DNA of 64,000 nucleotides, taken from assembly GCA_947568835.1 (NCBI GenBank), contig OX387611.1, forward strand, positions 2,484,001-2,548,000, given 5' to 3'. Every line of letters begins with the position of its first letter. Positions within the stretch are counted from its first letter, which is position 1. Both the position numbers and the translations under genes were made by a program. Origin of the DNA: Protonemura montana. Taxonomy: Eukaryota; Arthropoda; Insecta; Plecoptera; Nemouridae. Under the pieces are notes generated by a model. The model was not told where the DNA came from. It worked only from the letters and a program-made list of their open reading frames with translations, and made no database searches. Positions 1 to 64,000 of this stretch are shown here, piece by piece.

Positions 1-64
1 TTGGACTGCTTGGAAAAACATGGCCCATAAGAATAACACAGAGACATTTTTCAACCACTAGCAC
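1..64 (+). repeat. 72-bp tandem repeat, left remnant
   Basis: This is most of one unit of the 72-bp repeat that resumes at 4,551, beyond the retrotransposon. The unit ends in CAACCACTAGCACC, after which retrotransposon sequence begins. Either the element inserted into an existing array or the repeat is part of the element's 5' end. Confidence 0.9.
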
Positions 65-81
65 CATTGAATTGATCCAAG

Positions 82-1407
82 ATGGCGGGCATAGAGGTGC
101 AGCATGACGGGAGCTCCCGAGAAAAGTGTAAAAAAGTGATAGTAAAATGCAATAAATGTAGCAAAAATGTACGAAAACTGATAACATGCAGTAAGTGCAA
201 CGAAGAAAAACATGTGAACTGTGCCAAAGTAACTGGAGGGAACAATGAAGCGAAGATATGGATCTGCTGTGACTGTGATGCTCTGCTGGGGTCGACGAAC
301 GAACAGCTGATCGCCGAAATAATCACTGTAAACGCTGAGGTGAGCAAAATATGGGATACAATTGGAAAAATGGTAGAAGATTTTCGACTGCTTATTGAGG
401 AAAATGGGTTACTTCGAAGGGAAATTGAAATCATCAAGAAACCCGAAGAGAAGCGCAATAGCCCGCGAAAAACAAGCAACGTCACAGTGGAGTTAAAAGG
501 TAAAAGACGCTCGGTTGGTGCCTTAGTGGACCAATTCGAGAACGAGGCAGACAAGGGAAGAAATAAATCTTCCAAGGATATTGCAGTAGAGTCTAAGGAA
601 GATGATTCTACTACCGAAGAGAGCATCATCGCGGCAAATCTGACAGGTGAAACATCAACACTGGCGATCGTGACGTCACAGAATACAGAATCAGCAGAGA
701 CCCAGTCAGCTGATCACGCAGCTACAAGGGAGACGGGGCCGTTCCTGACGTCACAGATGGCAACTGACGAAACTCTAAAAAATGTCAACATTGAAAATGA
801 TTGTAAGGTAAAGAATAGTGAAACTAATATGTCAAAACTGGAATACCAAATCGAAACGATAATAAATTCCAAGCCAAGTAGTCGCCTACACGACGTAGTT
901 GTAATGGGGGACTCAATGGTCAGACTGGCAAGTCAAGTGGTAGGAGAGCTGAAAGACTGTACGTACTACTATCCAGGGATGAGATTTGAACATGTTGCAC
1001 AAGCAATGGAAAGGCTTCTTGAGCATAAGAAATGTAAACCGAGGGTGGTGCTGCTTCACTTTGGTACAAACAATGTGAAGAGCGGTATGCACAACACTGA
1101 TACTGTAACGGGAGAAGTTTACGACATGATTAGGAAAGTAAAGACGCTCCTTCCTGAAACCACTAATGTAATTGTGAATGGAATATTAAACAGGAGAGAT
1201 GTTAATAATAAAGTAATCAAATTGATAAATGATAACATAAAGTGGGTTTGCAATGCTTTAAATGTCAATTTCAATGAACCAGGTTACGGGAACCATGAAA
1301 ATGTCCTAGCAAAAGATGGCCTGCATCTTAATATGAGAGGTGCATTACGATTAGGAAATTGGATTGTGGAATCGGTACAACGCTTCCCTAAAATAGCAAA
1401 AAACTAA
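82..1407 (+). CDS. Retrotransposon ORF1 protein: PHD-like finger plus SGNH esterase
   Basis: The 441-residue protein carries two recognisable parts. Residues about 24-68 hold paired cysteines and a histidine (CNKC, CSKC, HVNC, CCDC) spaced like a PHD/RING-type zinc finger. Residues about 270-435 form an SGNH/GDSL hydrolase: block I is MGDSM near residue 275, the GTNN block near 327 and the C-terminal DGLHLN near 411 supply the catalytic Ser, Asn and Asp/His. The stretch between, rich in Glu, Lys, Ser and Thr, looks disordered. In CR1-type elements such proteins accompany the RNA in the retrotransposition particle; the esterase's exact role is unsettled. The ATG sits in AAGATGGCGGGC, a good Kozak context that also matches the YY1 core. 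ORF2 starts 26 nt downstream. Confidence 0.88.
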   Translation: MAGIEVQHDGSSREKCKKVIVKCNKCSKNVRKLITCSKCNEEKHVNCAKVTGGNNEAKIWICCDCDALLGSTNEQLIAEIITVNAEVSKIWDTIGKMVEDFRLLIEENGLLRREIEIIKKPEEKRNSPRKTSNVTVELKGKRRSVGALVDQFENEADKGRNKSSKDIAVESKEDDSTTEESIIAANLTGETSTLAIVTSQNTESAETQSADHAATRETGPFLTSQMATDETLKNVNIENDCKVKNSETNMSKLEYQIETIINSKPSSRLHDVVVMGDSMVRLASQVVGELKDCTYYYPGMRFEHVAQAMERLLEHKKCKPRVVLLHFGTNNVKSGMHNTDTVTGEVYDMIRKVKTLLPETTNVIVNGILNRRDVNNKVIKLINDNIKWVCNALNVNFNEPGYGNHENVLAKDGLHLNMRGALRLGNWIVESVQRFPKIAKN

Positions 1408-1433
1408 AAAGTGTATCAGAGGTAAATAATGTC

Positions 1434-4433
1434 ATGGAACAAAAGGGTCCTATTAGCTTTTTCAAATTAACCCAGAAATCTGGTTTGGTTAGTGAGCCGG
1501 TCATAAAGAGCAAGTGTAATGCGGGGCGAGTGAACCCAAATGAAAACAATCACATTAAAATCCTGTACCAAAACATTAGATCATTCCGATCAAAGAAGGA
1601 GGACATTGAGGTTGTAAACAGAGAGTTATCAGACACTGTAAAAATAATTTGTTTGACCGAACACTGGCTGCTGCCAGAGGATCAGCAATTTGCTCAAATA
1701 AGTGACTTCTCACTTACATCGATGTACTGCCGTAGAACCTATAAGCATGGTGGTACGTGCATTTTTACCAGAAATGACTGTTTTAATGTAATAGAAAGAA
1801 CTGACATATGTAATCTCAGTCAGGACAAGGTATTTGAATGTTCGGCGATCCAACTCGTGCAAGATAAAATAGTTGTTCTGTGTATTTACCGGGCCCCTAG
1901 CAGTGACCTGGCTGGTTTCTTTGACAAACTGGAAAATGTCCTGGAAATACTCGAAATAGACAAAAGCGTGAAGCGCACTGTAATCTGTTGTGATATAAAT
2001 ATCAATATTTTAGACAGCAGTAAAGTCGTAGACGACCTTACTAGTCTCCTGACTAGCTACAATCTAGATATATCGATTAAAGAACCAACTAGAATCACAA
2101 ATAGCACGAGTACTTGTATCGACAATGTGTTTACAAATTACCAGACAGTGGATTATAAAGCAAAGGTAGTTGAGCTAGGTCTTTCGGACCACCTCGCAAT
2201 AATTTTTGATATTCGCACCCCGGGAGATACGAAAGAAGCTTGTGGGACAACTACAAGAAGGTTCTTCAAACAAAATCAACTGGAAAATTTTAAAATTCTA
2301 CTAAGGGAAGAAGCATGGAAAGGACAGGACGGTGGGAATTTTCTTGAGCAGATAAACTATTTTTCTAAAACGTTTCAAAAACATTTCGATGCCGTTTTCC
2401 CGCTTACAAAGAAACGGAAAAAACAAACCAAAAGTAACACATGGATTACGAAGGGAATATTAATATCTTGTAGGCATAATAGGCACCTCATTTTCATAGG
2501 TAAACAGACAAATAGCAGAATTTGGCACAGATATATCAGGCATTATAAACTAATTCTAAGGAAAGTTATAAAACTTGCCAAAAAAATGGCTCTCCAAAAT
2601 CAAATTTTGATGTCAGATAACCTCATGAAGACAACATGGGCAATAGTGAACAAAGAGTTAGCAAGGTCAACTCCTAAAAATGAAAAGATATCGCTGAATC
2701 TGGACGGAAAAGATATTTTGGATCCTAAGCAGGTGGCAAATGCTCTTAATATGCACTTTCTAAAGACCGCTGGTGACGTATTGGACAATACACACCCGGA
2801 TGCAGCACGGGCTATGAACATTTTAAAAGACGGAACGAATAGGGTGGGAAAAAGTATGTATTTATTTCCAGTCACGGAAAATGAAGTGTTACTTTCAATA
2901 AAAAGTATAAAGAATACTTGTTCATGTGGAATAGATGAAGTTCCTAGTCTGGTGATTAAGTATTGTGCAAGTCTTTTAGCACCCATTCTGACATTATTAA
3001 TAAATTTATCTTTTGCAAGTGGGATTTTCCCGGACGAATATAAGTTAGCAAAAGTAATACCGCTTTACAAGAAAGGTAGTAAAAAATCTCCTGGGAATTA
3101 TAGGCCAGTTTCACTTTTATCGGTTTTCTCTAAAATTTACGAGAAGCTTATGTTATCTAGGCTGGAGAGTTTCATGATGAAAAATAATGTGCTGTCCACA
3201 AAACAACATGGGTTTAGGAAATCCAAGTCAACTGAAACTGCAATCTATGAATTTACAAATTATATTAATCAACACCTAAAAAAGAGCTACACTCTGGGAA
3301 TCTTTTGTGACTTAAGTAAAGCGTTTGATTGCATAAACCATGACCTTCTATTGCGGAAGATGGAGCACTATGGGATAAGGGGGGTTGTGAATGATTGGTT
3401 CAAATCCTACCTTTCAAATAGGAGACAACTAGTACTTATTCGACAAACAGATACGAATCGAAACGAAGTAAATTACCCTTCAGACTCGGAACACGTTTTG
3501 AATGGCGTACCACAAGGATCCATTTTAGGCCCAGTTCTTTTTCTTATTTATATTAATGACATGCCAAAATTCTTGAGCACGAAATTTGTGACAATGTTTG
3601 CGGACGATACAAGCCTACTAGTTGCAGGCAGTACAGTAGCCGAAGTTGAGGAAAAGGCCAACAAAGTTATGTCTGAAGCTACAGACTGGTTTAATTGTAA
3701 TTATTTGGCTCTGAACGCAAACAAGACCAATTTGGTTGCGTTCCACACAAAAAATGTAAAGGACATTGAGCTGGAAATTTTCGTCAAAAATATTCCGTTG
3801 CTTCAAAAGCAGCATGTTAAGTTCCTGGGAGTGGAGATGGATGACAAACTAAGCTGGAAAGATCATATCAAGCTACTTCGGCAAAAACTTTCAGGCTTAT
3901 GCAGAGCCATTAGAGTCATGTCATACATCTCCACTCCCCAAACAATGCGCACTATATATTATGGACTATTCCAATCCACAATGGACTATGCCATAGTCTT
4001 TTGGGGCAACGCTTCTGAGTGTAAGGCAATTTTCAAGCTGCAGAAAAGAGCCATAAGGTATATGTTACACTTACCAAGAAGAACCTCGTGTAAAGAAATA
4101 TTTAAAGATTTACTGATTCTGACAATGCCATGCCTTTTTATCTATAAGTTACTTGTTTTTATCAAATTACATATTGAAGATTTTACTACAACAAGTGAAA
4201 TACATCCTCATGCAACCAGACAACGGCACGATTTATACATTGACATGCAGCCTCTGGTGAAAGGTCAAAAAACTGTTAATTTTTTAGGTCAACAATTGTT
4301 CAATGCACTGCCAAATGATTTTAAAAACCAGACAACATGTATTTTTAAGACTAAAATCAAAAATGTTTTAATCAAGAATGCCTTTTACAGCGTCAAAGAA
4401 TTTAAATCATATTTAGGCATGGTAAGGGAGTAA
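1434..4433 (+). CDS. Retrotransposon ORF2 polyprotein: endonuclease plus reverse transcriptase
   Basis: The 999-residue protein nicks the target DNA and copies the element RNA there. The exonuclease/endonuclease/phosphatase-type domain occupies residues about 40-265: QNIRSF near 47, the catalytic Glu in CLTEHW near 75, CCDININ near 185 and the SDH box near 251. The reverse transcriptase follows. It contains NYRPVSLLSVFSKIYEK, QHGFRKSKSTETA, motif A FCDLSKAFD near 623, motif B NGVPQGSILGP near 690, the catalytic FADD near 722, and the thumb-region FLGVEMDDKLSWKDHI. All catalytic residues are present and the frame is unbroken, so activity is plausible. No RNase H domain is seen, as expected for this group. 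The protein ends 90 nt before the poly(A) run. Confidence 0.95.
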   Translation: MEQKGPISFFKLTQKSGLVSEPVIKSKCNAGRVNPNENNHIKILYQNIRSFRSKKEDIEVVNRELSDTVKIICLTEHWLLPEDQQFAQISDFSLTSMYCRRTYKHGGTCIFTRNDCFNVIERTDICNLSQDKVFECSAIQLVQDKIVVLCIYRAPSSDLAGFFDKLENVLEILEIDKSVKRTVICCDININILDSSKVVDDLTSLLTSYNLDISIKEPTRITNSTSTCIDNVFTNYQTVDYKAKVVELGLSDHLAIIFDIRTPGDTKEACGTTTRRFFKQNQLENFKILLREEAWKGQDGGNFLEQINYFSKTFQKHFDAVFPLTKKRKKQTKSNTWITKGILISCRHNRHLIFIGKQTNSRIWHRYIRHYKLILRKVIKLAKKMALQNQILMSDNLMKTTWAIVNKELARSTPKNEKISLNLDGKDILDPKQVANALNMHFLKTAGDVLDNTHPDAARAMNILKDGTNRVGKSMYLFPVTENEVLLSIKSIKNTCSCGIDEVPSLVIKYCASLLAPILTLLINLSFASGIFPDEYKLAKVIPLYKKGSKKSPGNYRPVSLLSVFSKIYEKLMLSRLESFMMKNNVLSTKQHGFRKSKSTETAIYEFTNYINQHLKKSYTLGIFCDLSKAFDCINHDLLLRKMEHYGIRGVVNDWFKSYLSNRRQLVLIRQTDTNRNEVNYPSDSEHVLNGVPQGSILGPVLFLIYINDMPKFLSTKFVTMFADDTSLLVAGSTVAEVEEKANKVMSEATDWFNCNYLALNANKTNLVAFHTKNVKDIELEIFVKNIPLLQKQHVKFLGVEMDDKLSWKDHIKLLRQKLSGLCRAIRVMSYISTPQTMRTIYYGLFQSTMDYAIVFWGNASECKAIFKLQKRAIRYMLHLPRRTSCKEIFKDLLILTMPCLFIYKLLVFIKLHIEDFTTTSEIHPHATRQRHDLYIDMQPLVKGQKTVNFLGQQLFNALPNDFKNQTTCIFKTKIKNVLIKNAFYSVKEFKSYLGMVRE

Positions 4434-4522
4434 AGGATTATTGTGTTTTATTGTATTATTATAACTATGTATGTATTGTACAAATTGTTAAAACAATGTT
4501 CTTGTTAAAAACAATAATAAAT

Positions 4523-4550
<28 letters not shown>
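4434..4550 (+). other. Retrotransposon 3' UTR and poly(A) end
   Basis: This is AT-rich non-coding sequence with AATAAA near 4,520 running directly into 28 adenines. A diverged copy of the ORF2 end and the start of this UTR is found at 60.13-60.25 kb. Confidence 0.85.
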
Positions 4551-4553
<3 letters not shown>

Positions 4554-5100
4554 CATTGGACTGCTTGGAACAACATAGCCCATAAGAATAACACAGAGAC
4601 ATTTTTCAACCACTAGCACCTAGTACATTGAACTGCTTGGAAAAACATGGCCCATCAGAATAACACAGAGACATTTTTCAACCACTAGCACCTAGTACAT
4701 TGGACTGCTTGGAAAAACATGGCCCATAAGAATAATACAGAGACATTTTTCAACCACTAGCACCTAGTACATTGAACTGCTTGGAAAAACATGGCCCATA
4801 AGAATAACACAGAGACATTTTTCAACCACTAGCACCAAGTACATTGAACTGCTTGGAAAAACATGGCCCATAAGAATAACACAGAGACATTTTTCAACCA
4901 CTAGCACCTAGTACATTGGACTGCTTGGAAAAACATGGCCCATAAGAATAACACAGAGACATTTTTCAACCACTAGCACCTAGTACATTGAACTGCTTGG
5001 AAAAACATGGCCCATAAGAATAACACAGAGACATTTTTCAACCACTAGCACCTAGAACATTGAACTGCTTGGAAAAACATGGCCCATAAGAATTACATAG
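4551..5100 (+). repeat. 72-bp tandem repeat, about 7.6 copies
   Basis: Units restart at 4,549/4,621/4,693/4,765 and so on, an exact 72-bp step. Each reads GTACATTGAACTGCTTGG through CAACCACTAGCACC with 1-4 changes per unit. The last unit breaks off after CATAAGAATTACATAG. Confidence 0.97.
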
Positions 5101-5427
5101 TTACGAATAACTAAAGCGGTGTGACGAAAAAAGGATTGGACGATTTATTGTCTTGTTCTTAAAATCTTCGTCTTTTGGCGCCAGTCATAAATTGCTTCTT
5201 GGAATTTTAATTTAAATTCTTGTCTACGTTTTTTTTTTTTTCTTTTAACTAAAAATTGGAATGTAAATCGAGTTATGACTTGACAAGGCGATGGTCAATT
5301 GCTTGCGGTTTAGCCGCTCAAAATAAACGCGTTAATTTTTCAAAAATAAACTTCAGCTAACGGGTTTATGCGCATGACAACGTGACCTAATTAAAATCAA
5401 CCAAACACAGAATCTTAGATTAAAAAT
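5101..5427. other. Unassigned AT-rich spacer
   Basis: No reading frame, repeat or RNA signature is recognised here. It separates the 72-bp array from the 5S-derived element. Confidence 0.6.
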
Positions 5428-5716
5428 AAGCATTAATTTATTTGTGGTGTTTAACGACGCATTGTTTTGACATCTGGTCATGCGGCACTGGTCTAATGGC
5501 GTCGGTGAATGAGTGGATGATGATGGAGCTAACCTAGCCTAGAAGGAAGGAGGGGAAACCCGGTGCCGGTACGTAGCCTACTCCTGTCGAAGACCAAGGA
5601 GACCACCGGCTTAACGTCCCTTCCGAAGGACGGTACAACGTGAACAACAGGATTCCTCCACAAATCCATGCTGTCGAGAGGTTGATAAGCAAGGTGAATG
5701 AAGTTGCTGTACTAAC
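5428..5716 (-). mobile_element. 5S-headed SINE, body and 3' tail (copy A)
   Basis: Read on the minus strand this ~280-bp segment follows the 91-bp 5S-like units and ends in GCGTCGTTAAACACCAC plus A-rich sequence. It contains a hairpin-forming CCTTCGGAAGG. Near-identical segments occur at 27.11-27.39, 42.79-43.04 and 51.31-51.61 kb, always next to a 91-bp array in the same relative order. This supports one dispersed element: 5S-like head, body, A-rich tail. Confidence 0.75.
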
Positions 5717-6084
5717 TTTCATCCCTTCAACCTCTCTCCCAAACAGAACTGGTCATGTGTATGATGGTCACCCATCCAATACCTGACCCAGCGCAGTGTT
5801 GCTTAACTTTCATCCCTTCAACCTCTCTCCCGAACAGAACTGGTCATGTGTATGATGGTCACCCATCCAATACCTGACTCAGCGCAGTGTTGCTTAACTT
5901 TTATCCCTCCAACCTCTCTCCCGAACAGAACTGGTCATGTGTATGATGGTCACCCATCCAATACCTGACCTAGCGCAGTGTTGCTTAACTTTCATCCCTC
6001 CAATCTCTCTCCCGAACAGAACTGGTCATGTGTATGATGGTCAACCATACAATACCTGACCCAGCGCAGTGTTGCTTAACTTCT
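5717..6084 (-). repeat. 91-bp 5S-derived array, 4 copies
   Basis: Four monomers of the 91-bp family lie in minus-strand 5S orientation, joined to copy A of the SINE body. They carry GTTAAGCAAC (box A) and TTGGATGGGTGACC (intermediate element plus box C) on the minus strand. Confidence 0.9.
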
Positions 6085-6680
6085 CGCCATGAATTGCTCA
6101 ATGAATGAATTTCTAAGCCAGTTGAATTGACCCAATCATCTCGATGACGTCATCAAACGCAATATAAATGCATGTGCATTTTTAAATTAGATTTGTTTTG
6201 CATTCCATTGTTTATTTAGCAGTCATGACAATAAAAATAAATTGCATTTCTTATTGTTGTCTCCATTTGAACATTGCTGTCGTATTCATTCCATTTCAAC
6301 CGTGTTAAATATGTTGAGATCACAGGGCACGGCCTCCTTGATAAATTACAAGACATTATCTTTGACTCTTATAATGGGTTACATTTTGTCTCGTCTAGAC
6401 CAACGCCTACTTGATGACAGTTCGATGCTCTTGCTTTTTTTGCCATGCGATTTTTGGATGGAACTAAAACTGTTATCTCCAATAAATTCAAGCAAAGTTG
6501 TTTATTTGATTTCGTTAAAAAAAGGAATAAAGAAGATTTTATTTCATTTGGCGATGATTTAGGAAGGCTTTGTTCGGTCATATAAAAGATATTTAATAAC
6601 ACTGCCGTCAATATTTTCTCTTCGTGCAAATCACCGTTTCATTTTACGTGCAAATTGGATAGACCAAGATTAAGTGGCTT
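6085..6680. other. Unassigned spacer with one CRE-like palindrome
   Basis: Mostly AT-rich sequence with no convincing gene. A palindrome GATGACGTCATC lies near 6,144. Small open frames here lack codon structure or homology that I can recognise. Confidence 0.5.
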
Positions 6681-7826
6681 ACCTAACCTAACCTAACTCA
6701 CCTAGCCTAACCTTACCTAACCTAACCTAACTCACCTAGCCTAACTCACCTAGCCTAACCTTACCTAACCTAACCTATACAAAACCCAACTCAACCTAAC
6801 CTAAACTTACCTAACCTAACCTAACCTAAACTAACCTAACCTAACCTAACCTAACCTAACCTAACCTAACCTAACCTAACCTCACCTAATCTAACCTAAC
6901 CTAACCTAACCTAACTTCACCTAACCTAACCTAACCTAACCTAACCTAACCTAATCTAACCTAACCTAACCTAACCTAACCTAACCTAACCTAACCTAAC
7001 CTAACCTAACCTAATCTAACCTAACCTAACCTAACCTAACCTAACCTAACCTAACCCAACCTAACCTTACCTAACCTAACCTAACCTAACCTAACCTAAC
7101 CTAACCTAACATAACATAACCTAAAATAACCTAACCTAACCTAACCTAACCTAACCTAACCTAACCTAACACAACCTTACCTAACCTAACCAAACCTAAC
7201 CTTACCTAACCTAACCTAACCTAACCTAATCTAACCTAACCTAACCTAACCTAACCTAACCTAACATAACCTAACCTAACCTAACATAACCTAACCTATC
7301 CTAACCTTACCTAACCTAACCTAACCTAACCCAACCTAACCTTACCTAACCTAACCTAACCTAACCTAACCTAACCTAACCTAACCTAACCTAACATAAC
7401 CTAACCTAACCTTACCTAACCTAACCTTACCTAACCTTACCTAACCTGACCTAACCTAACCCAACCTAACCTTACCTAACCTAACCTAACCTAACCTAAC
7501 CTTACCTAACCTAACCTAACCTAACCTAACCTAACCTAGCCTAACCTAACCTAACCTAACCTAACCTAACCTAACCTAACCTAACCTAACATAACCTAAC
7601 CTCACCTAACCTAACCTAACCTAACCTAACCTAACCTAACATAACCTAACCTAACCTAACCTTACCTAACCTAACCTAACCTAACCTAACCTCACCTAAC
7701 CTAACCTAACCTAACCTAACCTAACCTAGCCTAACCTAACCTAACCTAACCTAACCTAACCTAACCTAACCTAACCTAACCCAACCTAACCTAACCTAAC
7801 CTAACCGAACCCAACCTAACCTAACC
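6681..7826 (+). repeat. (CCTAA)n array, about 1.15 kb
   Basis: The 5-bp unit CCTAA is the complement of TTAGG, the arthropod telomere repeat. It is repeated more than 200 times with scattered variants (CTTAC, CATAA, CCAAC, CTCAC). The variants and non-telomeric flanks show it is interstitial. It may have been seeded by the CCTAACCTAGCCT inside the SINE body. Confidence 0.97.
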
Positions 7827-7844
7827 AACCAATTGTTGCATGGG

Positions 7845-7955
7845 TTACTGGTCGAATGGCATCAGTCAATGAGTGGGTGATGATGAGGATGATGATGAGG
7901 ATAATGATGAACATAACCTAGCCTAAAAGGGAGGAAGTGAAACCCGGGGAAAGTT
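7845..7955 (-). mobile_element. Degenerate SINE body fragment
   Basis: GGTTACTGGTCGAATGGC through ACCTAGCCTAAAAGGGAGG and AAACCCGG resembles the outer part of the 5S-headed SINE body with an extra GATGAT expansion. It abuts the end of the CCTAA array. Confidence 0.6.
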
Positions 7956-8183
7956 TAAACAAACGCACTTGTGTGACGTCAGGATTTTGGAAGCCGTTGA
8001 AGATAAAAGTCGTCAAAAAGCGCCTTCTAAACCTGGAGTTCGCAGAACGATTTCAAGAGACGCGTAAATCACGTGGCAGACGAGTTTAAAAATAGAACTC
8101 ACAGGCGCCGATTCTGCGGTCAAAAACACCGCGATCAGATGAGACCAATAAGAAACCTTGGTTGTCATAAATTTCACACCAAC
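7956..8183. other. Unassigned spacer
   Basis: Unique-looking sequence with no recognised feature between the SINE fragment and the 41-bp array. Confidence 0.5.
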
Positions 8184-8804
8184 AACATGGATAGAGCATA
8201 GGATCCAGTCAGCTGATCTCAAATAACCTGGATAGAGCATAGGATCCAGCCAGCTGATCTCAAATAACCTGGATAGAGCATAGGAACCAGACAGCTGATC
8301 TCAAATAACCTGGATAGAGCATAGGATCCAGCCAGCTGATCTCAAATAACCTGGATAGAGCATAGGATCCAGCCAGCTGATCTCAAATAACATGGATAGA
8401 ACATAGGATCCAGTCAGCTGATCTCAAATAACCTGGATAGAGCATAGCATCCAGCCAGCTGATCTCAAATAACCTGGATAGAACATAGGGTCCAGCCAGC
8501 TGATCTCAAACAACCTGGATAGAGCATAGGATCCAGCCAGCTGATCTCAAATAACCTGGATAGAGCATAGCATCCAGCCAGCTGATCTCAAATAACCTGG
8601 ATAGAGCATAGCATCCAGCCAGCTGATCTCAAATAACCTGGATAGAGCATAGGATCCAGTCAGCTGATCTCAAATAACATGGATAGAGCATAGGATCCAG
8701 TCAGCTGATCTCAAATAACCTGGATAGAGCATAGCATCCAGCCAGCTGATCTCAAATAACCAGGATAGAGCATAGGATCCAGCCAGCTGATCTCAAATAA
8801 CCTG
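8184..8804 (-). repeat. 41-bp tandem repeat (family 1), about 15 copies
   Basis: The unit is CTGGATAGAGCATAGGATCC followed by AGCCAGCTGATCTCAAATAAC. It is the reverse complement of the units at 22.45-24.87 kb and 46.32-47.03 kb, so one family occupies three loci in two orientations. Confidence 0.97.
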
Positions 8805-9040
8805 AAATGAGAGTTGCGATCGTCGTTAAGGAGAATGTCGGTTTCTATTCTGGGAGCGGAACAAGGCACGGTTTAGGCTCCTAGGCCAGTCTTACATACC
8901 TGGGCGACTTGAGGATAAATGCTGCAACTTTCACATTTAATTTTGCCCGCCTCGACAGAAGCAATCAGCAATAAATTTCATGAGCCGTAATTTCCATTCA
9001 TTTTACCGCTTTGCTTTAAATAATCAGCTTCGAGCCTTCC

Positions 9041-10433
9041 TAGCCTCCCCGTGCACGTTGGAAGCTCACCCTTGCCTCCCCGTGCACGTTGGAAGCTCAC
9101 CCTGGTCTCCCCGTGCATGATGGAAGCTCACCCTAGCCTCCCCGTGCACGTTAGAAGCTCACCCTGGCCTCCCCGTGCACGTTGGAAGCTCACCCTAGCC
9201 TCCCCGTGCACGTTGGAATCTCACCCTGGCCTCCCCGTGCACGTTGGAAGCTCACCCTGGTCTCCCCGTGCATGATGGAAGCTCACCCTAGCCTCCCCGT
9301 GCACGTTGGAATCTCACCCTGGCCTCCCCGTGCACGTTGGAAGCTCACCCTGGCCTCCCCGAGCACGTTGGAAGCCCACCCTGGCCTCCCCGTGCACGTC
9401 GGAAGCTCACCCTGGCCTCCCCGTGCACGTTGGAAGCTCACCCTGACCTCCCCGTGCACGTTGGAAGCTCACCCTTGCCTCCCCGTGCACGTTGGAAGCT
9501 CACCCTGGTCTCCCCGTGCATGATGGAAGCTCACCCTAGCCTCCCCGTGCACGTTAGAAGCTCACCCTGGCCTCCCCGTGCACGTTGGAAGCTCACCCTG
9601 GCCTCCCCGTGCACGTTGGAAGCTCACCCTGGCCTCCCCGTGCACGTTGGAATCTCACCCTGGCCTCCCCGTGCACGTTGGAAGCTCACCCTGGCCTCCC
9701 CGAGCACGTTGGAAGCTCACCCTGGCCTCCCCGAGCACGTTGGAAGCCCACCCTTGCCTCCCCGTGCACGTCGGAAGCTCACCCTGGCCTCCCCGTGCAC
9801 GTTGGAAGCTCTCCCTGACCTCCCCGTGCACGTTGGAAGCTCACCCTGACCTCCCCGTGCACGTTGGAAGCTCACCCTGACCTCCCCGTGCACGTTGGAA
9901 GCTCACCCTGGCCTCCCCGTGCACGTTGGAAACTCACCCTGGCCTCCCCGTGCACGTTGGAAGCTCACCCTGGCCACCCCGTGCACGTTGGAAGCTCACC
10001 CTGGCCTCCCCGTGCACGTTGGAAGCTCACCCTGGCCTCCCCGTGCACGTTGGAAGCTCACCCTGGCCTCCCCGTGCACGTTGGAAGCTCACCCTTGCCT
10101 CCCCATGCACGTTGGAAACTCACCCTGGTCTCCCCGTGCATGTTGGAAGCTCACCCTTGCCTCCCCGTGCACGTTGGAAACTCACCCTGGCCTCCCCGTG
10201 CACGTTGGAAGCTCACCCTGGCCTCCCCGTGCACGTTGAAAGCTCACCCTGGCCTCCACGTGCACGTTGGAAGCTCAGCCTGGCCTCCCCGTGCACGTTA
10301 GAAGCCCACCCTGGCCTCCACGTGCAAGTTCGAAGCTCACCCTGGCCTCCACGTGCACGTTGGAAGCTCACCCTGGCCTCCACGTGCACGTTGGAAGCCC
10401 ACCCTGGCCTCCCCGTGCACGTTAGGAGCTCAA
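9041..10433 (+). repeat. 31-bp GC-rich tandem repeat, about 45 copies
   Basis: The unit is CTCCCCGTGCACGTTGGAAG followed by CTCACCCTGGC. Because 31 is not divisible by three, an open frame cycles through all three phases of the repeat. This explains the repetitive reading frames seen here, so no protein is proposed. Confidence 0.97.
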
Positions 10434-10711
10434 CTAGCCGACTCTCTCAAAGATTCGTTGCAAATTATCTTTCTCTCTTTCAATCGTTGTGACATTCCGA
10501 AATCAACTGCGACGTTAGGAATCCAAGTTTTGGTGTCTCTCTTCGAAGCTTGCTATGCAAAGAAGTCTTGTCTCTCTTGTTCTTTTTAGCGTCGGCTAAG
10601 TCTGTCCTTGTCTAGCACTTGTATCGGTGGCGCCAAGATGTTACGTCATCGCCGTTAAAATCTGCTACAGTGCATTCCAGCCACAGTGTGGTTCATAACA
10701 CACGACCTGTA
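10434..10711. other. Spacer; last 30 bp shared with the 38.1-kb array flank
   Basis: No gene is recognised. CCACAGTGTGGTTCATAAC at about 10,681 and the following ACGACCT recur, reverse-complemented, at about 38,080-38,108 next to the other 37-bp array. The two arrays therefore share flanking DNA as well as monomers. Confidence 0.6.
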
Positions 10712-13700
10712 GGCAAGGCTGGGACATGGGACATGGGGGCAGGGTCCAGGCAAGGCTGGGACATGGGACATGGGGGCAGGGTCCAGGCAAGGCTGGGACA
10801 TGGGACATGGGGGCAGGGTCCAGGCAAGGCTGGGACATGGGACATAGGGGCAGGGTCCAGGCAAGGCTGGGACATAGGGCAGGGTCCAGGCAAGGCTGGG
10901 ACATATGACATGGGGGCAGGGACCAGGCAAGGCTGGGACATAGGACATGGGGGCAGAGTCCAGGCAAGGCTGGGACATGGGACATAAGGGCAGGGTCCAG
11001 TCAAGGCTGGGACATAGCACATGGGGGCAGGGTCCAGGCAAGGCTGGGACATGGGACATGTGGGCAGGGTCCAGGCAAGGCTGGGACATAGGACATAGGG
11101 GCAGGGTCCAGGCAAGGCTGGGACATGGGACATAGGGGTAGGGTCCTGCCAAGGCTGGGACTTGGGACATGGGGGTACGGTCCTGCCAAGGCTGGGACTT
11201 GGGACATGGGGGCAGGATCCAGGCAAGGCTGGGAAATGGTACATGGGAGCAGGGCCCAGGCAAGGCTGGGACATGGGAAATGGGGGCAAGATCCTGGCAA
11301 GGCTGGGACACTGGACATGGGGGCAGGGTCCAGGCAAGGCTGCGACATGGGACATGGGGGCAGGGTCCTGATAAGACTGGGACATGGCACATAGGGGCAG
11401 GGTCCAGGCAAGGCTGGGACATGGGACAAGAGGGCAGGGTCCAGGCAATGCTGGGACATGGGACATGGGGGCATGGTCCTGATAAGGCTGGGACATGGAA
11501 CATGGAACATGGGGGCAGGGTCCAGGCAAGGCTGGGACATGGGACATGGGGGCAGGGTCCCGGCAAGGCTGGGACATAGGACATGGGGGCAGGGTCTAGG
11601 CAAGGCTGGGACATGGGACATGGGGGCAGGGTCCAGGCATGACTGGGACATGGGACATGAGGGCAGGGTCCAGGCTAGGCTTGGACATGGGACATGAGGG
11701 CGGGGTCCAGGCAAGGCTGGGACATGGGACATGGGGGCAGGGTCCAGGCAAGACTGGGACATGGGGGCAGGGACCAGGCAAGACTGGCTCAAGAGACATG
11801 GGACATGGGACATGGGGGCAGGGTCCAGGCAAGGCTGGGCCATGGGCCATGGGGGCAGGGTCCAGGCAAGGCTAAGACATGGGACATGGGGGCAGGGTCC
11901 AGGCAAGGCTTGGACATGGGACATTGGGGCAGGGTCCAGGCAAGGCTTGGACATGGGACATGGGGGCAGGGTCCAGGCAAGGCTGGGACATGGGACATGG
12001 CGGCAGGGTCCAGGCAAGGCTGGGACATGGGACATCGGGGCAGGGTCCAGGCAAGGCTAGGACATGGCACATTGGGGCAGGGTCCAGGCAAGGCTTGGAC
12101 ATGGGACATGGGGGCAGGGTCTAGACAAGGCTGGGACATGGGACATTGGGGCGGGTCCTGATAAGGCTGGGACATGGGACATGGAACATGGGGGCAGGGT
12201 CTAGGCAAGGCTTGGACATGGGACATGGGGGCAGGGTCTAGGCAAGGCTGGGACATGGGACATGGGGGCAGGGTCTAGGCATGGCTGGGACATGGGATAT
12301 GGGGGCAGGGTCCTGGCAAGACTGGGACATGGGACATGGGGGCAGGGTCCTGGCAAGGCTGGGACATGGGACATTTAGGCAGGGTCTAGGGTAGGCTAGG
12401 ACATGGGACATGGGGGCAGGGTCCAGGCAAGGCTGGGACATTAGACATGGGGGCAGGGTCCAGGCAAGGCTGGGACATAGGACTTGGGGGCTAGGCCTAG
12501 GCAAGGCTGGGACACGGGACATGGGACATGGGAAATGGGACATGCGACATGGGACATGGGGGCAGGGTCCAGGCAAGGCTGAGACATGGGACATGGGGGC
12601 AGGGTCCAGGCAAGGCTGGGACATGGGACATGGGGGCAGGGTCCTGATAAGACTGGGACATGGGACATGGAACATGGGGGCAGGGTCCAGGCAAGGCTGG
12701 GACATGGGACATGGGGGCAGGGTCAAGGCAAGGCTGGGATTCGGGACATGGGGGCAGGGTCCAGGCAAGGCTGGGACATGGGACATGGGGGCATGGTCCT
12801 GATAAGGCTGGGTCATGGGACATAGGACATGGGGGCAGGGTTTAGGCAAGGCTGGGACATGGGACATGGGGGCAGGGTCCAGGCATGACTGGGACATGGG
12901 ACATGAGGGCAGGGTCCAGGCTAGGCTAGGACATGGGACATGGGGGCAGGGTCCAGGCAAGGCTGGGACATGGGACATGGGGGCAGGGTCCAGGCAAGGC
13001 TGGGACATGGGGGCAGGGACCAGGCAAGACTGGCTCAAGAGACATGGGCCATGGGACATGGGGGCAGGGTCCAGGCTAGGCTAGGACATGGGACATGGGG
13101 GCAGGGTCCAGGCAAGGCTGGGACATGGGACATGGGGGCAGGGTCCAGGCAAGGCTGGGACATGGGGGCAGGGACCAGGCAAGACTGGCTCAAGAGACAT
13201 GGGACATGGGACATGGGGGCAGGGTCCAGGCAAGGCTGGGACATGGGCCATGGGGGCAGGGTCCAGGCAAGGCTAAGACATGGGACATGGGGGCAGGGTC
13301 CAGGCAAGGCTGGGACATGGCACATGGGGGCAGGGTCCAGGCAAGGCTGGGACATGGGACATGGCGGCAGGGTCCAGGCAAGGCTGGGACATGGGACGTC
13401 GGGGCAGTGTCCAGGCAAGGCTTGGACATGGGACATGGGGGCAGGGTCCTGATAAGACTGGGACATGGGACATGAAACATGGGGGCAGGGTCCAGGCAAG
13501 GCTGGGACATGGGACATGGGGGCAGGGTCAAGGCAAGGCTGGGACATGGGACATGGGGGCAGGGTCCAGCAAGGCTGGGACATAGGACATGGGGGCATGG
13601 TCCTGATAAGGCTGGGACATGGAACATGGAACATGGGGGCAGGGTCCAAGCAAGGCTGGGACATGGGACATGGGGGCAGGGTCCAGGCAAGGCTGGGACA

Positions 13701-16700
13701 TAGGACATGGGGGCAGGGTCTAGGCAAGGCTGGGACATGGGACATGGGGGCAGGGTCCAGGCATGACTGGGACATGGGACATGAGGGCAGGGTCCAGGCA
13801 AGGCTAGGACATGGGACATGGGGGCGGGGTCCAGGCAAGGCTGGGACATGGGACATGGGGGCAGGGTCCAGGCAAGACTGGGACATGGGGGCAGGGACCA
13901 GGCAAGACTGGCTCAAGAGACATGGGACATGGGACATGGGGGCAGGGTCCAGGCAAGGCTGGGCCATGGGCCATGGGGGCAGGGTCCAGGCAAGGCTAAG
14001 ACATGGGACATGGGGGCAGGGTCCAGGCAAGGCTTGGACATGGGACATTGGGGCAGGGTCCAGGCAAGGCTTGGACATGGGACATGGGGGCAGGGTCCAG
14101 GCAAGGCTGGGACATGGGACATGGCGGCAGGGTCCAGGCAAGGCTGGGACATGTGACATCGGGGCAGGGTCCAGGCAAGGCTAGGACATGGCACATTGGG
14201 GCAGGGTCCAGGCAAGGCTTGGACATGGGACATGGGGGCAGGGTCTAGGCAAGGCTGGGACATGGGACATTGGGGCGGGTCCTGATAAGGCTGGGACATG
14301 GGACATGGAACATGGGGGCAGGGTCTAGGCAAGGCTTGGACATGGGACATGGGGGCAGGGTCTAGGCAAGGCTGGGACATGGGACATGGGGGCAGGGTCT
14401 AGGCATGGCTGGGACATGGGATATGGGGGCAGGGTCCTGGCAAGACTGGGACATGGGACATGGGGGCAGGGTCCTGGCAAGGCTGGGACATGGGACATTA
14501 AGGCAGGGTCTAGGGTAGGCTAGGACATGGGACATGGGGGCAGGGTCCAGGCAAGGCTGGGACATTAGACATGGGGGCAGGGTCCAGGCAAGGCTGGGAC
14601 ATAGGACTTGGGGGCTAGGCCTAGGCAAGGCTGGGACACGGGACATGGGACATGGGACATGGGACATGGGACATGGGACATGCGACATGGGACATGGGGG
14701 CAGGGTCCAGGCAAGGCTGAGACATGGGACATGGGGGCAGGGTCCAGGCAAGGCTGGGACATGGGACATGGGGGCAGGGTCCTGATAAGACTGGGACATG
14801 GGACATGGAACATGGGGGCAGGGTCCAGGCAATGCTGGGACATGGGACATGGGGGCAGGGTCAAGGCAAGGCTGGGATTCGGGACATGGGGGCAGGGTCC
14901 AGGCAAGGCTGGGACATGGGACATGGGGGCATGGTCCTGATAAGGCTGGGTCATGGGACATAGGACATGGGGGCAGGGTTTAGGCAAGGCTGGGCCATGG
15001 GACATGGGGGCAGGGTCCAGGCATGACTGGGACATGGGACATGAGGGCAGGGTCCAGGCTAGGCTAGGACATGGGACATGGGGGCAGGGTCCAGGCAAGG
15101 CTGGGACATGGGACATGGGGGCAGGGTCCAGGCAAGGCTGGGACATGGGGGCAGGGACTAGGCATGACTGGCTCAAGAGACATGGGACATGGGACATGGG
15201 GGCAGGGTCCAGGCAAGGCTGGGACATGGGCCATGGGGGCAGGGTCCAGGCAAGGCTAAGACATGGGACATGGGCGCAGGGTCCAGGCAAGGCTTGGACA
15301 TGGGACATGGGGGCAGGGTCCAGGCAAGGCTGGGACATGGCACATGGGGGCAGGGTCCAGGCAAGGCTGGGACATGGGACATGGCGGCAGGGTCCAGGCA
15401 AGGCTGGGACATGGGACATCGGGGCAGTGTCCAGGCAAGGCTTGGACATGGGACATGGGGACAGTGTCTAGGCAAGGCTGGGACATGGGACATGGGGGCG
15501 GGTCCTGATAAGGCTGGGACATGGGACATGGAACATGGGGGCAGGGTCTAGGCATGGCTGGGACATGGGACATGGGGGCAGGGTCTAGGCAAGGCTGGCA
15601 CATGGGACATGGGTGCAGGGTCTTGGCATGCCTGGGACATGGGATATGGGGGCAGGGTCCTGGCAAGGCTGGGACATGGGACATTAAGGCAGGGTCCAGG
15701 CTAGGCTACGACATGGGTCATGGGGGCAGGGTCCAGGCAAGGCTGGGACATGGGACATGGGGGCAGTGTTCAGGCAAGGCTGGGACATGGGATTGGGGGG
15801 CTAGGCCTAGGCAAGGCTGGGACACGGGACAGGGGACATGGGACATGGGACATGGGACATGGGACATGGGACATGGGACATGGGACATGGGACATGGGAC
15901 ATGGGACATGGGACATGGGACATGGGGGCAGGGTCCAGGCAAGGCTGGGACTTGGGACATGGAACATGGGGGCAGGGTCCAGGCACGGCTGGGACATGGG
16001 ACATGGGGGCAGTGTCCAGGCAAGGCTGGGACATGGGACATGGGGGCAGGGTCCAGGCAAGGCTGGGACATGGGGGCAGGGACCAGGCAAGACTGGCACA
16101 AGAGACATGGGACATGGGACATGGGGTCAGGGTCCAGGCAAGGCTGGTACATGGGACATGGGGGCAGGGTCCAGGCTAGGCTAGGACATGGGACATGGGG
16201 GCAGGGTCCAGGCAAGGATTGGACATGGGACATGGGGGCAGGGTCGAGGCTAGGCTAGGACATGGGACATGGGGGCAGGGTCCAGGCAAGGCTGGGACAT
16301 GGGACATGGGGGCAGGGTCCTGGCAAGGCTGGGACATGGGACATGGGGGCAGGGTCCAGGCAAGGCTGGGACATGGGACATGGGGGCAGGGTCCAGGCAA
16401 TGCTGGGACATGGGACATGAGACATGGGGTCAGGGTCCACGCTGGGCTAGGACATGGGACATGGGGGCAGGGTCCAGGCAAGGCTGTGTAATGGCACATG
16501 GGGGCAGGGTCCAGGCAAGGCTGGGACATGGCACATGGGGGCTGGGTCCAGGCAAGGCTGGGACATGGGACATGGGGGCAGGGTCCAGGCAAGGCTGGGA
16601 CATGGGACATGGGGGCAGGGTCCAGGCAAGGCTGGGACATGGGACATGGAGGCAGTGTCCAGGCAAGGCTGTGACATGGCACATGGGGGCAGGGTCCAGG

Positions 16701-16766
16701 CAAGGTTCGGACATGGGACATGGGGGCAGGGTCCAGGCAAGGCTGGGACATGTCACATGGGACATT
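10712..16766 (+). repeat. 37-bp G-rich minisatellite, about 6.05 kb, with higher-order duplication
   Basis: The monomer is GGCTGGGACATGGGACATGG followed by GGGCAGGGTCCAGGCAA. Each monomer holds four G runs separated by 4, 4 and 2 bases, a standard G-quadruplex pattern. Diagnostic variants (for example GGCTCAAGAGACATGG at 11,786 and 13,910) recur at a distance of 2,124 bp, showing a higher-order unit. A local (GGGACAT)n expansion lies at about 15,835-15,925. The repetitive long frames on both strands are by-products. Confidence 0.97.
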
Positions 16767-17645
16767 ACTTTGGTTTCTCGTCCCGTATCTTCGCGGATAA
16801 TTGGCAGTTAGTCCAGATGTTTTCTTTGATTTGAATGGATGTTTAGCTGTGGTTGTTTGGTTAACAAGGTAGATGCTTGCGACCGGAAGCTGGGTCAGGT
16901 ACCGCTACTTGTTTGTCGGTGTTGACAGGCATCACTTAGTCCCGTCACTTTATGGATGGGTTATTATCAGCAAATTGGATGCTTTTTAGCTTGTTAAGTA
17001 TTGTGGAAGATTGAACAGGTGTTAATTTTGTCTTTCTGAGCTCTAACTTGCTCTTGGTATTGAAAGAATTTTACAATATTTTTGTTATTTATTTATTTTT
17101 TATTTATTTAAATATTGATTGATGATTGAGATTTGGTTAAAAAATAAAGAAATTGATTCGGGAATTCAAGAAACTTGCACTAGATTTATTTCTTGACGTT
17201 CAATTCTGCCTTTTTTTTTTGGAAATAGCTGGCGTTTCTCAAATTTAGCTGCGAAAAAGCCAAAAAAAGCAAAAAATTTTTGATTTTGCAGTTCATATTT
17301 GCTCCATTAATATTCGATTTGATTCTCGATTGACAGGAATATTAAAGTGATATTATCATGATAGAATTGGAAAGTAAATAAAAAAAAATTGTTGAAATTT
17401 ATTAAAAAAAATGCGTTTTATGTCAAATATATTTTAGCAAAACGATTCGACTTTTGATTTTTTGGAAAAGCCTTCAAATAGTTTACGCATTACTAGTATT
17501 TCCAATTAAAATCATATTTCGTCTCACGTAACAATAAAGTAGGCTACGCTCAACCGACAACGTGAGTCACGTGAGCCAGATCTTCGCTGCTTGGAGCTTT
17601 GTACTGCCAAAGACTTGAAGGGTGAGGAATGTGGGACCGAGGTCT
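16767..17645. other. AT-rich non-repetitive spacer
   Basis: About 0.88 kb of AT-rich sequence with poly(A)/(T) runs and no recognisable reading frame or RNA. It is the longest apparently unique stretch upstream of sog except for 19.6-20.3 kb. Confidence 0.6.
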
Positions 17646-17912
17646 ACCAAACCCATCCCCAATACCTGACCCAGCGCAGTGTTGCTTAACTTTCATCCCT
17701 CCAACCTCTCTCCCGAACAGAACTGGTCATGTGTATGATGGTCACCCATCCAATACCTGACCCAGTGCAGTTTTGCTTAACTTTCATCCCTCCAACCTCT
17801 CTCCCGAACAGAACTGGTCATGTGTATGATGGTCACCCATCCAATACCTGACCCAGCGCAGTGTTGCTTAACTTGCATCCCTCCAACCTCTCTCCCGAAC
17901 AGAACTGGTCAC
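17646..17912 (-). repeat. 91-bp 5S-derived array, 3 copies
   Basis: Three monomers in minus-strand 5S orientation. The last monomer runs without a break into the 15-bp array, which repeats a segment internal to this monomer. Confidence 0.9.
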
Positions 17913-19577
17913 GTGTATGATGGTCATGTGTATGATGGTCATGTGTATGATGGTCATGTGTATGATGGTCATGTGTATGATGGTCATGTGTATGATGGTC
18001 ATGTGTATGATGGTCATGTGTATGATGGTCATGTGTATAATGGTCACGTGTATGATGGTCATGTGTATGATGGTCACGTGTATAATGGTCACGTGTATGA
18101 TGGTCATGTGTATGATGGTCATGTGTATGATGGTCACGTGTATGATGGTCATGTGTTTGATGGTCATGTGTATGATGGTCATGTGTATGATGGTCATGTG
18201 TATGATGGTCACGTGTATAATGGTCACGTGTATGATGGTCATGTGTATGATGGTCATGTGTATGATGGTCACGTGTATGATGGTCATGTGTTTGATGGTC
18301 ATGTGTATGATGGTCATGTGTATGATGGTCATGTGTATGATGGTCATGTGTATGATGGTCATGTATATGATGGTCATGTGTATGATGGTCATGTGTATGA
18401 TGGTCATGTGTATGATGGTCATGTGTATGATGGTCATGTGTATGATGGTCATGTGTATTATGGTCATGTGTATGATGGTCATGTGTATGATGGTCATGTG
18501 TATGATGGTCATGTGTATAATGGTCATGTGTATGATGGTCATGTGTATGATGGTCATGTGTATGATGGTCACGTGTATGATGGTCATGTGTATGATGGTC
18601 ATGTGTATGATGGTCATGTGTATGATGGTCATGTGTATGATGGTCATGTGTATGATGGTCATGTGTATGATGGTCACGTGTATGATGGTCATGTGTATGA
18701 TGGTCATGTGTATGATGGTCACGTGTATGATGGTCATGTATATGATGGTCATGTGTATGATGGTCATGTGTATGATGGTCATGTGTATGATGGTCATGTG
18801 TATGATGGTCATGTGTATGATGGTCATGTGTATGATGGTCATGTGTATGATGGTCATGTGTATGATGGTCATGTGTATGATGGTCATGTGTATGATGGTC
18901 ATGTGTATGATTGTCATGTGTATGATGGTCATGTGTATGATGGTCATGTATATGATGGTCATGTGTATGATGGTCATGTGTATGATGGTCATGTGTATGA
19001 TGGTCATGTGTATGATGGTCATGTGTATGATGGTCATGTGTATGATGGTCATGTGTATGATGGTCATGTGTATGATGGTCATGTGTATGATTGTCATGTG
19101 TATGATGGTCATGTGTATGATGGTCATGTGTCTGATGGTCATGTGTATGATGGTCATGTGTATGATGGTCATGTGTATGATGGTCATGTGTATGATGGAC
19201 ATGTATATGATGGTCATGTGTATGCTGATCATGTGTATGATGGTCATGTGTATGATGGTCATGTGTATGATGGTCATGTGTATGATGGTCATGTGTATGA
19301 TGGTCATGTGTATGATGGTCATGTGTATGATGGTTATGTGTATGATGGTCATGTGTATGATGGTCATGTGTATGATGGTCATGTGTATGATGGTCATGTG
19401 TATGATGGTCATGTGTATGATGGTCATGTGTATGATGTTCATGTGTATGATGGTCACGTGTATGATGGTCATGTGTATGATGGTCATGTGTTTGATGGTC
19501 ATGTGTATGATGGTCATGTGTATGATGGTCATGGGTATGATGGTCCTGTGTATGATGGTCATGTATATGATAGTCAC
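17905..19577 (+). repeat. 15-bp tandem repeat, about 110 copies
   Basis: The unit GGTCATGTGTATGAT is repeated for 1.66 kb with few changes (C for T in CACGTG variants, GTATATGAT, GTTTGAT). It equals the stretch between two GGTCA words inside the 91-bp monomer. Since 15 is divisible by three, both strands stay open: an HVYDG pentapeptide frame on + and an ITMTI-like frame on the minus strand. I treat these as artefacts. The array ends 0.73 kb before the sog start codon. Confidence 0.97.
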
Positions 19578-20308
19578 AGAAGCAGCTACGTTTCTAATCT
19601 AGACCAACTGATCCAGATCGCAACGCCACGTGCCGCCATCTAACGACTGACCTAATAACTAAATAATAACAACGTCGGTCGCCAGGCAACGGCTCGCCAG
19701 TCTTGCTCCGACGAGCGTTGAGTGAACGTCTAACGCTCGCTCCGTATAATTTGAAACTAGTTTCGAACGATCAGGAAAGCCTTGCTTGGCTAGCATAGAT
19801 ATACCAGTAAGCGTTGCGACATCTATTCGCTGCTGTCATGGCTAACATTTTAGCCAATGTAGTGTAACTTTTTAATATAAGCGTGTGTTGCTTTCTGTGA
19901 AGTTGTGTCTTATCTTTGAAGTTATATAATACTCTTGAAGCCGCTGACTTATCTTAAGTTTGTGTAATGAACAGTTTGTATTAACTAAGCGACAAGAATC
20001 AAATCGGGCAAAATACGTTAAGAATAAAAAAAAAAAAAAAAACGGTCGTTATATGTTTAAATATACGGAAAATTCAAATATTTGAACGATTTTGTCGATT
20101 ATTTTCGTGCTATGAATTGGTTTGACTCGCTGAAAGGTTCTTTATTTTGAAAAGGCTTTTTTTATGCTCTGACGAAACGATCTCCGAGAGACTGCGTGTG
20201 AACATGACTGGTTTTGATTTAAATGTGTGTTTGGCATCCACTGCCAATTAAATTGTTTCACAGTTTTTTTTTTTATTAAGTGATTTTTCGTCGGTTGTTT
20301 TTGTTACT
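19578..20308 (+). promoter_or_regulatory. Presumed sog upstream region and 5' UTR
   Basis: This repeat-free 0.73 kb lies just before the signal-peptide exon, so it should hold at least the proximal 5' UTR and perhaps the promoter. A GC-richer part (19,640-19,760) with CGTATAATTTG near 19,740 is followed by AT-rich sequence. I cannot locate the transcription start, and an upstream non-coding exon is possible. Confidence 0.4.
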
Positions 20309-20420
20309 ATGGCTCGGTTGTTTGTTTTGGCGATTGTTTTTTCGTGTGCGAGCTTAATTTTCGCGAGAAGACACTCGCCACTGCTAGAAGAAGGTGGCCG
20401 TGGACGCAACAGAAATGCTG
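20309..20420 (+). CDS. sog: sog exon 1: signal peptide
   Basis: The exon encodes 37 codons plus one base. Residues 4-19 ([16 protein letters not shown]) form a hydrophobic secretion signal, with likely cleavage after Ala19 before RRHSP. The ATG has A at -3 and G at +4. The donor is G|GTAAAT, phase 1. The leftover G plus AA of exon 2 makes Glu, giving NAECQFG, the expected entry into VWC1. This exon was inferred from position, signal peptide and matching phase, without direct homology. Confidence 0.8.
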
Positions 20421-23400
20421 GTAAATTATAAATATATAATAATACTACTCCTGTCGAAGACCAAGGGGACCACAGGCTTAACGTCCCTTCCGAAGGACGG
20501 TACAACGCGAACAACAGGATTCCTCCACAAATCCATGCTGTCGAGAGGTTGATAAGCAAGGCGAGTGAAGTTGCTGTACTAACTTTCATCCCTGCAGCCT
20601 CTCTCCCGAACAGAACGGGTCATGTGTATGATGATCACCCATTCAATACCTGACTCAGCGCAGTGTTGCTTAACTTTCATCCCTCCAACCTCTCTCCCGA
20701 ACAGAACTGGTCATGTGTATGATGGTCAACCATCCAATACCTGACCCAGCGCAGTGTTGCTTAACTTTCATCCCTCCAACCTCTCTCCCGAACAGAACTG
20801 GTCATGTGTATGATGGTCACCCATCCAATACCTGACCCAGCACAGTGTTGCTTAACTTTCATCCCTCCAACCTCTCTCCCGAACAGAACTGGTCATGTGT
20901 ATGATGGTCACCCATCCAATACCTGACCCAGCACAGTGTTGCTTAACTTTCATCCCTCCAACCTCTCTCCCAAACAGAACTGGTCATAGGATGAACTCAA
21001 GGCCATACCATGCCATGCCATGCCATGCCCCATGCCATGCCATGCCATGCCCCATGCCATGCCATGCCTTGCCATGCCATGCCTTGCCTTGCCTTGCCAT
21101 GCCATGACTTGCCATGCCTTGCCTTGCCATGCCCTGCCATGCCCTGCCATGCCTTGCCATGCCCTGCCATGCCTTGCCATGCCCTGCCATGCCATGCCTT
21201 GCCTTGCCATGCCCTGCCATGCCATGCCTTGCCATGCCTTGCCATGCCCTGCCATGCCCTGCCATACCTTGCCATGCCATGCCATGCCATGCCTTGCCAT
21301 GCCCTGCCATGCCTTGCCATGCCTTGCCTTGACATGCCATGCCATGCCATGCCTTGCCATGCCCTGCCATGCCCTGCCATGCCTTGCCATGCCCTGCCAT
21401 GCCTTGCCATGCCCTGCCATGCCATGCCTTGCCATGCCCTGCCATGCCCTGCCATACCTTGCCATGCCCTGCCATGCCTTGCCTTGACATGCCATGCCAT
21501 GCCATGCCTTGCCATGCCCTGCCATGCCCTGCCATGCCTTGCCATGCCCTGCCATGCCTTGCCATGCCCTGCCATGCCATGCCTTGCCATGCCCTGCCAT
21601 GCCCTGCCATACCTTGCCATGCCATGCCATGCCATGCCTTGCCATGCCTTGCCATGCCTTGCCATGCCCTGCCATGCCTTGCCATGCCTTGCCTTGACAT
21701 GCCATGCCCTGCCATGCCATGCCATGCCCTGCCATGCCATGCCCTGCCATGCCCTGCCATGCCTTGCCATGCCCTGCCATGCCATGCCTTGCCATGCCTT
21801 GCCATGCCCTGCCATACCTTGCCATGCCATGCCATGCCATGCCTTGCCATGCCTTGCCATGCCCTGCCATGCCTTGCCATGCCTTGCCTTGACATGCCAT
21901 GCCATTCCATGCCAGAATTGACTATTCGTGTACTCCTTACCTCAAGAATTGGATGGTCACCCCTCCAACTAAACTTATATCCCCCCAATCACTCCCAACA
22001 GAACTGGTCATGTGTCTGATGGTCACCCATCCAATACCTGACCCGGCGAAGTGTTACTTACCTTTCATCCCTCCAACCTCTCTCCCGAAAAGAACTGATC
22101 ATGTGTATGATGGTCACCCATCCAATACCTGACCCGGCGAAGTGTTACTTACCTTTCATCCCTCCAACCTCTCTCCCGAAAAGAACTGATCATGTGTATG
22201 ATGGTCACCCATCCAATACCTGACCCAGCGCAGTGTTGCTTAACTGTGGTGATACTTGTTATCAGCCAGGAAGGTTTTTTCTCTACTCTGATAAGAAACG
22301 CTCGGATCTAGTAAATATTATTTTACTATTGATTATAATCACATGTCACGTGCTGTCATTCCGAGATATCGATGAGCTAACAATCTCTTGGATCGCTTCT
22401 TCACATCTCATAAGCAATTTTATAAAACTACACTTGTTATTAATATCATTTTGCATCAGCTGACTGGATCCTAGCCTCTATCCAGGTTATTCGATATCAG
22501 CTGGCTGGATCCAAGCCTCTATCCAGGTTATTTGAGATCAGCTGGCTGTATCCTATGCTCTATCCATGTTATTTGAGATCAGCTGGCTGGATCCTATGCT
22601 CTATCCAGGTTACTTGAGATCAGCTGGCTGGATCCTATGTTCTATCCAGGTTATTTGAGATCAGCTTGCTGGATCCTAGCCTCTATCCAGGTTATTTGAG
22701 ATCAGCTGGCTGGATCCTATGCTCTATCCATGTTTTTGAGATCAGCTGGCTGGATCCTATGCTCTATCCATGTTATTTGAGATCAGCTGGCTGGATCAAA
22801 TGCTCTATCCAGGTTATTTGAGATCAGCAGACTGGATCCTATGCTCTATCCAGGTTATTTGAGATCAGCTGACTGGATCCTATGTTCTATCCAGGTTATT
22901 TGAGATCAGCTGGCTGGATCCTATGTTCTATCCAGGTTATTTGAGATCAGCTGGCTGGATCCTATGCTCTATCCAGGTTATTTGAGATCAGCTGGCTGGA
23001 TCCTATGCTCGATCTGGTTATTTGAGATCAGCTGGCTGGATCATATGCTCTATCCATGTTATTTGAGATCAGCTGGCTGGATCCTATGCTCTATCCAGGT
23101 TATTTGAGATCAGCTGGCTGGATCCTATGCTCTATCCAGGTTATTTGAGATCAGCTGGCTGGATCCTATGATCTATCCAGGTTATTTGAGATCAGCTGGC
23201 TGGATCCTATGCTCTATCCAGGTTATTTGAGATCAGCTGGCTGGATCCTATGTTCTATCCAGGTCATTTGAAATCAGCTGGCTGGATCCTATGTTCTATC
23301 CAGGTTATTTGAAATCAGCTGGCTGGATCCTATACTCTATCCAGGTTATTTGAGATCAGCTGGCTGGATCCTTTACTCTATCCAGGTTATTTGAGATCAG

Positions 23401-26400
23401 CTGGCAGGATCCTATGTTCTATCCAGGTTATTTGAGATCAGCTGGCTGGATCCTATGTTCTATCCAGGTTATTTGAGATCAGCTGGCTGGATCCTATGTT
23501 CTATCCAGGTTATTTGAGATCAGCCGGCTGGATCCTTAGTTCTATCCAGGTTATTTGAGATCAGCTGACTGGATCCTATGCTCTATCGAGGTTATTTAAG
23601 ATCAGCTGGCTGGATCCTATGTTCTATCCAGGTTATTTGAGATCAGCTGGCTGGATCCTATGTTCCATCCAGGTTATTTGAGATCAGCTGGCTGGATCCT
23701 ATGCTCTATCCATGTTATTTAAGATCAGCTGGCTGGATCCTATGTTCTATCCAGGTTATTTGAGATCAGCTGGCTGGATCCTATGTTCTATCCAGGTTAT
23801 TTGAGATCAGCTGGCTGGATCCTGTGTTCTATCCAGGTTATTTGAGATCAGCTGGCTGGATCATATGCTCTATCCAGGTTATTTGAGATCAGCTGACTGG
23901 ATCCTATGCTCTATCCAGGTTATTTGAGATCAGCTGACTGGATCCTATGTTCTATCCAGGTTATTTGAGATCAGCTGGCTGGATCCTATGTTCTATCCAG
24001 GTTATTTGAGATCAGCTGGCTGGATCCTATGCTCTATCCAGGTTATTTGAGATCAGCTGGCTGGATCCTATGCTCGATCTGGTTATTTGAGATCAGCTGG
24101 CTGGATCCTATGCTCTATCCAGGTTATTTGAGATCAGCTGGCTGGATCCTATGCTCGATCTGGTTATTTGAGATCAGCTGGCTGGATACTATGCTCTATC
24201 CAGGTTATTTGAGATCAGCTGACTGGATCCTATGTTCTATCCAGGTTATTTGAGATCAGCTGACTGGATCCTATACTCTATCCAGGTTATTTGAGATCAG
24301 CTGACTGGATCCTATGCTCTATCTAGGTTATTTGAGATCAGCTGGCTGGATCCTATGTTCTATCCAGGTTATTTGAGATCAGCTGACTGGATCCTATGCT
24401 CTATCCAGGTTATTTGAGATCAGCTGACTGGATCCTTTGTTCTATCCAGGTTATTTGAGATCAGCTGGCTGGATCCTATGCTCTATCCAGGTTATTTGAG
24501 ATCAGCTGGCTGGATCCTATGCTCTATCCAGGTTATTTGAGATCAGCTGGCTGGATCCTATGCTCTATCCAGGTTATTTGAGATCAGCTGACTGGATCCT
24601 ATGTTCTATCCAGGTTATTTGAGATCAGCTGACTGGATCCTATGCTCTATCTAGGTTATTTGAGATCAGCTGACTGGATCCTATGTTCTATCCAGGTTAT
24701 TTGAGATCAGCTGGCTGGATCCTATGCTCTATCCAGGTTATTTGAGATCAGCTGGCTGGATCCTATGCTCTATCCAGGTTATTTGAGATCAGCTGGCTGG
24801 ATCCTATGCTCTATTCAGGTTATTTGAGATCAGCTGGCTGGATTCTATGCTCTATCCAGGTTATTTCAGATCTTGATTTTGTATTGAAATAATCGCAGTG
24901 TTTTTGCGCTCATATCGGGTCTTGTTTCCGCGGGGCTGTCTAATAAAAGTTAACTATCAATTATCACCGGTTTACCGCGCCGTGTTATTACCGAGGCTGG
25001 GTCGGACATTTGAGCAAACAGACGTCCTTGCTGACCACTCGACGGCGGCCATCTTGTTTCACGAAATTATCTCTTGAAATATAACCGCGGGCGACTGCCG
25101 TTAGATCAAACCGTTTGCCACTCGAATATCTTAAACTTGATCTTTCTTACCTCTCTCCCGAACAGTGCTAGTCATGTGTATGATCGTCACCCATCCAATA
25201 CCTGACCCAGCGCAGTGTTGCTTAACTTTCATCCCTCCAACCTCTCTCCCGAACAGAACTGGTCATGTGTATGATGGTCACCCATCCAATACCTGACCCA
25301 GCGCAGTGTTGCTTAACTTTCATCCCTCCAACCTCTCTCCCGAACAGAACTGGTCATGTGTATGATGGTCACCCATCTAATACCTGACCCAGCGCAGTGT
25401 TGCTTAACTTTCATCCCTCCAACCTCTCTCCCGAACAGAACTGGTCATGTGTATGATGGTCACCCATCTAATACCTGACCCAGCGCAGTGTTGCTTAACT
25501 TTCATCCCTCCAACCTCTCTCCCGAACAGAACTGGTCATGTGTATGATGGTCACCCATTCAATACCTGACTCAGAGCAGTGTTGCTTAACTGTCATCCCT
25601 CCAACCTCTCTCCCGAACAGTGCTAGTCATGTGTATGATGGTCACCCATCCAATACCTGACCCAGCGCAGTGTTGCTTAACTGTCATCCCTCCAACCTCT
25701 CTCCCGAACAGAACTGGTCATGTGTATGATGGTCACCATCCAATACCTGACCCAGCGCAGTGTTGCTTAACTTTCATCCCTCCAACCTCTCTCCCGAACA
25801 GAACTGGTCATGTGTATGATGGTCACCCATCCAATACCTGACTCAGAGCAGTGTTGCTTAACTGTCATCCCTCCAACCTCTCTCCCGAACAGTGCTAGTC
25901 ATGTGTATGATGGTCACCCATCCAATACCTGACCCAGCGCAGTGTTGCTTAACTGTCATCCCTCCAACCTCTCTCCCGAACAGAACTGGTCATGTGTATG
26001 ATGGTCACCCGTCTAATACCTGACCCAGCGCAGTGTTGCTTAACTTTCATCCCTCCAACCTCTCTCCCGAACAGAACTGGTCATGTGTATGATGGTCACC
26101 CATTCAATACCTGACTCAGAGCAGTGTTGCTTAACTGTCATCCCTCCAACCTCTCTCCCGAACAGTGCTAGTCATGTGTATGATGGTCACCCATCCAATA
26201 CCTGACCCAGCGCAGTGTTGCTTAACTGTCATCCCTCCAACCTCTCTCCCGAACAGAACTGGTCATGTGTATGATGGTCACCCGTCTAATACCTGACCCA
26301 GCGCAGTGTTGCTTAACTTTCATCCCTCCAACCTCTCTCCCGAACAGAACTGGTCATGTGTATGATGGTCACCCATTCAATACCTGACTCAGCGCAGTGT

Positions 26401-29400
26401 TGCTTAACTTTCATCCCTCCAACCTCTCTCCCGAACAGTGCTAGTCATGTGTATGATGGTCACCCATCCAATACCTGACCCAGCGCAGTGTTGCTTAACT
26501 TTCATCTTTTCAGCCTCTCTCCCAAACAGATCTGGTCATGTGTATGATTGTCACCCATCCAATACCTGACCCAGTGCAGTGTTGCTTAACTTTCATCCCT
26601 CCAACCTCTCACCCGAACAGAACTGGTCATGTGTATGATAGTCACCCATCCAATACCTGACCCAGCACAGTGTTGCTTAACTTTCATCCCTCCAACCTCT
26701 TTTATTTTGTAAGGATAGATATTTATCAGCCCATATTTAAATTCAGGAATCCGAGCCCTTTTCATTTTTAGGTCGGCTGGTAGATGGTTCAAAAATGTGA
26801 AATGTTTAAAATTTTTAAAATTATTCTTGAAATTTTTAACTTGATGGCAATAACTGGAAAGCTCTTCTAGTGTTTGTCAAATTCACATTCAAATGTATTC
26901 ACAATTCAATGAATATCAGTAAAACTTGAGCTTGGTAATTACGTTGTGGGGGTATTTTACATTCAATCTTGGAATCCGGCTTAGAATAAACATGAACGTC
27001 TTTAAGACGTGTCTGTTAATGGCAAAGTGACAGAATGTCATGGACTAATTTACCAGGATTTACCCAAAATTACCTGGAATTACCTAAACCTACCTGGATT
27101 TTATTATTGTTATTATTTGTGGTATTTAACGACGCATTGTTTTGACATCTGGCCATGTGGCACTGGTCTAATGGCTTCGGTGAATGAGTGGTTGATGATG
27201 AACCTAACCTAGCCTAGCAGGGAGGGGAAACCCGGTGCAATCACGCAGCCTACTCTTGTCGAAGACCAAGGTGACCACCGGCTTAACGTCCCTTCGGAAG
27301 GACGGTACAACGCGAAAAACAAGATTCCTCCACAAATCCATGCTGTCGAGAGGTTGATAAGCAAGGCGAGTGAAGTTGCTGTACTAACTTTCATCCCTCC
27401 AACATCTCTCCCAAACAGAACTGGTCATGTGTATGATGATCACCCAACCAATACCTGACTCAGCGCAGTGTTGCTTAACTTTCATCCCTCCAATCTCTCT
27501 CCCGAACAGAACTAGTCATGTGTATGATGGTCACCCATCCAATACCTGACTCAGCGCAGTGTTGCTTAACTTTCATCCCTCCAACCTCTCTCCCGAACAG
27601 AACTGGTCATGTGTATGATGGTCACCCATCCAATACCTGACTCAGCGCAGTGTTGCTTAACTTTCATCCCTCCAACCTCTCTCCCGAACAGAACTGGTCA
27701 TGTGTATGATGGTCACCCATCCAATACCTGACCCAGCGCAGTGTTGCTTAACTTTCATCCCTCCAACCTCTCTCCCGAACATAACTAGTCATGTGTATGA
27801 TGGTCACCCATCCAATACCTGACACAGCGCAGTGTTGCTTAACTTCGGTGATCTAACGAGAGCCGGTGTTTCCAACACGCCAAACCGTTCGGTACTTAGA
27901 TTTAACTTGAATCCTCAGAAATTACCTAAATTTTCCTTGTTTTACCTGCGCCAGATGCTTTAGCTGCCATCGGGGACATTTCAGTACGATTTTAATTCGA
28001 TGCCCAAACTCTGATGCCAGGTTTTCAAGGTAACCAAACCTGAGCCGCCCAAAGGCATTTCGTTTTCTTGCTAGAAATTCAAATCAATGTCAAGACTTAG
28101 ACTTCTAAGATGATGATTCAGTTTCGTTGAAGATTAAATGGGGATTAAATAAGTTCTGTCCAAGTCCAGGCTAGTCCTGACACGTCCTGGCATGTCCTGG
28201 CACGTCCTGACACGTCCTGACACGTCCTGACATGTCCTGACATGTTCTGGCATGTCCTGGCATGTCCTGACATGTCCTGACACGTCCTGGCATGTCCTGA
28301 CATGTCCTGGCACGTCCTGGCATGTCCTGGCATGTCCTGGCATGTCCTGACATGTCCTGGCATGTCCTGGCATGTCCTGACATGTCCTGGCATGTCCTGA
28401 CATGTCCTGACACGTCCTGGCACGTCCTGGCACGTCCTGAAATGTACTCTGAATTTCTTTATTTTCACTTTTAATTTAAAACCGCAAATTTCAGTTGAAA
28501 GAAGAAATCGCCGGACAACACAAATCGTACAAAAACTAATTTTTCTTGTTTTTTTTTTGAACTTTGAAAAATGTCATCGATTCAGAGAAAAAATTAATCT
28601 TCAGTCTAATCCGGGTAACGTCTGACGTTGGTGAAATCGACCGTCATTCGATGTAAATGGGAGTGGGGCGAAGGGGGGTCAAAAAATCACTTTGCGCTGC
28701 CAAAGTTTTTGTCCACGAATCGCTCAGCGCTCCGCTAGCGTCGAGCGCTGAGCGCTGAGCGCTCGACGTAAAAACCGAAACTGGTTGGCGGTGACACCCG
28801 GCGAGACGGCGTCGTAGTCTTCCGCGATCGTGACCCGGCGCGGTACCAGTGGCGTAGCACCAGGCACCGGCCAGTGGCGTAGCCTTGTCACTTTGACACA
28901 CTGTGTTGGCTGCTCCTGTCCAACAGCACCAAGAACCGGCCAACGCTTAGCCTTGTCACTTTGACACACTGTGTTGGCTGCTCCTGTCCAACAGCACCAA
29001 GAACCGGCCAACGCTTAGCCTTGTCACTTTGACACACTGTGTTGGCTGCTCCTGTCCAACAGCACCAAGGACCGGCCACCACTTAGCCTTGTCACTTTGA
29101 CACACTGTGTTGGCTGCTCCTGTCCAACAGCACCAAGGACCGGCCACCGCTTAGCCTTGTCACTTTGACACACTGTGTTGGCTGCTCCTGTCCAACAGCA
29201 CCAAGGACCGGCCACCGCTTAGCCTTGTCACTTTGACACACTGTGTTGGCTGCTCCTGTCCAACAGCACCAAGGACCGGCCACCGCTTAGCCTTGTCACT
29301 TTGACACACTGTGTTGGCTGCTCCTGTCCAACAGCACCAAGGACCGGCCACCGCTTAGCCTTGTCACTTTGACACACTGTGTTGGCTGCTCCTGTCCAAC

Positions 29401-32400
29401 AGCACCAAGGACCGGCCACCGCTTAGCCTTGTCACTTTGACACACTGTGTTGGCTGCTCCTGTCCAACAGCACCAAGGACCGGCCACCGCTTAGCCTTGT
29501 CACTTTGACACACTGTGTTGGCTGCTCCTGTCCAACAGCACCAAGGACCGGTCACCGCTTAGCCTTGTCACTTTGACACACTGTGTTGGCTGCTCCTGTA
29601 CAACAGCACCAAGGACCGGCCACCGCTTAGCCTTGTCACTTTGACACACTGTGTTGGCTGCTCCTGTCCAACAGCACCAAGGACCGGTCACCGCTTAGCC
29701 TTGTCACTTTGACACACTGTGTTGGCTGCTTCTGTCCAACAGCACCAAGGACCGGCCACCGCTTAGCCTTGTCACTTTGACACACTGTGTTGGCTGCTCC
29801 TGTCCAACAGCACCAAGGACCGGCCACCGCTTAGCCTTGTCACTTTGACACACTGTGTTGGCTGCTCCTGTCCAACAGCACCAAGGACCGGTCACCGCTT
29901 AGCCTTGTCACTTTGACACACTGTGTTGGCTGCTCCTGTACAACAGCACCAAGGACCGGCCACCGCCTAGCCCTGTCTACTTAACCTGTAAACCCAATGG
30001 CAGGACGTTTAACATTAGCGCTGTGACTCTGACTAAACCTGTAAACCCAATGGCAGGACGTTTAACATTAGCGCTGTGACTCTGACTTAACCTGTAAACC
30101 CAATGACAGGACGTTTAACATTAGCGCTGTGACTCTGACTAAACCTGTAAACCCAATGACAGGACGTTTAACATTAGCGCTGTGACTCTGACTTAACCTA
30201 TAAACCCAATGACAGGACGTTTAACATTAGCGCTGTGACTCTGACTAAACCTGTAAACCCAATGGCAGGACGTTTAACATTAGCGCTGTGACTCTGACTA
30301 AACCTGTTAACCCAATGACATGACGTTTAACATCAGCGATGTGACTCTGACTTAACCTGTAAACTCAATGACTTGAGTAAATGTTTTTGGCACGGACTAT
30401 ACGAGCTCCAGGCTGTCGTCCTTGCAAAGCTCTTTCGTTTTATTTACCGATAAAAAAAAAGCCAATCGAAAAATCGCCAAGCGATTGATTCACATCACGC
30501 TAGTGGCGTGAAAACAGATGCACGCGACCGAACATACGCCACTGGAAACAGCTTGTGTGGCGTATATTACCCGTGTTAAACTAATTCGTGTCTCAGCGAA
30601 GAAAGCTCACTACCAGCATGGAGTTGCTTAGTGATAAGAAAGTTCCAGGTTCGATCCTGGTGGCCGGCTTTCCTGGTAGTGAGAGCGCCATGTCTGCCTT
30701 GCATTCGAGAGGTCCCAGGTTCGTACCTGGGATCGAAGCAACACTGCGCTGAGTCAGGTATTGGATGGGTGACCATCATATACATGACCAGTTCTGTTCG
30801 GGAGTGAGGTTGGAGGGTTGAAAGTTAAGCAACACTGCGCTGGGTCAGGTATTGGATGGGTGACCATCATACACATGACCAGTTCTGTTCGGGAGAAAGG
30901 TTGGAGGGATGAAAGTTAAGCAACACTGTGCTGGGTCAGGTATTGGATGGGTGACCATCATACACATGACCAGTTCTGTTCGGGAGAGAGGTTGGAGGGA
31001 TGAAAGTTAAGCAACACTGTGCTGGGTCAGGTATTGGATGGGTGACCATCATACACATGACCAGTTCTGTTCGGGAGAGAGGTTGGAGGGATGAAAGTTA
31101 AGCAATACTGTGCTGGGTCAGGTAATGGATGGGTGACCATCATACACATGACCAGTTCTGTTTGGGAGAGAGGTTGGAGGGATGAAAGTCTGTAATTGTG
31201 ACGTAATCCCACACATGGTTTCATCAACACTAGGTCAAGTGGTAGGGGGTGGGGGAGCTGGGGTTGCCTGTCTGTGTTAAAAAATGACGTCATTATCCGA
31301 CTGCGCAAAATGAGTCTTGTTTTTTCTGATAGTATTAAATTTCACGAGGCTAACAAAAAAAAATGTCGCTAAAATTAAATTCGAGGACCGGATGTCGGGT
31401 TCGTTTCCGTCGTCAACTTCTGCGGCAAAAAGTTTCATGGAATTCCTTGGCATAAATTGGCCTTCCTATTCAGTTAAAATGGCCGACCACACAGCTGTCT
31501 TGCAACATTAACCTATAAGAGCAATGGTGAAGTCTACCAGTTAAAATGGCCGACCACACAGCTGTCTTGCAACATTAACCCATAAGAGCAATGGTGAAGT
31601 CCACCAGTTAAAATGGCCGACCACACAGCTGGCTTGCAACATTAACCCATAAGAGCAATGGTGAAGTCCACCAGTTAGAATGGCCGACCACACAGCTGTC
31701 TTGCAACATTAACCCATAAGAGCAATGGTGAAGTCCACCAGTTAAAATGGCCGACCACACAGCTGGCTTGCAACATTAACCCATAAGAGCAATGCCAACA
31801 CAGTGTGTCAAAGTGACAAGGCTAAGCGGTGGCCGGTCCTTGGTGCTGTTGGACTGGAGCAGCCAACACAGTGTGTCAAAGTGACAAGGCTAAGCGGTGG
31901 CTGGCCCTTGGTGCTGTTGGACAGGAGCAACCAACACAGTGTGTCAAAGTGACAAGGCTAAGCGGTGGCCGGTCCTTGGTGCTGTTGGACAGGAGCAGCC
32001 AACACAGTGTGTCAAAGTGACAAGGCTAAGCGGTGGCTGGTCCTTGGTGCTGTTGTACAGGAGCAGCCAACACAGTGTGTCAAAGTGGCAAGGCTAAGCG
32101 GTGGCCGGTCCTTGGTGCTGTTGGACAGGAGCAGCCATCACAGTGTGTCAAAGTGACAAGGCTAAGCGGTGGCCGGTCCTTGGTGCTGTTGGACAGGAGC
32201 AGCCAACACAGTGTGTCAAAGGGACAAGGCTAAGCGGTGGCCGGTCCTTGGTGCTGTTGGACAGGAGCAGCCAACACAGTGTGTCAAAGGGACAAGGCTA
32301 AGCGGTGGCCGGTCCTTGGTGCTGTTGGACAGGAGCAGCCAACACAGTGTGTCAAAGGGACAAGGCTAAGCGGTGGCCGGTTCTTGGTGCTGTTGGACAG

Positions 32401-35400
32401 GAGCATCCAACACAGTGTGTCAAAGGGACAAGGCTAAGCGGTGGCCGGTTCTTGGTGCTGTTGGACAGGAGCAGCCAACACAGTGTGTAAAAGGGACAAG
32501 GCTAAGCGGTGGCCGGTCCTTGGTGCTGTTGGACAGGAGCAGCCAACACAGTGTGTCAAAGGGACAAGGCTAAGCGGTGGCCGGTCCTTTTGCTGTTGGA
32601 CAGGAGCAGCCAACACAGTGTGTCAAAGAAACAAGGCTAAGCGGTGGCTGGTCCTTGGTGCTGTTAGACAGGAGCAGGCTGCGTGTAGGCACCGGGTCCA
32701 CCCTCGGCTGCCAGCCAGGCAAGGCTGGCTACGTTTTACGGGCTAGGTTCTTTGCGCGGGAATGTCAAGGCGACGCAACAAATGGGTCTATTCAGCAGCG
32801 AGCGAATTCACAGTGGCGGAACGCATGGACCTAGCTTTGTTTTGCGGGAACAATTGACAAGGATGGAATATCTTTGCAAGCTTTATCTGTGCTAGTCTTT
32901 GCCTTATAAGGATGGAATATCAGTGCAAGCTTTATCTGTGCTAGTCTTTGCCTCATAAGGATGGAATATCTGTTCAAGCTTTATCTGTGCTAGTCTTTGC
33001 CTCATAAGGAAGGATGGAATATCTTTGCAAGCTTTATCTGTGCTAGTCTTTGCCTCATAAGGAAGGATGGAATATCTGTGCAAGCTTTATCTGTGCTAGT
33101 CTTTGCCTCATAAGGATGGAATATCTGTGCAAGCTTTATCTGTGCTAGTCTTTGCCCCATAAGGAAGGATGGAATATCTGTGCAAGCTTTATCTGTGCTA
33201 GTCTTTGCCTCATAAGGATGGAATATCTGTGCAAGCTTTATCTGTGCTAGTCGGTGCCTCATAAGGAAGGAATATCTGTGCAAGCTTTATCTGTGGTAGT
33301 CTTTGCCTCATAAGGATGGAATATTTGTGCAAGCTTTATCTGTGCTAGTCTTTGCCTCATAAGGATGGAATATCTGTTCAAGCTTTATCTGTGCTAGTCT
33401 TTGCCTCATAAGGAAGGATGGAATATCTGTGCAAGATTTATCTGTGCTAGTCTTTGCCTCATAAGGATGGAATATCTGTGCAAGCTTTATCTGTGGTAGT
33501 CTTTGCCTCATAAGGATGGAATATCTGTGCAAGCTTTATCTGTGCTAGTCGGTGCCTCATAAGGAAGGAATATCTGTGCAAGCTTTGCCAACTTTTTCTT
33601 TTTCTGCTTACAGAATGTCAGTTTGGGAAACAACTGCGAGAGTTAAACACGACTTGGGACGCCGACTTAGGACCTCCATTCGGTGTAATGTACTGCATAA
33701 AGTGCCAGTGTGTCCCGGTTAGTGAAACAAAATGGCTACCTCTTCATTTTAACCAAAGACCATTCAAATATCTTAAGCTAAAACATATTTTGATTCTCTT
33801 TTCCTCCGTAACGCAGTTCCAGCGCAAGCGTCGCATCGTCGCTCGAGTTCAATGCAAGAACATAAAGAATGAGTGCCCAGAACTAGCCTGCGATGAACCG
33901 GTTCTATTGCCAAACCGGTGCTGCAAGTCGTGTCCGGAACCGGATTCAGGTAAATTTCTCTATGTCTGTTGATTCACCCCACTTAATTGTGTGCAGTCCC
34001 ATATGATAACCAAGTTTTAAGATCCTTGTGTGCTATGCACGTTGTGTTGATTGTGTGCAGTCCCATATGATAACCAAGTTTTAAGATCCTTGTGTGCTAT
34101 GCACGTTGTGTTGATTGTGTGCAGTCCCATATGATAACCAAGTTTTAAGATCCTTGTGTGCTATGCACGTTGTGTTGATTGTGTGCAGTCCCATATGATA
34201 ACCAAGTTTTAAGATCCTTGTGTGCTATGCACGTTGTGTTGATTGTGTGCAGTCCCATATGATAACCAAGTTTTAAGATCCTTGTGTGCTATGCTTGTGC
34301 TTAATGCTATGTCAATTGTGTGCAGTCCCATATGATAACCAAGTTTTAAGATCCTTGTGTGCTATGCTTGTGCTAATTGCTATGTCAATTGTGTGCAGTC
34401 CCATATGATAACCAAGTTTTAAGATCCTTGTGTGCTATGCTTGTGCTTATTGCTATGTCAATTGTGTGCAGTCCCATATGATAACCAAGTTTTAAGATCC
34501 TTGTGTGCTATGCTTGTGCTTATTGCTATGTCAATTGTGTGCAGTCCCATATGATAACCAAGTTTTAAGATCCTTGTGTGCTATGCTTGTGCTTATTGCT
34601 ATGTCAATTGTGTGCAGTCCCATATGATAACCAAGTTTTAAGATCCTTGTGTGCTATGCTTGTGCTTATTGCTATGTCAATTGTGTGCAGTCCCATATGA
34701 TAACCAAGTTTTAAGATCCTTGTGTGCTATGCTAGTGCTTATTGCTATGTCAATTGTGTGCAGTCCCATATGATAACTAAGTTTTAAGATCCTTGTATGC
34801 TATGCTTGTGCTTATTGCTATGTCAATTGTGTGCAGTCCCATATGATAACCAAGTTTTAAGATCCTTGTGTGCTATGCTTGTGCTTATTGCTATGTCAAT
34901 TGTGTGCAGTCCCATATGATAACCAAGTTTTAAGATCCTTGTGTGCTATGCTTGTGCTTATTGCTATGTTAATTGTGTGCAGTCCCATATGATAACCAAG
35001 TTTTAAGATCCTTGTGTACTATGCTTGTGCTTATTGCTATGTCAATTGTGTGCAGTCCCATATGATAACCAAGTTTTAAGATCCTTGTGTGCTATGCTTG
35101 TGCTTATTGCTATGTCAATTGTATGCAGTCCCATATGATAACCAAGTTTTAAGATCCTTGTGTGCTATGCTTGTGCTTATTGCTATGTCAATTGTGTGCA
35201 GTCCCATATGATAACCAAGTTTTAAGATCCTTGTGTGCTATGCTTGTGCTTATTGCTATGTCAATTGTGTGCAGTCCCATATGATAACCAAGTTTTAAGA
35301 TCCTTGTATGCTATGCTTGTACTACGTTCAGCTTTATGGAATGAACTAAGCCGGCTGAACGCCCCCACGGGGAGGACGGCGTCGAGGCGTCGCTCGCGAT

Positions 35401-38400
35401 TTGGCGACGCTGAGGTGTCTGCTTCCCCCCCACCCCCTCCACCACGTGATGGACGCCGTCGCTGCTGCGCCGGATGTAAAACAAATATAATCCTGGCCCG
35501 ACGCCCAGATCAAGCGTCGCGACGCCGAGCGTAACTAGGGCCTTGGGTGTCTGGATTATCAGGCTTTAAGTCGAGTCACAGTTCTAAAGTTGGCGCAAAA
35601 ACAAACCGTTTTACAAACTAAACTTGTCATTTTGTTATCAGAACAAGAAGAAGTGGTTTTTGAAAAAACACAATTTTATTCTTAAAAATGCTAAATACTT
35701 TTGAAATTTTGATGCTCAACGAGGACTTGGACCCTGATCTCCACCTGGCACGGGTGTTGCTCTAACCAATTGAGCTACTTGGACCCCGATCTCCACCTGT
35801 CGCGGGTGTTGCTCTAACCAATTGAGCTACTTGGACCCCGATCTCCACCTGTCGCGGGTGTTGCTCTAACCAATTGAGCTACTTAGACCCCGATCTCCAC
35901 CTGTCGGTGGTGTTGCTCTAACCAATTGAGCTACTTGAACCCCGATCTCCACCTGTCACGGGTGTTGCTCTAACCAATTGAGCTACTCGAACCCCGATCT
36001 CCACCTGTCGCGGGTGTTGCTCTAACCAATTGAGCTGCTTGGACCTTGATCTTCACCTGTCATGGGTGTTGCTCTAACCAATTGAGCTACTTGGACCCCG
36101 ATCTCCACCTGTCGCGGGTGTTGCTCTAACCAATTGAGCTACTTGAACCCCGATCTCCACCTGTCGCGGATGTTGCTCTAACCAATTGAGCTACTTGAAC
36201 CCCGATCTCCACCTGTCACGGGTGTTGCTCTAACCAATAGAGCTACTCGGACACATCGTTTATTGATAGGTTTTTAGTGCATCGGATAGAATCACAAGAA
36301 AAGTAAAGATTGATTCACGATCAAAAAAATTTTTATTGGAGTTGAACTTTCTAATTAATACTCACATTAATAGAATTTTTTGAGTCAAATAATATTTTTT
36401 TAAATAGTTTAATTTAAATTAAAAGACGTAAGGGGCTGAACCCGACCGCACGCCACAAGAGCACTGACCGACGACATTGCCCGAGACAAGCTGACGCAAG
36501 ATCTAAAATTACACGACTTGTTTATACGGCATTAAACTGAACCAAGGTGGCGCCAGTCCATGTCCCAGCCTTGCCTGGACCCTGCCCCCATGTCCCACGT
36601 CCCAGCCTTGCCTGGACCCTGCCCCCATGTCCCATGTCCCAGCCTTGCCTGGACCCTGCCCCCATGTCCTATGTCCCAGCCTTGCCTGGACCCTGCCCCC
36701 ATGTCCCATGTCCAAGCCTTTCCTGGACCCTGCCCCCATGTCCCATGTCCAAGCCTTGCCTGGACCCTGCCCCCATGTCCCAGCCTTGCCTGGACCCTGC
36801 CCCCATGTCCCATGTCCAAGCCTTGCCTGGACCCTGCCCCCATGTCCCAGCCTTGCCTGGACCCTACCCCCATGTCCCATGTCCCATGTCCCAGCCTTGC
36901 CTGGACCCTGCCCCCATGTCCCATGTCCCATGTCCCATGTCCCATGTCCCATGTCCCATGTCCCATGTCCCATGTCCCATGTCCCTTGTGCCAGCCTTGC
37001 CTGGACCCTGCCCCCATGTCCCATGTCCCATGTCCCATGTCCCATGTCCCATGTCCCATGTCCCATGTCCCATGTCCCATGTCCCATGTCCCTTGTGCCA
37101 GCCTTGCCTGGACCCTGCCCCCATGTCCCATGTCCCATGTCCCATGTCCCATGTCCCATGTCCCATGTCCCATGTCCCATGTCCCATGTCCCATATCCCA
37201 TGTCCCATGTCCCATGTCCCATGTCCCATGTCCCATGTCCCATGTCCCATGTCCCATATCCCATGTCCCATGTCCCATATCCCATGTCCCATGTCCCATG
37301 TCCCATGTCCCATATCCCATGTCCCATGTCCCATGTCCCATGTCCCATGCCCCATGTCCCATGTCCCATATCCCATGTCCCATGTCCCATGTCCCATGTC
37401 CCATATCCCATGTCCCATGTCCCATGCCCCATGTCCCATGTCCCATGTCCCATGTCCCATGTCCCATGTCCCATGTCCCTTGTGCCAGCCTTGCCTGGAC
37501 CCTGCCCCCATGTCCCATGTCCCATGTCCCATGTCCCATGTCCCATGTCCCATGTCCCATGTCCCATGTCCCATATCCCATGTCCCATGTCCCATGTCCC
37601 ATGTCCCATGTCCCTTGTGCCATGTCCCATGTCCCATATCCCATGTCCCATGTCCCATGTCCCATGTCCCATGTCCCATGTCCCTTGTGCCAGCCTTGCC
37701 TGGACCCTGCCCCCATGTCCCATGTCCCATGTCCCATGTCCCATGTCCCATGTCCCATGTCCCATATCCCATGTCCCATGTCCCATGTCCCATGTCCCAT
37801 GTCCCATGTCCCATGTCCCATGTCCCATGTCCCATGTCCCATGTCCCATGTCCCATGTCCCATGTCCCATGTCCCATGTCCCTTGTCCCATGTCCCATGT
37901 CCCATGTCCCATATCCCATGTCCCATGTCCCATGTCCCATGTCCCATGTCCCTTGTCCCATGTCCCATATCCCATGTCCCATGTCCCATGTCCCATGTCC
38001 CATATCCCATGTCCCATGTCCCATGTCCCATGTCCCATGTCCCATGTCCCATGTCCCATGTCCCTAGAGCCAGTCTTGCCTGGAGGTCGTGGGTTATGAA
38101 CCACACTGTGGCAAGATCAACTACGCAGCCAACTAAACTGCAACATCAACTTTCTAAGACTAAAGTCTGAACGCGTTAAGATGCCCGGCCTTTGCATCGT
38201 ATCACTCAGTGCCTAGCCATGCGTTGAACCCGTCACGTAGCATCTTACATTCGACCGACTATATCTCGCCGATGACGTCATCGGTGGCGCTAAGCTGCGA
38301 ACGACGGCGCCACACGATCTGTCTGGCGATTTCTTTCAGACCTTGCCCGGTTAGCTCTGTCTCTCTTGCTCCCGTTGTAAGCGCCATATCTTCTCTCTCT

Positions 38401-41400
38401 CGCTCTCATTGCTCGGGCTATCTTCTGTCTTGCTCTTGTCTTTCATGCTCTGATTCCTCTCAAGTTTATGACACTTTGTCTGCGTTAGAGCGACGTAGGT
38501 AGACGTGAAGAGAGCCTTGATGTGGCATGGAGTGGCTATCTCTTATCAAGCCATGTCTTGAGCTGGATAACAGCATGGACTGCAAGCCATGTCTTGAGCT
38601 GGACAACAGCATGGATTGCAAGCCATGTCTTGAGCTGGACAACAGCATGGACTGCAAGCCATGCCTTGAGCTGGACAACAGCATGGACTGCAAGCTTTGT
38701 TTGGCAAGCCATGTCTTGAGCTGGACAACAGCATGGACTGCAAGCCATGTCTTGAGCTGGACAACAGCATGGACTGCAAGCCATGTCTTGAGCTGGATGA
38801 CAGCATGGACTGCAAGCCATGTCTTGAGCTGGACAACAGCATGGACTGCAAGCCATGTCTTGAGCTAGACAACAGCATGGACTGCAAGCCATGTCTTGAG
38901 CTGAACAACAGCATGGACTGCAAGCCATGTCTTGAGCTGGACAACAGCATGGACTGCAAGCCATGTCTTGTGCTGGACAACAGCATGGACTGCAAGCCAT
39001 GTCTTGAGCTGGACAACAGCATGGACTGCAAGCCATGTCTTGAGCTGGACAACAGCATGGACTGCCAGCCATGTCTTGAGCTGGACAACTGCATGGACTG
39101 CAAGCCATGTCTTGAGCTGGACAACAGCATGGACTGCCAGCCATGTCTTGAGCTGGACAACTGCATGGACTGCAAGCCATGTCTTGAGCTGGACAACAGC
39201 ATGGACTGCAAGCCATGTCTTGAGCTGGACAACAGCATGGACTGCAAGCCATGTCTTGAGCTGGACAACAGCATGGACTGCAAGCCATGTCTTGAGCTGG
39301 ACAACAGCATGGACTGCAAGCCATGTCTTGAGCTGGACTACAGCATGGACTGCAAGCCATGTCTTGAGCTGGACAACAGCATGGACTGCAAGCCATGTCT
39401 TGAGCTGGACAACAGCATGGACTGCAAGCCATGTCTTGAGCTGGACAACAGCATGGACAGCAAGCCATGTCTTGAGCTGGACATCAGCATGGGCTGCAAG
39501 CCATGTCTTGAGCTGGACAACACCATGGACTGCAAGCTATGTCTTGAGCTGGACAACAGCATGGACTGCAAGCCATGTCTTGAGCTGGACATCAGCATGG
39601 ACTGCAAGCCATGTCTTGAGCTGGACAACAGCATGGACTGCAAGCCATGTCTTGAGCTGGACAACAGCATCGACTGCCAGCCATGTCTTGAGCTGGACAA
39701 CAGCATGGACTGCAAGCCATGTCTTGAGCTGGACAACAGCATGGACTGCAAGCCATGTCTTGAGCTGGACAACAGCATGGACTGAAAGCCATGTCTTGAG
39801 CTGGACAACAGCATGGACTGCAAGCCATGTCTTGAGCTGGACAACTGCATGGACTGCAAGCCATGTCTTGAGCTGGACAACTGCATAGACTGCAAGCCAT
39901 GTCTTGAGCTGGACAACAGCATGGACTGCAAGCCATGTCTTGAGCTGGACAACAGCATGGACTGCAAGCCATGTCTTGAGCTGGACAACAGCATGGACTG
40001 CAAGCCATGTCTTGAGCTGGACAACAGCATGGACTGCAAGCCATGTCTTGAGCTGGACAACAGCATGGACTGCAAGCCATGTCTTGAGCTGGACAACAGC
40101 ATGGACTGCAAGCCATGTCTTGAGCTGGACAACAGCATGGACTGCAAGCCATGTCTTGAGCTGGACAACAGCATGGACTGCAAGCCATGTCTTGAGCTGG
40201 ACAACAGCATGAACTGCAAGCCATGTCTTGAGCTGGACAACAGCATGGACTGCAAGCCATGTCTTGTGCTGGACAACAGCATGGACTGCAAGCTATGTCT
40301 TGAGCTGGACAACAGCATGGACTGCAAGCCATGTCTTGAGCTGGACAACAGCATGGACTGCAAGCCATGTCTTGAGCTGGACAACAGCATCGACTGCCAG
40401 CCATGTCTTGAGCTGGACAACAGCATGGACTGCTAGCCATGTCTTGAGCTGGACAACAGCATGGACTGCCAGCCATGTCTTGAGCTGGACAACAGCATGG
40501 ACTGCAAGCTTTGTTTGGCAAGCCATGTCTTGAGCTGGACAACAGCATGGACTGCAAGCCATGTCTTGAGCTGGACAACAGCATGGACTGCAAGCCATGT
40601 CTTGAGCTGGACAACAGCATGGACTGCAAGCCATGTCTTGAGCTGGACAACAGCATGGACTGCAAGCCATGTCTTGAGCTGGACAACAGCATGGACTGCA
40701 AGCCATGTCTTGAGCTGGACAACAGCATGGACTGCAAGCCATGTCTTGAGCTGGACAACAGCATGGACTGCAAGCCATGTCTTGAGCTGGACAATAGCAT
40801 GGACTGCAAACCATGTCTTGAGCTGGACAACAGCATGGACTGCAAACCATGTCCTGAGCTGGACAACAGCATGGACTGCAAGCCATGTCTTGAGCTGGAC
40901 AACATCATGGACTGCAAGCCATGTCTTGAGCTGGACAACAGCATGGACTGCAAGCCATGTCTTGAGCTGGACAACAGCATGGACTGCAAGCCATGTCTTG
41001 AGCTGGACAACAGCATGGACTGCAAGCCATGTCTAGAGCTGGACAACAGCATGGACTGCAAGCCATGTCTTGAGCTGGACAACAGCATGGACTGCAAGCC
41101 ATGTCTAGAGCTGGACAACAGCATGGACTGCAAGCCATGTCTTGAGCTGGACAACAGCATGGACTGCAAGCCATGTCTTGAGCTGGACAACAGCATGGAC
41201 TGCAAGCCATGTCTTGAGCTGGACAACAGCATGGACTGCAAGCCATGTCTTGAGCTGGACAACAGCATGGACTGCAAGCCATGTCTTGAGCTGGACAACA
41301 GCATGGACTGCAAGCTTTGTTTGGCAAGCCATGTCTTGAGCCGGACAACAGCATGGACTGCAAGCTTTGTTTGGCAAGCCATGTCTTGAGCTGGACAACA

Positions 41401-44400
41401 TCATGAACTGCAAGCCATGTCTTGAGCTGGACAACATCATGGACTGCAAGCCATGTCTTGAGCTGGACAACAGCATGAACTGCAAGCCATGTCTAGAGCT
41501 GGACAACATCATGGACTGCAAGCCATGTCTTGAGCTGGACAACAGCATGGAATGCAAGCCATGTCTTGAGCTGGACAACAGCATGGACTGCAAGCCATGT
41601 CGTTCACTTTAAGTGGAACTCAGGACCTTGCCGCTGAGTTCTAGGCTTGGTTGTCTGGCTATCTTAACGTGGGTGTCTAGAGTTCGATTACCTGTTCTGT
41701 CCCCCATGCAAATATTCCAGCACCTTTCACTGGTAGTTGGTTTGAAATGCTATCCAAGTATGGAAATCTAGACAGGCGATGTCACGCCAGGGTCCCGAGT
41801 TCGAACACCTGGGCGAGCAAGCTTGATAAATAATGTGATAATCTTGTGATAAGACGATATCAAGCTCCTGGTTGCTAGAAAAATAATGAAACTTGCTTTA
41901 AATATCTATAAAAATACTGAAAATCGCATGAAATGTCTATAAAAATACTGAAAATCGCATTAAATTTCTATAAAAATACTGAAAATCGCATTAAATTTCT
42001 ATAAAAATACTGAAAATCGCATTAAATTGCAGTTAAAAATACTGAAATATTTTTTTCCAAACATATAATTGTTTAGTTGCTAAAAAACACCAATGTGTGT
42101 GGGATTTTATTTCTGAAAATACAAAATACATTAGTTTTTAAGTTATTGACCCTGATTATTTTATTTAGATGCATTTAGGAAGCTTGAACTTGGTAATTGT
42201 TATAATTTTATGTGGTTCTTTTGTTATTGGAAAATTGTCAGGACTGCTCTAACCCTTGATAAAGTAACAGGAACAAGTTACGAAACGTGTTAGGATCGTG
42301 AATCTTTACCAGGAAAGGTAAATAACGCAAAAATTAATTTTAAACAATTTTTAACTAACAATTGTTTTTATTCTGTCGCTCAATATTTAAACAAAAATGA
42401 AAAAAATGACAAAAATTAATTTTATAATTATACAGTATCGTTAATGGTCAAAAAGCTTTTCACCCTAAATTTGTGTCATTTAAACTGAACTGCTCAAGTT
42501 ATGTACGCATTTAATTTGTAGGATTTTATTATTTGACTTTCTTAATTACATCAAAGTTAAATAAAAGAAAAAAATTAACTTTTTTTTAGCGACAAATTCA
42601 GTGTAAAATTGAACTTTGTTTTCGAGCAAATTTAGAGGCGGATCCCGTGATGGAAAAATTAGCGAAATGTCGTGCGCTAAACGAGCCTGTTAATTCACCA
42701 GTGGCGTAACGTCGGGTCTAAAGACAAAACAGCAAAGTAGCGAAAACTCGCCGTCGCCACTGTTCGAGCAATATTAGTCTAAAAAATAGCATTGTTTTGA
42801 CATCTGGTCATGCGGCACTGGTCTAATGGCGTCGGTGAATGAGTGGATGATGATGAAGCTAACCTAGCCTAGAAGGGAGGAGGGGAAACCCGGTGCCGGC
42901 ACGTAGCCTACTCCTGTCGAAGACCAAGGGGACCACCGGCTAATCGTCCCTTCCGAAGGACGGTACAACGCGAACAACAGGATTCCTCCACAAATCCATG
43001 CTGTCGAGAGGTTGATAAGCAAGGCGAGTGAAGTTGCTGTACTAACTTTCATCCCTCCAACCTCTCTCCCGAACAGAACTGGTCATGTGTATGATGGTCA
43101 CCCATCCAATACCTGACCCAGCGCAGTGTTACTTAACTTTCATCACCCCAACCTCTCTCACGAACAGAACTGGTCATGTGTATGATGGTCACCCATCCAA
43201 TACCTGACCCAGCGCAGTGTTGCTTAACTTTCATCACCCCAACCTCTCTCACGAACAGAACTGGTCATGTGTATGATGGTCACCCATCCAATACCTGACC
43301 CAGCGCAGTGTTGCTTAACTTTCATCCCTCCAACCTCTCACGAACAGAACTGGTCATGTGTATGATGGTCACCCATCCAATACCTGACCCAGCGCAGTGT
43401 TGCTTAACTTTCATCCCTCCAACCTCTCTCCCGAACAGAACTGGTCATGTGTATGATGGTCACCCATCCAATACCTGACCCAGCACAGTGTTGCTTAACT
43501 TTCATCCCTCCAACTTCTCTCACGAACAGAACTGGTCATGTGTATGATAGTCACCCATCCAATACCTGACCCAGCGCAGTGTTGCTTAACTTCATCACTC
43601 CAACCTCTCTCCCGAACAAAAATGGTCATGTGTATGATGGTCACCCATCCAATACCTGACCCAGCACAGTGTTGCTTAACTTTCATCCCTCCAACTTCTC
43701 TCACGAACAGAACTGGTCATGTGTATGATGGTCACCCATCCAATACCTGACCCAGCGCAGTGTTGCTTAACTTTCATCCCTCCAACCTCTCTCCCGAACA
43801 GAACTGGTCATGTGTATGATGGTCACCCATCCAATACCTGACCCAGCGCAGTGTTGCTTAACTTTCATCCCTCCAACCTCTCTTCCGAACAGAACTGGTC
43901 ATGTGTATGATGATCACCCATCCAATACCTGACTCAGCGCAGTGTTGCTTAACTTCGGTGACCAACACGCCAAACCGTTCTGTGCTGTCATTCTAGGCAA
44001 TGAAAGAGCGCTTATTTTCAACTCGCATTTAAAACTGGTTTACACTCAATTAATCTTTATTAATGTTAACGTCAACGATTCGAACAACAAAAGCTATCTG
44101 GTGGCACCTACCGTTACCACGTATTGCCGGCCTCGTTTGCTCAGCAGCAAGCGCCATCAGGTGGCACCTACCGTTACCACGTGTTGCCGGCCTCGTTAGC
44201 TCAGCAGCAAGCGCCATCGTGTGGCACCTACCGTTACCACGTGTTGCCGGCCTCGTTTGCTCAGCAGCAAGCGCCATCAGGTGGCACCTACCGTTACCAC
44301 GTGTTGCCGGCCTCGTTTGCTCAGCAGCAAGCGCCATCGTGTGGCACCTACCGTTACCACGTGTTGCCGGCCTCGTTTGCTCAGCAGCAAGCGCCATCAG

Positions 44401-47400
44401 GTGGCACCTACCGTTACCACGTATTGCCGGCCTCGTTTGCTCAGCAGCAAGCGCCAACGGGTGGCACCTACCGTTACCACGTGTAGCCAGCCTCGTTTGA
44501 TTAGCAGCAAGCGCCATCGTGTGGCACCTACCGTAACCACGTGTTGCCGGCCTCGTTTGCTCAGCAGCAAGCGCCATCGGGTGGCACCTACTGTTACCAC
44601 GTGTTGCCGGCCTCGTTTCCTCAGCAGCAAGCGCCAACGGGTGGCACCTACCGTTACCACGTGTTGCCGGCCTCGTTTGCTCAGCAGCAGGCGCCATCGG
44701 GTGGCACATACCGTTACCAAGTTTTGCCGGCCTCGTTTGCTCATTGACCTTACGCCACTGGTGCTCGTGACTTTGTCGCCGCTAGGGCGAGACGCCCGAA
44801 GTTTCGAGGTCGTCGACGCCCTCGACGAGAGGACGCCGTCGGTCGACGGGCGCTGCCCATTTTACTGGGAGGGGCGTTTAACATCGTTTGTGTTTAGGAA
44901 ATAACCGATAGATGGAGACTGTTGGACAGGAGCAGCCAACACAGTGTGTCAAAGTGACAAGGCTAAGCGGTGGCCGGTCCTTGGTGCTGTTGTACAGGAG
45001 CAGCCAACACAGTGTGTCAAAGTGACAAGGCTAAGCGGTGGCCGGTCCTTGGTGCTGTTTGACAGGAGCAGCCAAAACAGTGTGTCAAAGTGACAAGGCT
45101 GAGCAGTGGCCGGTCCTTGGTGCTGTTGGACAGGAGCAGCCAACACAGTGTGTCAAAGTGACAAGGCTAAGCGGTGGCCGGTCCTTGGTGCTGTTGGACA
45201 GGAGCAGCCAACACAGTGTGTCAAAGTGACAAGGCTAAGCGGTGGCCGGTCCTTGGTGCTGTTGGACAGGAGCAGCCAACACAGTGTGTCAAAGTGACAA
45301 GGCTAAGCGGTGGCCGGTCCTTGGTGCTGTTGGACAGGAGCAGCCAACACCGTGTGTCAAAGTGACAAGGCTAAGCGGTAGCCGGTTCTTGGTTCTGTTG
45401 GACAGGAGCAGCCAATACAGTGTGTCAAAGTGACAAGGCTAAGCAGTGGCCGGTCCTTGGTGCTGTTGGACTGGAGCAGCCAACACAGTCAAAGTGACAA
45501 GGCTAAGCGGTGGCCGGTCCTTATTGCCGTTGTACAGGAGCAGCCAACACAGTGTGTCAAAGTGACAAGGCTAAGCGGTGGCGGGTCCTTGGTGCTGTTG
45601 TACAGGAGCAGCCAACACAGTGTGTCAAAGTGACAAGGCTAAGCGGTGGCCGGTCCTTGGTGCTGTTGGACAGGAGCAGCGAACACAGTGTGTCAAAGTG
45701 ACAAGGCTAAGCGGTGGCCAGTCCTTGACGCTGTTGGACAGGAGCAGCCAACACAGTGTGTCAAAGTGACAAGGCTAAGCGGTGGCCGGTCCTTGGGTGC
45801 TGTTGGACAGGAGCAGCCAACACAGTGTGTCAAAGTGACAAGGCTAAGCGGTGGCCGGTCCTTGGTGCTGTTGGACAGGAGCAGCCAACACAGTGTGTCA
45901 AAGTGACAAGGCTAAGAGGTGGCCGGTCCTTGGTGCTGTTGTACAGGAGCAGCCAACACAGTGTGTCAAAGTGACAAGACTAAGCGGTGGCCGGTCCTTG
46001 GTGCTGTTGGACAGGAGCAGCCAACACAGTGTGTCAAAGTGACAAGGCTAAGCAGTGGCCGGTCCTTGGTGCTGTTAGACTGGAGCTGCCTTTACAATGA
46101 AACAAAATGGCCGTTTGTCTAAGATTCGTTTCCGACTTCTCCAGTAACGAGTTCCGTCTCTATGGCCTTGAATCTTTTGGACGGCTTAAGCGTCACCTTG
46201 ACTGTCAATGTCACCTATCAGCTGACAGCTGACAGCTGATGTGAATGCCTTGCGTGTTTTGTTTACAAGATGGCGTCGTGTGGTTGATTCATATAAGGAG
46301 GCTTGACATGTCGTCAGATCGCTCCTATGCTCTATCCAGGTTATTTGAGATCAGCTGGCTGGATCCTATGTTCTATCCAGGTTATTTGAGATCAGCTGGC
46401 TGGATCCTATGCTCTTTCCAAGTGTTTTGAGATCAGCTAGCTGGATCCTATGCTCTATCCAGGTTATTTGAGATCAGCTGGCGGGATCCTATGCTCTATC
46501 CAGGTTATTTGAGATCAGCTGGCTGGATCCTATGCTCTATCCAGGTTATTTGAGATCAGCTGGCTGGATCATATGCTCTATCCAGGTTATTTTAGATCAG
46601 CTGGCTGGATCCTATGCTCTATCCAGGTTATTTGAGATCAGCTGGCTGGATCCTATACTCTATCCAGGTTATTTGAGATCAGCTGGCTGGATCCTATACT
46701 CTATCCAGGTTATTTGAGATCAGCTGGCTGGATCCTATGCTCTATCCAGGTTATTTGAGATCAGCTGGCGGAATCCTTTGCTCTATCCTAGTTATTTGAG
46801 ATCAGCTGGCTGGATCCTATGCTCTATCCAGGTTATTTGAGATCAGCTGGCTAGATCCTATGCTCTATTCAGGTTATTTGAGATCAGCTGGCTGGATCCT
46901 ATGCTCTAGCTAGGTTATTTGAGATCAGCTGGCTGTATCCTATGCTCTATGCAGGTTATTTGAGATCACCTGGCTGTATCCTATGCTCTATGCAGGTTAT
47001 TATAGATCACCTGGCTGGATCCTATGCTCTATTCACCATAGCACCAAGCAGTGACCCTGGTATTACTGTCAGTAGCTCCGTGCTAACTAGCACCACTATA
47101 GCACCAAGCAGTGACCCTGGTATTACTGTCAGTAGTACCGTGTTAACTAGCACCACCATAGCACCAAGCAGTGACCCTGGTCTTACTGTCAGTAGCACCG
47201 TGCTAACTAGCACCACCATAGCACCAAGCAGCGACCCTGGTATTACTGTCAGTATCACCGTGCTAACTAGCACCACCATAGCACCAAGCAGTGACCCTGG
47301 TATTACTGTCAGTAGCACCGTGCTAACGATCACCACCATAGCACCAAGCAGTGACCCTGGTATTACTGTCAGTAGCACCGTGCTAGCTTGCACCACCAAA

Positions 47401-50400
47401 GCACCAAGCAGTGACCCTGGTATTACTGGCAGTAGCACCGTGCTAACTAGCACCACCATAGCACCAAGCAGTGACCCTGGTATTACTGTCAGTAGCACCG
47501 TGCTAACTAGCACCACCATAGCACCAAGCAGTGACCCTGGTATTACTGTCAGTAGCACCGTGCTAACTAGCACCACCATAGCACCAAGCAGTGACCCTGG
47601 TATTACTGTCAGTAGCACCGTGCTAACTAGCACCACCATAGCACCAAGCAGTGACCCTGGTATTACTGTCAGTAGCAACGTGCTAGCTAGCACCACCATA
47701 GCACCAAGCAGTAACCCTGGTATTACTGTCAGTAGCACCACCATAGCACCAAGCAGTGACCCTGGTATTACTGTCAGTAGCACCGTGCTAACTAGCACCA
47801 CCATAGCACCAAGCAGTGACCCTGGTATTACTGTCAGTAGCACCGTGCTAACTAGCACCACCATAGCACCAAGCAGTGACCCTGGTATTACTGTCAGTAG
47901 CACCGTGCTAACTAGCACCACCATAGCACCAAGCAGTGACCCTGGTATTACTGTCAGTAGCACCATGCTAACTAGCACCACCATAGCACCAAGCAGTGAC
48001 CCTGGTATTACTGTCAGTAGCACCGTGCTAACTAGGACCACCATAGCACCAAGCAGTGATCCTGGTATTACTGTCAGTAGCACCGTGCTAACTAGCACCA
48101 CCATAGCACCAAGCAGTGACCCTGGTATTACTGTCAGTAGCACCGTGCTAACTAGCACCACCATAGCACCAAGCAGTGACCCTGGTATTACTGTCAGTAG
48201 CACCGTGCTAACTAGCACCAGCATAGCACCAAGCAGTAACCCCGCCCTAGAGCTGTGATTGGTTTTTGTGGTTAAAATGGGCGTGTCTTTGTTTCTAGGG
48301 ATGAGCGTTCCACGTGACGTTGGTCCGGAGGAGGAAGAGAGGAACATGAAACGTGAGTAGCGACGGCACCGGGTTCAGCCTCGGCTCCCTGCTAGTCTCT
48401 AACACTGCAATTAAATAGAATCTTACAATCTTATGAAGGGATTTTCAAATCCAAAAAATTGATTTAGGTCTTTTATTTGATGAACCTGTTTTACTTCAGT
48501 GTAAATTAAGGTTTAAGTTAAATTTATTAATGGCTTAACCGGAATTTATGCCAAATTAAAGCTAGGCTTAAACTGAATTTAAGCCTAATTAAAGCTAGGC
48601 TTAACCGGAATTTATGCCAAATTAAAGTTAGGCTTAAACTGAATTTAAGCCTAATTAAAGCTAGGCTTAACCGGAATTTATGCCACATTAAAGCTAGGCT
48701 AAAACTGAATTTATGCCACATTAAAGCTAGGCTTAACCGGAATTTATGCCAAATTAAAACTAGGCTTAACTGGAATTTATGCCAAATTAAAGCTAGGCTT
48801 AACTGGAATTTATGCCAAATTAAAACTAGGCTTAACTGGAATTTATGCCAAATTAAAACTAGGCTTAACTGGAATTTATGCCAAATTAAAGCTAGGCTTA
48901 ACCGGAATTTATGCCACATTAAAGCTAGGCTTAACCGGAATTTATGCCAAATTAAAACTAGGCTTAACTGGAATTTATGCCAAATTAAAGCTAGGCTTAA
49001 CTGGAATTTATGCCAAATTAAAGCTAGGCTTAACTGGAATTTATGCCAAATTAAAGCTAGGCTTAACTGGAATTTATGCCAAATTAAAGCTAGGCTTAAC
49101 CGGAATTTATGCTAAATTAAAGCTTGGCTTAACTGGAATTTAAGCTAAATTAAAGCTCGGCTTAACTGGAATTTATGCTTAATTAAAGCTAGGCTTAACC
49201 GGAATTTTAGTCGCGTCTGGTTTCTTTCAAAATGGATTTCATTGTCATTACAGAATTTATTAAAATAAAAAAAATAAAATTCAATGCCAGGTTTTAGTCT
49301 AAGTCCTCGTCTTCCTTTGCTTCAGATTTTGCCGCCATCCTGACTGGTCGTACGTCTCTTGTTCTCCACCGAGACGACGCCTTCCTGCCAGGATCGACGC
49401 CGTCGCGACGCCAGGAGAACGTCGTCGCCACAGGAAGATTCACATTTCACCGGAAACACCTCTACTTCTCATTCTATACAAGCGGAACCACGCGGCCTAA
49501 AGGTGAGTTAAGCAACACTGCACTGGGTCAGGTATTGGATGGGTGACCATCATACACATGACCAGTTCTGTTCGGGAGAGAGGTTGGAGGGATGAAAGTT
49601 AAGCAACACTGTGCTGAGTCAGGTATTGGATGGAAGACCATCATACACATGACCAGTTCTGTTTGGGAGAGAGGTTGGAGGGATGAAAGTTAAGCAACAC
49701 TGTGCTGGTTCGGGTATTGGATGGGAGACCATCATACACATGACCAGTTCTGTTTGGGAGAGAGGTTGGAGGGATGAAAGTTAAGCAACACTGCACTGGG
49801 TCAGGTATTGGATGGGTGACCATCATACACATGACCAGTTCTGTTCGGGAGAGAGGTTGGAGGGATGAAAGTTAAGCAACACTGCGCTGGGTCAGGTATT
49901 GGATGGGTGACCATATTACACATGACCAGTTCTGTTTGGGAGAAAGGTTGGAGGGATGAAAGTTAAGCAACACTGTGCTGGTTCGGGTATTGGATGGGAG
50001 ACCATCATACACATGACCAGTTCTGTTTGGGAGAGAGGTTGGAGGGATGAAAGTTAAGCAACACTGCACTGGGTCAGGTATTGGATGGGTGACCATCATA
50101 CACATGACCAGTTCTGTTCGGGAGAGAGGTTGGAGGGATGAAAGTTAAGCAACACTGCGCTGGGTCAGGTATTGGATGGGTGACCATCATACACATGACC
50201 AGTTCTGTTCGGGAGAGAGGTTGGAGGGATGAAAGTTAAGCAACACTGCGCTGGGTCAGGTATTGGATGGGTGACCATATTACACATGACCAGTTCTGTT
50301 TGGGAGAAAGGTTGGAGGGATGAAAGTTAAGCAACACTGCGCTGGGTCAGGTATTGGATGGGTGACCATATTACACATGACCAGTTCTGTTCGGGAGAGA

Positions 50401-53400
50401 GGTTGGAGGGATGAAAGTTAAGCAACACTGCGCTGGGTCAGGTATTGGATGGGTGACCATCTTACACATGACCAGCTCTGTTCAGGAGAGAGGTTGGAGG
50501 GATGAAAGTTAAGCAACACTGCGCTGGGTCAGGTATTGGATGGGTGACCATATTACACATGACCAGTTCTGTTTGGAAGAAAGGTTGGAGGGATGAAAGT
50601 TAAGCAACACTGCGCTGGGTCAGGTATTGGATGGGTGACCATATTACACATGACCAGTTCTGTTTGGGAGAAAGGTTGGAGGGATGAAAGTTAAGCAACA
50701 CTGCGCTGGGTCAGGTATTGGATGGGTGACCATCTTACACATGACCAGTTCTGTTCGGGAGAGAGGTTGGAGGGATGAAAGTTAAGCAACACTGCGCTGA
50801 GTCAGGTATTGGATGGGTGACCATCATACACATGACCAGTTCTGTTTGGGAGAGAGGTTGGAGGGATGAAAGTTAAGTAACACAGCTCTGGTTCAGGTAT
50901 TGGATGGGTGACCATCATACACATGACCAGTTCTGTTCGGGAGAGAGGTTGGAGGGATGAAAGTTAAGTAACACAGCTCTGGTTCAGGTATTGGATGGTT
51001 GACTATGTTCTAGCCTTGCAGTTTGTGGATCAGGCTGGTAACATCCTGCTTGAAATGAACGTCGCTGCTGATTCGGCTTACGCGGTGGCGACTGGAAAAG
51101 TCTGTGGGGTTTGGCATCGCGTTCCTCGGGAATATCGCCGGCTTCTCAGAGAAGAGAAGGTTTACGCTACGTTGGTCTGGGCCAACGAGCAGGAACCTCT
51201 CAGCGGGCCAGTAGCCAGGTAAGATTATTTTATTTATTTTGTAATATTTTTTATAAATTTTTTTTTTTTTTATTCATTTTTATTATTAATTTTATTATTT
51301 TATAATATTTCACTGGTCTAATGGCGTCCGTGAATGAGTGGATGATGAACCTAACCTAGCTTAAAAGAGAAATACCCGGTGTGGCACGTAGCCTACTCCT
51401 GTCGAAGACCAAGGGGACCACCGGCTTAACGTCCCTTCCGAAGGACGGTACAACGCGAACAACAGGATTCCTCTACAAATCCATGCTGTCGAGAGGTTGA
51501 TAAGCAAGGCGAGTGAAGTTGCTGTCGAGAGGTTGATAAGCAAGGCGAGTGAAGTTGCTGTCGAGAGGTTAATAAGCAAGGCGAGTGAAGTTGCTGTACT
51601 AACTTTCATCCCTCCAACCTCTCTCCCGAACAGAACTGGTCATGTGTATGATGGTCACCCATCCAATACCTGACCCAGCGCAGTGTTGCTTAACTTTCAT
51701 CCCTCCAACCTCTCTCCCGAACAGAACTGGTCATGTGTATGATAGTCACCCATCCAATACCTGACCCAGCGCAGTGTTGCTTAACTTTCATCCCTCCAAC
51801 CTCTCTCCCGAACAGAACTGGTCATGTGTATGATGGTCACCCATCCAATACCTGACCCAGCGCAGTGTTGCTTAACTTTCATCCCTCCAACCTCTCTCCC
51901 GAACAGAACTGGTCATGTGTATGATGGTCACCCATCCAATACCTGACCCAGCGCAGTGTTGCTTAACTTTCATCCCTCCAACCTCTCTCCCGAACAGAAC
52001 TGGTCATGTGTATGATGGTCACCCATCCAATACCTGACCCAGCGTAGTGTTGCTTAACTTTCATCCCTCCAACCTCTCTCCCGAACAGAACTGGTCATGT
52101 GTATGATGGTCACCCATCCAATACCTGACTCAGCGCAGTGTTGCTTAACTTTCATCCCTCCAACCTCTCTCCCGAACAGAACTGGTCATGTGTATGATGG
52201 TCACCCATCCAATTCCTGACTCAGCGCAGTGTTGCTTAACTTTCATCCCTCCAACCTCTCTCCCGAACAGAACTGGTCATGTGTATGATGGTCACCCATC
52301 CAATTCCTGACTCAGCGCAGTGTTGCTTAACTTTCATCCCTCCAACCTCTCTCCCGAACAGAACTGGTCATGTGTATGATGGTCACCCATCCAATTCCTG
52401 ACTCAGCGCAGTGTTGCTTAACTTTCATCCCTCCAACCTCTCTCCCGAACAGAACTGGTCATGTGTATGATGGTCACCCATCCAATTCCTGACTCAGCGC
52501 AGTGTTGCTTAACTTTCATCCCTCCAACCTCTCTCCCGAACAGAACTGGTCATGTGTATGATGGTCACCCATCCAATACCTGACCCAGCGCAGTGTTGCT
52601 TTACTTTCATCCCTCCAACCTCTCTCCCAAACAGAACTGGTCATGTGTATGATGGTCACCCATCCAATACCTGACTCAGCGCAGTGTTGCTTAACTTTCA
52701 TCCCTCCAACCTCTCTCCCGAACAGAACTGGTCATGTGTATGATGGTCACCCATCCAATACCTGACCCAGCACAGTGTTGCTTAACTTTCATCCCTCCAA
52801 CCTCTCTCCCGAACAGAACTGGTCATGTGTATGATGGTCACCCATCCAATACCTGACCCAGCACAGTGTTGCTTAACTTTCATCCCTCCAACCTCTCTCC
52901 CGAACAGAACTGGTCATGTGTATGATGGTCACCCATCCAATACCTAACCCAGCGCAGTGTTGCTTAACTTTCATCCCTCCAACCTCTCTCCCGAACAGAA
53001 CTGGTCATGTGTATGATGGTCACCCATCTAATACCTGACCCAGCGCAGTGTTGCTTAACTTTCATCCCTCCAACCTTTCTCCCGAACAGAACTGGTCATG
53101 TGTATGATGGTCAACCATCCAATACCTGACCCAGTGCAGTGTTGCTTAACTTTCATCCCTCCAACCTCTCTTCCGAACAGAACTGGTCATGTGTATGATG
53201 GTCACCCATCCAATACCTGACCCAGCGCAGTGTTGCTTAACTTTCATCCCTCCAACCTCTCTCCCGAACAGAACTGGTCATGTGTATGATGGTCACCCAT
53301 CCAATACCTGACCCAGCACAGTGTTGTTTAACTTTCATCCCTCCAACCTCTCTCCCGAACAGAACTGGTCATGTGTATGATGGTCACCCATCCAATACCT

Positions 53401-56400
53401 GACCCAGCGCTGTGTTGCTTAACTTTCATCCCTCCAACCTCTCTCCCGAACAGAACTGGTCATGTGTATGATGGTCACCCATCCAATACCTGACCCAGCG
53501 CAGTGTTGCTTAACTTTCATCCCTCCAACCTCTCTCCTGAACAGAACTGGTCATGTGTATGATGGTCACCCATCCAATACCTGACTCAGCACAGTGTTGC
53601 TTAACTTTCATCCCTCCAACCTCTCTCCCGAACAGAACTGGTCATGTGTATGATGGTCACCCATCCAATACCTGACTCAGCGCAGTGTTGCTTAACTTTC
53701 ATCCCTCCAACCTCTCTCCCGAACAGAACTGGTCCTGTGTATGATGGTCACCCATCCAATACCTGACCCAGCACAGTGTTGCTTAACTTTCATCCCTCCA
53801 ACCTCTCTCCCGAACAGAACTGGTCATGTGTATGATGGTCACCCATCCAATACCTGACCCAGCGCAGTGTTGCTTAACTTTCATCCCTCCAACCTCTCTC
53901 CCGAACAGAACTGGTCATGTGTATGATGGTCACCCATCCAATACCTGACCCAGCGCAGTGTTGCTTAACTTTCATCCCTCCAACCTCTCTCCCGAACAGA
54001 ACTGGTCATGTGTATGATGGTCACCCATCCAATACCTGACCCAGCGCAGTGTTGCTAAACTTGCATCCCTCCAACCTCTCTCCCGAACAGAACTGGTCAT
54101 GTGTATGATGGTCACCCATCCAATACCTGACCCAGCGCAGTGTTGCTAAACTTGCATCCCTCCAACCTCTCTCCCGAACAGAACTGGTCATGTGTATGAT
54201 GGTCACCCATCCAATACCTGACCCAGCGCAGTGTTGCTTAACTTGCATCCCTCCAACCTATCTCCCGAACAGAACTGGTCATGTGTATGATGGTCACCCA
54301 TCCAATACCTGACTCAGCGCAGTGTTGCTTAACTTTCATCCCTCCAACCTCTCTCCCAAACAGAACTGGTCATATGTATGATGGTCACCCATCCAATACC
54401 TGACCCAGCGCAGTGTTGCTTAACTTTCATCCCTCCAACCTCTCTCCCAAACAGAACTGGTCATGTGTATGATGGTCAACCAACCAATACCTGACCCAGC
54501 GCAGTGTTGCTTAACTTTCATCCCTCCAACCTCTCTCCCGAACAGAACTGGTCATGTGTATGATGGTCAACCAACCAATACCTGACCCAGCGCAGTGTTG
54601 CTTAACTTTCATCCCTCCAACCTCTCTCCCGAACAGAACTGGTCATGTGTATGATGGTCAACCAACCAATACCTGACCCAGCGCAGTGTTGCTTAACTTT
54701 CATCCCTCCAACCTCTCTCCCGAACAGAACTGGTCATGTGTATGATGGTCAACCAACCAATACCTGACCCAGCGCAGTGTTGCTTAACTTTCATCCCTCC
54801 AACCTCTCTCCCGAACAGAACTGGTCATGTGTATGATGGTCAACCAACCAATACCTGACCCAGCGCAGTGTTGCTTAACTTTCATCCCTCCAACCTCTCT
54901 CCCGAACAGAACTGGTCATGTGTATGATGGTCAACCAACCAATACCTGACCCAGCGCAGTGTTGCTTAACTTTCATCCCTCCAACCTCTCTCCCGAACAG
55001 AACTGGTCATGTGTATGATGGTCAACCAACCAATACCTGACCCAGCGCAGTGTTGCTTAACTTTCATCCCTCCAACCTCTCTCCCGAACAGAACTGGTCA
55101 TGTGTATGATGGTCAACCAACCAATACCTGACCCAGCGCAGTGTTGCTTAACTTTCATCCCTCCAACCTCTCTCCCGAACAGAACTGGTCATGTGTATGA
55201 TGGTCACCCATCCAATACCTGACCCAGCGCAGTGTTGCTTAACTTTCATCCCTCCAACCTCTCTCCCGAACAGAACTGGTCATGTGTATGATGGTCACCC
55301 ATCCAATACCTGACCCAGCGCAGTGCTGCTTAACTTGCATCCCTCCAACCTCTCTCCCGAACAGAACTGGTCGTGTGTATGATGGTCACCCATCCAATAC
55401 CTGACCCAGCGCAGTGTTGCTTAACTTTCATCCCTCCAACCTCTCTCCCGAACAGAACTGGTCATGTGTATGATGGTCACCCATCCAATACCTGACCTAG
55501 CGCATTGTTGCTTAACTTTCATCCCTCCAACCTCTCTCCCGAACAGAACTGGTCATGTGTATGATGGTCACCCATTCAATACCTGACCTAGTGCAGTGTT
55601 GCTTTACTTTCATCCCTCCAACCTCTCTCCCGAACAGAACTGGTCATGTGTATGATGGTCACCCATCCAATACCTGACCTAGCGCATTGTTGCTTAACTT
55701 TCATCCCTCCAACCTCTCTCCCGAACAGAACTGGTCATGTGTATGATGGTCACCCATCCAATACCTGACTCAGCGCAGTGTTGCTTTACTTTCATCCCTC
55801 CAACCTCTCTCCCGAACAGAACTGGTCATGTGTATGATGGTCACCCATCCAATACCTGACTCAGCGCAGTGTTGCTTTACTTTCATCCCTCCAACCTCTC
55901 TCCCGAACAGAACTGGTCATGTGTATGATGGTCACCCATCCAATACCTGACCTAGCGCATTGTTGCTTAACTTTCATCCCTCCAACCTCTCTCCCGAACA
56001 GAACTGGTCGTGTGTATGATGGTCACCCATTCAATACCTGACTCAGCGCAGTGTTGCTTAACTTTCATCCCTCCAACCTCTCTCCCAAACAGAACTGGTC
56101 ATGTGTATGATGGTCACCCATCCAATACCTGACTCAGCGCAGTGTTGCTTAACTTTCATCCCTCCAACCTCTCTCCCGAACAGAACTGGTCATGTGTATG
56201 ATGGTCACCCATTCAATACCTGACTCAGCGCAGTGTTGCTTAACTTTCATCCCTCCAACCTCTCTCCCGAACAGAACTGGTCATGTGTATGATGGTCACC
56301 CATCCAATACCTGACCCAACGTAGTGTTGTTTAACTTTCATCCCTCCAACCTCTCTCCCGAACAGAACTGGTCATGTGTATAATGGTCACCCATCCAATA

Positions 56401-59400
56401 CCTGACTCAGCGCAGTGTTGCTTAACTTTCATCCCTCCAACCTCTCTCCCGAACAGAGCTGGTCATGTGTATGATGGTCACCCATCCAATACCTGACCCA
56501 GCGCAGTGTTGCTTAACTTTCATCCCTCCAACCTCTCTCCCGAACAGAGCTGGTCATGTGTATGATGGTCACCCATCCAATACCTGACTCAGTGCAGTGT
56601 TGCTTAACTTTCATCCCTCCAACCTCTCTCCCGAACAGAACTTGTCATGTGTATGATGGTCACCCATCCAATTCCTGACTCAGCGCAGTGTTGCTTAACT
56701 TTCATCCCTCCAACCTCTCTCCCGAACAGAACTGGTTATGTGTATGATGGTCACCCATCCAATATCTGAACCAGCGCAGTGTTGCTTAACTTTCATCCCT
56801 CCAACCTCTCTCCTGAACAGAGCTGGTCATGTGTATGATGGTCACCCATCCAATACCTGACTCAGCGCAGTGTTGCTTAACTTTCATCCCTCCAACCTCT
56901 CTCCCGAACAGAACTGGTCATGTGTATGATGGTCACCCATTCAATACCTGACTCAGCGCAGTGTTGCTTAACTTTCATCCCTCCAACCTCTCTCCCAAAC
57001 AGAACTGGTCATGTGTATGATGGTCACCCATCCAATACCTGACTCAGCGCAGTGTTGCTTAACTTTCATCCCTCCAACCTCTCTCCCGAACAGAACTGGT
57101 CATGTGTATGATGGTCACCCATTCAATACCTGACTCAGCGCAGTGTTGCTTAACTTTCATCCCTCCAACCTCTCTCCCGAACAGAACTGGTAATGTGTAT
57201 GATGGTCACCCATTCAATACCTGACTCAGCGCAGTGTTGCTTAACTTTCATCCCTCCAACCTCTCTCCCGAACAGAACTGGTCATGTGTATGATGGTCAC
57301 CCATTCAATACCTGACTCAGCGCAGTGTTGCTTAACTTTCATCCCTCCAACCTCTCTCCCGAACAGAACTGGTAATGTGTATGATGGTCACCCATTCAAT
57401 ACCTGACTCAGCGCAGTGTTGCTTAACTTTCATCCCTCCAACCTCTCTCCCGAACAGAACTGGTAATGTGTATGATGGTCACCCATCCAATACCTGACCC
57501 AGCGCAGTGTTGCTTAACTTTCATCCCTCCAACCTCTCTTCCGAACAGAACTGGTCATGTGTATGATGGTCACCCATTCAATACCTGACCCAGCGCAGTG
57601 TTGCTTAACTTTCATCCCTCCAACCTCTCTTCCGAACAGAACTGGTCATGTGTATGATGGTCACCCATTCAATACCTGACCCAGCGCAGTGTTGCTTAAC
57701 TTTCATCCCTCCAACCTCTCTCACGAACAGAACTGGTAATTTGACGCCATTAGACCAGTGCCGCATGACCAGATGTAAAAACAGTGCGTTGTTAAACACC
57801 ACAAAAAAAAAATAATTAAGACGGTTCTAGTGTTCATAATAATAAAATACCCCACGCATTGCAAGCGTTTTCAATTTCAATCGGATTATAACTAAATTAA
57901 CAAATGTTTAATTGTTTATTTTAGCTACCGAGGTTTGCCGACCGAACTGTTCACTGCGTTGTTAGCACCGAACTCTAGCGCTGTTGGCAGCGCCATGTTG
58001 GGAGCTGGAGGAACTGCTATAGTAACAGCATCGTCAACAACTCCCTCTATTCATGTTGAACTCGTTTTCAACGGCGTCTTCTCTCCCAAGGAGGTGGCGG
58101 ACGTAGCTCTGGTAAGTCGTGCTCTTAACTAGAGTCTTGCTCTTGCAAGCTCTAACTGTATCGTGTCCCGGCCGTCCCAGTGCCTTCCTCCCAATTCTAA
58201 TTCAAACTTCCTCCCAAACCTCACCTAACATAACATAACATAACCTTACCTAACCAAACCTTACCAAACCTAACCTTACCTAACCTAAACCTAAACCTAA
58301 CCTAACCTAACCTAACCAAACCTAACCAAACCTAACTTAACCTAACCTAACCTAACCTAACCTAACCTAACTTAACCTAACCTAACCTAACCTAACCTAA
58401 CCTAACCTAACCTAACCTTACCTAACCTAACCTTACCTTACCTAACCTAACCTAACCTAACCTTACCTAACCTAACCTAACCTAACCTAACCTAACCTAA
58501 CCTAACCTAACCTAACCTAACCTAACCTAACCTTACCTAACCTAACCTTACCTAACCTAACCTTACCTAACCTAACCTAACCTAACCTAACCTAACCTAA
58601 CCTAACATAACCTAACCTAACTTTGTTATTTTTCTCGCAGGTGGTTCGCCTAGAGACGAGCAACGGCACCGTGATCCTCGAGGAGTTGATCCGAGTGTTG
58701 AAGCCAGCGTTCGAAGTCAACGTTGCCGAGTTCAAGTCGGCCGTGTCGGCGGCAGATCTTCGACTCCTTACCCGCGGCCGACTTCACATCAGCATAGAGA
58801 ATCGAGACAATCCCAAGACGTTTCGTCTCGAGGGACGCATTCAGACTCGAGCCACGTGCGAAGTCTTTCAGGTTGGTACACGTGCATTTCGGGGTTATGT
58901 AGGACATTATGTAATTTAATTATGTTATGTTTAATTATGTTAATTTGGTATATCATGGCCTAGCATAGAAGGTTCAATGTTAGCAGGGGTATATCATGGT
59001 CTGGCATAGGAGGTTCAATGTTACCACGAGTATATCATGGCCTAGCATAGGAGGTTCAATGTTAGCACGGGTATATCATGGCCCAGCATAGGAGGTTCGA
59101 TGTTAGCACGGGTATATCATGGCCTGGCATAGGAGGTTCAATGTTACCACGGGTATATCATGGCCTAGCATAGGAGGTTCAATGTTAGCATGGGAATATC
59201 ATAGCCCAGCATAGGAGGTTCAATGTTAGCACGGGTATATCATGGCCTAGCATAGGAGGTTCAATGTTAGCACGGGTATATCATGGCCTAGCATAGGAGG
59301 TTGAATGTTAGCACGGGTATATCATGGCCTAGCATAGGAGGTTCAATGTTAGCACGGGTATATCATGGCCTAGCATAGGAGGTTCAATGTTAGCACGGGT

Positions 59401-62400
59401 ATATCATGGTCTAGCATAGGAGGTTCAATGTTAGCACGGGTATATCATGGCCTAGCATAGGAGGTTCAATGTTAGCACGGGTATATCATGGCCCAGCATA
59501 GGAGGTTCAATGTTAGCATGGGAATATCATAGCCCAGCATAGGAGGTTCAATGTTAGCACGGGTATATCATGGCCTAGCATAGGAGGTTCAATGTTACCA
59601 CGGGTATATCATGGCCTAGCATAGGAGGTTCAATGTTAGCATGGGAATATCATAGCCCAGCATAGGAGGTTCAATGTTTGCACGGGTATATCATGGCCTA
59701 GCATAGGAGGTTCAATGTTAGCACGGGTATATCATGGTCTAGCATAGGAGGTTCAATGTTAGCACGGGTATATCATGGCCTAGCATAGGAGGTTCAATGT
59801 TAGCACGGGTATATCATAGCCTAGCATTGGAGGTTCAATGTTAGCACGGGTATATCATGGCCTAGCATAGGAGGTTCAATGGTAGATTTAACGTTTTGTT
59901 CCCTGGTTTCAGTCACTCGTGGGTCCGGGTGAACCAGATGAGCCGGATTCTTCGCTCCAGGCCTCGTCCGGTTCGGGGGTCGGAGTTTTCTACGTCGACG
60001 CTGACGGAGCTCTGGCGTACGACATTCAACTTGAAGGTGTCGTCAGTGAACCGGTGCCGCTCTTAACTCTGGGTATGTTTTTCAAATGACCGCTCGAGGT
60101 CGGGGTATTTTTGGTTTAGGTTTAAGTTCAATGCTATGTTAAATGATTTTAAAAAATAGACAACTTTTAGACTGTTGAAGAATTTAAATCATTTTAATGC
60201 ATTGTAAAGGAGTAAAGAATTAAAATATTTTATTATAATTTTATTTTTATTTTGGCTTTATAATAGGGAAATCTCATTAAGATAATTATTTAATTATTAT
60301 CATTGTATTCAAATACGCGTTTAAAATAAAATTTGAAATATTTTTTCTTTTTATAATCCGATCATAACTTTTCTATTTCAATTTGTTTTAAGAATGGCTA
60401 AAATATGAATTCTCGTGGCGGGATTAAAACGGGCTGTGATTAACTACACGTAGTTCTGACGTCATTTTGTTGTTTCCTTTGCGTTCGCTTCTGTTTCTTG
60501 ACGTCAGATTTCACTTCATGTCATAAAAAATGGCGACCCTCGTTTTCGTACGAGATTCAAACGCAAACATTTTAAACAGAGATATTTTATTCAAAATTGG
60601 ATTTAGAAGAAAATAAAAAAATACGTGTTCATTATTTTCTCTCAAAATAAATAAAAAAATGGTTTTTTAATTTAAAAAGATTTCCCTGTGATATTTACTG
60701 TTGTGTATTTATTGTTAAAATTATATTTTTGCTAAATGCAATAATTAAAGAAATTAAAATTAAAGAAATGCAAGTATTTTTTTACTTAACTCATTCTATT
60801 CTACATTCTATTTTAAAGTTTAGTATTCAGGAATTTTTCTAATCTGTAGTTTGGGTTATGAATTAGAAACTATTTCAGGGTTTTGTCAAAAATGGGGCTA
60901 GGGATGGAAATATCACAGGAAAATCTTTTTAAATTTGAAATTATTTATTATTTTTTTTTTTTTGTGAGAAAATAATGAACAAATAATTTTTTATTTTTTT
61001 CTAAATCCAATTTTGAATAAAATATCTCTGTTTAAAATGTTTGCGTTTTGAATCTCGTACGAAAACGAGGGTCGCCATTTTTTGTGACATGAAGTGAAAT
61101 CTGACATCAAAAAACAGAAGCGAACGCAAAGGAAACAACAAAATGACGTCAGAACTACGTGTAGTTAATCACAGCCCGTTTTAATCCCGCCACGAGAATT
61201 CATATTTTAGCCATTCTTAAAACAAATATAAATAGAAAAGTTATGATCGGATTATAAAAAGAAAAAATACATCAGATTTTATTTTAAACGAGTATTTGAA
61301 CACAACGATAATAATTAAATAATTATCTTAATGGGATTTCCTTTTTAAGAAATGGAATAAAAAATACCAGTGAGAAGTGACAGAAAGAAATGAAACATAA
61401 AATATTTTTTGTGATGATTGACAGGTGAAATGTATTGGATTTTTGACATGAAATAACATTGAATACCTGGCATTAAGACAGTGCCAGAGTTTCAGAGATG
61501 ATAGTTTTCAACTTGATAGAGCTTGGGGAACAATTTAGCAAAATAATCTTGCAGTGTTGGGGAAAAACAAAGCCACTTGAATCAATCAGCTTGTGCAGAA
61601 CACGGGAATGAGTTTCAACTCCACATTAAAATAAACCCGGTAAGGATTTTATGTCGAGATGATAGGAAATTCACTAGAAAAGTCAGAGAAGCAATAGCAA
61701 TTAAAAAACAGCCCAATAACTTCAATAGAGATGATAGTTTTCAACTTGATAGAGCTTGGGGAACAATTTTACAACAGAAAAATGAAATAGAGAATATCAG
61801 TGAGGAGACAGAATAAGTCAACACAAAGAATCCAGAAGAAAATATTTTGACGGCAGATTAAGAACTAAACGTAATGAATAAGGAAATTTTGATTTTATCA
61901 CATAAAGTCAGGACAGCCTCGAAAAATTGCCGTTTTTTCCAAACACATAATTAGTTAGTTGGGAAAAATCACCAATGTGTTCGGGATTTTATTTCAGAAA
62001 ATACATAATACATTAGTTTTTGAGTAATTGACCCTGATTATTTTATTTAGATGCATTTAGGAAGCTTGAACTTGGTAATTGTTATAATTTTATGTGGTTC
62101 TTTTGTTATTGGAAAATTGTCAGGACTGCTCTTACCCTTGATAAAGTAACAGGTACAAGTTACGAAACGTTGGGAAATTCAGTTGGTCTTCACTTAGCAT
62201 TAAAAAAATCAGCAGAGTAAAATAAAATTTACTCTTGAGTTATTCTTTATACCACTTTCATATCACTTACAATTGAATAAATTATACATATTTTATTATC
62301 TTCAAGCCTATAAATAGATTTAGTCATTTTCTATTAATCAAACACCAATCGAAGTCGGTGATATACAAAAAATTTCCAAGAGTTGTTTCGGCCATTTTGT

Positions 62401-64000
62401 TTTAAATTCCGCCATCTTGTTTTAACATCCGCCATCTTGTTTTAGTCTCGCTCCGCGGCCGTCGTGTGGAACTCGAGGATCTCACTCCAAGTCTGACCAA
62501 CGGAACTGCTCGAGGTCGAGTGGAACGGCTCAGCCCTAAGGAGTTGGAACAGCTCTACGACGGAGAACTGGCGCTGAACGTAGCTACCGAGACGTCGAGA
62601 AGTCTGGTGAGAGACAGAACTGCTGGGAACTGCTGGGAACTGCTTGGAACGGCTGGAAACGGATGGGAACTTATGGGAACTGCTGGGAATGGCTAGGAAC
62701 GGCTGGGAACTGCTTATAACTGCTTGGAACAGATGGGAATAGCTTGGAATGGCTAGGAACTGCTTGGAACGGCTGGGAACTGCTAGGAACTGATGTGAAC
62801 GGCTGGGAACTGCTGGGAATGGCTGGGAATTTCCTTTGACAATGTATAATAATTACTAGTACCTTTAGTTAATACTGTTTTTAATTTAGAAGACTTAACA
62901 AATATATTATTCCAATATATTACAATAATGCATACAATTTTAATAAAAGCTCAGCGCAAGTTTTTAATTTTAACTCGTTGTCGCGTGCTTCAGATCCGAG
63001 GGAAGATCGCGTCGCGATTGGTCGCAGACGCACGAGCCAGCGATCGACCGACGTTGATGCGACAACGCGCCGCGACAGAATCGAAGACAGCTGGACTCGC
63101 GTGGGTTGCAGTCGACCTTGAATGTACACTGCATTTCGAGGTTAGAAAAATCTAATACACATCCTTCCCCCGATCTTTTCCTCCTTCCCCTGATATTTTC
63201 CTCCTTCCCCCGATCTTTTCGTCCTTCCCCCGATCTTTTCGTCCTTCCCCCAAACTTTTCCTCCTTCCCCCGATCTTTTCGTCCTTCCCCCGATCTTTTC
63301 GTCCTTCCCCCAAACTTTTCCTCCTTCCCCCGATATTTTCGTCCTTCCCCCGATATTTTCGTCCTTCCCCAAACTTTTCCTCCTTCCCCCGATCTTTTCC
63401 TCCTTCCCCCAAACTTTTCCTCCTTCCCCCGATATTTTCGTCCTTCCCCAAACTTTTCCTCCTTCCCCCGATATTTTCGTCCTTCCCCAAACTTTTCCTC
63501 CTTCCCCCGATATTTTCCTCCTTCCCCCAAACTTTTCGTCCTTCCCACGATCTTTCCATCCATCCTGGGATGGATGGGTGGATCTGTATGAATCCCTATA
63601 ATTATACCATAATAATTATTTGATTATCATTAATCATTTATTACTTAACATTAAGTACAATAGCATTATATAGCATATTTCTAATCAGAGCACCCAATAA
63701 TAATCTAACGATACCCATACTCTGTATAATGCAATAGTTCACCGGAAAACAATAATAAATACAAATACAAAATCCATCCATCCACCCATCCACCCACCCA
63801 TCCACCCATCCACCCACCCATCCATCCATCCGAGCTCAGGGCGTGTTAGTTAATATCTCTTTTCTTTGCACAGGTAACATTATCAGGGCTGTCCAACGCG
63901 CACTCTTCCCTGGCTTTGTACCTGGAACAGATCCCGGTCATAGCCCCCGGAGCTCCGGTCACGTTGCGTCTCCTGCAGGACTTTACCGGGAATCAAATGG
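20309..64000 (+). CDS. sog: Chordin / short gastrulation, 12 exons, 3' incomplete
   Basis: This is a secreted antagonist that binds Dpp/BMP ligands outside the cell and patterns the dorsoventral axis. Coding exons are 20,309-20,420; 33,614-33,717; 33,817-33,949; 48,299-48,352; 49,326-49,502; 51,014-51,218; 57,925-58,111; 58,641-58,871; 59,913-60,072; 62,446-62,606; 62,994-63,140; 63,874-beyond 64,000. They join in frame to about 599 codons, with GT-AG introns whose phases match at every junction (1,0,1,1,1,2,0,0,1,0,0). Order of parts: signal peptide (1-19), first VWC domain (about 39-115, CIKCQC and CCKSC), a short acidic linker, then CHRD domains from KHFAAILTG onward. The missing 3' part should hold the last CHRD portion and further VWC domains. 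[15 protein letters not shown] and [17 protein letters not shown] are characteristic of chordin. Introns 1 and 3 are 13.2 and 14.3 kb and consist mostly of tandem arrays. Confidence 0.93.
20452..20586 (-). mobile_element. 5S-headed SINE body fragment (copy B)
   Basis: CTCCTGTCGAAGACCAAGG through GAGTGAAGTTGCTGTACTAAC matches the inner half of the SINE body. The outer half and A-rich tail are missing. The 91-bp array follows directly. Confidence 0.8.
20587..20990 (-). repeat. 91-bp 5S-derived array, about 4.4 copies
   Basis: Monomers in minus-strand 5S orientation follow SINE copy B, 0.17 kb inside sog intron 1. The array ends at ACTGGTCATAGGATG. Confidence 0.92.
21002..21914 (+). repeat. 5-bp (TGCCA/TGCCT/TGCCC)n array
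   Basis: About 0.9 kb of TGCCA, TGCCT and TGCCC pentamers with occasional TACCT and TGACA. The variants follow each other in recurring longer blocks (for instance the TTGCCTTGACATGCCATGCC word at about 21,322, 21,479, 21,689 and 21,885). All frames stay open because the motif lacks stops, so no protein is proposed. Confidence 0.97.
21985..22245 (-). repeat. 91-bp 5S-derived array, about 2.7 copies
   Basis: Somewhat diverged monomers (ACCCGGCGAAGTGTTACTTACC in place of CAGCGCAGTGTTGCTTAACT) suggest an older or locally homogenised group. Confidence 0.88.
22246..22453. other. Unassigned spacer
   Basis: AT-rich sequence with no recognised feature; GGTGATACTTGTTATC at its start may be a degraded 5S-like array edge. 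Confidence 0.4.
22454..24873 (+). repeat. 41-bp tandem repeat (family 1), about 59 copies
   Basis: The unit is GGATCCTATGCTCTATCCAG followed by GTTATTTGAGATCAGCTGGCT. Most units keep GGATCC and CAGCTG. It has the same family as 46.32 kb in this orientation and 8.18 kb in the opposite one. Confidence 0.97.
24874..25148. other. Unassigned spacer
   Basis: Unique-looking sequence in sog intron 1; GGCGGCCATCTTGTTTC near 25,045 carries a reversed YY1-like core. Confidence 0.4.
25149..26701 (-). repeat. 91-bp 5S-derived array, about 17 copies
   Basis: The array contains alternating monomer types (CGAACAGAACTGG and CGAACAGTGCTAG; TGACCCAGCGC and TGACTCAGAGC). They recur as a multi-monomer higher-order pattern between about 25,540 and 26,450. 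Confidence 0.95.
26702..27112. other. AT-rich spacer
   Basis: No gene or repeat is recognised. A short run of TTTACCAGGATTTACC-like words near 27,050 is the only internal repetition. Confidence 0.5.
27113..27389 (-). mobile_element. 5S-headed SINE, body and tail (copy C)
   Basis: Minus-strand body with the same 3' end GCGTCGTTAAATACCAC as copy A. Together with the array and the 5S head at 27,846-27,897 it gives the most complete element in the window. Confidence 0.8.
27390..27845 (-). repeat. 91-bp 5S-derived array, 5 copies
   Basis: Five monomers between the SINE body and the 5S head of copy C. Confidence 0.93.
27838..27897 (-). other. 5S rRNA-like 5' head of the SINE
   Basis: On the minus strand this reads AACACCGGCTCTCGTTAGAT then CACCGAAGTTAAGCAAC. 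Apart from three bases that equals the region of animal 5S rRNA just before and into box A. A shorter version (GGTCACCGAAGTTAAGCAAC) occurs at about 43,945-43,985. Confidence 0.8.
27898..28170. other. Unassigned spacer
   Basis: No recognised feature. Confidence 0.4.
28171..28440 (+). repeat. 10-bp tandem repeat, about 27 copies
   Basis: The unit CATGTCCTGG alternates with CACGTCCTGA variants. It is located in sog intron 1. Confidence 0.97.
28441..28849. other. Spacer with a perfect GC-rich palindrome
   Basis: AT-rich at first, GC-rich from 28,640. CGTCGAGCGCT at 28,739 and its exact reverse complement at 28,758 are separated by 8 bases. CCAGTGGCGTAGC occurs twice just before the 68-bp array. 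Confidence 0.6.
28850..29973 (-). repeat. 68-bp tandem repeat, about 16 copies
   Basis: The unit runs from TTAGCCTTGTCACTTTGACA to CCAAGGACCGGCCACCGC in exact 68-bp steps with very few changes. The reverse complement forms the arrays at 31.80 and 44.92 kb. Confidence 0.97.
29983..30372 (+). repeat. 53-bp tandem repeat, about 7 copies
   Basis: The unit begins AACCTGTAAACCCAATGGCA and ends GCTGTGACTCTGACT. It starts about 10 bp after the 68-bp array ends. Confidence 0.96.
30373..30599. other. Unassigned spacer
   Basis: No recognised feature apart from two AGTGGCG words. Confidence 0.4.
30600..30735 (+). ncRNA. Two tRNA-like segments (SINE head or pseudo-tRNAs)
   Basis: The first has a perfect T-arm CCAGGTTCGATCCTGG at 30,645-30,660. 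The second (about 30,665-30,735) resembles tRNA-Ala(TGC): GTAGTGAGAGCGCC, CTTGCAT anticodon loop, then GGTCCCAGGTTCG and CCTGGG. The D-arm and anticodon stem are imperfect and no acceptor pairing is clear, so these look like pseudogenes or a tRNA-derived SINE head. The second T-arm runs straight into a 91-bp 5S-like unit. Confidence 0.65.
30733..31188 (+). repeat. 91-bp 5S-derived array, plus orientation, 5 copies
   Basis: 5S-like units are in + orientation here, opposite to most arrays. The first unit begins inside box A (GCAACACTGCGCTG) immediately after the tRNA-like T-arm. Confidence 0.93.
31189..31470. other. Unassigned spacer
   Basis: No recognised gene. AATGACGTCATT, a CRE-like palindrome, lies near 31,285. 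Confidence 0.4.
31471..31796 (+). repeat. 67-bp tandem repeat, about 5 copies
   Basis: The unit starts CAGTTAAAATGGCCGACCAC and ends GCAATGGTGAAGTCCAC. The last copy breaks at GAGCAATG and the 68-bp array starts at the next base. Confidence 0.96.
31797..32680 (+). repeat. 68-bp tandem repeat, plus orientation, 13 copies
   Basis: Reverse complement of the 28.85-29.97 kb units: CCAACACAGTGTGTCAAAGT onward to GGTGCTGTTGGACAGGAGCAG. Confidence 0.97.
32681..32857. other. Unassigned GC-rich spacer
   Basis: GGCACCGGGTCCACCCTCGG resembles GGCACCGGGTTCAGCCTCGG at about 48,366 and has a T-arm-like look. No gene is proposed. Confidence 0.4.
32858..33590 (+). repeat. 49-bp tandem repeat, about 15 copies
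   Basis: The unit is AAGGATGGAATATCTGTGCA followed by AGCTTTATCTGTGCTAGTCT and TTGCCTCAT. Some copies have an extra AAGG. The array stops 23 bp before the acceptor of sog exon 2. Confidence 0.96.
33614..33717 (+). CDS. sog: sog exon 2: first half of VWC1
   Basis: The acceptor is TTTTTCTGCTTACAG. The two leading bases complete Glu, then [24 protein letters not shown] and IKCQCVP follow. LGPPFG.MYC..C.C is the start of the first chordin VWC domain. The donor is CCG|GTTAGT, phase 0. Confidence 0.93.
33718..33816 (+). other. sog intron 2 (99 bp)
   Basis: The only short intron seen in the gene. It runs from GTTAGTG to CCTCCGTAACGCAG, with CCGTAAC as a possible branch site. Confidence 0.85.
33817..33949 (+). 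CDS. sog: sog exon 3: second half of VWC1
   Basis: It encodes [20 protein letters not shown] and the closing [10 protein letters not shown]. The CCxxC signature ends the VWC fold. The donor G|GTAAAT leaves phase 1. Confidence 0.95.
33985..35322 (+). repeat. 64/73-bp tandem repeat, about 19 copies
   Basis: The first five units step by 64 bp and end in GCACGTTGTGTTGA. Later ones step by 73 bp and carry GCTTGTGCTTATTGCTATGTCA instead. All share TTGTGTGCAGTCCCATATGA and CAAGTTTTAAGATCC. The array begins 36 bp after the exon 3 donor, so TGTGCAG acceptor-like words are repeated inside intron 3. Confidence 0.96.
35323..35718. other. GC-rich then AT-rich spacer
   Basis: 35,340-35,540 is rich in CG dinucleotides (GGACGGCGTCGAGGCGTCGC). 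I find no splice sites or chordin-like residues here, so no exon is proposed. Confidence 0.5.
35719..36251 (-). repeat. 52-bp tRNA-derived tandem repeat, about 10 copies
   Basis: On the minus strand each unit reads TAGCTCAATTGGTTAGAGCA (tRNA D-arm and A box), then CACC-7 bases-GGTG (anticodon-arm remnant), GGAGATC, then GGGGTTCAAG or GGGGTCCAAG (T-loop/B-box start), and at once the next D-arm. The acceptor stem is absent inside the array. The outer edges keep GTCCGAG before the first unit and a fuller GGGTCCAAGTCCTCG after the last. This is what internal amplification of a single tRNA-like gene would leave. Confidence 0.85.
36252..36555. other. AT-rich spacer
   Basis: No recognised feature apart from GGTGGCGCCA at its end, also present near 10,626. 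Confidence 0.4.
36556..38066 (-). repeat. 37-bp family, inverted, with 7-bp (CCCATGT)n expansion
   Basis: The array begins with reverse-complement monomers of the 10.7-16.8 kb array (CAGCCTTGCCTGGACCCTGC). From about 36,910 it becomes mainly (CCCATGT)n interrupted every 70-300 bp by a full monomer. The 7-bp unit equals the duplicated GGGACAT inside the 37-bp monomer. Confidence 0.97.
38067..38549. other. Spacer with shared array flank and CRE palindrome
   Basis: GGTCGTGGGTTATGAACCAC at about 38,084 mirrors the flank of the first 37-bp array and looks like a T-arm. CCGATGACGTCATCGG, a 16-bp perfect palindrome around TGACGTCA, lies at 38,269-38,284. No gene is recognised. Confidence 0.55.
38550..41601 (+). 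repeat. 36-bp tandem repeat, about 85 copies
   Basis: The unit is GCCATGTCTTGAGCTGGACA followed by ACAGCATGGACTGCAA. A shortened AGCTTTGTTTGGCAAGCC variant junction occurs at about 38,693, 40,507, 41,312 and 41,363. Frames stay open on both strands (12-residue repeats such as [12 protein letters not shown]) because 36 is divisible by three. No protein is proposed. Confidence 0.97.
41602..41907. other. Spacer with tRNA-like B-box relics
   Basis: AGAGTTCGATTACC near 41,681 and GGGTCCCGAGTTCGAACACC near 41,792 look like T-arm/B-box sequences of degraded tRNA-derived elements. Neither folds into a full tRNA by eye. Confidence 0.4.
41908..42050 (+). repeat. 31-bp AT-rich tandem repeat, 4-5 copies
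   Basis: The unit is TATAAAAATACTGAAAATCG followed by CATTAAATTTC. It is unrelated to the GC-rich 31-bp array at 9-10 kb. Confidence 0.92.
42051..42300 (+). mobile_element. Penelope-like element 3' fragment (copy 1)
   Basis: About 240 bp match 61,935-62,172 closely, including TTAGGAAGCTTGAACTTGG and the hairpin GTAAC-8 nt-GTTAC followed by GAAAC. At 61.6 kb the same tail follows a peptide resembling the C-terminus of Penelope-type GIY-YIG proteins, which suggests the family. Confidence 0.6.
42301..42787. other. AT-rich spacer
   Basis: No gene or tandem repeat is recognised; ACCAGTGGCGTAACG near 42,698 resembles words at 28.85 kb. Confidence 0.5.
42788..43043 (-). mobile_element. 5S-headed SINE, body and tail (copy D)
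   Basis: Very close to copies A and C. It ends in CATGACCAGATGTCAAAAC on the minus strand, then is cut short before the GTCGTTAAACACCAC end. Confidence 0.8.
43044..43955 (-). repeat. 91-bp 5S-derived array, 10 copies
   Basis: The array includes sub-variants (CATCACCCCAACCTCTCTCACG, ACTTCATCACTCC). It is bounded on the far side by the 5S-head remnant at about 43,945-43,985. Confidence 0.94.
44098..44742 (+). repeat. 60-bp tandem repeat with E-box, about 11 copies
   Basis: The unit is GTGGCACCTACCGTTACCAC then GTGTTGCCGGCCTCGTTTGC and TCAGCAGCAAGCGCCATCGT. Most units contain CACGTG. Frames stay open because 60 is divisible by three. Confidence 0.96.
44743..44917. other. GC-rich spacer
   Basis: CG-rich sequence between two arrays with no recognised gene. 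Confidence 0.4.
44918..46090 (+). repeat. 68-bp tandem repeat, plus orientation, about 17 copies
   Basis: Same family and orientation as 31.80-32.68 kb. One copy has a 1-bp insertion (CTTGGGTGC, 45,794) and one an internal deletion (CACAGTCAAAG, 45,485). Confidence 0.97.
46091..46317. other. Unassigned spacer
   Basis: Contains TCAGCTGACAGCTGACAGCTG near 46,217 and the reversed YY1-like CAAGATGGCG near 46,266. Confidence 0.4.
46318..47035 (+). repeat. 41-bp tandem repeat (family 1), about 17 copies
   Basis: Same orientation as 22.45-24.87 kb. It joins the next array without a spacer (CTCTATTCACCATAGCACC). Confidence 0.97.
47034..48243 (+). repeat. 60-bp tandem repeat, 20 copies (Ser/Thr-rich frame)
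   Basis: The unit is CACCATAGCACCAAGCAGTG followed by ACCCTGGTATTACTGTCAGT and AGCACCGTGCTAACTAG. One + frame is open to 48,258 and reads [20 protein letters not shown], mucin-like. The other strand is open too. One unit lost 15 nt, in frame. The array ends 55 bp before sog exon 4. I regard it as a satellite unless transcripts show otherwise. Confidence 0.95.
48299..48352 (+). CDS. sog: sog exon 4: linker into CHRD1
   Basis: A 54-bp exon: acceptor GTTTCTAG|GG, donor C|GTGAGT. It encodes [18 protein letters not shown], and its last C plus AT of exon 5 makes His, giving MKHFAAILTG. Both phases are 1, matching exons 3 and 5, and EERNMKHFAA is the usual chordin lead-in. Confidence 0.9.
48531..49206 (+). 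repeat. 33-bp tandem repeat, about 20 copies
   Basis: The unit is AGGCTTAACTGGAATTTATG followed by CCAAATTAAAGCT. It fills most of sog intron 4. Confidence 0.97.
49326..49502 (+). CDS. sog: sog exon 5: CHRD1 first half
   Basis: It encodes (H)[19 protein letters not shown] and continues to [20 protein letters not shown]. The alternating hydrophobic beta-strand pattern and FAAILTG entry are typical of the CHRD domain. The donor AAAG|GTGAGT leaves phase 1, and the intron turns into 5S-like repeat within 4 nt. Confidence 0.95.
49506..51005 (+). repeat. 91-bp 5S-derived array, plus orientation, about 16 copies
   Basis: The array fills sog intron 5 almost from donor to acceptor. It begins in box A (GTTAAGCAACACTG) and ends GTATTGGATGGTTGACTAT, about 9 nt before the acceptor AG. 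Variant monomers (GGTTCGGGTATTGGATGGGA, CATATTACACATGACC) alternate, which suggests block duplication. Confidence 0.95.
51014..51218 (+). CDS. sog: sog exon 6: CHRD1 second half
   Basis: The acceptor is GACTATGTTCTAG|CC. The CC completes Ala, giving [20 protein letters not shown], then [18 protein letters not shown] and [17 protein letters not shown]. The nearby CTTGCAG is a better-looking acceptor but would shift the frame. The donor AG|GTAAGA leaves phase 2. Confidence 0.92.
51309..51605 (-). mobile_element. 5S-headed SINE body (copy E) with internal triplication
   Basis: Body as in copies A, C and D, but GTTGATAAGCAAGGCGAGTG with its AAGTTGCTGTCGAGAG flank is present three times (51,484-51,596). 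The A-rich tail is missing at 51,309. Confidence 0.8.
51606..57737 (-). repeat. 91-bp 5S-derived array, about 67 copies (6.1 kb)
   Basis: The largest array of the family, filling sog intron 6. The step is exactly 91 bp over long stretches. Blocks of variants are visible: CAACCAACCAATACC over eight units at 54.47-55.14 kb, CCAATTCCTGACTC at 52.2-52.5 kb, ACTTGCATCC at 54.06-54.25 kb. Box A, intermediate element and box C of 5S are preserved on the minus strand in nearly all units. Confidence 0.97.
57738..57808 (+). mobile_element. SINE 3' tail, plus orientation
   Basis: GACGCCATTAGACCAGTGCC through GTTGTTAAACACCAC and a run of adenines is the SINE 3' end, inverted relative to copy E at the other side of the array. 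Confidence 0.8.
57925..58111 (+). CDS. sog: sog exon 7: CHRD2 start
   Basis: AG plus C makes Ser, then [16 protein letters not shown] opens the second CHRD domain. [19 protein letters not shown] ends it in phase 0 with donor CTG|GTAAGT. Confidence 0.95.
58216..58622 (+). repeat. (CCTAA)n array in sog intron 7
   Basis: About 80 CCTAA units with CTTAC and CAAAC variants. The last CTAAC ends 20 nt before exon 8, at good branch-site distance. Confidence 0.97.
58641..58871 (+). CDS. sog: sog exon 8: CHRD2 second part
   Basis: Acceptor TTTTTCTCGCAG, 77 codons, phase 0 at both ends. It encodes [20 protein letters not shown] and [16 protein letters not shown], closing with TCEVFQ, the usual lead to the next CHRD domain. 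Confidence 0.95.
58947..59882 (+). repeat. 41-bp tandem repeat (family 2), about 23 copies
   Basis: The unit is GGTATATCATGGCCTAGCAT followed by AGGAGGTTCAATGTTAGCACG. It is unrelated to the other 41-bp family and fills sog intron 8. Confidence 0.97.
59913..60072 (+). CDS. sog: sog exon 9: CHRD3 start
   Basis: Acceptor CTGGTTTCAG. It encodes [16 protein letters not shown], then [20 protein letters not shown] and [11 protein letters not shown], leaving phase 1 (donor G|GTATGT). The strand pattern [10 protein letters not shown] is typical of CHRD. Confidence 0.92.
60127..60245 (+). mobile_element. Degenerate 3' relic of the CR1-type retrotransposon
   Basis: AAATGATTTTAAAAA, GAAGAATTTAAATCAT and GTAAAGGAGTAAAGAATTA align in order with the ORF2 end and UTR start of the element at 4,310-4,460, with an internal deletion. 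Confidence 0.7.
60266..61341. mobile_element. Fold-back (long inverted-repeat) element, 1.08 kb
   Basis: The left arm 60,266-60,699 is the reverse complement of 60,908-61,341, both about 434 bp, around a 208-bp centre. Landmarks: GGGAAATCTCATTAAG at the left end and CTTAATGGGATTTCC at the right, CTACACGTAGTTCTGACGTC against GACGTCAGAACTACGTGTAG. No protein frame is present, so it is a non-autonomous DNA-transposon-like or fold-back element in sog intron 9. Confidence 0.88.
61497..62172 (+). pseudogene. Penelope-like element 3' relic (copy 2)
   Basis: A short open frame (61,577-61,816) includes [20 protein letters not shown] and [14 protein letters not shown]. This matches the usual end of GIY-YIG-type Penelope proteins (K.REA..I.K......NRD...L...W). 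Part of it (GATGATAGTTTTCAACTTGA) also occurs 232 bp earlier, a local duplication. The tail 61,935-62,172 equals the repeat at 42,051-42,300 and ends in a hammerhead-like hairpin. Family assignment is by motif memory, so moderate confidence. Confidence 0.6.
62137..62170 (+). ncRNA. Hammerhead-like hairpin (candidate)
   Basis: CTTGATAAA, stem GTAAC/GTTAC with an 8-nt loop, then GAAAC. The layout follows a hammerhead core, but two normally fixed core bases differ, so cleavage is doubtful. The second copy is at about 42,255-42,288. Confidence 0.3.
62173..62445. other. Intron 9 end with triplicated CCATCTTGTTTTA word
   Basis: CCATTTTGTTTTAAATTCCG, CCATCTTGTTTTAACATCCG and CCATCTTGTTTTAG follow each other at 62,390-62,445. 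The last one supplies the acceptor of exon 10. Confidence 0.6.
62446..62606 (+). CDS. sog: sog exon 10: CHRD3 second part
   Basis: Acceptor CTTGTTTTAG|TC; G plus TC makes Val. It encodes [20 protein letters not shown] and [20 protein letters not shown], ending SRSL in phase 0 (donor GTGAGA). GELALNV is a CHRD-type strand. Confidence 0.92.
62613..62834 (+). repeat. 10-bp tandem repeat, about 22 copies
   Basis: Units of GGGAACTGCT with GGAACGGCT, GGAATGGCT and similar variants start 7 bp after the exon 10 donor. Confidence 0.95.
62994..63140 (+). CDS. sog: sog exon 11: CHRD domain
   Basis: Acceptor GCGTGCTTCAG, 49 codons, phase 0. It encodes [20 protein letters not shown] and [17 protein letters not shown]. 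The donor GAG|GTTAGA is weak but gives the right frame to exon 12. Confidence 0.9.
63163..63556 (+). repeat. 20-bp pyrimidine-rich tandem repeat, about 20 copies
   Basis: The unit CCTTCCCCCGATCTTTTCGT alternates with CCAAACTTTTCCT forms. It begins about 22 bp after the exon 11 donor. Confidence 0.96.
63772..63830 (+). repeat. (CCAT/CCAC)n microsatellite
   Basis: Tetramers CCAT and CCAC with a few CCCA shifts, about 15 units, 43 bp before exon 12. Confidence 0.93.
63874..64000 (+). CDS. sog: sog exon 12 (runs off the window)
   Basis: Acceptor TTTTCTTTGCACAG. Phase 0, encoding [20 protein letters not shown], then [18 protein letters not shown], the middle of a CHRD domain. The exon is open to the window end. 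Confidence 0.93.

Follow-up and report, generated by a model that had tools for sequence, protein, structure and literature searches.

How did 67 tandem copies of a 91-bp unit, carrying blocks of 5S rRNA sequence, come to lie in an intron of a developmental gene of Protonemura montana? Satellites and minisatellites near chromosome ends pose an old question, whether their seeds land there or grow there, and this array sits on a contig of 13 Mb (C14), 2.5 Mb from its end. We consider it likely that the 91-bp satellite is an expandable internal segment of a 5S rRNA-derived SINE, which grows after insertion and is favoured to do so in chromosome-end zones. The window below is the whole stretch of 64,000 nucleotides that was analysed.

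The array and its surroundings

TRF reports a period of 91 with 67.5 copies and 97% matches at 51600-57737. An ungapped scan (at least 60 of 91 bases identical) finds 133 monomers in ten arrays of the window, in good agreement with the first-pass annotation, which had counted about 135 in ten. The 5S sense lies on the minus strand in eight arrays and on the plus strand in two, and the window holds 134 box-C-type sites (a 14-mer with up to two mismatches) vs 0.95 expected. The large array had also been placed inside a developmental gene, and this holds: splice sites read by eye and Pfam put it in an intron of a gene with a CHRD domain (chordin/sog-like), three hand-joined exons of which match Pfam CHRD with E 9.3e-6. 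The features are, with coordinates in the window:

51022..51219, plus strand: exon of the CHRD-domain gene (splice sites by eye; the coding exons that follow it begin at 57925 and 58641)
51605..57701, minus strand: 67 monomers of the 91-bp unit (TRF, scan), antisense to the host gene and reaching 57737 with a partial unit
51311..51604, minus strand: SINE body of the 67-unit copy, ending at CACTGGTCTAATGGCGTC (51311-51328)
51484..51597, minus strand: 36-bp segment of the SINE body, 3.2 copies (TRF), with the 6-bp direct repeat ACAGCA at that spacing in the consensus
57743..57815, plus strand: fragment from the 3' end of a second SINE copy, inverted and adjoining the 67-unit array (read from the sequence)
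27106..27893, minus strand: complete SINE copy, with head (27845-27893), five units (27390-27844) and body (27106-27389)
43048..43954, minus strand: ten-unit array, flanked on one side by a head that lacks an internal stretch (by eye) and on the other by SINE body
5718..6081, minus strand: headless four-unit array followed by SINE body; its 5' end is a unit boundary
20585..20948, minus strand: four-unit array and partial SINE body; the 5' side runs into a 10-bp minisatellite
17692..17873, minus strand: array fragment of two units that is joined to a 15-bp minisatellite built from an internal piece of the unit
17906..19576, minus strand: the 15-bp minisatellite, 111 copies, a nested expansion of unit sequence TCATACACATGACCA
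21973..22245, minus strand: degenerate three-unit array fragment (ungapped scan and reading)
25137..26682, minus strand: 17-unit array fragment with neither head nor body (ungapped scan and reading)
30732..31186, plus strand: five-unit array fragment, its 5S sense being the plus strand
49506..50961, plus strand: 16-unit array fragment, with an extra partial unit that reaches to about 20 bases from the 3' splice site

The complete copy at 27106..27893 is defined by the blast structure of its locus (L039) and by a 59.5-bit match to Rfam RF00001 at 27893-27773 on the minus strand, where the 5' half of 5S is joined to the first monomer of the array. SINE body is retained at five of the ten arrays, namely the 67-unit copy and four others, which have the body start AGTTAGTACAGC in common; the remaining arrays are fragments. 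The stretch at 51605..57701 is most likely the expanded internal segment of a 5S-headed SINE.

A SINE with a 5S head

The single-unit element has a consensus of 427 bases, made up of a head corresponding to 5S nt 1-92, a body and an (AAT)n tail, with target-site duplications. The head is colinear with the genome's own 5S (aligned nt 17-92), the similarity halting at nt 92. The unit begins in box A and extends to the next copy of the 6-bp direct repeat AAGTTA; its end falls inside SINE sequence. The order head, unit, body recurs in many loci, head and body being separated by 1 to 14 units. In the genome, exact junctions number at least 4,234 for unit-body, dispersed on both strands, and at least 15,343 for unit-unit; a reversed-pattern control gave 0.

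Target-site duplications of at least 8 exact bases bracket 16 of 54 complete copies, where mispaired controls gave a mean of 0.35 and a maximum of 3, and a duplication of 15 bp was read in loci L131-L134. The 54 copies remain after one duplicate was dropped from 55, and 30 of their source loci were chosen as best matches to the window's body; the body query (27070-27389) gave 3,611 first-look candidates in the genome, 40 of which were scored. The 3' end of one LINE in the window, judged by eye, is unlike the SINE tail. By its 5S head, target-site duplications and many dispersed copies, the element would belong to the 5S rRNA-derived SINEs (SINE3 class).

Unit number and chromosome position

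Multi-unit copies prefer chromosome ends, taken here as contig ends, with exceptions on C14, C1 and C5. The contrast is sharpest on contig C1, where samples were drawn from 100 places listed of the 4,234. All 20 copies sampled from its middle (20 of 40 listed junctions, 3.0-20.2 Mb) have one unit, vs 16 of 20 with two or more near its ends (all 20 listed, 0.27-1.8 and 29.0-29.42 Mb; p = 1e-6). Sixteen of the mid-C1 copies bear a head; the other four, headless and in three cases cut inside the unit, say little on unit number. When only head-bearing copies are compared, two or more units occur in 0/16 central and 6/9 distal copies (p = 5e-4). Measured by distance, 27 of 29 C1 copies with two to four units lie within 4.2 Mb of an end, vs 24 of 55 single-unit copies (p = 5e-6).

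Across 11 large contigs, 89 of 96 four-unit copies are found no more than 5 Mb from a contig end, vs 44% expected. This set is all 100 listed less four dropped as mixed with a 92-bp mode of expansion; mixing was judged on rows showing letters, which 52 of the 100 did not. The list is complete for four units only, those for one to three units being the first 100 places, and the single-unit list covers C1 and part of C2. Counted among the two-unit copies were 92 of the 100 listed (of 187), leaving out three of the 92-bp mode and five on C12, and among the three-unit copies 91 of the 100 listed (of 148), leaving out two of the 92-bp mode and seven on C13. Exceptions are four of the 96 four-unit copies, in the middle third of C14, the window's own contig; two four-unit copies on C1, 7-8 Mb from an end; and 7 of the 92 two-unit copies, more than 5 Mb from an end, five of them on C5. 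Single-unit copies too are denser near ends.

Four three-unit copies, nearly identical to each other and located mid-contig on C2 and C5, were considered as counterexamples and set aside. They share a single target-site duplication and are 99% identical over about 2 kb including the SINE, so they probably reached these sites within some other mobile or duplicated segment.

Might this distribution instead reflect a younger multi-unit subfamily, retroposed as such mainly near the ends after template switching at AAGTTA, with an older single-unit subfamily spread more evenly? We think this possible, if unlikely. Bodies are slightly less diverged in distal than in central C1 copies (p = 0.03), and among the best 40 matches to the single-unit consensus the multi-unit copies are 96-99% identical (unit and body) and the single-unit copies 93-97% (whole element), so multi-unit copies may be younger, an age effect that this alternative would predict. 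The heads, however, show the same divergence when 15 central C1 copies are set against 9 distal ones (p = 0.93, a small sample), and the central-distal difference persists at matched body identity: at 87.5-94.1%, two or more units are found in 0/12 central and 13/16 distal copies (p = 1.5e-5; one matched body, at L111, spans only 33 bases), or in 0/9 and 13/16 when copies cut inside their only unit are removed. Target-site duplications bracket 11 copies of two to four units, as expected if these were inserted whole. Yet copy number declines steadily from one to four units (746, 187, 148 and 100 copies, a few of the 92-bp mode included), and a 67-unit array exceeds the usual length of a SINE RNA.

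Probable sequence exchange among copies

Relatedness among units bears on both the younger-subfamily alternative and our preferred reading of growth after insertion. Rare mutations common to units of one copy number 18, vs 3.6 expected and a maximum of 10 in 500 permutations, a sharing that speaks for growth in place. Any rare mutation shared among a copy's own units is nevertheless found in only 10 of 32 multi-unit copies, and in two-unit copies most units are told apart by common variants drawn from one shared pool, which pure in-place duplication would not predict and retroposition of multi-unit copies might. Unit divergence is 0.038 within a copy vs 0.054 between copies. In 21 of 32 copies the first unit lies nearer to its own array, and in the other 11 it is no closer to its own units than to the first units of other copies. 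In the window, units are more alike within than between arrays in seven of ten arrays and not in three. Neighbouring units of the 67-unit array differ at 2.12 positions vs 3.10 when shuffled (lowest of 1,000 permutations, 2.77), and 14 neighbouring pairs are identical. Since few private mutations are shared among the units of a copy, growth is probably not purely local, and either units exchanged between copies or the retroposition of copies that already had several units probably plays a part.

Direct repeats and a model of growth

Three unit lengths in this SINE coincide with 6-bp direct repeats of its consensus: AAGTTA at 91, ACAGCA at 36 and TGACCA at 15, the last being the period of the minisatellite at 17906..19576. 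Only 1 of 2,000 shuffles has direct repeats at all three periods. The rule has its exceptions. Nine other 6-bp repeat distances were not seen expanded, which argues against it, and the 92-bp expansion of the same SINE has no 6-bp direct repeat at its bounds; it repeats the 5S-derived nt 1-92, as a template switch at the 5' end would, in keeping with the younger-subfamily alternative.

In the model that we propose, the unit would first be duplicated once the SINE has inserted, by slippage across the AAGTTA pair or by unequal exchange between its two members. Further unequal exchange, together with conversion, would lengthen the array and pass units from copy to copy, and chromosome-end zones would favour both processes. 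The array at 51606-57737 would be one such SINE, lying 2.5 Mb from the end of its 13-Mb contig and expanded to 67 units inside an intron.

The 5S relationship and the promoter boxes

The first-pass annotation had read the satellite as derived from 5S rRNA and as keeping its internal promoter, with two blocks 18 bases apart as in 5S and a remainder that is not 5S. The blocks and their spacing are borne out: the window has 77 exact matches to GTTAAGCAAC-N18-TTGGATGGGTGACC (15 on the plus strand, 62 on the minus strand), and the genome's own 5S gene has the string too, identical in sequence and spacing. The unit aligns locally to its own 5S with a score of 49 (maximum 29 in 5,000 single-base shuffles); its positions 1-43 are 5S in register and the rest is non-5S, as described. 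A covariance search, suggested as a check, does give a 5S match in the window, the RF00001 match already mentioned, and none within the 67-unit array; at E up to 1, Rfam gives one further match, which looks like chance, and ARAGORN found no tRNA. Derivation from 5S stands for positions 1-43 and is not supported as a direct derivation, the unit being an internal piece of a 5S-headed SINE.

Of the internal promoter, only the two blocks are retained. Internal units start at 5S nt 50 and so lack nt 1-49, and the similarity ends at nt 92, short of the complete nt 1-119 of functional 5S rDNA. With approximate limits for the boxes of a type 1 promoter (box A, the intermediate element and box C) on the own 5S, the SINE consensus matches at 13/15, 3/6 and 13/18 positions. 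The conservation expected of boxes A and C did not materialize: among monomers, mean minor-base frequency is 0.027 in the two blocks vs 0.030 elsewhere (p = 0.86), and 0.032 in the three boxes vs 0.028 elsewhere (p = 0.98). Promoter function is unsupported, the blocks showing no excess conservation over the remaining monomer sequence. That the array might be a selected, functional 5S-type promoter platform, bound by TFIIIA or transcribed by Pol III, consequently appears improbable to us, even with blocks identical to those of the own 5S; TTTT is absent from the SINE consensus and present in 3 of the 133 monomers, which would allow a transcript to read through. The boxes appear to be inherited from the SINE head and are not demonstrably selected in the array.

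Two further readings can be treated briefly. Copying of the satellite directly from a 5S rDNA array or pseudogene, with no SINE step, would account for positions 1-43 and is very improbable: the same SINE body follows in five of ten window arrays and at more than 4,000 genome junctions, the end of the unit falls within the SINE, and the 5S genes sit elsewhere in the genome (L013), adjoining histone genes. A DNA transposon (MITE) carrying the array, suggested by the perfect 18-bp inverted repeat CACTGGTCTAATGGCGTC at 51311 and 57743, is scarcely credible and was rejected, as this sequence is normal SINE body near the 3' end (also at 5486 and 42816) and its right-hand copy lies in an inverted SINE 3' fragment that continues into SINE tail, with no such inverted end in the other copies examined.

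Relation to known systems

The closest precedent is the SINE-derived satellites (sSats) of squamate reptiles, described as tandem repeats of part of a SINE whose longer terminal units match the rest of it; they favour subtelomeric regions, more strongly for longer loci, and the parent SINE is described as randomly distributed (PMC10702118). Units that are a portion of a SINE, SINE sequence at the termini and a preference for chromosome ends are all found here as well. The squamate parents, Squam1-3, are not described as 5S-headed in that account, unlike the present SINE, and repeats between both SINE ends, a minor variant there (PMC10702118), are common among copies here. In the present analysis the number of units in each intact copy was compared with where the copy lies, single-unit copies serving as the control.

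In insects, HaSE3 (PMC3272025) and PxSE4 and PxSE5 (PMC8010984) are described as interspersed, with a 5S head bearing boxes A, IE and C, an unrelated body and target-site duplications for some copies. These descriptions, on which the comparison rests, mention no internal tandem array. Minisatellite birth between short direct repeats (Haber and Louis 1998) and minisatellites derived from Alu or B1 are described in a review (PMC6947457), and there, as here, a 5-10 bp direct repeat bounds the unit inside a retroelement; in the present case, unit lengths of 91, 36 and 15 arise in one SINE family and many parallel copies show the growth sites. The miDNA4 MITE of Xenopus is likewise a mobile element with a segment that is single or a variable array, flanked by short direct repeats, yet it is reported as a DNA transposon relative (PMC12628747), and ours is a retroposon with a 5S head. 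The salamander Hy/Pol III satellite is entered among satellites derived from SINE-like elements and named after Pol III, with no 5S derivation stated in that entry (PMC6947457).

It is tempting to go further and regard chromosome ends as a distinct compartment that converts a dispersed SINE, stable with one unit elsewhere, to satellite, with units traded between chromosomes and Pol III factors or conflicts perhaps driving expansion. We offer this as a speculation, more doubtful than not by some way; if true, the 5S-type boxes of each new unit would multiply potential TFIIIA sites. The locus is in any case one where a retroposon has spread 5S-type promoter boxes as an array in the intron of a CHRD-domain gene.

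Many copies of this SINE carry the unit once, and copies near chromosome ends often have it multiplied into arrays, so that satellite birth is visible in many parallel copies. The same seed is present in thousands of places, and on C1, the one contig listed in full, single-unit copies lie all along the contig, multi-unit copies nearly only near its ends. This pattern begins to separate seeding from growth, and a link between growth and recombination or replication at chromosome ends becomes testable.

Results

The parent element of the 91-bp unit is a SINE derived from 5S rRNA. Tandem-repeat detection places the large array at 51600-57737 of the window (period 91, 67.5 copies), in keeping with the 51606..57737 of the first-pass annotation, and the window holds 133 such monomers spread over ten arrays. 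The blocks GTTAAGCAAC and TTGGATGGGTGACC, said to lie 18 bases apart as in 5S rRNA, do so exactly in 77 places of the window, and this genome's own 5S gene carries them at identical spacing. Unit positions 1-43 correspond to 5S nt 50-92; beyond position 43 the match drops to 2-3 of every 10 bases, and the rest of the monomer is, as had been said, not 5S. The sole accepted Rfam match in the window (RF00001, 59.5 bits, 27893-27773, minus strand) lies where the 5' half of 5S meets the leading monomer of an array of five units. When every array was followed outward in the 5S sense, five of the ten passed into a shared body (AGTTAGTACAGCAACTTC...), with complete copies continuing to a tail that ends in CACCACAAATAATAAT or similar.

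The order of head, units, body and (AAT)n tail recurs in many of the 30 genome loci that best matched a body query, with the head colinear with the genome's 5S up to nt 92. Exact target-site duplications of at least 8 bases flank 16 of 54 complete copies (mispaired control mean 0.35). Genome-wide there are 4,234 exact unit-to-body and 15,343 exact unit-to-unit junctions; the reversed controls gave 0 for each. The proposed descent of the satellite from 5S rRNA holds for unit positions 1-43, but the claim had missed the intermediate SINE. The 5S genes themselves lie on another contig (C11:70-105743; L013), on both strands with a period of ~9.5 kb, and the one 5S locus examined also contains histone H2A and H2B genes. 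The nearest PDB chains to the H2B include what we take to be fruit-fly histones.

The satellite had also been credited with keeping the 5S internal promoter. Box A is indeed nearly intact, but the intermediate element retains 3/6 and box C 13/18 of the bases of the genome's own 5S. Across the 133 monomers the boxes are as variable as the remainder of the unit, contrary to what that claim would predict, and there is therefore no sign of selection for an array promoter. That the boxes came with the SINE head is enough to account for them, and they form a putative promoter.

In the single-unit element the unit begins at box A (...CACCGAAGTTAAGC) and stops (...GATGAAAGTTAGTAC) where the following copy of AAGTTA starts; the copies of this 6-bp direct repeat lie 91 bases apart. 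Three further expansions involve the same element:

Window 51484-51597: 36-bp expansion with the direct repeat ACAGCA, following the same rule as the 91-bp unit.
Window 17906-19576: 15-bp minisatellite of 111 copies, a nested expansion of part of the 91-bp unit; the consensus has the 6-bp direct repeat TGACCA at that distance.
Genome loci L069-L073: a fourth mode, of period 92, repeating 5S-derived nt 1-92.

When the SINE was shuffled 2,000 times, 6-bp repeats arose at all three distances (91, 36 and 15) only once; at nine further distances (10 to 120) the SINE has such repeats and no expansion was seen. The period-92 mode has no such direct repeat at its bounds and may owe its origin to template switching at the 5' end.

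Additional units are found chiefly in copies near contig ends, which we treated as chromosome ends; CCTAA repeats open a locus near the start of C15, the only contig with such support. On C1 (33.1 Mb), all 20 sampled central copies (3.0-20.1 Mb) have one unit, whereas 16 of 20 distal copies (0.27-1.8 and 29.0-29.4 Mb) have at least two (p = 1e-6). Of the central copies, four are headless, and in three of these the break falls within the unit; among head-bearing copies alone, at least two units occur in 0/16 central vs 6/9 distal (p = 5e-4). Matching body identity at 87.5-94.1% gives 0/12 vs 13/16 (0/9 vs 13/16 without cut copies), and a narrower band of 87.5-91.5% gives 0/10 vs 5/7 (p = 0.003).

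Matches to a pattern of head, n units and body numbered 746 for n = 1, 187 for n = 2, 148 for n = 3 and 100 for n = 4; the lists of places are complete for C1 and, across contigs, for n = 4. Single-unit copies occur along the whole of C1, with 24/55 no more than 4.2 Mb from an end, compared with 27/29 of those with two to four units (p = 5e-6). Among the matches listed, 85 of 92 analysed places for n = 2 and 85 of 91 for n = 3 lie within 5 Mb of an end; for n = 4 the figure is 89 of 96, against a length-based expectation of 44% (11 contigs counted). The four-unit copies in a contig's middle third number four, all on C14 (4.75-6.56 Mb; 4 of that contig's 14), which is unique in this among the 11 contigs with four-unit copies. 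Four mid-contig three-unit copies (L131-L134) share ~2 kb or more of segment at 99% identity and one target-site duplication. They appear to have been carried along inside a larger segment, either duplicated or mobile, and they remain at three units.

The window, 2.5 Mb from the start of the 13-Mb C14, is itself repeat-rich: tandem repeats of period 5 or more, from many families, make up 68.6% of it. TTAGG-type repeats lie at 6681-7830 and 58217-58621; together with the H2B match they would fit an arthropod genome. In a small sample of C1 copies, unrelated tandem repeats adjoin 5/20 distal vs 2/20 central loci and fill 6.8% vs 1.2% of adjoining bases. A non-LTR retrotransposon occupies 76-4433, its GDSL-lipase-type ORF1 and endonuclease-RT ORF2 both open and followed by a poly-A stretch, and in 49506-51022 a plus-strand array fragment extends until ~20 bases short of the 3' splice site that precedes a chordin-like exon. 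The reverse complement of a 52-bp satellite at 35725-36252 resembles by eye part of a tRNA gene (AGCTCAATTGGTTAGAGCAAC); neither ARAGORN nor Rfam reported a tRNA there, and this may be a second satellite derived from a Pol III gene.

Discussion

Judged by their heads, distal insertions do not look younger: on C1, head divergence is equal for central (n = 15) and distal copies (n = 9; p = 0.93), though distal bodies show somewhat lower divergence (p = 0.03). Mean unit distance is 0.038 within vs 0.054 between copies, rare mutations shared by the units of one copy number 18 vs 3.6 expected by permutation, and adjacent units are the most alike in the 67-unit array (2.12 vs 3.10 differences). Within-array similarity exceeds similarity to other arrays in seven of the ten window arrays and does not in three. 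However, shared rare mutations are present in only 10 of 32 multi-unit copies, the units mostly carrying common variants, which argues against a purely local process. The first unit is nearer its own array in only 21/32 copies, and A21G is found in 5/22 single units vs 51/68 middle units. The common-variant pattern may reflect exchange between arrays or retroposition of some copies already multi-unit. We suggest that slippage or unequal exchange at AAGTTA would have made the first duplication, and that unequal exchange would later have enlarged the arrays.

Several components have precedents: 5S-headed SINEs in insects (PMC3272025, PMC8010984), short direct repeats as minisatellite seeds (review PMC6947457) and a Xenopus MITE with a segment present once or many times (review PMC12628747). 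A literature search by title and opening lines of abstracts, taking in subscription papers only in small part, turned up no satellite attributed to a 5S-headed SINE. The event is of the same kind as that which gave rise to SINE-derived satellites in squamates (PMC10702118), and those satellites likewise lie near chromosome ends.
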